From Calycina herbarum (lineage: Eukaryota; Ascomycota; Leotiomycetes; Helotiales; Pezizellaceae): 64,000 nucleotides of DNA. Shown in pieces: positions 1-64,000 of the stretch (positions are counted from its first letter, which is position 1; the number at the start of each line of letters is the position of its first letter). The notes beneath the pieces are model-generated. The model had not been told where the DNA came from, did no database searches, and saw nothing but the letters and a program-made list of their open reading frames with translations. The stretch is from positions 124,001 through 188,000 of the forward strand of contig LLEY01000029.1 in assembly GCA_001414485.1 (NCBI GenBank), written 5' to 3'. The position numbers were made by a program, and so were the translations under genes.

Positions 1-62
1 AATTTGATTGTTATAGTGGGCGGCTAATGTTTGGTCGACTGATGCTACATGTTCCCAACTAG

Positions 63-3000
63 CATCAAGTTGTAACGAATATGTTGCTCAAAATCCAACG
101 GCTTTCAAGGATGCGTAGGTTTCCCACCTCCCTTCAGTACATCTTGTTGAGGCATCATACTTACAAAACAGGATATAGCTACTGGGCCATCAACTCCGTC
201 AAAGTCTATACATCCACCGCAAGTGGCCCTGGTCGATTCGCTGCCCTAAACGAGACTGAAGGTTCTTCAGTCGAGGTTTCGCAACCCATTGCAGCTGGCG
301 AGGCGACTGCTTCGATAGATATCGGCGCGGACGCTACAGGCTCTGCAACTTCGAGTTTGACACAGAATAACGTACAAGTACAAGAAGTTGCTCAAGATCT
401 CTCCCCTGAACTGGCTGGCAAAGCCAAGGGAGGTAAAGTCCAGTGCCCGCCCCCAATAGAATTGTCCCCAGATTCTACTCAAAATCTGGGAGAGCAAATC
501 ATCGACGCTATTGGACCAGAAATAGCTGTGCTCGAAGGATCCTTCAGAAAGGACCGACGAGGATTGGTATTTGGACAGGATGATTTCAGCATTCCTGCCG
601 AGGCAACGCCATCTATCTTTAAAGACGTCGAGAACGAGATAGACGCCAATGAAGCTAAACAAACACAGCCGTCTTTTGTATTGGAGAAAGAGACTAAATT
701 CTATGATATCTTCGATAGTTTTGTACCTGGAAGGAAAGACAATGATGATGACGATGACAAGGACAATAAAATCGATCATAAAATCGACAAGAACATTGCG
801 AAGAATATTGGGAAACTGGTCTCCTTGATCTCGGAAAACGATGACATGACAGGGGCACCAACGCGTACGAATCATCGTTTCCACGCCGAAACGCAAGTGA
901 TTTCTCATCATATCGTTAAAGAAGTTAATATTCTCAATGGCGTTGTCCATTCTCCTGTACCGACGGCGCCTCCTCGCTTACGACCAAGTGCCGAAAGTCA
1001 TAGTTACAAAGGAATCCCTTCTTCCTGGCTGCGTAATGCTCCTATCCAAAAGAGAGAGGAGAACGCAGAGAATGCGGAGAATTTGAAACTCCCTCTTGTG
1101 GGAAATCTCGAGGCTGCTGCTGGATTGGGGGCTGGTGTGAGGGCGGGAATTCCTGGTGTTGTCTCTGCGGACCTGGGGCTTGCTGCTACTGCGACTCTTG
1201 GAGCCGGAGGTTCTCGTCATGGACTCCCCATTGTCGGTGATGTTGCTGCTGGTCTTGGGGGTTCTGCAACTTTGAATGGCGGTACCAATCGACCTTCTGG
1301 GTCTGGGCTCAACGCGAATGCAGGTCTTGGGGCTGCTGGTGGTCTCGGTTTGGGAGGGACGTCTAGCAATACTGGATCTGGCTCTGGCCTTGAAGCTGCT
1401 GCCAACCTTGGAGGCTCTGCATCTTTATCAAGGCTCAATGGCGGTACCAATCGACCTTCTGGGTCCGGGCTCAAAGCAAACGCTGGTCTTGGTGCAGCCG
1501 CAGGCCTAGGCTTAGGAGGAGGATCTAGTAATACAGCAACTAGCTCTAGCCTTGGAGCCGCTGCCGGTGTTGGGGGTACTGCAAATCTGGGAGCCAACGG
1601 CCCTGGCACTGGGATTCCTAAAGGTACCTCTGGCTCAGGCCTTGGTGTTAATGCAGGTCTTGGAGCTGCTGCAAATCTGGGAATCAATGGCCTTCCCCTA
1701 CTCGGCGGGAACACGGGAGCAAATTGCCCTCCGAACGGAAACAATAATCCTCTCCCTCCTGGCCCTAACGAATCAGGTTTTGGAATCCCTCGTGGAGGAG
1801 AACCATCAACGTCGCCTACACTTACACGTACTAGAAACACTGCTCGACCATCATTTACTCGTCCGGCTTTGGATGCGGTGACCAATGGAGTTGGAGGTGG
1901 TATTCGAGGACCAAACATTCCAATCCCAAACCCTACTACATCAAGACCACTCAATAGTGGTGGTATCAGACGGCCAAATATTCCTCTTCCCAACCCAACC
2001 ACTTCGAGACCACTCAATGGTGGAATTCGAGGACCAAATAGGCCTCTCGCAAGCCCCATAGTTTCACCCTCCAGAACGAGGACAAGAGGTGGTGCAAGAG
2101 GGTCTTTTAACCGTACTAATCGTTCGAGAATAGGGACAAGAACGCGAACACGGGCTGGTGCTAGGGGGAGAAAAAGAACATCATGGGGAAAAACCTGATC
2201 ATCCCAAACATCCTGAGCACCCCGAACAGCCCGAGAAGCCCGGGGAAGATACAGAGTGCCACGATGAACAGTGTAGAGGGGGAAAGGAGCATGGCGATAG
2301 GGATCACCATGAGGAGAAGCCAGGTCACGAGGAAGATACTGAATGTCATGGCAGACACTGCAAGAGAGGAGAGAAGCATGGTGGTGAGAAGCCTGGAGAA
2401 AAGCCAGATCACCACGAAGATGAGCATTGTGAAGATGAAGAATGCGAAGGGAAAAACGAACATGGCGAAAAGAATGGTCCTGATGAATATGAACCCGGTG
2501 GAAAGAAAGACCATGAGGTGCACGAGTACTATACCACTGTCCTAACAAGTATGTTACCTCCCAACCCCGAAACACCATGCCATGCTAACTTTACAACTAG
2601 CAAAATATGTCGATATTTGTACCTGCGCCGAGAAGAGCTTGGAGACCTTTACCCACACCACCACAATTGAAGTTTGTGGTTGTGAATATCCTAAAAACTC
2701 TCCTGTGGCACATCTCGACAACCACGCTACCAAAGTCACTCCACAAACACCCGAGTGCCCCATGACAACAGTCACGAAATCTTGCAATGCTTGTGGACCG
2801 GAAAAGGAAAATACGATTGTCGTAATTGTGCCCGTGAAACCAGGTTCAGGTTTCCCCAAGGAGACTGGTCCTCCAGCTCCATCGCCAGGAAAGAAACCAG
2901 AAGAGCATAAGGGTGGACATGAAGGAGCTGGGGTCTGCGAAGATGAGAGTTGCAAGAAGGGAACGTCCACTTCGCAAAAGCCTGGTCACGTTTGTGAAGG

Positions 3001-3487
3001 TGAAGAGTGCAAAGAAGAACATCAAAAATTCCCCAAACCGGGCCATAAATGCGAGGGGGATCATTGCAAAGGATCCGAAGATTCTTCTAAGCCGGGTCAC
3101 AAATGTGAGGGAGACAAGTGCAAGGAAACCCCAGGTTCTCCAAAGCCATATTCAATTTGTGAGGGGGAAAGCTGCAAACACAAGTCCGCAAACTCTACGA
3201 AACCACACATTTGCGAAGGAGAGAACTGCAAGTCCAAGAATTCTACCATCACGACCCCCACTCCAACAGTTCCTGGTGGAAATCTAGGTTCGTGTGGAGA
3301 TTCCGGATGCAGCAATTCAAATCCACCTGCCAATCCTGGAGCTCCGGACAATAAGAAAGCACCTCTCACGCCTCCAAATGCAGGCTCAACAAATGCCACA
3401 GTGACATCACTGAGCATGAAGCTACATACTCCGGGACAGATATTTTGCTTTGCTGTTTTTGTCGTTGCATTACTTTGCTGGTATTAG
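63..3487 (+). CDS. Gly/Ala-rich, Cys-repeat, GPI-type cell-surface protein (5' end uncertain)
   Basis: Three reading frames join into one protein. Residues from 81 to about 2091 give an acidic N-terminal part, then Gly/Ala/Leu-rich imperfect repeats (about 1080-1700), then Arg/Thr/Pro-rich repeats. A likely intron at 2092-2164 (branch CTAAT at 2115) enters a Glu/His/Lys-rich part; a well-supported intron 2549-2600 (GTATGT, GCTAAC, CTAG) enters the last exon, restoring TTKYVDICTC. The C-terminal half holds about nine units of C-x4-C with the core PGHxCEGxxCK, and the protein ends in a hydrophobic tail (FCFAVFVVALLCWY), as in GPI-anchored wall proteins. No signal peptide follows the ATG at 81; the frame stays open back to a CTAG at 62 that looks like an acceptor, so a first exon with the signal peptide may lie outside the window. 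Wall or surface role is inferred. Confidence 0.7.
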
Positions 3488-4312
3488 TTTTTAAATACTT
3501 TCCACTTTTGTGTCATTCTCCTAGGATTTGGGATTCGGGATTTGGGCTTTGAATACTTATGATTGAAATGGATTCATGGTACGGGCGTCTTGTTTAGGTT
3601 ATGAAATGGATGGGATATGGGCTGGGCTGGACTGGACTGATGGATATCAGCGGGGTCTTTTTTTCTTGGTTGTTTTTACCCCGAATCGCGTGTTATTCTC
3701 GACCATATGGAGTTAGAAAGTTATTTCTCAATTGAATTTATTTCTTTGGTTTGGTTCTCTATAATAATCCTTCCGTGAGATTGGTGGTCGATAAAATTCA
3801 TAAATAGTAGAAAGGAGTGCTCAGCATGTTACATCAACACCGAAAGAGTATCACTTATGTGCGAAAGAGAGCATATTTGTCAAATTTGTAGTATTTTCAC
3901 TACCTCATCTCAATATATACTGGAAAGAACACCAAACACCATCGCTGAAAACTAGATTGAAAACACGACCTCTAACGGGCCTCACAAAAAGATCTTGAGA
4001 GGACTAGAAAATCCCAAACAAGTACAAACCGAGTCCTTCAATCCTCCAATCAACAAATCCACCAAAAAAAGGAAATTAAATACAGAAGGGCTCTAGCCAT
4101 AAATTCTCCCCCGCCCCGAGAATTCATACTCATCTTGCTTGAGACGTACCACAGCAGAGGACACCCAAAGAGGCGAACACAAAGCCACAGCCGCGAGATT
4201 CGAGAAGGAATGAGGTGATTCCGGTAGCGAGGCCACAAGAAAAGGAAAATGTAGGAGAGGATTAATCCCTCAACCTAGAAAGAAAAACAACGTTCCGACC
4301 AAGAAGAAAAAA
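3488..4312. other. Intergenic, no gene seen
   Basis: The stretch between two convergent genes presumably holds both 3' UTRs. I see no coding frame of note. Confidence 0.6.
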
Positions 4313-5596
4313 TCAAACAAAACCAAGCCATTCACATCCCTTCGCAAACCAACATAGGATGTTGATTCCGCAACTTTTAACCGGCTCCAACGCGACGTCG
4401 GGCGCGACGCTGAAGCTTTCGTAGCAGGTCGGTGCAATGACTCCCTCGAGACGAGTAAAAGCAGAAATTGAAACGAGGGTATGCATTGAGGTTGGAGGAT
4501 TATTTTGGTGAAAGACCTCATATCCAAGTTGCATGATGTTTCGGCAAATTGAGGTGATGGGAGCAATAATTGGCGAGAAGTTGTTGGCCACAAAGTCGTA
4601 GAGGAAATTGCAGTAAGATGGGCTGAAAAATAGAAGCAGTCCGGTGGCGAAAAAGGAAAGAACAATTGCAAAAAAGAGTCGTCTGGTGCCGGCGAGCTTT
4701 TCTTCGGTTTGTGCAACCAAAACTTCCTTTTCTTCCTTGAAAGTGGACTCCATGTCGCGTTTCTCCTGGTGTGCGCTCACAGCGATCCGTACCACATCGC
4801 CTAACAATTTTGTATTTTGTTGATCTTTCTCTGTCTCCAAAGCACTTAATGCGGCATTGTGCTCAGTCCTCAAGTTTTCCATCGCGACTTCGTGTGCAGC
4901 TCTCAGAGAACTCGTTTGCTCCTCCACTTCCTTTTCGGCCCGGCCTTCTGAGGCTTCGTTTCCATCGTTTGGAGGCATCTTCAAAGCATCGCTCAACACC
5001 TTAACCCTATCCAACAACAACCGATTGTACCTATCCTTGGCGGCTTCGGAATTCTTCAACTTCTCGTTTTCGTCCAGTAGCTCCTTCTCCGAGACCTTTT
5101 CCAACTTCTTCGTCAAGTTTGAAACTTCCTTCTCCAAAGTTATATTCACACTCAGCAATACCGCTTCCGACTCCTTCAACTTTTCATTTATCTTCTGCAA
5201 CGTCGAAATAATGTTTTTGTCATGTGCCGTTTGTTTCTCGGTTACGACCCTCAACTCACTGTACGCCTCGTTCGTTTCATACAGCAATTTCACGAATTTG
5301 TATTCGTTCGTTCCCAGAGACATTCCCTTGGTCCATTCGCGCAGTTTGCGGTCGATTGGCTCATTTGATTGGCCATCGGGGGTCGAGTGAGATTTGGCTT
5401 CGACAACCATTGGCGGAGTTTCTTCTGTGGGATGGGCTCGATTGGTACGGGGACAGTCTTGACCGGCGTCGGCGGAAGAGATTAAGGTGGTAGGTTGCGC
5501 GGTTGGTAATTCACAGGTCGATTTTGCGGCGGTCGAGGACGTATGTGAAGGTGAATTTTTGCCCTTCTTGGCCTTGTGCTTTGTCTTATTGGCCAT
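4313..5596 (-). CDS. Coiled-coil protein with C-terminal membrane segment (family A)
   Basis: An intronless 427-residue frame. It begins with a Lys-rich tail (MANKTKHKAKKGK), has a low-complexity section to about residue 90, and then a long charged coiled coil to about residue 305 (repeated KLKESE, KLEKVSEKELLDENEKLK). One hydrophobic segment follows (RLFFAIVLSFFATGLLLFF), then a tail of about 100 residues with four Cys. The tail motif FTRLEGVIAPTCYES...SCGINILCWFAKG matches the tail of the gene at 29090-30085 (YTRLAAVVAPVCMDH...SCGYDLLCQLAKY), so the two are paralogues. No known domain is recognised. A tail-anchored or single-pass membrane protein is inferred. Confidence 0.8.
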   Translation of the reverse strand: MANKTKHKAKKGKNSPSHTSSTAAKSTCELPTAQPTTLISSADAGQDCPRTNRAHPTEETPPMVVEAKSHSTPDGQSNEPIDRKLREWTKGMSLGTNEYKFVKLLYETNEAYSELRVVTEKQTAHDKNIISTLQKINEKLKESEAVLLSVNITLEKEVSNLTKKLEKVSEKELLDENEKLKNSEAAKDRYNRLLLDRVKVLSDALKMPPNDGNEASEGRAEKEVEEQTSSLRAAHEVAMENLRTEHNAALSALETEKDQQNTKLLGDVVRIAVSAHQEKRDMESTFKEEKEVLVAQTEEKLAGTRRLFFAIVLSFFATGLLLFFSPSYCNFLYDFVANNFSPIIAPITSICRNIMQLGYEVFHQNNPPTSMHTLVSISAFTRLEGVIAPTCYESFSVAPDVALEPVKSCGINILCWFAKGCEWLGFV

Positions 5597-6064
5597 TGCG
5601 CGTCGTTTGAGGTGTGTATTGGTGAGGAGAGGGGTTTTCTGCGAGTAAAGATTGATTTGGGAATGCGGTCGGTGTGGTGGTAGTGGGTTTGGAGGTTGTT
5701 TGATGGAAAGAGGAGAAGGTTTGAAAAGTCAAACGGCACGAGTTAAATATTTTTCGCTTCGCGCTAAGCGAGTGGCTGGGATTGAGGTAATTATCTTCGA
5801 TATTATCGGGTCATGTTCTGCCGAGAACTCGAGTGCGGGTGGCTGGGTTTGTTTAGTGAATTTTACCTGTTCGTTGCATGAGTCACTCTTAGTGACAACG
5901 AGTTGTTCCAGCTTTCACTTCGATGAATTGAAGTTGAGGTCAATTGAGTCTTCAAATGAACATTCTCAGTACTGTAAAATGACTTGTTTGTTACTAATAG
6001 GCTCTCCAAGTTGAATGTTTAAATAGCCAGATGGCAAATACTAGAACTAACTCTGAGTATCTTA
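5597..6064. other. Intergenic, promoter side of the coiled-coil gene
   Basis: Upstream of the minus-strand gene and left flank of the transposon. A 120-codon open frame at 5652-6014 has no protein-like composition and is not called. Confidence 0.5.
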
Positions 6065-6116
6065 CGGAGGTACAGCGTGTATTAAAGGTAACCCCCCCCC
6101 CTCCCCTGCACCTGCA
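6065..6116 (+). repeat. Left terminal inverted repeat of the Tc1/mariner element
   Basis: It starts CGGAGGTACAGCGTGTATTA and runs through a C tract (ten C) to CCTGCACCTGCA. It matches the right end apart from the length of the C tract. Confidence 0.95.
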
Positions 6117-6201
6117 TTAGCGAGTATAAACTACACCTAATTAGGAAGTATCATTGAAGCAACATTTTGGACTTTATGAGGTTATACCTATTACTATTAT
6201 T

Positions 6202-7283
6202 CTAGTACTCTGTGAATAGCCCATTTGTATCAATTACAGCCTGGCATCTATCATGTATACTCTCAATAAGCTCTCTGAATGTAAACTCTCCCACTTTATC
6301 CCAGGCTTCCTTTACTACTACACGGAGTCCATCGTAGCTCATATTCTCGGGATAATTATCCTATAAGTAATTCTTTATAACGTGCCATACTCTCTCTATT
6401 AGGTTAAGATCAGGAGAGTATAGAGGCCAGAAGATAACTATAATCCCTCGTTCTGCTAGGTCTTGTTTCGTTTCTCCTGCTACATGCCCTCGAGCCCCGT
6501 CTTGCATAAGTTGAAGCTCTATTCCATGATCCTGCTTTATGATACGTATATAACCGTCGATAACTGGAACAGTGTGTGCGTAATATGATTCCTGGCCGAT
6601 GGTGCCCCAGTCCTTCTCCTAGAAGATTCCTTTAAGTAAGTTAGAAATAAAGAAGAAGCTTACCTGGTCCTTGTGTATGTCCATGGAAACAGCCCTAAAA
6701 CATCTAACCTTTCTTCCTTTGATGCTTCTCCACGATACAAGTAGGATCCCATTCCTTGCCAGGTCTTCTCGTAACCTAAGTTCTTGTATACCGTCCGCCC
6801 GTAATCCGTCTCGTCTATCCATAAGATATTATACCATTGCTCAAGCGTCTACTTAATATGTTCTTACGCCTAGGTCAACCTAAGTTGTCGGTTCTTCTCT
6901 GTAATCGGAGGCTTACGTATTGCAAGACGACGGTGGAAACCTTCTCGTAAGAGGGCGTTGCGAACAACATCTCTTTTGACTCCAAACTCGAGGACTTCTG
7001 TAAGCTGCGCGTATGACATCCGCCGGTTCTTTGAAGAAGCGTATACAAACTCCACCAGTTCCTCTATCTGGGCCCGCGTAAGAGCAGGTTTCGCTCCGAC
7101 ATTTCCCTTCTTACGAGGCGTAGCTTACTGCGTACATGCCTTGCCTATCTGCCGTACCGTGTAGCCAAACTAGTCATGTATCTGTCCGTAGGACTAACCG
7201 ATATTGTGGAGGAGCTTTACATCGCGCTTTTGGTCTCGAGTAAGCTCTGCAGCTCGTGGTTTTTTGATAGGAGGGTGTGCAAT
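6202..7283 (-). pseudogene. Tc1/mariner transposase relic (DD34E)
   Basis: Reading the minus strand through stops gives an N-terminal helix-turn-helix region (KRDVKLLHNIG, then RKKGNVGAKPALTRAQIEEL), then the catalytic core: first Asp in LWIDET, second Asp in LMQDGARGH, and Glu in SPDLNLIERVW. There are 34 residues between the second Asp and the Glu, so it is a DD34E enzyme. A 45-bp intron at 6619-6663 (GTAAGC, CTAAC, CTAG) interrupts it. Seven in-frame stops are present, five TAG and two TAA and no TGA, several at expected Trp or Gln positions (for example RLT-stop-A-stop-EHIK-stop-TLEQW). That spectrum fits C-to-T change on either strand. Confidence 0.9.
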
Positions 7284-7448
7284 AGGCTATGAGGGGCTAC
7301 TGGTTCATCGATAAGGTCGTACACACCCTCTATTCTAGCTAGAATAGAGGGCATTTCGAGTAGTTTTTGAATGGTTTATAAGAGCTTCATCGAGGCTTCA
7401 TTTTGGGGTAGATTTATTACTATAATAGGCTTAGGGTTACGCCCCATC

Positions 7449-7498
7449 TGCAGGTGCAGGGGAGGGGGGGGTTACCTTTAATACACGCTGTACCTCCG
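7449..7498 (-). repeat. Right terminal inverted repeat of the Tc1/mariner element
   Basis: Reverse complement of the left repeat, ending ...GCTGTACCTCCG before the flanking TA. The homopolymer here is eight G, two shorter than at the left end. Confidence 0.95.
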
Positions 7499-7505
7499 TA
7501 ATTTC

Positions 7506-7520
7506 TTAGGGTTAGGGTTA
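7506..7520 (+). repeat. Short telomere-like tract (TTAGGG)2TTA
   Basis: TTAGGGTTAGGGTTA lies 8 bp outside the right end of the Tc1/mariner element. It is only two and a half repeats, so it may be chance or a relic of an interstitial telomere insertion. Confidence 0.7.
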
Positions 7521-7548
7521 ATATTTCGTAGAATCAGTTATCGATTTG

Positions 7549-7830
7549 AGTAAATCTATCTGCTTGTATATATTAACTAAAGAAATTAGTAAAAGAACGA
7601 TGCTTAAATGAATTTACAAAGATATAAAAGAACTATATTTCCTAAAATCATTTCTCTCTTTAAGTATATCTATTAACCTGTATTTATTAACTAAATGAAT
7701 AAGTGGACGAAAGAGGTTTAAATTGTTTTACAAAGAGAAACAAGACCTAAATGGTTCGTATAACTATTTATTTATATATGTAAATCATCTGCTTCTATTT
7801 ATTAATCAAATAAGTTACCAAAAGATAAAC
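7549..7830 (+). repeat. AT-rich degenerate tandem repeat, unit about 117 bp, 2.5 copies
   Basis: The phrase ATCTATCTGCTTGTATATAT at 7553 recurs in altered form near 7665 (ATCTATTAACCTGTATTTAT) and near 7786 (AATCATCTGCTTCTATTTAT), each followed by ATTAAC or ATTAATC. It borders the broken 3' end of the 2EXR gene. Confidence 0.6.
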
Positions 7831-7862
7831 TTTCAACTATTAGGAATGCAAACATGATCAAA

Positions 7863-8586
7863 TCAATATGTTCGGAAGACGTCCATGGCCAAATTTGGAG
7901 ATAGATGACACGCGTGCAACAAACTGGGAGTCTGGCGGTTGGTGTGATAGTTTTCAGGATAGTCATGGCTATAAGGATGACGTGCGTAGAGATATGAAGA
8001 GTGCCATTCGCTTTCAATCTGCCATGAGACACCCAAGACCCCACGGTGGCCTTCCCTCCACTGAACATCAGGCCTAGACGCGAAAAAGATCGTTTCGGGC
8101 CACGAGCAACGAGCAGCAAACGACCAAATACGACGTTGAAGTTCAACGGGAAGCTGCAGAAACTTGTAGAAAACGTAGGCGGGGACCATATGTTGCCTCG
8201 CAAGATCGACATCATTAGTCTGGTATAGTTAGTCCATGCTAGACGCCGTAAAAGAAAACAGGTATTCTGTGTCACAAACCTACCATGATTTCTTTCGATA
8301 TCTGAGCCGCCAAGAGCCGCTCGTGAACTTGCTCTGACTTTTCGAATTCGTCTCGAAAACGTTGCATAGCCGAACTGAACTCATTCTCTCGTACTCGACG
8401 GGCTATAACGAATTTCGATTGACTGAGAAACGTTTTGACTTCATCGTCGTCCGGCCAAGGAAGTGTGGGCAATTTTGTCAGTTCTTCGTCTTGTTTCCGT
8501 GCTTTGATCAAATTGGCTGAAAGGAGTTCGAGCTGCTCTTGCGCAGCTTTGAGGTGTTTCGAAATCTTTCGGTGGGGCGCCGACAT
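7863..8586 (-). CDS. 2EXR-domain protein, probably truncated at the 3' end
   Basis: Two exons. Exon 1 (8586-8284) encodes a charged helical region (KHLKAAQEQLELLSANLIKA). The intron 8220-8283 has donor GTAGGT, branch ACTAAC and acceptor CCAG, and is in phase 0. Exon 2 encodes FYKFLQLPVELQRRIWSFAA, the start of the 2EXR fold typical of filamentous ascomycetes, and then SLLHACHLSPNLAMDVFRTY followed by TGA. Family members normally continue well past this point. The stop lies at the border with AT-rich repeats, so the gene seems cut short, possibly by a single nonsense change. The 2EXR family has no assigned biochemical role. Confidence 0.72.
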
Positions 8587-9077
8587 CCGGCGAGGCTGTA
8601 TTTGAGTTTGAAGTTGAATTTGAAGTTGAATTTGAAGTTAGGGTTGAAGTTGAGGACGGAGGGAGGTTCGAGAGAATTTCGTTTCGAGGAACGTAGGAAA
8701 AAAGTTGGAAGTCGCGAAGGGGAGGAAGAGAGGCGTCGGGAAGTGGACCCGGATTGGCCCGACCCAACCTCTGATGTTAGGAAAAGATAAAAAGCTCATC
8801 ATTGGAAAAGGTTGTATGTAAGTTGAGTTTTGCAAGGAAGGCTAGAGAATGGGGTTTACTTGACTACAGTGCTTTCACGACCCTGTGTGAATTGTACTAT
8901 TAGCCATGCTTGGAAAAATCAGAGCAGAGAGAAAATGATTGTTTTCGTGATAGTCATTTAATTGATCTAAGGAATTGAGGAGGGGAGGAAGGGAGGAATT
9001 GAAATAGTAATTAAGTCCCCCAACGTATGCTATGTTCAGTCCCCCAACGTATACTATGGGTAGTGTGACAAATGATG
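8587..9077. other. Intergenic with a short TTGAAGT microsatellite
   Basis: A run of TTGAAGTTGAAT units occupies about 8599-8662. A direct repeat, TCCCCCAACGTAT(A/G)CTATG, sits at about 9016 and 9041. No gene is seen. Confidence 0.5.
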
Positions 9078-10580
9078 TTAACCAAGCTTCGCGACTTCCC
9101 AACCAGGAATCTGCTCATTGTCAAGCATATCCGGATCTGCTTGAAACGCGGGGTTTGTGATTACATCGTTCACGATGCCTTGAAGGTCCCGTTCAACTAC
9201 AGTAACCCGGCCGTTGTTTATTGGCTCTTCGATTTTCAGCAAGCGCCGCAAAAACCGAAAACAACTCTGCAATGTTTTTACTTTTCCATCCTCGCCTTTA
9301 GAACGAGCGCTATCGAGAGCTTTGGAGAGAAGAGCAGGGAAATATGTGGCTTGCACAGCGGGCTTGCCAACCTCGCCATCAACAGTGAGACTTTCGATGA
9401 GGCCGTTTCTCGTACTTTCATCAAGAGAGAGCCATGCCTTCTCGTAGAGGTTTGCAGTGGCCAAGTCAACAGCTCCGCCCATGCAAAGTAGCCGCATCAC
9501 GGCCCGGTCTTGTGGCTCCTTGATATCGAGTATGCGAAATCCCTTCGTACGAAGCAACTCCCCACGACGAACCAAAATGAGATCATAACCATCCCGCAAT
9601 GCAAGCTTGCCAGAGATAATACTAGTAGCAGCATCGTAGGAATTATGATAAGCCTGACAAATGGGTCCAATCATTTTCTTTGCACAAGTCCAATCTGAGT
9701 GGCCAGCCGCGCCCGAAATATCAAGGATCTGCTCCATGAAGCGAAAATCGAACATGGAATCATCCTTTTCGATGTCCAATAGTCCTGCCAGGGAGGCGGG
9801 TACATTCTCTGCCTGGGCAAGCTGACCAAAGTTAAACTCGGCTCCTAACTTCAGTCCGCGGATAAGATTTGATTTATGTACTGCTGGAAGACGATCCAGG
9901 CAGCCGACAAGACCGATTTCGACGGCTTTGAGGAGGATCATATCATGATTCAACCCAGAAATGTCATCTCCCGTTTTAGCATTGTAGTCAACAGCGAGCT
10001 GAGGGTCTTTCCCAAGATCGTTTATGACCATCGATGTAACGAGGACATCGAGGTGAGCGGGATCCTTCAGTCCATATTCAAAGATTTGACACAGCCAGTT
10101 GAATAACTCTTTGGATAACTTGACCGACTCTTCTTGTGATCCTACAAATGCCTCGTAATTTCGATCATGGAGCCATCGTAAAGAAAGTATTCCCACGAGT
10201 GTCCGATTTATTTCATCGTAGTTTTTCTTGTAAATGATCTGCGACGGGGACGGCGTGGTAGGTTTGATAGCAAGCTTGTTAGGGATGGAGGTTGCTCGTG
10301 TGAGGCGTTCCAGTTCTGGAGAAAACTCGCGGTAGATAAGGCGTAGGAGATCCTCATTCGTGCTGTCAAAGAATGTTTCTGGTTCGATGATGCTAAACTC
10401 TCTTGGTGCTTGTTCCATTTTTAATGCGAAGAAACGAATAGTTGTCAGGAGGGGAAGTAGCAAAATCCCCAAGCCCACCAGAAACCTCTTTAAGTACCGC
10501 AACATCGCCATTAAGTGTGACTGGGAGGTATAGTTTGTGAATGTGCCTTTTCTTTGTTCAACCTGGGCTGAGTCCTCCAC
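9078..10580 (-). CDS. Membrane-anchored protein of unknown function, 500 aa
   Basis: One exon. A single hydrophobic segment near residues 28-52 (YLKRFLVGLGILLLPLLTTI) precedes a soluble, mostly helical body with no signal of low complexity. The segment INDLGKD...GLNHDMILLKAV resembles the spaced His/Asp pattern of HD-type phosphohydrolases, but I cannot place it in a family with confidence. The first ATG is taken as the start; MAMLRYLKR (residue 24) would place the membrane segment at the very N-terminus and is equally possible. The neighbour gene at 11194 is divergent. Confidence 0.75.
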   Translation of the reverse strand: MEDSAQVEQRKGTFTNYTSQSHLMAMLRYLKRFLVGLGILLLPLLTTIRFFALKMEQAPREFSIIEPETFFDSTNEDLLRLIYREFSPELERLTRATSIPNKLAIKPTTPSPSQIIYKKNYDEINRTLVGILSLRWLHDRNYEAFVGSQEESVKLSKELFNWLCQIFEYGLKDPAHLDVLVTSMVINDLGKDPQLAVDYNAKTGDDISGLNHDMILLKAVEIGLVGCLDRLPAVHKSNLIRGLKLGAEFNFGQLAQAENVPASLAGLLDIEKDDSMFDFRFMEQILDISGAAGHSDWTCAKKMIGPICQAYHNSYDAATSIISGKLALRDGYDLILVRRGELLRTKGFRILDIKEPQDRAVMRLLCMGGAVDLATANLYEKAWLSLDESTRNGLIESLTVDGEVGKPAVQATYFPALLSKALDSARSKGEDGKVKTLQSCFRFLRRLLKIEEPINNGRVTVVERDLQGIVNDVITNPAFQADPDMLDNEQIPGWEVAKLG

Positions 10581-11193
10581 ACGATACCCCCAATGAGGAC
10601 GGGAGTCAGCTGATCAAAGTCATCTCATAAGAAGGATATTCTCTTCTGGAAGCATTTCACGTCGAGATGGAGATGAGGACATATATGTAGGCCGACCAGA
10701 GAGTCTGGCTTGAGACGCCGGGCGTAATGAGAGCTCCTTCAGAGCCTTTTCAACGAGTATAGAAGCATGCGCCTCAATGTGCGAGGTTGCCAATGCGAGC
10801 TATCTTATATAAGGCCAAGAGTATTTACGTGAACGGGATCATGGAATAAATTGATGGAAGATACGCTACCTGAAATAATCTATTAGCTTTCGCTCATTTA
10901 TCTGAGTAGAAACTTACAACTTTCCTTCAATGCTGATGATGTTGGTCGCCGGTGAAGTGAGATTAAGGTTGTAGCGTGGCGTGCCGATGTGGAGTTAAAT
11001 CCGTTCCTCCGCTGCCAACGACGACATCCGTTGCCTTGTACAAAGACGTACTCATTATCTCCGCCGGAGAACGGTAAAGGTTTTGATTGATTTCTATAAA
11101 GGATCCCGAAAGTCCAATTGCTTTGGCAGAAACAAACTTACTACAACCACTAACACTCAATTACATATTCATTAACCTCCCATCTAGTTCAGA
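10581..11193. other. Divergent promoter region between 9078-10580 (-) and 11194-12377 (+)
   Basis: About 610 bp without a credible frame, likely carrying both promoters. No motif is strong enough to name. Confidence 0.5.
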
Positions 11194-12377
11194 ATGGTAG
11201 CACTCGACCTCGTCAACGCATCGAACGCCCAGCTCCGAGAGTTGGGCCCAGGACTTGTAGCCCTCTTTGGTATATTACACCTCATTTCCCGGCCGAGCAA
11301 ATGCTAACACCCCGCAGTCGGAGGCACAAGTGGCATTGGAGAGTTCACGCTCAAGGCGTTCGTGAAAAACACCGTCTCCCCGAGAGTATATCTCGTTGGC
11401 AGATCAGCCCCAGCAGCAGAACGAATAATCAAAGAATGCGAGCGGCTAAACAAAGATGCAAGGGTTGAATTCTTACGGGCGGACGTCTCAGAGCTGGCAG
11501 ATGTAGACCGGGTGTGCAAGGAGATTGAGAAGAAAGAGAAGAAGATCAATCTGCTGGTACAAACGCAGGGGAATTTCTCTTTGGCTGGACGAATAGGTAC
11601 GAGCAATCCTGCGAGTTTCAGTTGGGAAACTGTTTCCTCGTCTTCTGGGAGGTTCAAATGCTGATCTGGTTTCTAGAATCCCCGGAAGGCATCGACCGGA
11701 AGATGACCCTAAACTTCTACTCTCGAATGCGATTCATCTACAACCTCAACCCCCTCCTCCGAAATGCCACATCCTCCACGCCCAACTTTGCTCGTACCCT
11801 AAGCGTCCTTGGTCCTGGTCACGAGGGAGCAGTAAATCTCGATGATCTCGAATTGAAAACGGGATACTCAGGCATGACATGTGCGAATCATACAATTGTC
11901 ATGAGCGACCTCATGACGACCGAATTTGCGGAAAGAGAACCCACCGTTACATACGTGCACTCAAACCCGGGTGTAGTCAATACGGGGCTTTCTAGGGGTC
12001 TGCCATGGTATGGGCGGCTTGCTATGAAGGTTGCAACCCCTCTCCTGTGGCCGTTCTTCACCAGTGCAGAGGAAACTGGTAGTAGACAGTTATTCCTGGC
12101 GACCAGTGCTTTATATCCACCTGCGAAGGCTGCTGAAGGCTCTCCCTTCGCATCTGGTGTGCCAGCGCCCAAGGGGCTTTCGACCTGGCAGGGTACAGAT
12201 GGAAAAGTGGGCAGTGGTGGGTATATACTTCATTACACCGGTGAGCCTACTGGCAAGAAGATACTACAGGAATATATGGAGAAGGGAGTTTCGAAAACCG
12301 TGTGGGAGCATACCATGGGAATTTTTGAACGGGTGGAAAAGATCAACAAGGATAGAACAATCGCGGGGAGTTCTTGA
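11194..12377 (+). CDS. Short-chain dehydrogenase/reductase (SDR), atypical active site
   Basis: Three exons: 11194-11269, 11318-11596 and 11677-12377. Both introns (48 and 80 bp) have GT...AG ends and keep frame. The Rossmann start is VGGTSGIGEFTLKAF and the acidic NAD(P) position follows at FLRADVSELADV. The usual NAG motif is replaced by TQGN. A canonical YxxxK is not visible; the likely region reads TGYSGMTCANHTIVMSDLM. Fungal SDRs of this divergent kind are found in secondary metabolism and elsewhere, so the substrate cannot be inferred. The protein is about 351 residues. Confidence 0.85.
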
Positions 12378-13231
12378 AAGGCGCCTGTTTCTATGTATAC
12401 CAAATTGCCAGGCGTTGGGTTTGTTACTCTCCTTTTAGGTTTCTTTTGTACTATATGATACCACGAATTAGGCTCCGGTTAATCTGTACTGCTTCTCAAT
12501 TATTCCTTTCAAATATTGACTCTGGGAATGTCGCTGTGAACAAAAGGGGCCTGCCTGTCTGGAGAGCCCCTCTAGTGTATTGCTGACGACTCTAGAAGGC
12601 ATGACCGCGAGCAGATCCGATGATAATATCCCCATTATGCGACATTCGACGTACTTTGTTACTTCCCTTTTTGCTTTTTGTATGATACCATGAATTGGCT
12701 CGGTTTATATGTTTTACTATTGATTGGAAACATCTGCTGGAAATGTGGCTTCAGTACAAAGACGTCGGGTAGTTGCGCTATTGCCAGACAGTACTCAAAT
12801 ACCATGCTGACTATTCTAGAAGAAGCGGCTTATGATCAAAAGAACCCATACCTATACTATAATCAGTAAGTCTTAAATTCCTTTTTTGCGTGTAAGGGAA
12901 AGAGGGTGAGTTCCCGTCATTATATTCCAGGCGTTGTCAAATTTATCGAGAATTCTGGAACAGCGAGGAAACTCTATTTGTAATTCTCCTAAACTTCTTC
13001 GATCAATATTTTCAATTGTTTTAAACTATTTCGAACAGTGACGAATTCTCTTGGGGCGCTGTGAGAACCCGTGGGTTTTATGTGGGAAAGAGTGAGGGTT
13101 GCTCCTGCCGTTCTCAGCGCGCGCCTTCCTCGTCTCCCCGGGTCTATAAACCTCGAGCGCCACCATTTACATCCCGCATTCAGCAACATCAACCTGCCAC
13201 GTCTACCTACGCCCTGGGCAATCTGGGAACA
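12378..13231. other. Intergenic with a degenerate direct duplication
   Basis: The segment at about 12440-12610 (TATGATACCACGAATTAGGC ... TCTAGAAGGC) recurs in altered form at about 12677-12830 (TATGATACCATGAATTGGCT ... TCTAGAAGAA). No gene is called. Confidence 0.5.
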
Positions 13232-14770
13232 ATGGAAAGCTCCTCGAAACAAAAGCAAGGTCGCGCACCATGGCGCCCTCCTCGCACCGCTTTCCCCGTT
13301 TTTCGACCCTACTTTTCTCAATTAGAACTCATAAGAAAGCGTCACAATGAAGACGACAACATGGCAAAGTCGAACCGTACCTTCTGGGTCGCTTGGAACG
13401 CCATTCAAATGAGAGTATCCAAGGAGTTTGCCAACGAAGAATGGGATACTCAGCAGTACGAGGCCGAGGTCGAGCTATTCAAGAAGTTTTGTAGGTGCTC
13501 ATTCTTCTCTCTATCGTGACGCCAACTGCTTGAGAATATCAAGGCTGACCAGCACTCCTGTGATATAGGGCCTGGCGAGTTCTTTCCTGGGCAGTGCCCG
13601 AATCAGTACTACGTTAGCCATTTGAAGCATATCGAGCAGAAGGCATACGCCTCAGGGATTCCACGTTCTGTCTTTGATCACATCTGCGACCACATCGCGC
13701 GTTGCCGATTTGAAGATCCGGAGCCGGATGCGGATATCAAGCAGTACCGCAGCGAGAGTGCTCTTTGGAGTCACTTCTGGGCCAAGGAAAAATTTCCAGG
13801 CATTCAACCATACCCAAATCGTGCTGCACAAACCCCAGTCTCTATTATATCGAGCCGTCCAGCGCCGTCTTCTGTCGATTACTATAACTACTCCATTGGT
13901 CTAGCTGAACATCAGCAATTCCAACAGGCACTGGCGGAAGGAGTTTCAGATAACATGCCCGAAATCAACACTATTGTCAAGAAGGAAAACATTGGTCTTG
14001 ATGATATGGCAACCCTCTACAAGGAGGTACACAGTTTGCCACCAAAGCCGCTTCAAGAGGTGTCAAATATTCCACATCCGTCTACAAGTAAGATACCCAT
14101 TGCCCGAAAAGCGTTGGAAAATCAACGAATTGAGTTTTCAATTATCCCAATCGTTCAGAATAATCGGGATATCCCATTGCCGGTGGTTCCAAATCTTTAG
14201 AATAATCTATTTTGTCATTGTTCCAAACCTCCTCGGAGGATATCTACAATTGTCCCACGGGCTTGGGCTAATCATTCAAATGAAGCAGGTGCACCGAGCC
14301 CAATTCCCGCATTTGCAACAGGCGCAAATTCAGTCGCCAGCCATCCCACGCCTAGCACTATCGATGCCCCATACGTATCAAAGTTGTCAAATGAAAATGC
14401 AGCCGCAACTCTTCCCGTCGAAAATTCCGCCTTCACTCCTCCGCCCAAGCCCCATATTGCAGCTGTCGACTCTCTCCTTGGGTACATAAGCAAGGACCTC
14501 AATCTAATGGTCGCTCTATCAAAGGCTCTCGGCTGCAAGGTCTCTTCTGGCAACATTCCAGGAAGCACTGATCTGACATGGGTATTTGTTGAAGCCTGGC
14601 CTGAGTGGGAGGGCTGTGAAATCGATCCGCAGGTTCTCGCGCATGGTCATTCATTTGTGGAGAAATGGTGCAAATTGGGTGTTGAGGCTTTCTTCAAGGA
14701 GGTTACGAGTACTCATGATGGGGACGAGGGTGAACAAGGTGGCACACGAAAAAAGAGACGATTGGCGTGA
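13232..14770 (+). CDS. Protein of unknown function with basic C-terminus
   Basis: Three exons. Exon 1 (13232-13490) begins MESSSKQKQGRAPW. Intron 13491-13568 (GTAGGT, TATAG) joins KKF to WPGEFFPG. A second intron, 14088-14288 (GTAAGA, GCTAAT, GCAG), is 201 bp, keeps frame, and removes an in-frame TAG at 14198-14200. The last exon ends GGTRKKRRLA, a possible nuclear localisation signal. The sequence is Trp/Phe-rich near the N-terminus (RTFWVAWNAIQMRVSKEFA), which is suggestive of a DNA- or protein-binding domain, but I recognise no family. Retention of intron 2 would give a shorter protein. Confidence 0.7.
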
Positions 14771-15054
14771 TGGAGAACTTGATGATTACGAGTTACGATT
14801 ATATGATACATGTGGGTTTTACTTCTGCTTTTATGGCCTGGCGGGAAGTTGCCAGATGAATTGCAGGGGATGGGATTGTAACATGTCATGAACAGAGTCC
14901 GATAGGAGCTTTGGCTTTGTAGCTTACTTTCACTTTTTGTAGCTAGCAGATATGGCTATGTAAAAGCATGACATGATGTTTTCCACGTTTCTATAAGATT
15001 ACAACATGACATTACAGTGTTTGGTGGAGAAGAGCTAGGAGTGGTTCCCATTGA

Positions 15055-16186
15055 GTAAGTGTTCGGGGCCGTCTAGAAGAACAATTGAACCCATGATCTC
15101 AAAAATTTTAGCAGACCTAGAACTTTAAATCTCAGTGCACGTAAATACTCTAGGATAATTTCGAGCGTCTTCGATGACTCGGGTAATAAGAACAACAAGC
15201 AGTTTCTATAGAACGCTGTGGTTTCATTCGACTCTCTTCTGTCCCTAAGAAAGATGTAAAAACTCAAACTTGAAGATGTTATTTTACTAGTAGAAGTCTT
15301 TTTGATACTCTTGATAGTATTCATTTTGCTTGCTTCAAATTATTCATATAAGTCTTAGATTTACTTACCTTTAGTTTTACTTTGGAGAGGTAAGTATCAG
15401 ATTTACTTCTTTTTAGAGAATGCGGAAAAACCAGAAACATTAAAATTTCTGAATAATTTCTGATTTGAAGTATTAGGTTTACTTAAAAATTGACGCGATG
15501 TGCAACAATCCCTTTTAGGGAAGTGTCACATGCTAGCCTTGATCTTGTCACGAGGCTCGTTACTTTTTGCGTAGTTCAACTACGTAGAATATTACATGTG
15601 TTAGAATAAGTGCTATAATACTTAATTTCCCAGAGGAAAAAAGTTACACTAGTTATAAGATTTATTTACTTTTAATTTTATTATTAAGAAATAAGTATTA
15701 GATTTACTTACTTTGAAATTAGCTCTTAGTCTTATAATCGAAACTAAAATATCTAATATTTATAGAATAGTTTCTAGTATATAATGTTAGTATTATATTC
15801 TTTTTAGAGTACGTCTTAAGTAATAAGCGTCTACGAAGGAAACTAGTAGAATTTGAATACGAAGTAGATATTATATTAGAGTTAGATTTTAATAAAAGTT
15901 CTTTATAATAAGTTTACTTTAATTCTTAAAAAAACAAGAGATAAGAAGTAGTAAGTAATTCTACTAGAAATAATATTATTTAGTTTTTTTTAGCTAAGCT
16001 TTTATAATTTTAAAATAATAGAAGGAAATCTAATAAATTAGCTTATATTACCCTAGCTAACCTCTACTTAAAATAGTAGAATACTACTCGAGCTTACTCG
16101 TTATGTTCTTAGCTCACAAAGTTCATAATAGCTTACTGGTCAATTGATAACTTACTCACAATTTTAATTCGGCCCCGACAGCTTAC
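15055..16186. mobile_element. AT-rich relic of a DNA element with imperfect inverted ends
   Basis: The left edge GTAAGTGTTCGGGGCCG (15055-15071) matches the reverse complement of the right edge, GTAAGCTGTCGGGGCCG (16170-16186), at 14 of 17 positions. The interior is very AT-rich and full of TA and stop codons in all frames, with the phrase AAGTATTAGATTTACTTACTT repeated in variants near 15350, 15390, 15470, 15660 and 15690. This is what a heavily RIP-mutated transposon looks like. The superfamily cannot be told. The remaining 300 bp to 16487 hold nothing recognised. Confidence 0.55.
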
Positions 16187-16487
16187 TTACAACCCTAACT
16201 TGGGCGCTCACATGTATGAACAGCCCACTCGGTGAATGATGGCTTACTGCTCTGGTAACAAAAAAACCCTTGATTCAAATTACTTTCGGATGAAATTAAG
16301 AGGAATAATTACAGGAGCCGTTGACTACCCAGGAAGAAGATACAACAAACATTGTTTGAAGCTTAGGTACCCCGTGGAGATTATAAACGAATGAAATTAA
16401 AAGCTAGGATTGATAATGCTAACGAACATGAGCAAAACCCAAAAATCTCAAGAAAAATGAGAAGATAACCTTACACCAAAGTTAAAA

Positions 16488-19400
16488 CTAGATCTTGGCT
16501 TGATTGGGAACCAATGTTTCCATGGCACTAGGGTTCCTGAGGTCTAATGTTGGTTTGCGTCTCAAAATATGCAGCGCGGTGTCGCCTTTCGTATCTTCAA
16601 GAGAAACATCGGCCTTCAGTGCTAACACTCCGTTCAATGTAGTCAAGTCCCCTGACTCGACCGCGAGGTGTAAGGTGGTCCTTTGTTCCTCGTCTGTTGC
16701 ATTCACATCAACACCACTGTCAACCAGCATTTTAGCGATGTTTTGGTGTGATGGACCATGGGCAAGAGCATCGAGAAGGGGTGTCCTATGCTTTTCATCG
16801 TAGGTTTTAGGATTTCCACCTCTTTCGAGAAGTAATTTGACGACGCCAAAGTTATTGTGGACTACTGCCAAATGGATAGCAGTTCTTGAGTCTCTGTCCC
16901 TTGCTTCGATATCTGCACCGTGCTTCAAGAGTGAGGCGGTAATTTCAACTAGGTCACCTTGGGCTGCTAAGTGCAGTGGGGACTTGAGTTCCTCGTCTCT
17001 GTCTTCGGTATTTGCGCCTTGTTCCAGTAGAAGTTCCGCAATGCTAGTTTGTCCGTTCCAGCAAGCTAGGTGAAGGACCGTTTGTTGTAGAGTATCCACG
17101 GAATTCAAATTGACATGGTGATTGGAAAGTATACTTCTCGCTAATATTTCCAGCCCGAAAAATATCGACACGCGAAGCTGAACTTCCTGGACAGGGAGAT
17201 TGAAGAAGTAGGCAGTATAAAAGCTATGACCGCTAAGCCACATTTCACAGCCAGCAAATGATGGATCACACAGTCGTTGGGCGTCATTAACAAGCCCGTC
17301 TTCCATCATTTTAACGGCTTCTCGGAAATGTGTAGGCCATTGTGTACTCGCATAGTTGAGGAATGGATGGTTTTCACAGCTTTCTTGAAAAAGTTTGCGT
17401 GTATTCGTTCCTTTTGGTCGACTAACGTTTGACTGTATTGTTTCCCAACCGCCGAGCAATAGAATGTATGACATACAACTGACAAGCAAGACTCTTTGAG
17501 ACTCCACCATCGAAATAGTATGTTGCCATGTACATTTAGCATTGCTAGTGGAATGCAAAGGTGGGTGGTTTGTCTCTTGTGTCTCCTGAAGAAGAAATTC
17601 TCTTGCGGTTTGGTGAACCAAGTACACTTCTGACCGAATGATCCGGATGAAGTGGCCACACAAGCTCTTAAGATAATTTTCACAAGGATATTTCAGCGCA
17701 GAGTTGAGGTCATTTAGAGACCTAAGACCGGGCCCGGCATTCAAAGCGATATTGAGCTCATCCAAGGTCAATGGCCTTGCTGCGGCGACAATTAACTGCA
17801 AAAGTTTGCGGGCTTCTGCGGGTTTCTTGCTCCGTTGAAGCAGATGAGAGTATAACCCGTAAAGATCCTTACTAGCTAGAAACATTTGAAGATCTGTCTG
17901 GGAAACACCATCCGTCGAAGATTCTTTCAAAAGTTGGATCATGAGAGTTGCCCAGAGGAAGGTTCGATCAGCACCTTCAACCAGTTTCGTTTGAAAGTCT
18001 GTGAGGAGGTTGACTGGAAGACCTTGCATCTCAAGTTGATCAATACTATATTGGATGAATCGTTCGACGTCTTGACTTATTGGGCCAGTCTCGTCTTCTC
18101 CTCTCAACCGAATCTCGGGAAGACGGCTAAAATGTGACTTGATGGTATTTTCTGGTCGACTAAAAACCAGAAATTTGACATATGGTCGAAGGCGAAGAAA
18201 CCTAGATGACCTCGCATAGAATGAACTGAGGGCATTCAGCAATTTCGTTTGATTGGTTTGATCGCATTCGTCTAAGCCGTCTATTATAAAAACAAGATTG
18301 GTAGCTTCCGGGTCACGAGTCACCGCCAATAATATTTGCCAGAGCGTGTTGAAATAGTACTTCATGGACGTGCCTTTTGACTCAAATTTTGGGAAGACAT
18401 GTCGAAGTAATGATGGGTCGTCTTGGAAGATCTGGTGTAAAATGGCATTGAGGCAGAGTACTGCACTTCGCTGGGTCGCGTTATCGTCTTTGAAGAAAAA
18501 ATGGCACACTAATTCAGGGATATCATTCTCTGACTTTGTTTCACGGAGGTGGTCAACCAGAAACTTTGCCATGACAGATTTTCCGCAACCTGGGTCTGCA
18601 GAAATCCACAGAAGACTCGACTCGTCCTTGTTTCGCCAGGTTAGATAACTTGGATGCACCAAGAGCCACTCGCATGTCAATGGCACTCGGTCCGGGTTTC
18701 GGTTTCGAAAACCTTCAAAGTCGACCCGAGAGAAACTCTTCATGCACAGAGATTGCTCTGCTTTTGATAGTTCTAGTATTTGAAGGTACTCAGTCACGAA
18801 ACTTTGCTATAAAATCGACAGGTTCTTTTTGGGGGGGGGGATAAAAAAGGCAGTATAGCCTACTAGTAACATAAGTGACCTCAGAGCTTAGCAGTTCTGC
18901 CACCATTTGCTTCAAATTGGTCCAGACGACTCTATACCGTGTCTGGTCTGTGTGCGAGAATCTACACATAGTTCGATGATTGCCGTTGATCATGATTGCC
19001 GTCTCATTTGGGAGGCCGAGGACCGCAGATTCTTGGGTAACAATCTCGATGGCAAATCAGTAGGTGAGAACCTCTCAGAAAAATCTCCTCTTACCTTGCA
19101 GTTCAAGAAGTTCATCAAATCGGATTCATAAAAGGTAAGTATCGTCAGAGCTTTACTTCGATCAACAAATGAACTTTATATATCCGCGAGAATATCGGCT
19201 TGAGTCTTAAGATCCCTTGTAAGCCGTGAATTGGTGCTAGTACCAAAACTTGCAGCTTTCAATATATTGGCAAAAATGTCAGCCCATGTAGCAATGGGAG
19301 ATCCCTTATGAGGTGTTCCAAAGAAGGCAACTCCTCTGATCTTCTTAAGAAGGGAAGTATAGCGGTCTCGTTCTCGGGCTCGAACTAAGGCCTATTCATA

Positions 19401-20037
19401 ACCGTTAGCATGATTTGATAGTATAGCTGGATATTGGCTATGACAAGTTGCGAACCTTTTTAAACACTACCCCTCCAAGAGAATGGCAGATAAATATTAC
19501 TGGCCTCGCTTTTTCCGCCATGCTGCCTCTCCAAGACATGATATTCTCCAAAAGATCATCAGCAAAAGACCCGATTCCAGCGCTAGACTTGCTGAACTGG
19601 ACGGCTGAGTTGTACCCAAACGACATGATCCGGGCATTTGGGATTTGTTTTGGCAAGAGATCCCGAAGCCAGTTGCATTCCGTTCCTTCTTTCGAGGTCG
19701 TCGTCCATGTTTTCATGTAATGGCCATTGAGTCCGTGCACAGCAATTATATCGACGATGCCCTCGGCGTTCTCAGCCTTATCTTCCAACATAAATATGCC
19801 CCATTGTGACGAGTCTTGAACAATGGCCTCCTCCTCGGCAAGAGCTACTTGATCATGACCCCCTTCTGGTTTGCTGGTCTCATGTCTTGGGCTGTTCTCC
19901 TGTGCTGTATTCCTGTTTTCCGATGACGAGCCTTCTCGTCTGATGGCCAACGTGTCGCGAAATCGTCTCGAAATCGAACTGGGCTGGTCGGTATGTGTAG
20001 AGCTCTCCGCAGATGCGAATTTGCGCCACAGCCGCAT
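16488..20037 (-). CDS. NLR-type protein: alpha/beta hydrolase - NACHT - ankyrin repeats, with one in-frame stop
   Basis: Four exons read together. Exon 1 (20037-19456) carries the hydrolase start VDIIAVHGLNGHYMKTW and the nucleophile elbow ICHSLGGVV. Intron 19392-19455 leads to exon 2 (VAFFGTPHKGS). Intron 19045-19094 leads to exon 3 (GLPNETAIMINGNHRTMCRF). Intron about 18807-18879 leads to the NACHT exon: P-loop ADPGCGKSVM, Walker B LVFIIDGLDECD, then at least five ankyrin repeats (for example TVLHLACWNGQTSIAELLLE). Such proteins are fungal NOD-like receptors, many linked to heterokaryon incompatibility or non-self recognition. In exon 2 a TAA at 19176-19178 falls where homologues continue (ADI-stop-SSFVDR); CAA-to-TAA would explain it. 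The gene may be inactive, or split into a hydrolase piece and a NACHT-ankyrin piece. Confidence 0.8.
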
Positions 20038-20893
20038 CTTCTCTTTCTGCGGTTCCCATGCTACTGATGATATAAACTATTAGGAGGGATTGAAACCAAC
20101 AATTATGAGTAGAATGAACGGAGAACAGTGAGGCTGAACATCAAATCCTCTCGGGGTGGGGCTAGTACTAGCGCCAGATCGCCTACGCTAGCCAATCATA
20201 TATAGAATCAAATGTGCGGGGTATTGGGACGGGATAAATACTAGGGTCCAGGAATATGGAAGAAATTATTAATTGAGTTAAATCAATATTATAGCAGACG
20301 ACCTAAGAGATATTTCTAGATATTAACGTACTCATTTTTACTTGAGAAATAATAATTAAGTAGTAGTATATTTTCGTTATTCAAAGCAAAATAAAACTTA
20401 AAAACCGTAAAAAGGTAAATATATCTAATCTGAGACAATTGATTTATCTTAGGAGAGTAGCAAAGAAAGATTAGAAAATATAATTGTTTATTATTATTAT
20501 TTGATTATTAAGATAAAAGAAGACAATGCTATTATTGTGGAGAGAAGTAGGAAAAGATAATTAATAGAGAGTATTTTTTTACTCAAATAATTAGGATAAT
20601 ATCTTTGCTCAGACGTTCAAGAGAGGATGGTAGAATTTGATCTAATCTTTAAAGATCGTGAGATGGTGTCTGTAAGGTATCGCTTAACTAAGATGTGTAC
20701 AACGTTGGTTAGATTGCACGGAGAAGTAGAAGAGTTAATTTCGATTCGTAACACGCATTCTCTAGCCCCGAGAAATACACTCGAATAACATTCATGATCA
20801 GAAAACAAAGTATAAAAGTCGACGAGTTTCAGTCATCATTCAAATGGAAACGCTCGATTTGCTCAAAATTAAACCACCAGAGAAGTGCTATGA
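20038..20893. other. AT-rich intergenic tract
   Basis: About 20260-20620 is strongly AT-rich with few CpG and many TA, like the RIP-altered element at 15-16 kb. No frame is credible. Confidence 0.6.
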
Positions 20894-22128
20894 TCAAGCA
20901 TGTCGGGAATAAAACCGCTGGATAGCCTCCGCCGTCCTCTCTGGCGCTTCCTCGGGCATGAAATGACCAACACCATCCTTAAAACCATCAGTTTCCAAGA
21001 AAGCATTCCCCATCCATTGATTCCACACTTCCTCAACATTGTACCTGCTACCAAGATATCCCGCTGAATAAAGAACAAGAACATCTACCTCCAACTTTCT
21101 TCCGGCTCGCTGATCTTCCTCCTGTTGGGTGATATCCTCAAAGGCGCCAGCTCGGTAATCATCACAAGACGCTCGGATGACTGATTCATATTTGAAAGAG
21201 TCCCCGTAAACACTTTTAGCATCTTGCTCGTTAAACTTCGCAACCCCGGCAGCATTTTGACCAGCCCATCTTTCAATATTTGTTTTGACAAATTCTTCAG
21301 CACCAAGAGATTTGATCATGGCTGTTGCTAAATCGACATTCGCGAGAAGGGGCCAGTGATAACTACCCACCGCAACTGCAGGGTTGGCAAATGACTTCCA
21401 TTGGATGACAGTGGGAACTATGTCGAGCAAAATGGCACCTTTGAGTTTGAAAAGTAATTCAGCCGGGGCATCAACGGACAAACGGTGGCAGACTCGAGCA
21501 CCACGGTCATGGCCTGCTAGGATGATGGATGGGGGCTCGTTTGACACTGGAAGGAGTGGATAAAGAGTCTCGAGAATCGCAAGGCCAACATTGCGTTTAT
21601 CGTGAGGGATGGAGAGGGGGGAGGACCGGCCATATCCGGGAAGCTAATTGTGTTAGCTGAGTCTGATACATTGGATATGGAGGAGTCAAACATCTGGAAT
21701 AAAAAGCGGGATGTCCTTTGGAAGCAAAGCAACTACCTGTGAAATAATGAGTAAGGCATATCGAAACGTTTGCAATAAATAGAGCTTACATGTCTCCATC
21801 TGGGTAATGATGTCAGAAACTATCTGGTAGTGGAAAAGCGTGTACAATTAGGAATGAAGATATCTCAACCAACTTACAGGAAGCTCCTATAGAAGGGTCA
21901 GTGATCTGGGAACTCTCGCCTGTTGTACAGTATATCTTACGTCTGGGGATATCCATGAAGCAGCACAAGAACAGGTCTGCTAGAGCTTGACTTCTTGAGG
22001 TCTCTATGATAGTAGAATATCTTGTCGGTTGCAGCAGATTCAATATTGCTTTCCAGGCCTAGACTAGTCATATAGTTGACATCATCTACCCTAGCCTTGA
22101 TACAATTGACATCCCATAGGGAATCCAT
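20894..22128 (-). CDS. Alpha/beta hydrolase, haloacetate dehalogenase/epoxide hydrolase type, with two micro-exons
   Basis: Five exons: 22128-21941, 21886-21878 (9 nt), 21799-21790 (10 nt), 21736-21692 and 21643-20894. Splicing this way gives LLHGYPQTSFLWRHVVALLP and then LFIPDLPGYGRSSP, exactly the conserved course of the family; no other joining in this stretch preserves it. Donors are GTAAGA, GTAAGT, GTAAGC and a weak GTTTGA. The nucleophile Asp is in LAGHDRGARV, the catalytic His is in GVGHFMPEEAPE, and the cap domain lies between. The family hydrolyses C-halogen or epoxide bonds in small molecules; the substrate is unknown. Length about 332 residues, typical for the family. Confidence 0.9.
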
Positions 22129-22597
22129 GATGGAAGCAACGAGACGAGCAAGGAGAAACTTCCAGAAACAACGAAGATGATTGAGGGTGAAACTTTACCA
22201 AAGAACTATCAATGGGAACTAGTATATTGGAGTAGCCAAAAGAGGGGTTGGCAGCTTATTAATTGAGTGAAGGCTCATTTGTTGGATAATGACACCAGCA
22301 CGCGATCAGAACCCCGAAAGAGAGAAGATTGACACACACAAAGACTTGAACGTTGCTTGATAAATGACAGACTACGGCTTTTAAGACCAAGCTAAAATAT
22401 AGTGAAAATGGGATTGATTCTTACATCAGAAGTTGAAGTCGTGGCGGGCTCTCTTCGGCTTCGGTAGCGGGGCACTTATCGGATAAATAGTTCTTCCATC
22501 ATAAGAGCTCTTCCATAATTTCTATGCGAGAGACTCGACAAATCAATTACAGCATCCTTTTCAAGGTGCCAACAACAATCGCAAACCCGCACATACA
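22129..22597. other. Divergent promoter region between the hydrolase and trm4
   Basis: The two genes diverge here. No gene is seen. Confidence 0.5.
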
Positions 22598-25418
22598 ATG
22601 GGTCGAGGAGGAAAACGAGTAAGTCATTGCGACTCCTCTATCAAGCATCATCTAACAAAATAAATAGGGTGGTCGTGGTGGTCGAGGCCGTGGTCGCGGG
22701 GGCGGGGACCGTCGCGGGGGTGAGGACAATCGAGTCAGCTTCGACAAGGTCACGAAGGAGAACGAGCGCCTCGAAGGATATTACAATGATGTGCTTGGTC
22801 TTCCAAAGGTAGAGCAGGAGGAGTTCTGGGAGGCATACAAGAGAGAATTGCCCAACAGTTTCCGTTTCACTGGGTCAAAAGGGTATGTCCCCAGGCGAAA
22901 AAAAAAAAGAAAATTCGAATCTTAGCTCGCAAGCGTTCAAAGCACTCGAATGGGGGAGTAATGGCATGCTGACTGAATTTGTAGACATGCGCTAGCTGTC
23001 CAAACCCAATTGAAAGAGCGATACGTTCCCGAAATCTCCAAAATCACCCACTTCAATGGACAAACCGTCGAGCCACCAAAACCCGTTTCGTGGTATCCAG
23101 ATGAGCTCGCTTGGTGGATGACGACGCCGAAAAACGTGGTTCGCAAGTTCCCACCCTTCGCCTCCTTCCAAAAGTTCTTGGTTTCGGAAACAAGTGTTGG
23201 AAATATCAGTCGACAAGAGGTGGTCAGCATGATCCCACCATTGGTGATGGATTTACAACCTGGAATGACTGTGTTGGATATGTGTGCTGCACCAGGTAGT
23301 AAGGCTGCTCAATTGCTCGAGATGGTACACAGAGGGGAGGAGGCTCGCGTCCACAAAGCTCTCCGACACTTTGCAACGGAGGATGGCCGAGAAGTGAGCC
23401 CTGGTCCCGGAATCAAAGGAGATGAGTTGGAGGTTGAAGTTGATACAAGCGACAACGGCAGAGCTACCGGACTCCTTATCGCCAACGACAACGATTATAA
23501 ACGCAGTCACATGTTAATTCATCAGCTCAAGCGGTTATCGTCTCCAAATTTGATTGTCACTAACCACGATGCTACCATGTATCCGTCCATTAAATTACCC
23601 CCCACGCCAGAAAACCCAGCATTGAATCGATACTTGAAATTTGACAGAATTTTGGCCGATGTGCCTTGTTCTGGGGATGGAACATTGAGAAAAAACGTCA
23701 ACTTGTGGAAAGACTGGACTCCTGGAAATGCCATTGGACTACACATGACACAAGTGCGTATCCTTGTTCGGGCTCTTCAGATGCTCAAGGTCGGGGGACG
23801 TGTAGTCTATTCGACCTGTAGTATGAATCCCGTGGAGAATGAAGCAGTCATTGTAGCTGCAATTGAAAGATGTGGTGGGCTTGAGAAAGTAAAACTTCTC
23901 CCTACCGATGATCAGTTGCCACTGCTGAAGAGAAATCCTGGTTTGAAATCCTGGACGGTGATGGATAAGGCTGGTAAAACCTGGTCCGACTTTGCTGAAG
24001 TTGAAAAGTACAACTCCGAGAATGGATCAACCTACGCATCCGAGAAGCTTTTATCAACCATGTTTGCACCTTCTCCCTCCGCAGATGAAATCCCGCTTGA
24101 GAGATGTATGCGAGTATATGCGCATCAGCAGGACACAGGTGGATTTTTCATTTCAATACTAGAGAAATTGTCCGAATTCAAGGCAAAACCCGAGTCGGAA
24201 TCGAAGAAAGGAGAACCAAAACCTCCAATTAGCGCAATTGTTGACGAAATCGAATCCATGCCTGCGCCAATTGAGGGTGGAAGTGTTATCCCAAAGATAA
24301 ATGCCGCCGATGCTCTGACTGGGCCTTCTGCTCCAATTGCAGACGAGCTTACACCCACACCGGTAGCACGCCAGAACCAGCCAGCTCCAGATACTATCTC
24401 TAATTGGAAGAAGCGATCTGCTAATAAAGTCGAGGGATTAGAAATTGACGGAGTTGTATCGACAAAGAAGCTCAAGTCAATAGATGGCGGGGATGAGGTA
24501 GCCGAACCAGGTTTGCAAGACCGACAAGTTCATTTCCCTCCCCCTCCAGCTGCAAAGGTCGAACCAACGAATGATGTTGTCGATATTCCTGATGTGATTA
24601 TTCCCCAACCACAAGTTCGTGCAAATCGAAACCGAAATGCGCAACAGTTCGAGGAGCCCTTCAAATACATCGTCGGCGATCACGCAGAAGTCCAAATCAT
24701 CGAAAAGTTCTACGAATTATCACCACGGTTCCCAAGAGACCGTTTCCTAGTACGAAATGCTGAGGGCGAACCAGCCAAGACAATTTACTATACCTCAAAA
24801 CTCATTCGCGACATTCTCACAGAAAACGAAGGAAAGGGAATCAAGTTCATCCACGGCGGTGTCCGCATGTTCATGAAGCAAGATGTCCAAGGAGAAGGAG
24901 TCTGCAGATGGAGAATCCAATCCGAAGGAATGCCCATCCTAGAAGGCTACGTCGGAATTGACCGTGTCGTCCGACTCTACAAGAAAGAAACCCTCCGCAA
25001 GCTCCTCATCGAAATGTTCCCCAAGGTCACTGACGACCACTGGAAAAACCTGGGTGAGATTGGTGAACGAGTAAGAGATATCGGTATGGGATGTTGTGTT
25101 CTCCGTATCGAACCTAGTGACGACAAAGATGGGTTCCAGGAACGTATGGTTCTTCCGCTTTGGAGAAGTCTGCATTCTTTAAACTTGATGTTAGCAAAGG
25201 AGGATCGAACGGCGATGTTGTTGAGGATTTTCAATGATACTACGCCGCTTGTTAATAACTCTAATACTTCGAAACAAGGAAAGAAGCCAGAAGCTGCGGA
25301 TGCCAAGGTTGAGGGAGAGATTAAGTCCGAGGAAGGGGCTGATGCTGCACCAGTGGAGCCAACAACGGAAACGGATGTCGACGTGAAGGAAGATGCAACC
25401 AAAACTGAGGATGCTTAG
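22598..25418 (+). CDS. trm4: tRNA (cytosine-5) methyltransferase, Trm4/Ncl1 (NSUN2) family
   Basis: Three exons: 22598-22618 (seven codons), 22668-22882 and 22985-25418; introns of 49 and 102 bp keep frame. The N-terminus is an RGG-rich tail (GGRGGRGRGRGGGDRRGG), as in many eukaryotic homologues. SAM-binding motif I is VLDMCAAPGSKAAQLLEM, motif IV is ILADVPCSGDGTLRKN with the product-release Cys, and motif VI is VYSTCSMNPVENEAVI with the catalytic Cys. The enzyme makes m5C at several tRNA positions in the nucleus. About 889 residues, with an extended acidic C-terminal tail. It is the most conserved gene of the window and intact. Confidence 0.96.
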
Positions 25419-25784
25419 ATATATATGGTGGGCGGAGTTTCATGGGATCTTTTCTGGAGATGGCTGGGATCTGTTTATTGCATTGGCTGCTAGTAGGTAG
25501 CTACATAAAGAATCACATCGACGAAGGATAGGAAAATGAAAAATGTACTTATTCTTATCTCAGTCCTTTGCAGTTCCAGTCTTTGCTCTACGTAGTAGAT
25601 TCAGCAATATAACTCTTCATAGTTGGTAAATAAATGATACCAGTTCATTTCATTAGGTACTGAGGGTCTACTTCCTTGTCGTTAGTCAGCGTAGCATCCT
25701 TGAGCCTCTCAGGCTCTCCAGGCTGCATCTCAAGCCCCCATTCCCAACTAGTCCATCTCAACGGCCAAACATCATTTCATCACC
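25419..25784. other. Intergenic, no gene seen
   Basis: 3' flank of trm4 and promoter of the HET gene. Confidence 0.5.
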
Positions 25785-27725
25785 ATGGAAAACTCTCAGC
25801 CCTACCCATACAAACCCCTTACCGAGCCAGATAGCATACGACTGCTTTGTCTCAGTCCGGTCTCAACTGGAACAGACGTTCTGGAAGTCAGCTTAGTTCA
25901 CACAACTTTCTCAAAGTGCGATGTCGATATTATCGACAGCTACACGGCTCTTTCGTATGTTTGGGGTGATGCAACGAAGCTCAAGATGATACATGTCGAC
26001 TCGGTACCTGTCACCGTCACTTCAAACCTCCACGACGCTCTTTACGACATCCGAGACGATACACGCGTACTGAGGTTGTGGGTCGATGCTTTGTGTATCA
26101 ATCAAATCGACAACGAGGAAAAGGCCATACAAGTCAACATGATGAGTAAAATATATATGAATGCCCTCCATACAATAATATATCTTGGTCCTGGTATCCC
26201 CGTTCACACGCAAACGCTACCCCAAGATATAATTCCATGGTATACCCTATCCGCAATGTTCCACTCCCAGTGGTTTAGGCGTGTGTGGGTTTTCCAGGAA
26301 TTTGTTTTGTCGAAAGACCCATGGCTTCAATTTGGTTCTACTCGGTGGAGGTGGGGGGTTGTCAAGCGGAACATAGACCCCCAAAACATCTCTGCAACCC
26401 CTCAATTGAGACACGTCGCTCCGTTAGTCGGCTCGAGCAGTGCTCTCATGAGGGAGATGGATGTTGCACGAAAAGACTACCGTGGCAAAACCCCTCAGAA
26501 GCAGACTTTACTAAGGCTTTTGCAACTCAGACGTGGATTGGGTGCCACCGACCCTAGGGACATGGTGTTCGCCCAAATCTCCATTGCATATGACAAATAT
26601 ACCATCAGGACCGATTACACCAGAGAATGCTTCGAAATTTATAATGATTTTGCCACCAATCAGATTCTGAAAGATGGTACTTATAAATTGTTGCTTAATG
26701 TTGGAGACACTAAATCACCAAATCAAATGCCAGGCTTGGCGTCATGGGCTCCCGACTGGCGACATTTCCAACCGCTGGACGTGGCACAATTGAAACATTT
26801 GTTTCGTCTGGAGCTTTCCTTTAGAAACCCCCGGATCCCGTTTGGAGGAGAAGGGCTGCTATTCGGGGCGTTTACAATAGTTCGAAAACCTATGTTGCTT
26901 GCTTGTGTTGGACGCCGAAAGGAATACATAAAGAAAATCCGACAACCATTGACTTACTACCACTCTGAGGGTTCTTTGGACAAGGATTTCCGGTCTACGT
27001 TGGAACGTCTGATTTTGCAGGAGCGAGAACAAGTTTCCACAAATCATCGAGCACTTGAGGAGTTTAAAGAGCTTTATGTCAACATCATTAAAACCTGGCG
27101 AGAAACGCTCGACCTTGACATACCCAACTTGAGTGAAATTTGGCAGTCAAATCACTTGCGATACCTATTCGGCTTCCTTAAAGAAGTTTATTCTTCTCCA
27201 AATCCCTTAACTATACCACACATTAGACGTATGTTGGTCAGCGATGCCATAGTTGCTTCCTACCTGGGCCCCTTCTGCGACCTTTTGAAAGACCGGAAGT
27301 TAGCGCAGATGTCAAATTATTCCATTGCTCTTGTACCCAAGGACGCCAATTATGGTGATTTTATATTGTATTCTTGTTCCCAAGAGGAGTTATCACAGGA
27401 AAGAGAACCATTTCTTCTCCATACAAGACAAGAACTCAGTACCCCTGTTGCCGATGCTGCGATTAAGCTTCAGTTTGACCAGCGTTTAAACCCGTTATTG
27501 AGAAAAGCCTCCATGGTCGAGTTTCCGTCTGTAGAACACTGCACTTTCATCGGTTTAACTTACATGGACCATACCCGGCTTGACGAAACTGCCTACGGCG
27601 AAAAGGGTAGCCATTTGGACCCTTTGAAAGATGCTAGCCGGAGACTGCTTTCGGCTTCATCCAGTCTTAAGACTACTCTTTCGGAGCCTAAGTTTGGCCC
27701 AGTTACTATTTTTGCTATACACTAG
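25785..27725 (+). CDS. HET-domain protein (heterokaryon incompatibility type)
   Basis: A single 646-codon exon. The HET core is present in order: YTALSYVWGDATKLKMIHVD, then NLHDALYDIRDD, LRLWVDALCINQIDNEEKA, and QVNMMSKIYMNALHTIIYLG, followed further on by WFRRVWVFQEFVLSK and RRGLGATDPRDMVFA. These proteins trigger cell death or non-self responses after fusion of unlike hyphae, but most genomic copies have no tested role. The C-terminal 350 residues show no second domain I recognise. No stop or frameshift is seen. Confidence 0.93.
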   Translation: MENSQPYPYKPLTEPDSIRLLCLSPVSTGTDVLEVSLVHTTFSKCDVDIIDSYTALSYVWGDATKLKMIHVDSVPVTVTSNLHDALYDIRDDTRVLRLWVDALCINQIDNEEKAIQVNMMSKIYMNALHTIIYLGPGIPVHTQTLPQDIIPWYTLSAMFHSQWFRRVWVFQEFVLSKDPWLQFGSTRWRWGVVKRNIDPQNISATPQLRHVAPLVGSSSALMREMDVARKDYRGKTPQKQTLLRLLQLRRGLGATDPRDMVFAQISIAYDKYTIRTDYTRECFEIYNDFATNQILKDGTYKLLLNVGDTKSPNQMPGLASWAPDWRHFQPLDVAQLKHLFRLELSFRNPRIPFGGEGLLFGAFTIVRKPMLLACVGRRKEYIKKIRQPLTYYHSEGSLDKDFRSTLERLILQEREQVSTNHRALEEFKELYVNIIKTWRETLDLDIPNLSEIWQSNHLRYLFGFLKEVYSSPNPLTIPHIRRMLVSDAIVASYLGPFCDLLKDRKLAQMSNYSIALVPKDANYGDFILYSCSQEELSQEREPFLLHTRQELSTPVADAAIKLQFDQRLNPLLRKASMVEFPSVEHCTFIGLTYMDHTRLDETAYGEKGSHLDPLKDASRRLLSASSSLKTTLSEPKFGPVTIFAIH

Positions 27726-27860
27726 GGGTCTTGCTGCAGTATCAAGGGTACGTTTTCTTACACTGTTCTTGTTGAAATCGAGGTTTCTTCCTTTGTTTGA
27801 TGTCTTAGATCTAATGGCCCGCAGTTTTTCCCCCATTGTGTTTGTAGCATCAATTTTAGA

Positions 27861-27990
27861 CGAGGCATGTGTGAAGTGTGTATTCAAATCAAATAGGTAT
27901 CATTTCATGCTAACCGCTCGCAGAATTCCGTGCAGTTATGCTGAACAAAACCCTCCATCTCCCTTCCTTGTACAGGGGTGCTGCAGAACA
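27861..27990 (-). repeat. Copy 1 of a duplicated 3' flank
   Basis: The run GGTATCATTTCATGCTAACC and the 110 bp after it, up to the TCCCTCC end, match 28709-28845 (GGTATCATTTCATGCTAACT) with moderate divergence. It lies 110 bp past the stop of the broken gene at 28102-28524. Confidence 0.8.
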
Positions 27991-28101
27991 ACCATTCCCT
28001 CCTTCCCTTGTAGCCTGATGATGGTGTAATGATCCCTAGAAGCTGAGTTGAGGGAAACGAAGAAAACGAGCGGTTGGTGGGATCGAGGGAGACTTGAGGC
28101 T

Positions 28102-28524
28102 TCAGGTGGCCGGGGTGTAGAGACCAAACAGGACAGCGGCGAGCAAGGCGATGATACTGGCACAGAGCGAACATGGCCAGCTTTGGAAGTCGGCCGCGAA
28201 GATTGAGGTAGTGGCGGCAATTACTGGAGTGGGCATCGGCTTCGCTAGGGGTCGTTGTGGAATTCTAGCTTCGAGGATTGCCATTTCGCCCATGGCCTCG
28301 TCGATGCCTTGTTGTAAGCTAAGGTCATTTGTCGAATGTTCCTTGTGACCCTTTCTCTCCGCCTTCACGTTCTTCTTCAATTCCCGAATCCATTACTCTA
28401 AACTCTCTTGTGTATGTTCCTTCGCCTTCCAACCCTCCAACACTACCTTCTGTAGCTTATCAGTACGCTCCTGTATTGCGGCAATTTTGTTCGCTGTGTC
28501 CTCAAGATCCATGTTCTTGCTCAT
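28102..28524 (-). pseudogene. Coiled-coil/membrane protein gene with in-frame TAA
   Basis: From MSKNMDLEDTANKIAA the frame runs as a coiled coil (IQERTDKLQKVVLEGWKAKE), meets TAA at 28393-28395, and carries on in the same frame as WIRELKKNVKAERKGHKE to a C-terminal hydrophobic segment (CSLCASIIALLAAVLFGLY). PTPVIAATTS before the membrane segment matches PTPVVIATTT in the next gene, and their 3' flanks are duplicated, so it is a tandem paralogue. Compared with 29090-30085 it lacks the Cys-rich tail. CAA-to-TAA would explain the stop; a 72-bp in-frame intron cannot be excluded but has no branch site. Confidence 0.65.
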
Positions 28525-28708
28525 GACGATGGCAGATGTATTGTCGATGTTTGCTTTGTTGTGGGCGGGGGTGTGGTTGTGAGTGATAGCAGAGAGGAAA
28601 GACAAATTCTGCGAGATTGATGGATGGTCGGTGGCTAGGCGCTTAAATTTACACATGAGGAGTAAAATGGTTTACCAGAGATCTCACATCAATCATAGGT
28701 AGGGTGTC

Positions 28709-28845
28709 ACAAAGCATGTGTCAAGAATGTATTCGAATCAAATGGGTATCATTTCATGCTAACTGCGCCCAGAACTCCATGCAAGAAAGCAGAAACGAAA
28801 CTCCCATCCCTCTCACTTGACATATAACAGTGGAGGACAACCCCC
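28709..28845 (-). repeat. Copy 2 of a duplicated 3' flank
   Basis: Partner of 27861-27990; it lies about 245 bp past the stop of the gene at 29090-30085. Confidence 0.8.
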
Positions 28846-29089
28846 TCCACACTAGGTGTAAGCTCCTTCCACACTGTACATAATATGCAAACCCAAACCC
28901 ATTACAAACCAGGTATCAACCTTCCAACCGAGAATACATTAAAATCAAGTAATATTAAACTTCCAACCAAAGAAAAAAGAAAGAAAGAAAGAAAGAAAGA
29001 AAACGGAGATATTAATTACAAACGGACCTCAACCATGGGGACAAGACCCCCATTCAGAACAGCAAGACACGAAAACCAATGCCAGTCAA

Positions 29090-30085
29090 TTACGACATTT
29101 GATAATTCATCTGGAATCCGATGAAGAATCGTTCGTACTTGGCTAACTGGCAGAGGAGATCGTATCCGCAAGAAACAGCCGGCTCCACGTATTCGACATC
29201 GGGCCCTGTGCAAATGTGGTCCATGCAAACGGGAGCCACCACCGCCGCGAGGCGCGTGTATGCATCAGGGGACACCAATTCGAATAGAGGCGTGGGAGCA
29301 TCGACCAAAGGACAGAACCGGTACTCGAAGATGTGCTTGGCGAGTTGGAGGTTTTCACACCAAGGACCAAGAGACAACGAGGGAACCGCGGGACCGAACA
29401 AGTAGACGACCAGGGCATAAAGCCCGGCGAGAAGAGAACCGAACAAGACGACGAGGAGGGCCCAGAGCCAGTATGGCCAGCCGTTGTACTCGTTGGCGAG
29501 GGGGTTGGTCCAGGTGGTGGTGGTGGTGGTGGCGATGACGACGGGGGTTGGTGCAGAGACGACCTCGCTTGCGAGGACAGCAGTTGGTGGGGGGGTCTCT
29601 TGCTCCAAGCCCATTCGTTCCAGGACCTCTGAGGTCACTGGTGGTTGTTGCAGGGTGGTGGTAGCCTCGAGGCCTTTGATCCTCTCTCGTGCTACCTCCA
29701 ACTCCTCCTCCACCTCCATCCCCTTCTTCTTCCTCTCCTCCAACTCTCTCTCCACGACCTCCAGACGGCGAGATTGTTGAAGAGCATTGCTCTCAACAGA
29801 CTCCAACTTCTTCTTCGTCTCCTCCGACTCGGCCTCCAGGCGCCGGATGGTAGCCTGTAGGCTGATCACGATGGGATCAGCGAGGTCCAGCTGAGAGCCC
29901 TGAGGAGGCTGGTGGTATTGTTGGTTCGGGTGGGGGTGCGAGTAGAGGCCGGCGGTGGGGTGGCGGAAGCCCGACCCTTGACCAGCGTTGACTGGCGTGC
30001 TGTTGTTGTTGTAGGCCCCCGCGTCGCGATGGAAGCCGCGACGTTGTTGGCCGTAGCCGCTGCCATTCTGATACGGATAGCTCAT
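29090..30085 (-). CDS. Coiled-coil protein with C-terminal membrane segment (family A)
   Basis: The start is set at MSYPYQNGSGYGQQRR (30085) because residues before it read as CAC/CAA-rich leader. A Gly/Asn/Pro/Gln-rich head of about 80 residues comes first, then a coiled coil (IRRLEAESEETKKKLESVES, RRLEVVERELEERKKKG), a Thr/Pro linker, a membrane segment (WLWALLVVLFGSLLAGLYAL), and a tail with five Cys ending FFIGFQMNYQMS. The tail shares YTRLAAVVAPVCMDH and SCGYDLLCQLAKY with the gene at 4313-5596. The role is unknown. A GAAA microsatellite (28978-29001) lies downstream. Confidence 0.8.
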   Translation of the reverse strand: MSYPYQNGSGYGQQRRGFHRDAGAYNNNSTPVNAGQGSGFRHPTAGLYSHPHPNQQYHQPPQGSQLDLADPIVISLQATIRRLEAESEETKKKLESVESNALQQSRRLEVVERELEERKKKGMEVEEELEVARERIKGLEATTTLQQPPVTSEVLERMGLEQETPPPTAVLASEVVSAPTPVVIATTTTTTWTNPLANEYNGWPYWLWALLVVLFGSLLAGLYALVVYLFGPAVPSLSLGPWCENLQLAKHIFEYRFCPLVDAPTPLFELVSPDAYTRLAAVVAPVCMDHICTGPDVEYVEPAVSCGYDLLCQLAKYERFFIGFQMNYQMS

Positions 30086-31255
30086 GGTGTGGTGGTGGTG
30101 GGAGGGTGTTGTTGTTGGGGTGGTTGTGGTTTGTTTGATTGTTTGATAGATGATTTGCTCGAGGAATTTTGTATCGTGTCGATGACGGGGAGAGAGAAAA
30201 AAAGAGGAAAGAGGTTGAGGGGACGACAAGATATATTTCTCGCGGGTGGGCACTATTCCAAATGCGGAAAGCTAAGCGAGATTGAGGGACGCTGGGTAAT
30301 TTTGGTTTTTTCGACAAATGTCGAGTGAATGAGTGCCCTAAAGTGGCAGGTCGCATAATTGTTCATCCGAGACTGATACATCCTGTGAGTTCATTCAGAC
30401 TATAGTGTTATCTGTTCCTTTTAGGCAATTACATTTGAAAGGGGGCCTTTACTAGATGCTAAAATAGAAGACATATTGCTTTCTATTGTGAAGGCATCGG
30501 ATAATGCAACTAGGGTCGTAAGTATTTGAGGGTACTTGGAGTAATACAATGATAATGCGTCACTTCCGTTGAACCGTTCCTCCGAATGAGATACTGTTTA
30601 CTTGTTTCTAGTAAAGTTCTCTAAAGTTCTTTGATTTTCAATTTAGCTTGTAAACGCTAATTTACTTTATTTTATTGCGCAGAAACGTTAAAGGTCTCGA
30701 TCTCTTATTTATTTCCAATTTGAATAATATAACTTTGTTATCTTTACTAAGTTATGATGAACTTTCTATTCCTAATGAATTTTATTTAATTTCTAATATT
30801 TGTTTACTTTCGATACTAGGTAGTAAACATAAAAGAAGTGTAATAACTTACGAGGAATACGACACCTCGAAAGAAGATACCGTAAAATCGATTTCATCAT
30901 TCAATGGAAGTTTCAACGTTTACTAAGAGTTACGTTCGATACATGTTACGAAGTTTGTTAAGGGTAACGAAGGAAATAAATGCAGATGTCCAGAAAACCA
31001 ACGCTCCATTTTATAGAGTAATAAACTGCCGTTCTGGTTGATTTGTTTAACACTTCTTGTAGAGAAATTCAGGCTCGAAATCACTTGTCTCCCAACTCAT
31101 ATAACCAAAGAAGGGCACCGTTCGTCATTCTTCGATATTATTAGATTAAAACAGTAAAGGAGTAATTGCAAAGCCTTAGAAGAACAGGAAACTCGATTCT
31201 CCTAAACCTTCTCGGCTGATAACAATTGACTTACCGATCTTTAAACAGCCAACCA
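30086..31255. other. Intergenic, partly AT-rich
   Basis: 30600-30960 is AT-rich with an 83-codon frame of AT-driven composition (many Leu, Ile, Ser, Asn), which looks like decayed repeat DNA, not a gene. Confidence 0.5.
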
Positions 31256-31940
31256 CCAGTAGTCGATTAACCAAGGGAATGCGATTTGCAGCGAAAGGCG
31301 AGATGGTCAGGCCCAGTTCAATATAATTGACCCCTCCAGCCAACCAAACAGCCATCCAGCCGTAGACAAATAACCAAAAAGGAATGCGACATGCAACAAA
31401 ACTCGCAGTATGTTGTCTGGCCTGCCCGTAGCCAAATAGCCAACCAAGATGCGATATGCAACAAGATTCAACCCAACTGGCCAGGTTAGTTGTACACCAG
31501 AATACAACCCTCCAACCAACTAAATACCTATCCAACCTTAGCTAAATAGCCAACCAAAATGCCATATGCAACAAAGCTAAATAACATAAACACCCAACCA
31601 GTCATTGACAGCCAGCCGTAGCTAAATAACCAAAAGAAATGGGATACGCAACAAAACCATATCACGCACCTCGTACAAAAAGTTAAACTTCACTGCCAGT
31701 TACCTAACCGTAGCTAATAAGCCAAAATAATGCGATATACAAAAAAGGGTTGATTTGGCGATAAAATGTCATAGCTGGCCTTCTCCGAATTTTCCAACCG
31801 TAGACAATTATCCAACGAAACAGCGATGTGCAACAAAAGTATTCCTGCTCAGATACCTTACCCACTAGAGTAAGAGTCCACGGCTATTCATCCAGCCGTA
31901 GCCTAATAACCAAACAAAACCAATGGAATGCGATAAATGG
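31256..31940 (+). repeat. Eight-copy degenerate repeat, about 40-bp core every 66-110 bp
   Basis: A core close to CCGTAGCTAAATAACCAAAA followed by ATGCGATATGCAACAAAA occurs at about 31256, 31360, 31426, 31536, 31616, 31708, 31798 and 31896. Spacers between cores are unlike each other. It is not coding. Confidence 0.85.
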
Positions 31941-32040
31941 TTATCGACATTCTCCTCAACGATCGGAAGCAAACATCAAATATGCGTTTCGACGTTCGAG
32001 ACGAAGTTGAATATCCTTTGTAAATTCTAGAGTTGAATAG

Positions 32041-32312
32041 AAGGACACACATTGGTTGACAGTTGTAAAGTCCAAGAGTGCTTTAGAGTTTATAGATAGG
32101 ACAAGAATTCAAGGGCCGCCTTGACTTCATAATGGGCTTTATAATTCGAAGGTAAGGTCAAGATTCCAGAGTACTCTTGAGTTAGTAAAGAACTCTACAG
32201 TTCAAATATTGGTTCAAAGTTCAAGAATAGGCTTGAATTCATAAGATGCTTCAAAATTCAAGGAAGAGATTGAGGTTAAAGAGTAGGTTGAAGTTCATAA
32301 ACCCTTGTTCCT
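32041..32312 (+). repeat. Degenerate tandem repeat, unit about 57-62 bp, 4-5 copies
   Basis: The phrase TCAAGAATAGGCTTGAATTC and its variants begin near 32071, 32102, 32159, 32221 and 32277, each followed by an ATAA-rich tail (for example ATAAGATGCTTCAAAATTCA). Confidence 0.7.
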
Positions 32313-32866
32313 ACTTCAAGAAATTGTCATTTATATTCTATGCTCACTTATATAATGAAATAATCAGCAGATATGAATCAACTCCCTATTCGCCACTTCC
32401 TCAAAGTCACGAAGCAATTCTTCACCTCCTGGGCCTAGTATAAAAGACTTAGAATGTACCAGTGTACATATTCCACGCTCTTTCGCTTATTTCTGAGGCT
32501 TATTTCTTAGTTCACGAGTTTCTCGTCAGTGATGTTCGACTACCACGACTTCTCAATGAACGCCACACTTGCACTTTCTGCACACTATGAAGACCATTTT
32601 CGCTTCAGTATGAAAGTCACTCTAGCGTCTTCACGGTATCTTCTCAGGGAAAGTGATGGTACAGCGATATAAAAAGAATCGGTAGACTTCAATGCAGAGA
32701 CTTGAGGTTGGACTGAAACCTTTTGAAAATTAGCTGTGAACACTTGATATTGGCTTGTTTTTAGAGCCTGGTGAGATTTCATACATTACAAGAAAACTTC
32801 TTTTCAACAAATGCAAATTTTTTACTACTGGAAAACTGTAAAGCACCCAAACTTCCCAAGGAGAAC

Positions 32867-33915
32867 TCAGTGCCAGTACTTCGGAGCAATGCCTTTAGTT
32901 TTTGCCCAGGCTTTCTCCAAAGCAAGTAAAACGTCCTCCGGCTAAGGACCTTTCTCCAGATCAACCAGGTTATCTTCTAGGTGCTTAACGCTTCAAGCCC
33001 CCACAATAATGGCATCGTCCTTCTCCTTCGCCATCATCGAATAATGTTCCATCCATCGCAACGCAACTTCCGCAATTGTTAGTCCATTCTTTTTCGCTGT
33101 GGCCTTGATGATATCCAACCCATCAAAATACTCATCGTGCCAATATCTTCCGTGATGCAGAGTGCCTTGAGCAATCTTTGGATCAAATCTGGATCCTGCT
33201 TCAAAGGTTTCCTGGTCTCGTGTGTACCGACCGGTCAAAAATCCTCCGGCAAGGGGTTGGAATGCGTAAAGTACAATACCGTAACGGCGAAGACAGGGGA
33301 ATGGTTCATCTTCGATGCGGCGTTGGAGAGCATGATAAACTCCTTGATAGACAGTTGGCTTGATCCATCCGTTTTTCTCGCAGATCTCGCGAATCTTTGC
33401 CACCTCCCAAGACATTTAGTTGCTGATTCCAAATCGCTTGAATTTCCCAGCAACGTACAGCTCGTTAATTGTCCTCGGCGTATCTTCGATGGGATTTGTG
33501 CGATCCGGTCCATGCAGATAGAACAAATCAACCTTCTCACACCCAAGAGCATTAACACAATCCGCAAAGCCCTGGCGAACCTCTTCTGGGGTATGCGTAT
33601 ATGAATGAGCTCCAGCTTTGACAACTTGTTTTGATGCGCCATTGGGATAAATCTTTATGCCTATTACGATACCGCGTTTTTGCCAGTCGCTTTCAGCCAG
33701 CATCTCTTCGCTGGTGCCGTTCCCATAAAGACGAGCGGAATAAATTTCATTGTGGCCCTGTGCTTGGAAGACGTCGATAATCTTGCCAGCTTCTTCGGCA
33801 GTGTGAACTCTGGCTCCAGGTGTATCTTCGAAAGAGATTAGAAATCGTAATTTTAAAGGTGCCTGAAGAACGTACACGGTTTACCAATTGTCATGGAACC
33901 AAACACAACCTTCAT
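32867..33915 (-). pseudogene. Aldo-keto reductase (AKR7-like) with three in-frame stops
   Basis: The start is MKVVFGSMTIGKP at 33915; an intron of about 68 bp (33810-33877, GTGTAC...CCAG) leads to VHTAEEAGKIIDVFQ. The body follows the AKR7 (aflatoxin-aldehyde reductase) pattern: GHNEIYSARLYGNGTSEE, DLFYLHGPDR, FGISN, NGWIKPTVYQGVYHAL, YAFQPLAGGFLTGRY, IIVGA, and APKYWH at the end. It is cut by TAA (33416-33418, at the Tyr of GISNY), TGA (32993-32995, at a Ser of IIVGASS) and TAG (32942-32944). No frameshift is needed. In ARLYG the usual Asp before the catalytic Tyr region also differs (IYSAR for VDTAR). It is a decayed oxidoreductase. Confidence 0.88.
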
Positions 33916-34174
33916 CGCTGTCTTTGATGATGTCTTGTGGTGGTTTTTGTCGAAAATTGAGTTGCTTGAGAATGTCCCGTGGTAAGATAAGCTAGGGGCA
34001 CAATAGAGGATGGTAGGTAAGAATTAAAACAAAACAGAACCATCAATTTCCCATCTTTATACTCTGTAGATATTTGATTGATTGCGATTCAATGGAGCTA
34101 CCGGACTTAGATCGAAGTTATGCTTAATCCCGTCTCGACTCCATTACCCCAAGGTCGCGGTCGTTAAGCGAGTA

Positions 34175-34652
34175 GCTATTTACAGGTCACCTGCAAATTA
34201 CATGGTGTCGTACAACCACTCTCTCAAATAGACTGTTTACTGGTAACTTGCTTTTAATGAAGCTTCTTTTTTGAGGCATCTCTGTATCTAGTAGTCCGTA
34301 GGGTTTTTCATCTACGTTGTGATTTTGCTGCTATTCACAGGTAACCTACAAATTGCAATGATTCTCAAAACGAATAAGCCTTCCCTTCAATTCTCGAGCA
34401 ACTGATTTTTAACCAGCATTACTTAGGAAAGTGTATTATTTCAATCACTGTTGTTATATTACAAGTACTTATCATTACAGTTCATCACTTATTATTTTTA
34501 CGTCTATTCGTAGGTAACCTACAAATAGCACTATGTCACCTCTCCGCTTGTGATTTCTACGTGAGATAGACTTTATTCCCACTTCTTACATCTTAAATTC
34601 CCCTTATTTTTCCTTCTGTCGCTACTAGCAACGTATACCTACAAATTGCACT
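34175..34652 (+). repeat. Four dispersed copies of a GGTAACCTACAAATTGCA motif
   Basis: TATTTACAGGTCACCTGCAA (34178), TATTCACAGGTAACCTACAA (34332), TATTCGTAGGTAACCTACAA (34505) and ACGTATACCTACAAATTGCA (34631) are spaced by about 154, 174 and 126 bp. They look like the conserved part of a decayed tandem repeat of roughly 150 bp. The rest of 33916-35037 holds nothing recognised. Confidence 0.65.
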
Positions 34653-35037
34653 GAAAGCAATGCCTAGCACTCACGTGTCCGGCTTGTTGTCTGGAGTTCC
34701 ATGAATTGCGTATCCCTGGGTTAGACTAAGAAAGGTGATTTTAGATGAAGTGGTGTGTGTCCTCGCTTATGTTTGAATTTCTCTATTTTGTAGACGTGTA
34801 TTGATAGGGGAGCAGGCAGTTTATTTCCATGTTTCTCGGAGGGGTTTCTTTACTTTCGTTTATTTAAGGTATCCTCCATTTCCTATGAAGGTGCTGAGAG
34901 TTCTTATTGTTTCTCTATTGAGGTCTGGTAGAACGATACCTATTTGCTTATCACACATCGGTCCGACATTTGGCAAGAGTCTACAAATGCTTCGATATGT
35001 CTACTACCTAAATTATATCGTCCATATGCTGAACTCC

Positions 35038-36513
35038 TTATCGCGCCTGCCTAGGAAGATCCCTCAATTCCTCCTCATCGCTCGACCGCCTCCCCTCTTC
35101 AATCTTGGGTTCCTTCTCCCCACCTTCCTCATGTTGATGTAACTTCACATTGACAAACATAGCAAATAACCCCAAATCGTACGCAATCCTCAAAGCACCA
35201 GCGGCAACAAACGCAATCCAAAAACGATCATGACCCGCTAAAACACCGGTAACCGTGGGGCCAATTGCCGAAGCCAGCGTTCGAAGCATACTCGTAATTC
35301 CCATTATCGCTGTTCGCTCTTCTGGTCGAACGACCGCGGCAATAAAAGCCGCTCGTGGTGCTTGATCCATGTTATTCAATCCCGTCCGGATCATAAGCAG
35401 AATTACTGTCAAGACGATACCATTTGGTAATGGGAAGAATAGAACAGCTGCCGAAGATGGTAAGTGTGTGAACACCATGGTATTGACGAGGCCGAGACGA
35501 CGCGATAGTGGCGCCGCAAAGAGTGTCGAGATGAAGGATAAGAAATAGCTTGCAGATGTGATATCCCCCAGTGTCGATTTTGGGAGATGGAATTTCAAAT
35601 CCATGTAGTACGTGACGAGCGAGTATCCCACCATTCCGTCCGCAAGGGAGTCGATGATGAGTAGGAACCACAGCTTGTACATCGCCACTCTCGTGTCTTT
35701 CGAGATATGAGTAAAGAAGCTCTTCTTTTCCGGTTCCACCTCCACCTTCGCCTGTGGCTGATCCAAACTCCGGGAATCCCGTTCTTCCAGCTCCTGGCCC
35801 TCTTCCCCTTCCAACAACCCCTCAGTATCCTCTCCTTCCACCTTCACCGCAACCGGCGCCTCACACTTCTCACTCAAAAGTACCATACACAAAATATTCA
35901 ACAACCCAACCACAGAATAAATCCAAAAAATAGCATGATACGCATCAGTGACCACCCAACCATCCAGTCTTTCCAGAAAATCCACAACTCGTCCACTAGC
36001 TTCCGTCCCAATACTCTGTCCAAGAGTAGCAGCAGTAATATACCAAGCCAAAACATCCGGTCTAGTCTTCGGTCCCGTAAGCGTACTCAACATACTCTCC
36101 TCAATAGCCCTAAACGGCCCAAAATCACTCCCATTCGCACTGATAACCCCCAACACCGCCGCTGACAGTAATATCCAATAATTCTCGAAATAGGAAAATA
36201 TCACGCCTGACACAACCATGAGGGTTGAGCCACCGATGAGAACTAGTCGTCGGCCGACTCGATCCGCGACCAAGGTTATCCCCACAGAGAGCAGGACATC
36301 TCCAAGAAGCGTCAAGGTCATGAAAAGACCAATATAAGTATCGGAAAATTTGAGCGCCGAGAAGAAGAGTGCTAAGATGAGGGAAACGGTGCCGAAGGCT
36401 ATCATTCGGAGACAGCGGGCTGTGATGATGAGCCAGGCGTCGAGACCGGTGGAGTAGAGGGAGTTGAGACCGAGTTCTCGGTAGACCCAGGTTATGTGTT
36501 TGAGTACCGCCAT
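35038..36513 (-). CDS. Major facilitator superfamily transporter
   Basis: A single exon. The start is placed at MAVLKHITWVYRELG (36513); a longer frame back to 36669 would add an unlikely extra hydrophobic leader. About 12 membrane segments are visible in two halves. The motif A loop reads VADRVGRRLVLIGGS after segment 2, with its weaker copy after segment 8 (PLSRRLGLVNTM). The central cytoplasmic loop is acidic (EGLLEGEEGQELEERD). The tail is basic/acidic and ends DLPRQAR. The substrate is unknown. About 491 residues, normal for the family. Confidence 0.9.
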   Translation of the reverse strand: MAVLKHITWVYRELGLNSLYSTGLDAWLIITARCLRMIAFGTVSLILALFFSALKFSDTYIGLFMTLTLLGDVLLSVGITLVADRVGRRLVLIGGSTLMVVSGVIFSYFENYWILLSAAVLGVISANGSDFGPFRAIEESMLSTLTGPKTRPDVLAWYITAATLGQSIGTEASGRVVDFLERLDGWVVTDAYHAIFWIYSVVGLLNILCMVLLSEKCEAPVAVKVEGEDTEGLLEGEEGQELEERDSRSLDQPQAKVEVEPEKKSFFTHISKDTRVAMYKLWFLLIIDSLADGMVGYSLVTYYMDLKFHLPKSTLGDITSASYFLSFISTLFAAPLSRRLGLVNTMVFTHLPSSAAVLFFPLPNGIVLTVILLMIRTGLNNMDQAPRAAFIAAVVRPEERTAIMGITSMLRTLASAIGPTVTGVLAGHDRFWIAFVAAGALRIAYDLGLFAMFVNVKLHQHEEGGEKEPKIEEGRRSSDEEELRDLPRQAR

Positions 36514-37258
36514 GATGATCGACTTCACGACAGCAATGAAAGGATGAGAGGATGGAGGGAGGAAAGAGGAAAAGAGAATACAAACCAGACACACGACACA
36601 ATACTTAGAACGGTGAAAAAATTGACCTAAATTACTGGGGTTTCTCATGCATGTTTCTTTTGGCGTCATTAGTATACAATTGGGTTGGTGAGAAATTCAA
36701 AGGTGGGGTTTGCGGGGTGGCGAGGAGGTGCCGGAAATCCGTGATCGGGATTTGAAGATGCTATTCTATATTGGATTGCCTTCTTCATGTTGAATATTTG
36801 AAGAAGATTTGTGAAAAGCTTCTGCGTGAAGAAAATCCCTGCAAGAACATAAATAAATAGGCTTTTCCAGTGCTATATAAAAGAGACCGATGTCGCAGTA
36901 CACGTGACTCTCCTGGAACCAGCCCAACGCCCTCCGAGAAGCGGGAAGAATTATTTTGTGTCGAGGAGTTGTAATGCCACTTGACGGAATTGCTCTGTGG
37001 TTCCGGTACTAGAATAACAAGAATCCGGAGGTGAGGAGACATATTTAGAGCAACTTCCAACGAGTTTGATTCGGGAAGGGTGACTACTCTCTAAATGAAA
37101 TGTAGCTGAGACACTTGAGAGACGATTTGTAAAGAAGCGATGATCAAAACGTGGATTTTCGGGCAATCAGAAAATGAACACAGTTTCCAATTTAAGTTAT
37201 ATGATGCAACCCTTCAGAAGAGATGCCGCTAAAGACAATGCAACTGCAACCCCCAAAC
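36514..37258. other. Intergenic, no gene seen
   Basis: Promoter of the transporter and 3' flank of the aldolase gene. Confidence 0.5.
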
Positions 37259-38342
37259 TTACCACTTATAATCAACACCACTCTCATGCTCCATCATATC
37301 AAATTGAGGCTTGGCACTAAACCATCCCCCTCTCTCGGTACCAACCGTCTCGTATGTGTATGCAGCATCCTTATCGTCGATTTTGATCGTCTCCCCACCC
37401 CTGCCGCCAGCGGCAGCATCTGCGAGGAGTTGGGCATGGCAGCATTTTTCCAAGCTCATGAACCAAAAGACCGCGCTCTCAATCGTTTTTCCGCATGTTA
37501 ACAACCCGTGGTTTTGTAGAAGAGCCGCCTTTTTCTGCCCAAGTGCTTTTGCAATGGCAATACCCTCGTCCGCCGCCAGAACAATTCCCCGAAATGAGTT
37601 GTAGACTGCAAGGTCATTGTGAAAGGCACACGAGTCTTGTGTAATGGTATCGAGAGGACGACCGAGGGTGCAGAAAGCTCGTCCGTAAATGGAATGGGAG
37701 TGTGCCACGCAATTGATTTCGGGGCGTGCTTCGTGGACGGCATGATGAATCATGTAAGCTATATATGTTAGCGGAAATACCGGAAATGCCAAATTTGTAG
37801 GAGGGGAACCTACCAGCTGTATTGAGGAGACGACATGGGCCGCCATCAACGACCTTTCCTTCAGCATTAACTCGAATTAAATCTGATGCTTTGAGAAGAG
37901 GCCATGCGACCCCGAATGGGTTTACCCAAAAGCTGGTAGGCTCAACTGGGTCCTATCCAAACACAGTATTAGCGGAGAGGTTCCAGTTTTCCAAGTCTCC
38001 GTCCCCGCGTAATGTCCGGAGGCTCGCCCGAAGTCTTCTGTTCTCAATTGAGGAAGAGTAACATACCCTCAATGTTATATGGCCTGCAACGCCCTCATCA
38101 AACCCATATTTGGCAAAAATACGGAAAGCCAGTGCCAATCTGCCCTTCTGGTACTCTCTCTCTTTGTATGGGTCGCTGAACTCAGCTATTGGGGGTTTTG
38201 GGATAGCAACAAACTCGGTAGCCTCGGCTTGTTTTGTGCTGACCCCGACTTCGAGAGGGGCCGTTGCTGGCTGCTCGCTCTTGCTCGATGGTACGCTTGC
38301 ACCCGAGTCTGCAATATCAGTGGTTGCGGATGGAGGAGCCAT
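37259..38342 (-). CDS. Class II aldolase/adducin-domain protein
   Basis: Three exons: 38342-38067, 37952-37814 and 37758-37259. The introns (114 and 55 bp) have GTATGT and GTAGGT donors and keep frame. The domain runs RIFAKYGFDEGVAGHITLRD, SFWVNPFGVAW, then the metal-site histidines CVAHSHSIYGRAF and the later LLQNHGLLTCGKTIESAVF. The N-terminal 55 residues are Ser/Ala/Pro-rich. Relatives act on sugar phosphates (RhaD/AraD type) or form adducin-like scaffolds; many fungal copies are untested. Three metal-binding His are present, so an enzyme is likely. An upstream in-frame ATG (MPYCHFSSS) could extend the start. Confidence 0.88.
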
Positions 38343-39121
38343 GGTTGTGATGGTATCAATATCAAGAGAGCTTGAGAAATGGCAGTAAGGCATAAAGGCA
38401 GAAAGAAGTTGGAGTATCTTGAGCTGGAGAAGGAGAGGGAGAGGGAGAGGGAGAGGAAGAGGAAATAGTTGACAAAGAGAAACTCGAGGAGATGCAATGG
38501 CACATCTGCGATTGGTTGGTACTTGTGTAGTAGTAGTCCATAAGCTTACAAGTCTTGGGTGAAGAATGGGGGAGGATACAGTAGCGTGACGGGGAGCAGA
38601 TAAGTTGTGGAGTTGATAGGGCAGCTCGCAGTTGTAGCTCAAGGTTGGGTCAAGGTTGGGGTCCTTCCAGTTTGCCAGTTTGATATTGTGGGGTACTCGT
38701 AAAGGTTACTCCGTACCCACCTCACTAGCCCAATACATCACAGGCTCCACACCTCAGCCGAACGACGACGCTCAGAAGTTCTAACATCCATCGAAATTAT
38801 TCAACACCATTTCTTTTGTACGGAGTACGATATATATATTGATTTTCTCTGTTGTCTTTCCATTGCGAGTTCTATCTCAGCTTCTGCCATGATGCATTGG
38901 GCTTATCTGCATCATGGCCGCAGCTGCAGGTTTTTTGCGCCCAACGAGCATCTCGATAGCCTCATCTCCCTTCAATTGCTTCAATTGCTCTCAAATCATG
39001 GGTTCGATTGACCTCTGGGTCTTGTTCTTTCACACGAGTGGAAAACTCGCCGCCAGTGTGGCCTCCTCGAACTGTCCTGTTGTTTGACTATCCAGCAAGG
39101 CCGCAGTGTCCTCTCCTCAAC
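38343..39121. other. Divergent promoter region with a CT/GA-rich microsatellite
   Basis: GAGAGGGAGAGGGAGAGGAA lies at about 38438-38460. The palindromic ATGATGCATTGGGCTTATCTGCATCAT lies near 38890. No gene is seen. Confidence 0.5.
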
Positions 39122-40080
39122 ATGAGCGATATCACACCGCCCATGGAAGGATACCCCGCTCTGGCCTCTCTCCAAGGCCAATACCCAGAACTCGCCATAT
39201 ACCGTCGCTTTGCGACTCTTAATGCACGTCACCTATTATACTTGCAAGCGGAAATTGTTAGTCTGGAAACGGACCTCGAGAATGACAGCAGAATAGATGG
39301 CATATCTAACGATGAGAAGACGAGGCTACGCAACAAGAATTGGTATTATCTGAGCAGAAAGAACGAGAAGGTTGTTTGCTCGCAGTGGCACACCATGTTG
39401 TCACTAAACGAGAAACTGAAAGAATATAGTAAGTACTGAACTGATTCCCAGACAGTTTAATCGTACTTTGCTAATATTCATAAAGATGAGTGCCTTTTGC
39501 TACAACGTCAGCTCTTAACATTCGATCCGCCCGACCGCGGGAACCTCAAATTATTGAATCGATGGCTCAGCGATGAAAGGCACGGCAATTTCGCACTCCA
39601 AGGTCTCGATAAAAATATCTGGAAAGAGGGTCGCGATCTCCTGGTGGTCAAACCCGATGCTTTCGTGGGAGATTCTTTTACCAAGCTCCTGCAAAGAGTC
39701 TTGATAGATCCTTTTCACGCGCTGCGCAGTAGCTGTCGGCAGCCCCCGGACCTGGAGAATGGAATATACACGTATGCAGAGCGCACCACTATCAGGATTG
39801 CCAACGTGGTAGGTACCGCAATAGCATCATTGTTGCCTATCTCGGCTGTCGTCGTTTTGTGTTTCGTTCGAGATCTGCTAAAGAGGCTTGGGATGGTTGC
39901 TTTATTTACGGTGTTGTTCTCACTTGCTTTGGTGGCCACGACGAGAGCGAAACGAATCGAGATCTTTGCTGCAACTGCTGCGTAAGTAGTGCCATTCCCA
40001 ATCATGAAAAACATCTAACATCCTCGTTACACAGATTTGCAAGCGTTCAGGTGGTTTTCATTGGCTCTGTTCCAGTATGA
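39122..40080 (+). CDS. DUF6594-type fungal membrane protein
   Basis: Three exons: 39122-39428, 39486-39981 and 40035-40080; introns of 57 and 53 bp (GTAAGT both). The start MSDITPPMEGYPALASL leads to the typical head YPELAIYRRFATLNARHLLY and LQAEIVSLETDLENDSR, a helical section, and two to three membrane segments at the C-terminus (GTAIASLLPISAVVVLCFV, MVALFTVLFSLALVATT, then VQVVFIGSVPV). This family is abundant in filamentous ascomycetes and its function is not known. 282 residues. Confidence 0.85.
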
Positions 40081-40528
40081 ACGGCTAGGTTATGATTAGT
40101 TTATATACAAAAAAAAAAGAAACATCATCATATCCTCCACCTGCCAGAGGTCTAAGTGCGCCCACAAGACCATATCCTCCGTTTGCCAGAGGTCTTGAAT
40201 TCGCTGCTTTATATCCCGCAATGCCATTCCAGCACAAACAAACCAGAAAGAAAAGGTTCGCCAAGCCATCAAGTCGCCGTTATTCTTGGGATTTTGAGCT
40301 TCTTGTCGTGGACGATTGAAAACAAGAATGAGTGTTGAATCCGCGGCAGCCACACAATCCCAAGGTTCCGCCGGAAAGCGGGGTGGCACGTTGCATGCTG
40401 GAGGCGGGATTGGTGTACGGCGAAGGGGCAAACAGGCTCTTCTGATCCAGCAATGCGGCCAGGGAGTCTGTTGTCCCCTGGGCCATTCGAGGGAGAAGCG
40501 TATCTTCGATCAATACAGCATACCGCCG
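40081..40528. other. Intergenic with a 40-bp direct duplication
   Basis: CATATCCTCC...TGCCAGAGGTCT occurs twice, at about 40126-40152 and 40166-40192. No gene is called. Confidence 0.55.
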
Positions 40529-41215
40529 TCAAATTTCTCTACTGAAGCTACCACTTGATGAATCGCGTGTGCTATTTTGGCTGGCACCGCTGGCATAACG
40601 TTGCGCCTCCGCTGCTTGGCGGTCTGCTTGTCTCTCTTCCTCCTGTCGTCGTGCAGCTTCATCACGAAGGAGCTCACGGGCTTGCTCGCTATCCTTTCTT
40701 CGCTTTTTTTGTTCTTCGCGGAAGAGTTAGCTTCGATTTCGGAAAAGGATGCCCACTCTTTGGTTCTTACCTTTACTTTCCCTCCCATTTCGAATAGTGA
40801 ACATCAAAGGAGCCCCTCGCCGGCGTAACTTGAGGTAGAAATCTCGGTTGAGAATCATGTCGTACTCTTTTTGGGTGTCTGGTATATGGCAAAAGGTTTC
40901 CTTGTACAGTCGACCACAGTTCCCTCTTGAAAATTGAAGTTCAACTTCACCACCGACTTCCATCTCTTCTCCGTTGAGCATGATGATGGTACCACGATCG
41001 CCCCTTGGTATTCCACGGACATGCTGCATCGCGTCATCTGTGATGAGGTTCGGACCTGCGTTGCCCGTATCAATCAAGACATTCACACGCGTGATGATGT
41101 TGGGATCGGTGCTCGAATATAAAATGGCATTCCATTCGATGTCCTCCTCTGCATTGCCTGACTGGCCAAATCTGGGTCGGATCTTGCGTCGGATCTTACA
41201 TGAAACGGTTCCCAT
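40529..41215 (-). CDS. Stand-alone retropepsin-like aspartic protease protein
   Basis: Two exons: 41215-40771 and 40713-40529. The 57-bp intron has donor GTAAGA, a GCTAAC branch and acceptor GAAG. Around residue 45 the active-site loop reads VNVLIDTGNAGPNLITDD, and the second wall-to-active-site segment is KEYDMILNRDFYLKLRRRG, the pattern of gag-pol-type retropepsins (D-T-G, then hD.ILG-like). Exon 2 is an Arg/Glu/Gln-rich coiled coil (LLRDEAARRQEEERQADRQA). No integrase or reverse transcriptase is nearby and no LTRs are seen, so it may be a domesticated copy. The hydrophobic Gly of ILG is Asn-Arg here, so activity is uncertain. Confidence 0.78.
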
Positions 41216-44200
41216 TTTTGTTTCGGTAGGTTGCTATCAAGTCTGGATTCGATGCAGTATCCTTGAATGATTGCTGGGCGGTGATTCGTTGTTCGTAATG
41301 TGCAATATGTGTGAGAATGTTTGACTTTCAACTGATGTTTGCTGATATAGTGGAAATGTCCGGGGGTATAAAGGGGATGATTTATGTTGGGTGTATCAGA
41401 AAACGGAAGAAGACGAACCACCTTATATACCTTACGAGAACTTTGTCAGAAGGCAAGGAATATCCGACCTAACGTCCGTCATCAATTGGCTTTTGTGGAT
41501 TCATTGTAAAGAAAATCAACAAGGTTTTGATAACTACTTCGTCCCAGGCGTAACTATTACTGCAGATTTGTTTGCTTCCAGGGTCTTTGGCCGGTTTTCA
41601 TGGGGGGTTGTTTCGCTTCTGCCGTAATAGTTCCGCTTGAGACGAAGTATTGTTCTTGTCATGCTGCTCCTGCGTTATCGGTAGTTGTTGGCGAAATGTC
41701 AGCTCTGGACCAATCGCGGAGCCTCGACTAAACCCTCCACCGCTCGTATGTGGATGTCCCCTCCGCTTTTGCCACTGGAGAGGCTCTCGATGTGGTGCTC
41801 TCGAAGCATGATGGCAGCAGACTGCCATTTCGGGTGCCAGACGCTCTCACAATCCTCCAACCATCATCCCATGGGGTCTCTCGCGTGCTGCCACGGTTAG
41901 AAATTCATACGTGCATGTTAAATGCGGATGTTAACCAGCCCGGCGGCTCTGATCCATCCTGCTTTGTCCGTCCGTCCCCCCCCTGAGATCCTCGGTCAAG
42001 TCTCTGTGAACTTGAGGTACCAAGTTTAGACATTATGCTGGTAAGAAAAGAACGGTGTTGTAGTCAAGTTAAGGTTGAAGGCATTTGCTGGCACATGAAA
42101 CTCAATTGAGATCGCATTTAGCCCGAATTGAATCTCTTCAGCCTCTGGGGAGCGCCTCGCAAACACATTGGTTCCACGGGTCCATCAGCCGCCCCTTCTC
42201 CCCGATACAGGCAGTAGAAGAGTGGAAGAGTGGAGTCTGGCACACAAAGGCCCGGGAAGATGGACGCCTTACTCGTAAATCTCAACTCGCTGACCCTGGC
42301 CCGCCTCTCGCTTCTCCCCCCACACCCTTTCATCCACCCAAGTCTCGCGGTGGCTTCCGACCCTACTAAAATCGCAACGAAGAAACTTAACAGTAAATAA
42401 TTGCAAAAATATAACAAAAATACGACTAGATGCGCAGAATGCTAAATAACTATTCCCCTGAGTTTTAAACTTTTTTATATTTTTTGCGTCGACTTAGGTA
42501 CGTTGATACTCCTTCAAGCATAAAGTAATGGTGCCACTTTCCGTGTCCACCGCGAGCCAAGTATCACACCCTTGCCTCCCTCATCCCACGCGGACGATCA
42601 GTTCGTCCCCCCTGCCTCCGTGCACGGAGGGACCCCTGGGTCTGCTAATTAGCTTCTCCCCCGCTGAGTGGCTCGACGGAAGTACATCCTGAGAAGGCTT
42701 CAAGTTTGGTAACGACTACTGCTGGCACGCTGGGCTTTTCTACTTTAAAAGTGGTGCCCGTCATGATCATCAAAAATATCTCAACTTATCATATATGATA
42801 TTCCTGCCGAATAACGCGTGAGACCATGGCAGGCTCGGCAAGGCAGATTCGAAGGCAGAGAGGTATGTTCATCCAATTCAGCACGTGGTTTTCCCATGAC
42901 GGACGACTAACTGAGCTACCCCTGCACTCATCTCATACTTCGCATTTGCTATGATAATCCACCAGCTGTTACGAAGCAGGACAAACGTTCCCATCGTCGT
43001 CAACATGATAATTGCCTTTCAGCGTTCGTGCTGGTGAGAGCCGAGCTCACCTTGAATTTGGTGTTCTAGGCAGTTCTTGCCGCGCGCGAGGGCAGGTGCT
43101 TCCAAACCAACGGTATAAGGGGCCCCGCATAATCTCTCCCTCTCGGATGATTTCAGATCACGAAGAAAGTAAAGAATATTATTATTGACAAGACCCCTTT
43201 TTTTCTAAAAGGGGTTTTATCAATTCCATAGAGGTTCCAGAGTTCATACCTTCTAATGTGCATCATAGAAGCCACCACTGCAAAGAGTAGAAATTTCCTA
43301 GAATATTCCATAGCACTTCAAATGCGTAGCCAAAAACGAAGCGGATTTTTGATAAGTTACAGTTACATGCGATATAATCCTCTTTCTGACGTTTCTTTGT
43401 CAGCCGTGCTTTTTTTCCCAATTCTTGTAGAAACCAGAAGTCAGAAGTACTCTATAAGAGACGAGACCTAGCTTGAAAAAAAGCTATTGGTTATTTCTTC
43501 TTGTTACTTCTTATAAGTGTTTCTAAACTACAAGAATTATTTCTAAAATAGATATCCCTTTCTAAAGATACCTGTCTTTTTTTCTCAAGATGGCAACCCT
43601 TGTCGGCTTTGCTAAGACTCTATAGAAATCAAGACTGAGAAAAAAGCGGTTGTTTTCTTCTTGGAGGGCCTATAGAGTAGCTCTCATCGACTGTTCTCGA
43701 AAATAGAATGTCATACGTTTTTGGCAAGAAGAAATCTTCTAAAAAGAAGCTTATATCGCAACTGAAAGACCAAGTGTAGTAACGTCCATTGAACAACCAA
43801 ACCTCCTCTATTCTCCAGAAGACTTCATTCCATTTGGAGTTTTGAAAAATTATTCAACTGCGAAATCAGACTATTTAAACAGGAAAAATATATGTGTTTT
43901 GATAAGAGTTACTACAGGTTGGCAGTGAGGTTTGAGAAAGGGGCAATGATTCTAGCCTGAATGGGGTTGTGGTGCTCACAGCAGAATAGTGTGGCACTGC
44001 TGTACTGCAAACAGTGTTTGACTTCACGATGTTTGTCGCTCGCAGCTGGAACTTAATTGGCTACAAGTGACTGATGAAACCTACGAATTACTGCTTTAAA
44101 TTTCTAATTGAACAATATTTCCATTTTGTCTCGCTGTTTTCTGTGATGCGTCCTGTTCAAGATTTTTCCGCAGAGGAAAATTCATTAAATGTCAAATAAC

Positions 44201-44300
44201 TGTCATCCATTCATCAGTACATTAGGAAATAGGAGGTTGTTTAATGTGATGGAGTGCTGTTTTTATGCTGGACGACTTACATCCTATAACACCCCAATGA
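41216..44300. other. Gene-poor 3 kb
   Basis: A few frames of 70-100 codons occur here but none has protein-like composition or splice support. 42400-42500 and 43150-43920 are AT-rich. No repeat family of note is seen. Confidence 0.5.
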
Positions 44301-45204
44301 TTAACACGTCGGAAACTGTACTCCCACCCTCGTAATAATCGCCTCCATCGGAACACTTGTATTTGACAATGTCGACGAACAATGTTCGGTATGATGATAA
44401 CTCGCCAATTCTCCCTGCACTTTCCAGCCCCTCTCCACTGAACGATGGAGCATCTTCCAAGCATAAATACAGTGATAGATGTGATATCTCCTGGTCGTCC
44501 ACAATCGCTCCGGGTGGGTATTGCCAACTTCCTCGTATGGTATGGGACTGAGCATCTCAGGCTCTGGGACTTCGATTCCGGGTCTTGAACTGTGGTAAAA
44601 ATCCCATGGACCAAGTTCTTCGAACTCTTTTGTCAAGTCGGCATCGAAGCAATCGGGATGCTCCCAGGACATGGTCATCTAAATATCAGAATTAGTTGAG
44701 TCTTATAAACTTTTTAATTCCCTTCTAAGTTTCATCTGTTCATTCTAACATAGAACTTCGTAATAAGAGATAGTTAGTTAAAAGCTAATGACCGAGAAAA
44801 CTTACAATATCCCAATGACATCCAAGACCCCGAGCTTCATCGGAGCTATTTCCACAAGTAAACGTACCTGATTTTTGAAGTCCACATGAAGAGCTAGCGA
44901 CAGTGTTCAGCCTCGAATTCTGACCGGGTTCTGAAATTGGAGGAATATGTTCAATGATGCCCGAAAGAATGAGGCTAATGGCGAAAAGGATGAGAAACGT
45001 CGATATGAGAATGCCAAAGCAAAAACCCAACCCAATCACTTTCATCCGAAGTGTTTGTCGATCTTGAGATAAAACAGGATTTCCAGCTTCGGGTGGTGTA
45101 GTATCGTCCTCGTCTTGTTTTTGGCTGATGGGTTGGTATCGCAGAGGTGGTGCACCCATGTTTTCAAAAATTCTGGACAAGAAATTCATAGAAATTAAAA
45201 TCAT
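44301..45204 (-). CDS. Single-pass membrane protein with twin HxxHC motifs (UstYa-like architecture), member B
   Basis: Two exons: 45204-44806 and 44678-44301, joined across intron 44679-44805 to read GCHWDIMTMSWEHPDCFD. A cytosolic head of about 50 residues is followed by one membrane segment (FCFGILISTFLILFAISLIL) and a luminal domain. The block CGNSSDEARGLGC matches CGDTLEEAEAVGC of the gene at 48988-49857, and both go on to D-I-M-T. Two HxxHC motifs are present: HIYHC in RRYHIYHCIYAWKMLHRS and HTEHC in YHHTEHCSS. Twin HxxHC behind one membrane pass is the signature of UstYa (DUF3328) oxidases, but the rest of the sequence is unlike canonical UstYa. The role is inferred from this and the cluster. 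Confidence 0.8.
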
Positions 45205-45451
45205 AAAGGCAAATCCTTTGTGATCGTTAAGAGAACTTCTCAGAGAATGGCATCTAGTTTGTTCAAGTCACATGTATACAGTTGCTCCGGTACCTAAGTC
45301 CGGAGGCATGTGTGGTACTCCCATTGGCCTCATCAAATCATTACACCGGCAAGAAAAACCGAACAGGACAAAAAGAACAACTTGTGAATGAACTAAGTAT
45401 CGGAAGCATTTTCTTGCTACCCAAACCTCTCTATTTCATCAAATTGAAAGC

Positions 45452-45728
45452 ATGTTTCGAGAAGAAAACTTCACATCGCCCGAAAATAAGCGAGGTCAGG
45501 GGTGGTCCATGAGACTTGTCTTCCTTTGCTTTATTCTATGGCTTGCATCATCAGCATCATTTGGAGGATTAATTGCAGTTTGGAGTCAAGGAAGTAGTGA
45601 GTAAAGTCTTTGTTCAGTTGTCTATTTACGTCTTGACCCTTATTTCCTGCTAGTGAGAAAAGCTACGGCAGGTAGAATTTTTGAGAACGAAGCAATAGGA
45701 CTTCCTTGGCGGGACCCCCTGACTTCAA
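45452..45728 (+). CDS. Possible small membrane protein (2-3 exons)
   Basis: Exon 1 (45452-45596) encodes MFREENFTSPENKRG, then a membrane segment (MRLVFLCFILWLASSASFGG). A 57-bp intron (GTGAGT...CTAG) joins exon 2 (45654-45728): RKATAGRIFENEAIGLPWRD. A GTAAGC donor follows and the next exon would end within a few codons, giving about 75-85 residues. It is head-to-head with member B across about 250 bp holding a TCCGGA site. It could also be the decayed 5' end of a longer membrane protein. Confidence 0.4.
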
Positions 45729-45799
45729 GTAAGCTTTTGGGACATTCGAAATACGAGGTTCGATAGCTAATTCGCTGGTTTAGAGTGATTTACGTCAAA

Positions 45800-47176
45800 A
45801 CAGGAATGCTTTCACGTTAAAAATTTATCTTGATTGTGACTGGGACTTGAGGGAAGTGACAATATGAAGAGGCTTGCTTTTGGTGGTGGTGTCAGGATAC
45901 TATCTATTTTAAAATGGATAGAAGGGAAAAGGGATTGGTGCTACTCAATCGTGGACCTTATTTGGATTTAAAGAAGATCAATAGTGGAGCCGGTTTTTAT
46001 CACGTTTACTTAACTATCCCCAGTTATACTTTTTGGTGATACACACTAGTTTTAAGAACCCAGATCTCACGGGGAGGGTGTTATGACAGGTCCTTCGCTA
46101 AACGAAAGGGGGGTGTAAGCAATACCCACGCCGGGATTACGACATCAGCTTACGGAGGCACACTGAAGCAAATCATCGAATGGTGATTACACTAGAGATA
46201 TTTCGGTCTCTTTTTCGGACAGTAACGATCTAATTTCTTAGCACAAGCTTGTTTACGTGGGGTAATTAGCATTGTACTCCGGAATTCCATCCGAGGGTCC
46301 ACTTGGGCGTGCATGAAAGATTAAGAACAACATATACCCCTCCGAACTTTTAATCGACCTTGGTGCTAATCTCACAAACTCCGGTCGAGAAACTGAATTG
46401 TTATCGCCGAGCTAAGTTTTGACGTGCTTGTATGCCGGTGGTTGGCGGTTTAAAATTCACCGGATATTGAACTACGATTTAAAAACGGGGGATGCATACT
46501 TGAGCCATCCCAAGTTGCCAATTGAACTGACGAGCATTCCAAATTTTCTCTTCACGTCGTCGAGGGATAACGAAAGGCGACTATGAAGTTTTCCATAATT
46601 CTAGTTTGGGGCGTACAGGCTTAGCTCGTATATCCAATTGCACTTCTGAACTATTTTGAATTCTTCTTACTTAATTGCTCCAGTCCTTGTTTAATCGAAA
46701 AAGAGGTAGATCTTCGAACAGGTTTTGGTCATTGTACATACAATAGCTGCACAACGGCAATTGAATGCAGTCATGGTGGAAACGGTATTAACGCCTTCAT
46801 GGATGTGGGCCAAAAAATGGAGATAGCCTACCCGTAATTGTGGAGCCATGGTGGGGTTAAGGATAAGGTTAGCGGGGTATTGTGCAGCATGGCGGGGTCA
46901 GAGTGGCAAAGAGGCACAGCAGAGAGCTATGTCTTACAGAACCAAAAAATCCTTCATTGCCGCTCGTAATATTGTCCAATTGATGGAAGAAATCCTTCCC
47001 CGAGGATGGAAATGTCATGTATGGGAATTTCAAGTTATGCAAAGTAGCGGTGAGGATTGTAGCTAGTTAGTTGGAGAATGTTCCTAAATCGTACATCTTC
47101 TGTCCGGCGTCCCTCCAGAATGCAAGTAATTCGTATCTTTTATGTGCTTGAGCTTTAACCTTTTGGCTCTTTCGAA
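45800..47176. other. Intergenic, no gene seen
   Basis: No spliceable protein-like frame is found. A 72-codon frame near 46848 is not credible. Confidence 0.5.
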
Positions 47177-48724
47177 ATGAATCAGGTGGACTCATCCTCT
47201 GCGCTATGGGGTAATCAACACAGGACGAAGCCTAGAGCGAGAAGAAATACCGGCTCGACTATGGCCACAGCTTGCGACCAGTGCCATCGCTGCAAGGTCA
47301 AATGCTCCGGTGGAAAACCTTCTTGTGATCGTTGCCAAAGTTATGAAAGCATTTGTACCTATAGTTTGGGAAAACCTCTTGGCAAGCCCCCAAAGAATGC
47401 CACGCGTAAGCCGTACCCGCTCCCGTCTCAGCCACAGCCGTTACCAAATTCTCCCCCCTATTCGGCCCCACTTCCACTCCCTCCCCTCCAAACGAAACAA
47501 TTTCAACAACATACGCACGAAAGGTCCAAGTCCCATGCTGGTATCGAATTTGGTTAGTAGCCGAAGCCTAAAGAACGTTTTTGTGTTAACAATGCTGTCG
47601 TTGCAGACTTCAATGTTGCTTCAGCACCAATAACACGAATTGAAGAGAAGAACATAAGAACATCAAATGCCAATCAAGGGGAAAATAGAGGAACACCAAT
47701 GGGACGACCAAACCAACCAACTCAAGCAACCACAAGGAGGAATCCAGATTCACAAATATACGGGGACGCAGAGTCGTACCTCCAAGATGATTGTCTCTTC
47801 TCACCATTAGATAATACCATCAATTTCTTCAACGGAACCGAGAACTCAGAGGATATGAATCTTGATTTTTTTACGACCGACTTCTGCGCAGATTTTCGGA
47901 CAGAAGCAAATCAAAAAGACAGCTCGTCCTCACATGATGATGTTGTGATGACGAGCAACGAGCGTCTTGAAACACCAGTAATCCCTACCCCGCCATCATC
48001 ATTTTCAGCAGCCTTATCTAATGGTCGAGAATCACCGGGGACACGGACTCACTCGACGAATTCCTTTGATAAAGACAAAACAGACAGCACAAAAACAGTA
48101 TCCGTGATGGACATAACAATGACCCCCTGTAAGGACAACGAACAACAAGAAGAAAGCCATCCAGAGTGCGTTCCTATTCTTGAGATGACACTCCGTTTAT
48201 ACTTCCAAACATCATCCAACACACAATATCCGATTAGCGAAACCCTTCGACTCGCTAGACAAGGACTCCAAGCTGTCCAGCAACACATTCCGAAGTTTTT
48301 ACCTACAGAGTTCACCTCGGAGCCAAATGATAGCAGTATTTTAACTTGCATTCTCCTCATGGACCAAGTATTGCTTTGCTACGACTCGCTCCTAAAGCGA
48401 CCCCTTGGGCTAGGATACTCAGGCAGAAAGGATACATCATCGCCTTGTGCGCTCTCTGCTGCCCTGTCTCCGAATTCACCACCAAATCATACAACTTTGC
48501 AACATCATAAAAGGCAACGAATTTTCATTGGGGACTTTGAGGTTCAGGGGAAAGCGAGTTGGAAGGTCATCCTCGATGCAGTCGTACAGGCAGAAATGCA
48601 AGAAGCTCAGGGCACGGTCTCAAAACTTGAGCAGTGGGCAAAGGAATTGAACGCGACTGGAGATAAAGATGGAAATCTGGCATTGGATTTTCTGGAGCCC
48701 TTGAAACAGAAATCACGCGATTGA
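47177..48724 (+). CDS. Zn2Cys6 transcription factor, candidate cluster regulator
   Basis: Two exons, 47177-47552 and 47607-48724; the 54-bp intron (GTTAGT...GCAG, branch GTTAAC) keeps frame. The binuclear zinc cluster is CDQCHRCKVKCSGGKPSC followed by DRCQSYESICTYS, six Cys with the standard spacing. It sits near the N-terminus, as in AflR-type regulators of fungal secondary metabolism. The middle is Pro/Ser-rich; the C-terminal part (MTLRLYFQTSSNTQYPISET, SSILTCILLMDQVLLCYDSL) resembles the short activation/regulatory region of AflR-like proteins. It lies inside the candidate RiPP cluster and may bind the CCGG-containing sites there. Confidence 0.88.
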
Positions 48725-48987
48725 GGAAGAGTTTAGGGGTCTGAATAATTAAAATAAATTGAAATCCATAATGCTAATCCCGTAGCCGAGAACCGACAGC
48801 CACAGTAGAGATATGAAGATGAAAAACATGAAAGACGAAGTGGCGTGCCGCTAACAAGTTGTTATCATAGATATATAACAAGTGACTTGAATATGTACCT
48901 AAAGGAAACACAACAAATTAATCTGCCGTTTTCCAGCACCTTAGCCCCAAAGATTTTGTCCCAGTGCATTGAGTCAACCTGACCATC

Positions 48988-49857
48988 TTACTCCCAACCA
49001 TCGACCCTAACACAAGAACCAACAACCCGAATAGCCATAGAAGGATCAGACATTGGCAAGTCAAGCTCATTGAGAAGCTTATTGCAATGTATAACATGCT
49101 CCCAATGCGAAGCCTTGTTATACACATAAACCTCCCTCTCGCCTGCAATTACTCGCATCGCAGACTTGTGCATGATTCGCCAAAGATACAAGCAATGTGC
49201 ACGATGATAAATCATGTCCGTCCAGATGCTCTCATGATGTGACAAGATGGCGGGGGACTGCTCCAGAGGTCCGGTGTAATTTTCCGTCTGCCACCATTCC
49301 CACGTACCAGCACCCCTTGTAGGCGCCAATTCCGAGAGTTCTGACGTAACATCGTCATGAATTTCTACATCGAGGCATGCAGGAGGCGTCCATGCAAAAG
49401 TCATGATGTCGAAAATACAACCGACTGCTTCCGCTTCTTCGAGGGTATCTCCACAAGAGAGAAGTACTCCGGATGATGTGTATTCGTAACCTGGAAGACG
49501 TCCTGGCAGCAGCGCATTGTGCTCACGTTGATGCTTCCATAGAATCCCGACGAGAGAAAGGCCAACCAGACTGGCAGCGAGGAGCAACACAGAGTATACC
49601 CGGGTTCGATGATTGGACAGATACCCATGGAGCTTAAGGAGAGCACTTTTGGTTGACGAGATTTGTTTGAACATTGCATCGCGTTCAAGGGCAACGTAAT
49701 TGGTGTCTTTTTGTTGCATTTTCTCCATGTCGATTGCATCAAGGTTGTCAATGGAGTCTCTTTCGTCGCTGTAGCCAATTTGTGTTGACTGACGGGACGA
49801 AGAAGAGGAGGACGATAGCCTCTCCCCAAGGAAAGGGGTGGCGTTTTCGGTTGACAT
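48988..49857 (-). CDS. Single-pass membrane protein with twin HxxHC motifs (UstYa-like architecture), member A
   Basis: One exon, 289 residues. A Ser-rich cytosolic head of about 100 residues, one membrane segment (VYSVLLLAASLVGLSLVGIL), then a luminal domain with CGDTLEEAEAVGCIFDIMTF and WTPPACLDVE, followed by HRAHC in YHRAHCLYLWRIMHKS and HVIHC in HWEHVIHCNKLL. The order and spacing mirror member B (44301-45204). It is transcribed divergently from the repeat precursor at 50327, with 469 bp between the two starts. I infer a membrane-bound maturation enzyme of the secretory pathway, of a type not yet described to my knowledge. Confidence 0.82.
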   Translation of the reverse strand: MSTENATPFLGERLSSSSSSSRQSTQIGYSDERDSIDNLDAIDMEKMQQKDTNYVALERDAMFKQISSTKSALLKLHGYLSNHRTRVYSVLLLAASLVGLSLVGILWKHQREHNALLPGRLPGYEYTSSGVLLSCGDTLEEAEAVGCIFDIMTFAWTPPACLDVEIHDDVTSELSELAPTRGAGTWEWWQTENYTGPLEQSPAILSHHESIWTDMIYHRAHCLYLWRIMHKSAMRVIAGEREVYVYNKASHWEHVIHCNKLLNELDLPMSDPSMAIRVVGSCVRVDGWE

Positions 49858-50326
49858 TGTGAATTTGTGAATTAGAATAGCAATATGGTCAAAATGAGAA
49901 GGCCAAGCAGCGTGTGTGAAATCTTAAGAAGCGAAGAGGTGAGCCCACCAGCATATCTTCGGAGGTAGATGAACAGAAATGGGAAGGTGGGAGGGCATAG
50001 TAGAGGATCCGAACAGTTTCCGAGATGTTTGAGATGTCAGTGCCGGACTAAGTGAGTGTCGTGAGCTTGCCGGACTATCATTTGGGGCATCATTTGGGGC
50101 AGAAGAGATTGCAATTCCGGTCACACTTATTCAGGCCGAAATTCTAAAACTTTCCGGAATATCGCACGACCAGTTGTGGGACTACCAGCTTCTTGTGTCC
50201 CTAGAGGTTCCAGGACTGAGTTTGAATAAGTATCTATAGACTGAAGTCAACAGTCAACACAATCTCCATCAGCTTTCAACCCTTCTATCTCATCCTCTCT
50301 GCTCTCGGCCAGAACACTTTGCAAAC
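49858..50326. promoter_or_regulatory. Bidirectional promoter between member A and the precursor
   Basis: The 469-bp gap between divergent starts contains TTTCCGGAAT at 50151-50160, two direct copies of TGCCGGACTA (50041-50050 and 50068-50077), and ATTCCGGTCA at 50114. CGG/CCG triplets are the usual half-sites of Zn2Cys6 regulators, one of which is encoded 1.6 kb away. Confidence 0.55.
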
Positions 50327-50839
50327 ATGAAGCTCAGCACACTTTTGGCATACTTGCCCTTGCTCTCCGTAGCGTTAGCACTGCCATACGCAGGAGGTAT
50401 GTCTAAGCACTTGCTCAGAATTGTATAGTTCGCTGACATGAATCTCACTGTAGCCCACGCCGAACGTGACATCGAGTCTATTCGCAAGAGGGATATGATC
50501 ATCGAGCCCATCGAGGCACGAGACATCGAATCCATTCGCCGGGATATTGAATCTATCCGAAAGAGAGATATTGAATCTATCCGCAAGAGGGATATCGAGT
50601 CAATCCGCAAGAGGGACATCGAATCAATCCGCAAGAGAGATATTGAATCCATTCGCCGGGACATTGAATCCATCCGCAAGAGGGAGCCCAGTTCAGTTGA
50701 TGAGAGGGATATCGAGTCTATTCGTCGCGATATTGAATCAATCCGCAAGAGGGACCCCACTGTCACCGAAAGAGACATCGAGTCTATTTGCAGGGACATC
50801 GAGTCGATCCGCAAGAGAGATATCGAGTCGATTAGGTAG
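50327..50839 (+). CDS. Secreted Kex2-type repeat precursor, candidate RiPP precursor
   Basis: Two exons, 50327-50396 and 50454-50839; the 57-bp intron has donor GTATGT, branch GCTGAC and acceptor TGTAG. The 151-residue product starts with a clear signal peptide (MKLSTLLAYLPLLSVALA). The mature part is 13 units: 12 DIESIR and one DIESIC. Eight units are followed by Lys-Arg, three join the next through Arg-Arg, and one variant has Cys-Arg. Acidic spacers (MIIEPIEAR, EPSSVDER, DPTVTER) separate groups. Kex2 cutting after KR would release DIESIR-type peptides or the double form. Fungal dikaritin (ustiloxin-type) precursors share this architecture, but those cores carry an aromatic residue and these have none. 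A pheromone-like or structural repeat peptide is the alternative. Confidence 0.88.
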
Positions 50840-51302
50840 AAGGCCTTCGCCGGGAGTTGCATGGTTTGCAGTGGATTGCTGGTGGATGGGTAATTTTTAG
50901 TTTTCGGCGAGCTAGTCAGCCGTTAATTGTCAGTCATTATCAAGGAGATTTGGGGGGTATTTTCATAAGAACCTTACTTCCTGCAATAAAAACCACGTCA
51001 AGCTAAAAAAATCCTCGCATCGTTCGTTTGCAAGTATCGTAATACTAAATATTGGTTGATGGCCAAATGAAATTGATAGGAAAGTTGGCAATGCCCATCA
51101 GATATATTTAACCACCATTGCCCCAAAAACAAGCCGTAGAATGGTTTTGTCTTCACAATGACTGTTTCTTTTGTCCCGTCATTGGCGCCATTTGCCCAGG
51201 AAATCAAGCCAAAGGTCAAATGTTGCATTTCCAAAGAAACCAAGCCTATGTCCCAGCGAGTATTATTCTCACTCCCATAATGACATTGTTGAAGGTTCTA
51301 CA
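50840..51302. other. Intergenic, no gene seen
   Basis: Converging 3' flanks of the precursor and the pseudo-hydrolase gene. Confidence 0.5.
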
Positions 51303-52244
51303 TCATGTTAAACTAGCCAGCCAATTTTTCAAAATATCGACGAATTCTTCAGGGTTCTCGCAACAAGCCAGCCGACTGTTTCTAGGGATCATTTTAAAAG
51401 TTCCCTTCTTGTTTCTCATCGACGCCGGGTATGTTTCCATCTCTTCTGGTAGATCAGCATCACCAGACCCGCAAATGAATAGTGCCGACAATTGTAAATC
51501 CTCCAGCATGTGTTTTCCAGTTTGTTCCGTGTCATTATGACCAACGCACTCCAGTACAGCATTCGACAATTTCTCCATTCCCTCAATACTGCCCGCAGCA
51601 ATCATGTTTCGAACGCGTGTCCATTCGGAGCTCCCTCTGGCATCGACCGTGAACCAATTTGAAATTGCCTTATCTGCGAGTATCCCCATGCCAACACGAC
51701 GGGCGAGACTTGATCGAAGGGCCCATTCGTCAATGGCCCTCTGGCGCAGCATGACAGGAGAATCGGGAATCGCGAAACCGATGCCGATGAACGACGACGA
51801 AATCGAGGGCTGGCTCTTCAGCAACGCAAGGCCCATGTTCGCACCAAATCCCAGGCCAATTATAGCATATACATGTGGTATAGACAGGCTTCCGAGGAGG
51901 AATTCGAGATCGGAAACAAGAAGGGAGACGGTGATGGGTTGGGATGTTCCTATGGAATCAGTAGAATAGCCCCTCCGGTCTTGAAAAGGGTCAGCAGAAG
52001 AAATGTAGAAAGATCAGGCGAGAGCAAACTCGCCATAACGGACAAGACGATACTGTGGACAATACTTCTTCAAACGATCAATTGTGGGATCCCATATATG
52101 AAAATTGGTAAATATATCATTTATAAAGACAATAACTGGGCTACCGGGCGACGTGTTTCCTTCAACGGAATAATGAAGGACACTGGAATCTGGCAACACG
52201 AAGCATGTTGGATCAAGAGCACCGCTCTCAAGAATAGCGGCCAT
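51303..52244 (-). CDS. Alpha/beta hydrolase-fold protein lacking nucleophile and His (likely pseudoenzyme)
   Basis: Two exons, 52244-52035 (start MAAILESGALDPTC...) and 51979-51303. Joining requires an intron at 51980-52033 with a rare GC donor (GCGAGT...TTCAAG, branch GCTGAC); it restores YRLVRYDRRGYSTDS, the conserved course of the 3-oxoadipate enol-lactonase-like family. The nucleophile elbow reads IIGLGFGANMG, with Gly where the Ser should be. The HG oxyanion motif is IND (VIVFINDIFTNFHIW). The catalytic His region reads SRLACCENPEEF, with no His. The Asp (CGSGDADLPEE) remains. It is probably not a hydrolase; a binding or scaffold role in the cluster is possible. The longer frame to 52478 is not used. 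Confidence 0.8.
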
Positions 52245-52514
52245 GTTTTTGAAGACAATAGATACACAACAACCTCTCATGGTGTTGTAAGATACGATTG
52301 TTTCACGAAACCCCGCAAAATGACTTGTCAGGTGACCTACCCTCGTACTAGAAATAACCCAACCTGTGACCGACCTCCTCCTTGCACCCAGAGCTCGTCC
52401 CTCAAACCCCTTTCCAAAGTTTGAAATATCTTTTCCTAACCCCGACAATGCACCTGTATTCATTTTTGCTATCGACAATGATTTTCGCTCGTTCTTTTAG
52501 CTCCGCATTGAAAT

Positions 52515-52581
52515 TCCGGAGCAGTGACGAACCCTCCGGAATTACCTAGTATGTCCAGCCATCAACTTGTCTAGGTCCGGA
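52515..52581. promoter_or_regulatory. Three TCCGGA palindromes upstream of the UstYa gene
   Basis: TCCGGA occurs at 52515-52520, 52535-52540 and 52576-52581, the last only 5 bp before the ATG at 52587. They lie between the start of the pseudo-hydrolase (minus) and the UstYa gene (plus). Such CCG/CGG palindromes are plausible Zn2Cys6 sites. Confidence 0.5.
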
Positions 52582-52586
52582 ACAAT

Positions 52587-53615
52587 ATGGAAACGAGTGA
52601 TTCACAAGTGGCACCACGATTTGCTGTACAGCCAGAAAAAGGTGACAAGCCACCCAGAAATTCGAGAAGACCCTTGCTTGGAATCATGTTTTCGAACCAT
52701 GCAAAGAAGGGAAAGGAAGAGTACTCAAGAATTGAGGACGGAGGAGAAAGTAGTTTGCAGTTGCCACAGCGAACAAGGCTTGGATCTGTCCAAAGACATG
52801 TTTTTACCGCAAAGACTGCCATTATATTAGTGGTTATTTTGGTATCATCAGGACTGGCATGGATCTGGGCAAGTACCCATTTGAGAAACGGACGTTGGCA
52901 TCCACAGACAATGATTCCTCGAAGTAAGTAAGAAGTGTAAACTGTTGAAGGTATGGAATTTTAACTATGTTACAGTTGGGATTGCACCGGTCCATTTCCA
53001 TTTCTCAGACCTGTATATGGAATACACGGATGAGAGTAATAAAGCATGGGATGAGCTGGTGCCAGGTATTCCTTTACTTCATATCACTTATGATATCCTT
53101 CTCTTCATCAAATCCCCACTGATAATTTGTTAGTCCAATATGGTCTCATCGAAATCGAAGATCCCATGAGATACGATCTCAAACCCGGTCATGTGGATGC
53201 CGAAAACCCGAATAAAGCGTGGTATGGGATATCGATATTCCATCAGTTGCATTGCTTGACTGCAATAAGAGATACCTTGAGGGCTGTGAAAACTGATCAA
53301 CCGGCCAGAGCGTGGGGAGGTCCAGATCATCTCGAGCATTGCCTCGACTATCTTCGCCAGGGCCTCATGTGTGCGGCGGATACTACCATCGAATGGCCTC
53401 TGTTTGTGAACCACGGTTTCAAGGACGATGGGCCTATTACTGGAGAAGGCATTGCTCATCAATGTCGAGATGTATGGAACTTTCCCAGGGGCCCAGAGCA
53501 AGTTTTCTCGCTAACATTTTTGTAGTGGGATACGGTGCTTAAGTTTGGAAGAAATAATGGGGCATTGAAGTCGACTGACGAGAGGAATGTTAGCGATATT
53601 ATCCATGGAGCTTGA
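52587..53615 (+). CDS. UstYa-family oxidase (DUF3328)
   Basis: Four exons: 52587-52923, 52976-53065, 53134-53471 and 53526-53615 (284 aa); all introns (52, 68, 54 bp) keep frame. A cytosolic head is followed by one membrane segment (AIILVVILVSSGLAWIW) and the luminal UstYa domain: NKAWDELVPVQYGLIEI, then the two signature motifs HQLHC (FHQLHCLTAIRDTLRA) and HLEHC (DHLEHCLDYLRQGLMCAAD), and the family end motif CRDWDTVLKFGRNNG. UstYa proteins make the oxidative macrocycle of dikaritins (ustiloxin, phomopsin type) and act on Kex2-released peptides in the secretory pathway. The precursor lies 2 kb upstream. Confidence 0.93.
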
Positions 53616-54310
53616 TAATAGGAAAATGTTTCTGAATGTTTTCTTTCCTGCGGTGAATAGTGCCTTCCATTGTTGTGGTTGGATTAAAGTTGCGGAGGAC
53701 GTGGAGACACTTGGCTTGGCCTCTGGGGAAAGACCCACTCCAGCTTTGTTGAAATGCTAGCGTAGTATATTTCTCAAGTGCGGGCAACACGTTGGCATAA
53801 ATTTTATACCAACATCAACATATGAGATGGATAGGGATTGGAGGTTATAACCACCTACCTATTCGGTATTCCTCCCACGATACGAGACAACGCGGAACGC
53901 GGAACGCAGCCGTGTTCGTAATCTAGGCCTATTATGTGGCGTATTCGTATTTTGAGTTTTTCCGGTTGAATTTATGGCTGCAACACCAATTTATCCTCGA
54001 GTACCTCATTGGTTTACCAATAGGATGAATCCTTTGCCAAAATACGGATAACCAACCGCAGCCCAACCTGTGAAATTATTCCATGGTGGATACTGAGGCA
54101 CGGAAACATTGCCACCCGGGGCTAAGAGATGAAACCACTTTTTAGACTCCACCCTCATTCCTTCCACAACCTCGACCACAATACACAAGCAAGAACAATA
54201 CGCCTAAGAAACTTTGTGTGTCGTAAAGGAGGAGAAAGACTACGGAATTCTAAAGTAAAACAATCGACGCTGCCGAGACCCAGTACAACTTCAACACACC
54301 AGAACGCATC
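53616..54310. other. Intergenic, no gene seen
   Basis: Promoter side of the P450 gene. TTCCGGTTGAA lies at about 53958. Confidence 0.5.
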
Positions 54311-56240
54311 ATGTTTCTGGACCCACTGTTCCATCGCTTCTCTACAACAACCCTATTTGCAGCCTTTGCTGTACTGTTCATCGGCGTCTATGTCCTAGCA
54401 TTCTCGGGAAAATACCAATTCTCGACGAAGTCACCAAAACCAGTTAATGGAGGTTATCCAATTCTCGGAGCTGTCCGATTTTTTACAGCTCGGTGGGATT
54501 TCTTTCAACATGCCCGAGCTCAAGCACCAACTGGGAATTTTACTTTTTTCCTTGGAAAGCACCCAATTGTTGGTTTGAGTGGTGATAAAGCTCGCTCTTT
54601 GTTTTTCGAGAGCCGAGATTTAGGATTCGCTGAAGGGTATTTCTTATCCTTCCGAAGCCATGGAATCACAAACGAGCTAACTTTGGTGGTAGATATGCAG
54701 TGCTGTTTGGACAGTCACCGAATAGTCTGAAAGAAGATGCGCACGTAGCTAATGATAAAGACTTTACTGGTTCTGGGGGTTATTTCTCCCGCCGCATAAC
54801 CGCTATGCTTAAAACTCAGAATTTCAACAAAAGTGGGTTAAAAAACGGAAATTGCTTGATGAACTTGGACTGATATAAATCAGACTTGCCAAAACTCATG
54901 AAGGATGTCCAGATTAGCATCAAAGGTCTTGCAGATGATCCATCCGGAATGACTGACCCTTTTGAAAGCATCTATAGAATTGTGTTTCAACTTACCATGC
55001 GAATGGTGGGATCTGATGATATTGCCGATAATCCGGAACTTCTTGAAAAGACACTTCAACTATACGAGACAATCGAAAGCAGCTCCACAGCTACAGCAAT
55101 TATGTTTCCGTGGTTCCCATCACTCGCCATCATCAAACGAACAATTGCAGGTGGTCGCCTTTACGTGATAATGAAAAGTATTGTTGATGGTAGAATCAAG
55201 TCTGGTCATAGAGGAGATGATCCTTTGCAGTTTCTCATGGATCAAGGTGATGATGTTAGAAAGATTATTGAGGTGATTAATATCCCAATAAACATTTCAA
55301 CCGGATGATGCGCTAATTTTATAAGTTCATTATTGGCGCCCTATTTGCGGGATTGCTCAACAGTGGCATCAACGTGGGCTGGGTACTTCTTTATCTCGCA
55401 AAAGATCCCTACTGGATGTCGAAAATCCGAGAGGAAGTGGCAACAGTCGCTTCAAAATACAGTCCTGACAGAGAGGCCCCTCTTGCAGAACAGCTTACCT
55501 ATGTTAGTACCCGATTTCTCGGAGAAATCCCTTCTTTAGGGAGATCCCCGAACCAAAGCATTTCAATATTTCAGCTACAACCACCTACTCCTACTCGTTA
55601 GACATCAACAAAAAATCATACTGACTTCAAGATTCCGTAGATCCCAAGCGAGGCCTGGGAGTCTGAATTCCCACTCATCGACCTATGCTTGAGAGATAGT
55701 ATCCGTTTACAGATGCTCGGAACCGCTTTCCGGAAGAATACCAGTGGTCGTGATATTCCTACTGGCGTCGGTGATGAAGTTATTCCACCGGGTGCTTTCG
55801 TCGCATACCATACTGGCGATGTCAGTTTGGATCCAACAATATACTCAGATCCTCGAAAATGGGACCCTTCTAGATATTTGCCCGACAGAGCGGAAGATAA
55901 GAAAAGACCACATTCGTATATTGGTTGGGGATCGGGGAGACACCCTTGTCGTAAGTCCAACTTCTGCCATTCTTTTAGAGAGGACTTTGCTAATTATTTT
56001 GCTTTGTAGTTGGAATGAGAGTAAGCCATGTAGGAATGCTAATTATTTACCCATGCTGACGTGAAACAGTTTGCCAAATTGGAACAGAACCTCATCACTG
56101 CATTTTTCGTTGCCAATTTCGATTACGATTTGACCGACAAGAATGGAAACTTACTTCCTTGCACACCTCCTATCGATTACAATGGCCACTCCGCAACAAA
56201 GCCACCGACCCCAGTTTACTTGAAGTACCAAGCCAGATGA
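54311..56240 (+). CDS. Cytochrome P450 with altered ExxR motif and an 11-nt micro-exon
   Basis: Seven exons: 54311-54636, 54693-54832, 54884-55272, 55326-55502, 55641-55950, 56010-56020 (11 nt) and 56070-56240; every join keeps frame and gives 507 residues. An N-terminal anchor (FAAFAVLFIGVYVLAF) is followed by a helix I region FAGLLNSGINVGW (AGxxN in place of AGxxT), the K-helix CLRDSIRLQ with Asp for the Glu of ExxR, DPSRYLPDR, and the haem loop GWGSGRHPCLGMR. The micro-exon encodes the LGMR just after the haem Cys. It is an ER-bound mono-oxygenase by family. The changed ExxR could lower or alter activity. Confidence 0.9.
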
Positions 56241-57014
56241 TTGACGATGTAACATTTAGCTTGTGGAAGTACTTTTTATATTGCGGAGATCTTCTTACCT
56301 GGTTGATTCAGGCTCGGAATACATATCTACATCTTCATCCTCTATCCTTTGTTTCAAATCGCATCTTAAATAGAAGTGTATAAGTGTGTATGGAATTATT
56401 TTTGAGACTTTATACATTGGCACTGCTCCGAGGGGTCTCGGGCCCTCTTTTGAATCTTACCACCAACATTTCGTCTCATTTGCATGTTCGTTTTTTCTCT
56501 TGCGGTTTTTCAAGAATAATTCAAGATATCTGATTCACATCATCCAGGCTACTTATCAATCTCAAACACAGTTCATCATGAGCATAAATTACATCTGCGT
56601 TTCTTGGAACAATGATTGCAACTACAAGTAATGAAGAGGTAGACTTTCTACCAACCTATACACTCTCGATCATGCCCGTGTTTGGGAAGTTGATACCGGA
56701 ACCCCGCATTTCTTAGCACCGAAACTCCGATTTGTGCTTTGAAATACACAATTGATAAGCATTGCGTACTACAAGTATCACGTCAAGCAAGCCTTGTATG
56801 AAGTTATGCGGAAAGTGAATTCCACCGACTTGGAACTCTGAGAAGGTGACGAACAAAAGCAGAGTATATAAGGGGTTCTTTCTTTGGAATTGCTCCATCA
56901 ACTCCTAAACAATACTCCAACTATCAAGTGCAAGAAAATCACGTGTTTTGCTCAACTGTTACCCCGCATTACCCCCACATTTCCCCAAAACACCCAAATA
57001 CCAAAGCATCCATC
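56241..57014. other. Intergenic, no gene seen
   Basis: GATACCGGAACCCC at about 56692 is a half-site of the TCCGGA type. No gene is called. Confidence 0.5.
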
Positions 57015-57927
57015 ATGGCAGCACCAAAGATCATCTTGTATACCAATCACGAGTGCCCATGGGCTCATCGTGCTCACATTGCGCTTCGTGAGCTTGGTCT
57101 CCAATACGAGGAAGTCCTCATCGACCTCAGTGTGCCTAGGACTCCAGAATGTAAGAAATATTCCTTCGTCAATTGCTGAGTCCGAATACTTGGTTTGCCA
57201 GTTTTTCCAGCAATGAATCTCTTCCAACCTCCCTATCCGACATTACTTGATTGTTTCAATTACAGATTTAGCATCTTACTGACGCCATGTTCTAGACCTC
57301 GCCATCAATCCCCGTGGTCTCGTACCATCCTTGTCATACAATGGAGAGATCCTCACCGAGTCCGGGATTGTTTCTCAATTCCTGGCTGACGCTCACCCGA
57401 GCCACTTGTTGAAGACGAGCACCGAGCCGGGTGGTGCTTTGCAAAGAGCAAAAATTGCTTTCTTCGTTGACACGTGGTTCACCAAAATTCATTCTTCATA
57501 CTTCCCGGTCTTGAGAACTAAGGGTGCCGAGAAGGAAGAAGCAGCCGCAAAGGTTGTGGATGCTATCACGAAAGAGATTGAGCCTTTGTTGAAAGATGCT
57601 TCGCCTTTCTTTGGTGGATCTGAGAAGTTAACTTTTGCTGAGGTATTTACGATATCTTTTTCCTTCCTGCTTTATGGTTGGCGGGTTATTGACAAATTGA
57701 ATTAACGTTTTGGTCCATAGGTCTTGACTGGCTCTTTCATCATTCGACTTATCGGCTTCGCGAACTATCCAGAACTTATTCCGACATCGGTTTTGGCCAG
57801 TCTTGAATCCAAAGCTCCAAACTTCTGGAAGTGGGCCAACGCGGTTGTGAAGGAAGATAGTGTGACGTATATCTGGGATGAGAAGAAATATGCTGAGGCC
57901 GCCATCGCCAGGCTAGCAAAGGCTTGA
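57015..57927 (+). CDS. Glutathione S-transferase
   Basis: Three exons: 57015-57150, 57296-57642 and 57721-57927 (229 aa); introns of 145 and 78 bp (GTAAGA, GTATTT donors). The thioredoxin-like N-domain has HECPWAHRAHIALRELGL, and the glutathione site follows as YLAINPRGLVPSLSYNGEIL and TESGIVSQF. The C-domain is helical (FWKWANAVVKEDSVTYIW). The CPWA start is seen in omega-like and URE2-like GSTs of fungi. It joins glutathione to electrophiles, and could protect the cell from, or act on, a cluster product. It ends the run of plus-strand genes in the candidate cluster. Confidence 0.9.
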
Positions 57928-58401
57928 GGCATAGGTTGCTTTCCGGATCCTGGGCGCACGTAGCTTCATTCATTCTCCGGGTGTTAGTCATTGAGGTTCC
58001 CCTGTTATCAAACCAGCAATCTGCCACTCTGCATTCAGACTTTTACCACGCCGTTTTAAATATTGCGATGTAAGTAACGTATACTGTATTTGGATTATTC
58101 ATGCCTCCGCAGTCGGCAGGTTCTCGGGTGTTGAAGAAATTGCTTGCATCAACTCGTAAGATTTTGCCGAAAACCGGGAGAATCTTTTAGCAACGTAACA
58201 CAAACCTCCTTTCTTATTGCATGATGAAACTTGACTCGACATTCTCAAGTTACCTGAGAATGTCGCGTCTATATGATTTCATCCGTTTTTAAATGTTGTT
58301 TGAATTGCTACGTTGCTGCTGGGTGTGAGATTGGATTGCAAATATGTCTTTATTTTTTGCCCCCTCATTTGCCTACAGCCTGTAATAGTTGCTTCAGACT
58401 A

Positions 58402-58409
58402 GGTTTTTC
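58402..58409 (+). repeat. Target-site duplication, left copy
   Basis: GGTTTTTC, identical to 58931-58938 on the other side of the hAT-type element. Confidence 0.85.
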
Positions 58410-58930
58410 CAGCGTAATCACAAAATACTCTGCTACTCACAACTACTCGAGTAGTACTCAAGAGTAGTAGAGTAGAGTATGAGTAGCGGGTCGGTTGAGT
58501 AGAGTAGAGTAGTGACTTAAGACTACTCGAGTAGTCTTGAGTAGTCTTAGTAATATTTCTATATTTGCATTTATAAGGCTTATAAGGCTTATAAAGCTTA
58601 TTATTATTAATATTAGTAGTTATATATAATAAAAATTTCTTTTTATCATTATATAATTAATAGCTAAACTATTAAGACTATTATTAAAGAAGTTACGTAG
58701 TAGACAGAGTAGAAAGAAGATCTCGCTTAAGCTCCCGGGCAGCTCCGGAACGCCACTCCGACGCCACACCATCCCACCGGCCCGGACCGGCCCGATTCGG
58801 CCCGCACTACTCCACTACTCTTGAGTAGTACTCTAGAGTTTATGAGTAGAGTAGAGTAGTACTTAAAATTACTTGAGTAGAGTAGAGTAGGGGTCACTAC
58901 TCTACTCTACTCTACTCATTTAATACGCTG
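58410..58930. mobile_element. Non-autonomous hAT-type element (521 bp) made of GAGTA repeats
   Basis: The ends are CAGCGTAATCAC... and ...TTAATACGCTG, inverted to each other, and are flanked by a perfect 8-bp duplication GGTTTTTC (58402-58409 and 58931-58938), as expected of hAT transposons. The two subterminal parts (58430-58540 and 58805-58915) are runs of GAGTA/TACTC units, some in palindromes such as CTACTCGAGTAG. The middle is AT-rich and then GC-rich. It encodes no protein. Confidence 0.88.
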
Positions 58931-58938
58931 GGTTTTTC

Positions 58939-59912
58939 TCTTACCCAGAGCTCATGTGTCATTTATTTCTTTCCCAGCCATAGTCAAAGCTTTGTTTGCG
59001 ATCGAGCAAATCATTCTTATGCTCATGGGATTGGTATGCTTTACTTACCAGTTGTCGAATTGACCACCCGAAGAACTAATCTCCGAACTCAATTTTGCTA
59101 ACATGATTGTTCTACACATTATCTGGTAATTTATTTAATCAAGTCTTCTTTAGACAAGTACCTGGGTTTTAAAAACTCGGAAATTTACCTAAATAAATTG
59201 GTTTTCTTAAAATTTTCAAGTAATTATATTAATTTCAACTTGTTTGGGTTAATATCTTCTACAAATAGAATCTTCAATAATATCAGAACTTTGATATATC
59301 AACTCCATTATTCCAAACCTTCTTAAGTAGTAGAAAGAAAAACAGTTTTATACTCTAGGGTATTAATACAGCTAGTGAAAAGATTGAACCAAGTCACAAG
59401 AAGGATAGATCTATGGGGTCTGGACTTTAGAGGCTCAATCGGCAGCAATGTCTGATATTTTGAAGGCTGGTTGTCAAGTAGACGAACAAGAAAAAGAAGT
59501 TCAACTTTCTAGCATACTTCAATAGATTGGAACAACTTTGACATACTATTTTCAAGTTCAGAATTATAGCCAATCAGCAAAGTATGATCTAATAAACGAT
59601 TGGCACTACGGTGGCATGAGAAGGGGTTCGCGAATGTCCAAGAAGGCATCAGCAGTTCGAATCTGATACCGAATACTACATCACAATGTGTGATTACCCA
59701 GAAAGTGTCATTGTTTCCAAAGCCAGATCGAGAGGGAAAGGTATAAAGCACAATCGAATTCCTTCACTTCTCTTTCCACCATCGCCAACAACTTCATCAT
59801 TTAACAAACAATCCGCTTACTACCTCCAGCTTAAAACCAGACAGAAGACCCAAACTCAACAAAGCCACCCGTCAAATTACAAAAATGCAATTCCTCGCCT
59901 CCCTCTTGTCTC
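58939..59912. other. Intergenic, AT-rich
   Basis: 59100-59400 is AT-rich. TATGCTTTACTTACCAGTTG at 59036 resembles TATGCTTTACTTATAGAATT at 61010 and TATGCTTTATTCACCAATTG at 61307, a small dispersed repeat. Confidence 0.5.
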
Positions 59913-60831
59913 TCATGGCATTCCTCCACCTTCAGCCTTCTTCTTATGCTTCCGGGGTCTTCTTCTCCTCTTCTTCTGGGGAGAGTCAACAGTCTCTGTC
60001 TCGACTATTTCTCCTTCACAGCTCCCTTGGGCTTCAGTATTCGTATTTGTATCGAGATCGTTTTCGCCGTTATTCTCTGCGGGGATTTCCTCATCTTCTG
60101 GTAGTTCATTCATGTTCTCCGACTTGACTTCAGGTATAGCCATGCTCGTTTCCTCTACCCGCTCCGTGGCAGAGTCTTTGGGCTGGGAACCGTGATCACA
60201 GAGTATTTTATCGATATCGGAAGTCTGAGTTGTGCCGTCGATCATAGGGCGGGAGCAGCGCTTACAGTGTATTTCAAGGATATCAAAAGTCTGAGTTGTG
60301 CCGTCGAAGAGTTTCGGCCTCTCTCTCTTCTTTTGGTCTTCAAGTTCGACTGCCAGGGCTTTGATTCGGTCTTGCTGCGTTGCCAATATCTTGTGCGTGT
60401 CTGCGATGACTTGCTTCTGTGCCAGAAGTGCCGCGTCTCGCGCCTCAATATCCTTGCTGCTTTCCCTTGATTTCGCGGTTCAACTTCGAGAGTTCGTCAT
60501 CCTTCGCTAGAATTCTTTCGTTCTTGAGCGCGATGACTTCTTGGAGGCGTGCGACGGCTCGGTTATATTGTTGCTGGTCTGTAGAGGAAGACACATTGCC
60601 GGAGGTAGAAGCCAAATATGAATGTGGCGCCTTTGATTGTTGTGGACGATATGGAGTCCTTTGTATTGGGTATTGGTGTCGCGTAAGGTTGTTTAACCGA
60701 TCATCAGGCGAGATGCTCAGCCTTTGCCCTCCTCTGCTTCGATGAGGGAGCATTTTGTTGTCTGGTTGAGTCTGGCGGTGGTGGATGAAGTGTTTGATGC
60801 GATCAGTTTGTTCAAGCAGCTTTTCATTCAC
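59913..60831 (-). pseudogene. Coiled-coil protein gene with a one-base frameshift
   Basis: From MNEKLLEQTDRIKHFIHH (60831) the frame runs through a coiled coil (RAVARLQEVIALKNERILAK) to a stop at 60445-60447. The next frame carries the coiled coil on (EARDAALLAQKQVIADTHK, then KALAVELEDQKKRERP), followed by a short tandem repeat (DGTTQTFDILEIHCKRC / DGTTQTSDIDKILCDHG) and ends in a strongly basic tail (KKRRRRPRKHKKK), a possible nuclear signal. No intron could join the two; a single base lost or gained near 60450-60465 would. It may be a true frameshift or an assembly error. Confidence 0.65.
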
Positions 60832-62321
60832 GTAGTCACTATTGCCATCCCTCCTAGGGTGCTCCGACCTGATGCTCCGACTTAGCGAGATCGGACCGAT
60901 CGCTTATTGCTCCCCAAACATCCACACTACTGGCTACCATAACTTTGAATTCATGCAGCAATACTATACATCTGGGAAAAGCGACCTAACGACCTGGTCT
61001 GGCTCTAGTATGCTTTACTTATAGAATTAACTAATTCTATCTAGATATCTGAACTCGCTGCAAGTGATAACGCGATATACTCCGCCGACTGAGTTATAAG
61101 CTTTCTGAATATCCACAGCAAATCAATGTTTATTGAACAAGTATCTAGCACTCTAATAATTTAGAACTTCATTTAACAGCTAGTTCTTCTTCTATATATT
61201 AGCACACGGGCGTAAAAGCAAAGCTTAAGAAAAGTACTAAGTTCATATGAATCTCTATCACTTCTTCACTACTTATTCTAAGGTATCTTCATTAGCTCTA
61301 GTATGCTTTATTCACCAATTGTAATATCAAACAAACATGTTACTACTTTAAGGTATAAGTAATAACTCTAGCAAGTTCAACCATTAAATTATATTGTTCC
61401 CGAGTATCTAAGTTAAACAAGCTGATTAATGAAAGACTAGAACGTCTTGAAAGAATAAAGTATAAGTACTTATTATAGTAACGTTTATTTGATTTAATTA
61501 TTCTAGAAAATTCAGAATAGTTAATTTATTTAAACAGAGTATAAAGAGTAACTTATACGAATTTGAGGTGTCTATAGACAGGATTGATCGATGTTTTAAT
61601 TAGTTGATAAAGAATACCAGGCTGAGTACATAATTAATCACAACAACTTAAGCTTACCAGACTTTTTTAAAGGTTATGCGACCAAATTCAATACTCTTAT
61701 TTATACTCTTAAAACTTTATTTTTAGATGATTTAGTAGGTCTGTAAAGACCACCTTAGTATTACGTCTGTTTTGGTAAGGAATTCAAACATATTCTCAAC
61801 GGGGCACTTGCTTTTACCAACTCTGAGCGAACCGATGGGAGAATGGGAACCAGTTATTACTCTATTATAAATATTCCCAAATACTGTATGTGCTAAGCTC
61901 GCATTCGTTGCACTAAGCTCATTTTTTAAGTACGGAGGATGCGTTCAAAAGTATGGAGAATGCAGGGCAGTGCGCTGTAATGCGCTGTAAACTGCCCTAA
62001 AGGCTTCTCATTCGCTATCTTCATGTGAAAAGGCGTCGGTACCCTGAAAGCTATAGGGGTAAGCGAGCCTATGGGAGAGAATATAGAACCTAATCTATAG
62101 GAAGGTCCACTGAAATACAGCGCTGGCGCCGGATTGCGGCTTCAGGGTATCATTACAGGGCATTATAGTGTAGTGCCCTGTATTCACTGTTGACATTTTT
62201 GCAACCCTCGCTTATACTAGTCCCCATTAGGAAAGGCCTAGAAGCCGCCATGTAGATAAATTTTGAACACAAAGCAGTATTTCTCTAACCTGAGTCATAT
62301 GAAACCAACCCACGTCGAAAA
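60832..62321. other. Intergenic, AT-rich, with two hairpin-forming repeats
   Basis: AGGGCAGT at 61974 pairs with ACTGCCCT at 61991, and ACAGGGCA at 62154 pairs with TGCCCTGT at 62173. Their sequence is related (GGGCA core), so they may be parts of one small element. No gene is seen. Confidence 0.45.
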
Positions 62322-63978
62322 ATGGCCTCCTCGCCGGTCTACGATGGCACCGCGACGATAAGCACCCAGCAAGCCCTCGAAGATGCCAATAGCAAGCTGA
62401 AGGCCGTACCCCACGATGCACCCATTTTAGTTACATCTGACAAGAATGTCCTGGTGGGAGCTTGCCAAGTTCGGCTCGAGTGCTGCAAACTTCGGCTTCA
62501 ATCTTGCGACCTTCAGATTGAACGCGACAAACTGAAATATCAAAGGGCGGTCGAGGGATTTGAAAAGGAGCAGGATATTGTGGAGAAGCTCGATGATACC
62601 ACTTTACTTGACTTCCTTCCGCTCGTAAGGGAGAAAAGCGAGTACTGCACGATTAGGTGCGATCTTCAGAGCAGGATTTGTGCCGAAGAGAAGAAACGTG
62701 AAAAGCTCCAAGCAGCCATGGAACAAGCCATCGCAGAACTCCGACGTTCAAAGATGAGCGCTTCAGATGGCGACTCCAAGGAACAGCAGCAAGAATATCG
62801 TCTGCCGTTGGGGAAATCACCGACACAAACCCTGGAGGAATTAGCACGGTCAACTCAATTACTGGAGGAACAACTTGCGGAGAGGGGTGGTATGATCGCC
62901 ATACATGAGGAAACCATCAAGATTGATGCCGAACTATTCTTCCAGCGAAGCTGCGTTATTCAAAAGCAGAACGCCAAGCTGAGCGACCTGAAGCAGCTTT
63001 CAAGCAAGATCCCAGACGCGAAAGTCGATCTCTTTGCGGAGAAAAACGACAAAATCGCCTCTTTGGAGAGGGAAGTGGCAAGGCGACAGTACGACAATAG
63101 GGTTCTGAAATCTAGCAACGATACACTCGAGAGCCAAGTCGACGAGTTGACACAGAAATGCGAAAGGTACAAAAGAAGGGTGGAAAGGGCAAATAACTCA
63201 CGAGATAACGTACGGGTAAGTATTGCATACCGCGACCCTTTCCTCTTGTTTCTGTTGGCTCTCAATCTCCCTTTGAATTGCGATTAGAAAGTCTGTAAAT
63301 GAAGTGCTTATGCTAACCTGTCGATAGGACCGTCTCAACACAGTTAAAGCCGAGCGAGATGCCGCGGAAGATAAAGTCAACACCATACTCGATTTGAACC
63401 AGCTCATCATTTCCTTCAGGGAGCAAAAACAAGAGCTAGCCAATTTTGCTTCGACCCTCCAGCAACAAAACAAACAAACCACTTCTTTCCTCGAGGTACC
63501 TCCTCCGCATGACAACATTGTCTCATCTGGAAATGATGATGACATTCCTGAAGCTTCCGTGCCATATTTACGGCTCGAGAAGATCAAAGGAAGAATGTCA
63601 GATATTCCACAAAGTCATCCCCCTCCACGGAATAGCTCACCGGATGGTCAAGTTTCCAAGCCGGAGACCCCAAAAGACCCGAATACCAACTCTTCAGTTT
63701 CAGAAACCAGCGAAAATCTACTGGAACCTGACTCACAACTTCCTCTCGATATCAAGACACCCATCACTCGATCCGGAACTACACATAAATCTAGATGTCG
63801 CAGAATTACATTCTCGCCAATGCGCGATGAAGAGAATATTGATGGCTTTCCGATATTTGGTCATATCTACGACGGAATTGAAGGACTGGTTGTCTGGAGT
63901 GCAGTTTTCTCCTCTGGCGCTGTTATAATTTCTTCGGTTTTCTTAGTTGGGCATGGCATGCTACATGGCTTTAGTTAG
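62322..63978 (+). CDS. Long coiled-coil protein with C-terminal membrane segment
   Basis: Two exons, 62322-63215 and 63328-63978, with a 112-bp intron (GTAAGT, GCTAAC, GATAG); 514 residues. A Cys-containing head (QVRLECCKLRLQSCDLQIER) leads into coiled coil over most of residues 60-340 (SLEREVARRQYDNRVLKSSN). A Ser/Pro-rich linker and one hydrophobic segment near the end follow (SAVFSSGAVIISSVFLVGH). It has the same layout as the genes at 4313-5596 and 29090-30085 but no shared tail motif that I can see, so a common origin is not claimed. The function is unknown. Confidence 0.82.
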
Positions 63979-64000
63979 CTGTATATGGGATTGGATAAAT

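Follow-up and report, generated by a model that had tools for sequence, protein, structure and literature searches.

A candidate RiPP cluster in the fungus Calycina herbarum with an aromatic-free repeat precursor, a UstYa protein and two membrane proteins of a twin-HxxHC family

In the window analyzed here, a stretch of 64,000 nucleotides from a contig of Calycina herbarum, eight gene models were confirmed between positions 44301 and 57927, all of them open, and the re-derived models place every gene named in the original prediction at the span it had given. The span extends from the stop codon of HxxHC1 to that of a glutathione S-transferase (GST) gene, and the introns of these eight genes are of the GT-AG type with a single GC-AG exception. 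According to its splice model, HxxHC1 (44301..45159, reverse strand; exons 45159-44806 and 44678-44301) encodes a membrane protein of 243 aa. A Zn2Cys6 transcription factor (47177..48724, forward strand; 497 aa, two exons; Pfam Zn_clus, 8.7e-9) is the presumed regulator of the pathway, and known dikaritin clusters carry such a regulator as well. HxxHC2 (48988..49857, reverse strand) is an intronless gene for a membrane protein of 289 aa and is followed by the precursor gene (50327..50839, forward strand; exons 50327-50396 and 50454-50839; 151 aa), by a gene for an alpha/beta-hydrolase-fold protein (51303..52244, reverse strand; 295 aa) and by a UstYa gene (DUF3328, PF11807; 52587..53615, forward strand; 284 aa, four exons), whose product bears the motifs HQLHC and HLEHC and matches Pfam at 4.8e-28. 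A cytochrome P450 (54311..56240, forward strand; 507 aa, seven exons; Pfam p450, 1.6e-28), with CYP51 proteins as its nearest solved chains, and the GST (57015..57927, forward strand; 229 aa, three exons; Pfam GST_N_2, 1.2e-15) complete the set. The Pfam test covered seven models, and the hydrolase-fold model was searched separately. The twin motifs expected in both divergent membrane proteins were also recovered, as HIYHC and HTEHC in HxxHC1 and as HRAHC and HVIHC in HxxHC2. A short open reading frame or remnant (45453..45763, forward strand), which encodes a hydrophobic stretch, is followed by stops and matches only itself in a within-genome search, may not be a gene. Further away lie an MFS gene (35041-36696), 7.6 kb outside the unit delimited below, and an NSUN2-type RNA methyltransferase gene (22977-25415), far from it.

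The precursor matches no Pfam family above cut-off and begins with an N-terminus, MKLSTLLAYLPLLSVALALP, that looks signal-like by eye. Cutting its body at basic sites yields 16 segments, 13 of which contain DIESI (12 as DIESIR and one as DIESIC). The units are followed by KR in eight cases, by an R that forms RR with the unit's own arginine in three, by a single R after DIESIC and, in the remaining case, by the C-terminus. The precursor combines a signal-like leader and the repeated core motifs of dikaritins with the tandem repeats between Kex2 sites that characterize KEPs, and the middle of the array (50541-50685) is repetitive beyond chance, with TRF scores of 161-186. The original prediction had derived the product from DIESIR peptides. 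Since Kex1-type trimming at the KR and RR sites alike would remove the final arginine, DIESIR was dropped as the mature core in favor of DIESI. At the DNA level the 13 units are all mutually different, with pS at 0.84 and pN at 0.021, the latter biased low because the units were selected on their peptide sequence, with the remaining three segments set aside.

Neither HxxHC1 nor HxxHC2 matches a Pfam family above cut-off, PF11807 at its curated cut-off included, and a comparison with NCBIfam returned nothing at E<=0.01. Both belong to a single family of 14 genes at seven places in this genome, from which four single-query searches recovered 12, 13, 14 and 13 members. A database search with HxxHC2 returned 11 homologs besides itself, and no described non-Pfam HxxHC family was found in the open-licence literature. 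The two membrane proteins had been singled out as divergent, and so they are, to the point of sharing a family outside Pfam and NCBIfam; that family also recurs elsewhere in the genome, and it is the novel part of the cluster.

Elsewhere in the genome the family recurs in similar company. A UstYa match lies at most 10 kb from ten of the 14 genes, at five of the seven places, and each of those five also holds a Kex2-repeat precursor, with units DIESI, ETAYPKEKVL, STAAYPVIEEDIVA, EDIDNAWKASYI and EKAAYAYAPNE. A first precursor scan, calling for at least three like units, missed the one on contig C334; it emerged, among false hits, when the criterion was relaxed for the same 20 loci, and further units of it were recognized by eye. 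As a yardstick, tyrosinase matches have a UstYa match nearby at two of 26 places (Fisher p 0.0016 against the HxxHC places). One of the five, on contig C146, also has a tyrosinase and hence looks like a classic dikaritin cluster with an added HxxHC gene. At the two other HxxHC places (C51 and C42) neither UstYa nor a repeat precursor was found, and no precursor was found at three of the nine UstYa places read (C135, C250 and C353).

Comparison of the HxxHC family with UstYa by hhalign gave 82% with a pairwise E of 1e-5 over 52 columns spanning the twin HxxHC, and at a loose Pfam limit (E<=10) PF11807 was the sole family matched by more than one HxxHC member (5 of 18, best E 0.0012). Judged from these alignments, the HxxHC family is a remote relative of UstYa. 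DUF3328/UstYa proteins, among them CctR of cyclochlorotine and PhomYc and PhomYd of phomopsin, share with it a single membrane helix, as assessed by eye, and the HxxHC(x)nHxxHC pattern, which is aligned in both HxxHC1 and HxxHC2. Unlike UstYa, the family displays CGx5Ax3GC and Wx4C ahead of the twin motif, and it does not possess the R(x)4C(x)2DT and HxC elements that come after it in six aligned UstYa sequences. Searches of PDB sequences with UstYa and with the HxxHC alignment as queries returned nothing at E<=1, and the predicted structures are weak (pLDDT 57.1 and 42.4). Both weak models set each HxxHC on one of two long neighboring helices, an observation not counted here as evidence. CctR, a member of DUF3328, is a hydroxylase with a binuclear copper site (PMC12435403), and gene inactivation in the phomopsin producer, in the account given in PMC10880069, indicates DUF3328 proteins for dehydro-Ile and dehydro-Asp. 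We put forward tentatively, as a possibility that falls somewhat short of an even chance, that the HxxHC proteins constitute an undescribed sister family of the UstYa copper oxidases that genome mining with PF11807 would not see and that would act with UstYa, perhaps in a mixed complex, on Kex2-repeat precursors, in this case desaturating, hydroxylating or cross-linking a wholly aliphatic and acidic DIESI peptide with no need for an aromatic residue. Surveys of fungal RiPPs locate clusters by DUF3328 (PF11807) matches, as described in PMC7329392 and PMC12048977. If repeat precursors were regularly accompanied by a second HxxHC family, present annotations would lack enzymes in many clusters, and some clusters might have been missed entirely.

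The boundary of the cluster can be approached through its upstream regions. The pentamer CCGGA ranks first of 512 5-mers in three of them taken together: P1 (45285..45305), where the intergenic region shared by HxxHC1 and the short reading frame holds two CCGGA/TCCGG sites; P3 (50043..50160), with four such sites in the divergent region common to HxxHC2 and the precursor; and P4 (52514..52582), with three palindromic TCCGGA sites between the hydrolase-like gene and UstYa. These amount to nine distinct sites against 1.16 expected, for a set that was grouped after the element had been seen and a background drawn from coding and non-coding DNA together. A Poisson p of 2.2e-10 comes from a count in which each palindromic site is entered twice. 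Over all six upstream regions there are 14 distinct sites against 3.55 expected, with a marginal excess in front of the regulator's own gene (three against 0.84, p 0.05). The classical CGGN(x)CCG regulator site was discarded, showing no enrichment at the five spacings tried. Because CCGGA is enriched upstream of HxxHC1, of HxxHC2 and the precursor, and of the hydrolase-like gene and UstYa, and not upstream of the P450 or the GST, the unit probably comprises HxxHC1, the regulator, HxxHC2, the precursor, the hydrolase-like protein and UstYa.

The original prediction had joined all the genes in one pathway. For the precursor, UstYa and the two HxxHC genes this is supported by their recurrence at five of seven places and by the shared upstream element, whereas the membership of P450 and GST is unproven. 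These two come next downstream of UstYa in the same direction and both models are open, as a single pathway of eight genes would have it; set against this, the DNA upstream of them shows no enrichment in CCGGA (two sites against 1.55 expected), and a Pfam scan of 30 reading frames, a subset of those at the remaining six HxxHC places, turned up no P450 or GST, although a hydrolase-like protein such as the present one would escape it. An eight-gene pathway hence seems unlikely to us.

For the alpha/beta-hydrolase-fold protein, Pfam returned nothing at E<=0.001, and the PDB gave a match to 3-oxoadipate enol-lactonase (2xua) at 7.2e-13. Its gene had seemed broken by an in-frame stop, a reading dropped in view of the GC-AG intron (51980-52033) that removes it. 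GLGFG stands where 2xua has GLSMG, so that the GxSxG motif is not present and the usual nucleophile serine is replaced by glycine; with the nucleophile missing, the protein would bind rather than hydrolyze. This loss, together with the short fragment that runs into stops, might evoke the remnants of a former pathway in decay, and yet the eight main genes are open, their introns are regular save for the one GC-AG, and DIESI is kept in 13 of 16 segments despite diverged DNA, so that we regard decay as highly improbable. The cluster is a real and probably functional variant of the UstYa/KEP kind of RiPP locus.

The reading that we favor, and consider likely on sequence grounds, is that of a small fungal RiPP cluster yielding, from its DIESI repeats, a modified peptide free of aromatic residues, with P450 and GST not counted as members. 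The Zn2Cys6 protein would read the CCGGA element and the precursor would enter the ER. UstYa, HxxHC1 and HxxHC2 would sit in secretory-pathway membranes, their HxxHC(x)nHxxHC domain facing the lumen, and might use copper there to oxidize Asp, Ile, Glu or Ser, introducing a desaturation, a hydroxylation or an inter-residue link. Kex2 would cut after KR and RR, and Kex1 would trim the basic residues to leave peptides built on DIESI. An aromatic-free core of this sort would set the needs of UstYa-type chemistry apart from the linkages through tyrosine that mark phomopsins, ustiloxins and asperipin-2a, and such a short peptide has a mass easily predicted for detection. The calculated [M+H]+ is 576.2875 for DIESI, 574.2719 after loss of 2H, 572.2562 after loss of 4H, 592.2824 with one O added and 558.2770 for the head-to-tail form, against 732.3886 for DIESIR.

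Database matches show the parts of the cluster to be unevenly spread among relatives. A search with the precursor, which scored the 7994 candidates sharing most words, returned one homolog, P0001 (PAC_12781) of Phialocephala subalpina, with mixed repeats, and no UstYa or HxxHC2 match was named from that species. Named HxxHC2 matches include Mollisia scopiformis, and named UstYa matches include a Mollisiaceae isolate and Rhynchosporium; all three protein searches require shared 5-residue words. With matches named from different relatives for each part, joint inheritance is not seen. The P. subalpina homolog would suit a precursor whose product is secreted as a linear peptide without modification, serving as a signal or at the surface, while the neighboring oxidases serve something else, and in the survey reported in PMC7329392 78% of Kex2-repeat precursors are without accompanying DUF3328 genes. 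The recurrence of repeat precursor, UstYa and HxxHC family as a set at five places in the genome and the four common-element sites between precursor and HxxHC2 argue otherwise, making an unmodified peptide quite improbable.

The modified-peptide cluster favored here resembles described systems in part. Like ustiloxin, phomopsin and asperipin-2a, the dikaritins, it has a secreted-looking precursor, repeated cores, Kex2 sites and a UstYa-type protein; unlike them, it has an aromatic-free core, no tyrosinase match on its contig and, of its three HxxHC proteins, one alone (UstYa) that scores above the PF11807 cut-off. Ding et al., quoted in PMC12048977, define dikaritins by five kinds of gene, for a precursor, several DUF3328 proteins, a tyrosinase, a methyltransferase and a transporter or peptidase. 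Here there is one PF11807 protein, plus the two remotely homologous HxxHC proteins below the cut-off; no PF00264 match falls on this contig (C212) among the 45 genome matches listed, none of the eight gene models at 44-58 kb encodes a methyltransferase, and no peptidase was found among the window proteins scanned with Pfam. That UstYa and Kex2-repeat precursors together define dikaritins is imprecise. In a newer definition quoted in the same source the class-defining feature is a DUF3328 protein that acts on a ribosomal precursor, as the DUF3328 protein present here may do, but proteins of the UstYa type also take part in NRPS and polyketide biosynthesis (PMC12048977). With KEPs (Umemura 2020, Le Marquer 2019) the precursor shares a signal-like N-terminus and tandem units between KR or RR. 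DUF3328 genes reach a peak in frequency at positions adjoining KEP genes. For the present precursor a single homolog was returned from the database, and a literature text search for DIESIR yielded one unrelated paper and no relevant one. Finally, the claim that the lack of Tyr sets the cluster apart was overstated, and Tyr-lessness was dropped as a novelty by itself: the Tyr-less core is less unusual than claimed because, in a survey of 1,461 genomes, 65.6% of the repeats in precursors encoded next to DUF3328 genes contain Tyr and about a third (34.4%) do not (Umemura 2020, PMC7329392). On contig C338 of the genome studied here, next to a UstYa gene, lies another precursor whose unit, ADEDLG, contains no aromatic residue.

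The most novel part of the cluster is a recurrent family of membrane proteins with twin HxxHC motifs, to which two of its members (HxxHC1 and HxxHC2) belong. The eight genes of the original prediction are all present in the interval 44301-57927, and their reading frames are open in models built by hand from six-frame translation with GT-AG introns and one GC-AG intron. Pfam confirms the assignments of UstYa, Zn_clus, p450 and GST. The alpha/beta-hydrolase-fold protein (51303-52244), whose gene carries the GC-AG intron, is recognised solely through comparison with solved structures (2xua, 7.2e-13); in its sequence Gly replaces the nucleophile Ser, and it is probably not a hydrolase. HxxHC1 and HxxHC2 have no match above cut-off in Pfam or NCBIfam. 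A short ORF at 45453-45763, oriented divergently from HxxHC1, encodes a hydrophobic stretch; its sole match in the genome is itself, and it may be a gene or a remnant.

The original prediction had noticed this divergent pair and missed the family behind it. Searches of the genome (68.8 Mb, 379 contigs) with four members reveal at least 14 HxxHC genes at seven places: two in the cluster, three each on contigs C180, C329 and C51, and one each on C334, C146 and C42. Single queries recover 12, 13, 14 and 13 of the 14, a total that is a lower bound because the search scores the best candidates alone. When 11 of these genes are aligned with seven database homologs (18 sequences in all), the invariant positions, in HxxHC2 numbering, are C135, G136, A142, C147, C161 and, within the first HxxHC, H218, H221 and C222; conservation reaches 90% or more at G146, W156 and C282 and in the second HxxHC. 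Set against a profile of six UstYa sequences, the family profile gives a 52-column alignment spanning the twin HxxHC (82% probability, pairwise E 1e-5), and the profile of each family weakly reaches members of the other. Five of the 18 members weakly match the UstYa family PF11807 (DUF3328; best E 0.0012), and no other Pfam family is matched by more than one of them at E<=10. Hence, on profile evidence, the HxxHC family is a remote relative of UstYa, missed by the PF11807 search at its cut-off.

PF11807 yields 71 exon-level matches, merging to 37 places, and a UstYa match lies within 10 kb of HxxHC genes at five of the seven HxxHC places (10 of the 14 genes). A Kex2-repeat precursor is found at these same five places, with units DIESI in the cluster, ETAYPKEKVL on C180, STAAYPVIEEDIVA on C329, EDIDNAWKASYI on C334 (detected in a looser scan only) and EKAAYAYAPNE on C146. 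Under a simple binomial that takes places as random, the chance of at least five of seven HxxHC places lying near UstYa, given its 37 places, is ~3e-9, and the corresponding figure for precursors, assuming 100 per genome, is ~4e-7; as a yardstick, tyrosinase matches occur near UstYa at two of 26 places. For nine of the 37 UstYa places at least 10 kb of sequence was read, and six of the nine have a precursor (the five HxxHC places and C338); none was found at C135, C250 and C353. C338 combines precursor and UstYa without the HxxHC family, and its precursor (319285-319815) has about nine DEDLG-type units with KR sites, mostly the aromatic-free ADEDLG; most of its units have no aromatic residue. 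On C146, 5 kb (451784-456561) hold a tyrosinase, UstYa, an HxxHC gene and the precursor, so that the family there sits, as an additional gene, inside a classic dikaritin layout. The C180 place (31927-41767) has three HxxHC genes, one with 41% identity to HxxHC1, beside its precursor and UstYa; C329:247630-256757 and C334:114687-120692 each pair their precursors with UstYa and HxxHC gene(s). Neither a UstYa match within 10 kb nor a Kex2-repeat precursor was found at C51 or C42. At C51 (88993-97034), with MFS and Zn2Cys6 genes near its three HxxHC genes, a small secreted-looking protein (MKFTITTLFLATILGMAIAAPVKRDDAV...) between two of these could be a one-copy precursor.

The cluster's own precursor has 151 residues and a start that, judged by eye, is signal-like. 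Basic sites delimit 16 segments in its body, 13 containing DIESI. Eight of these units precede KR, and three precede an R that pairs with their terminal R to form RR; DIESIC stands before a lone R, and the remaining unit lies at the C-terminus. KR/RR cutting and basic trimming would give DIESI rather than the DIESIR peptides of the original prediction. All 13 units are distinct at the DNA level, with synonymous differences near saturation (pS 0.84) and replacements nearly absent (pN 0.021; ratio 0.025), although pN is biased low by the choice of units on their peptide motif, which excludes DMIIEPIEA, EPSSVDE and DPTVTE. Retention of the peptide in 13 of 16 segments despite DNA divergence would be expected if each segment frees a peptide.

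A genome search with the precursor returns that gene alone, and the one homolog among ~5.8 billion proteins (best 7994 candidates scored) is PAC_12781 of Phialocephala subalpina, a protein of 95 residues whose units vary, DIKSI, DMESI and YIESI being among them. Homologs of the cluster parts are spread unevenly in database protein searches. Named matches come from Mollisia scopiformis and a 'Dothideomycetes sp.' for HxxHC2 (the rest being mostly short contigs) and from a Mollisiaceae isolate and Rhynchosporium for UstYa; no UstYa or HxxHC2 match is named from P. subalpina in searches by 5-residue words, and joint inheritance of the three is not seen among named matches. Such absences are weak evidence, since the search requires shared 5-residue words and gene calling that ignores introns may be biased towards genes that have none, HxxHC2 among them. 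Speculatively, if P. subalpina has indeed lost both enzymes, this together with its blurred repeats would fit a decaying pathway there.

The cluster departs from the five-gene definition of dikaritins over the tyrosinase and the methyltransferase, and could be counted under the newer DUF3328-based one, as these are set out in PMC12048977. According to the figures drawn from Umemura 2020 (PMC7329392), 22% of Kex2-repeat precursors adjoin DUF3328 genes, and Tyr occurs in 65.6% of the repeats of such precursors; the Tyr-less core, predicted to set this cluster apart from described ones, is therefore a minority form rather than a new kind. Nine dikaritin clusters are reported from Venturia inaequalis alone (PMC9632046), so several per genome are not unusual. 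In phomopsins, gene inactivation is reported to implicate DUF3328 proteins in dehydro-Ile and dehydro-Asp formation (PMC10880069). DIESI is rich in Ile and Asp, and UstYa-type chemistry on it would thus need no tyrosine. CctR is described as a copper- and oxygen-dependent hydroxylase requiring its HxxHC(x)nHxxHC residues for activity, and proposed to be membrane-anchored, facing the lumen (PMC12435403). We suggest that UstYa, HxxHC1 and HxxHC2 may oxidise DIESI units in the secretory pathway, with Kex2/Kex1 cutting taking place before or after.

The view of the eight genes as one pathway is supported in part by a shared upstream element. CCGGA is the most over-represented of 512 strand-collapsed 5-mers upstream of HxxHC1, HxxHC2/precursor and hydrolase-like/UstYa, with nine distinct sites where the background, 260 sites in 247,001 bases of mixed coding and non-coding sequence, predicts 1.16 (p 3.8e-6, uncorrected for the 512 words tried), an optimistic figure because the regions were grouped after the element was noticed. 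All six upstream regions together have 14 sites against 3.55 (p 2.2e-5, likewise uncorrected). Upstream of the regulator itself there are three (0.84 expected, p 0.05), and within gene bodies 11 (9.06 expected). For the three regions in order, the share of equal-length background windows with at least as many sites is 0.02, 0.004 and 0.0000, counting palindromes twice in regions and background alike; it is 0.11 for the regulator, 0.49 for the P450 and 0.53 for the GST. At the sequence level this pattern supports a single putative regulon, and there is no enrichment upstream of the P450 and GST, which together have two sites against 1.55 expected. Past the GST, at 58420-58920, many repeated AGTAGAGTAG-like words mark a shift to repetitive sequence.
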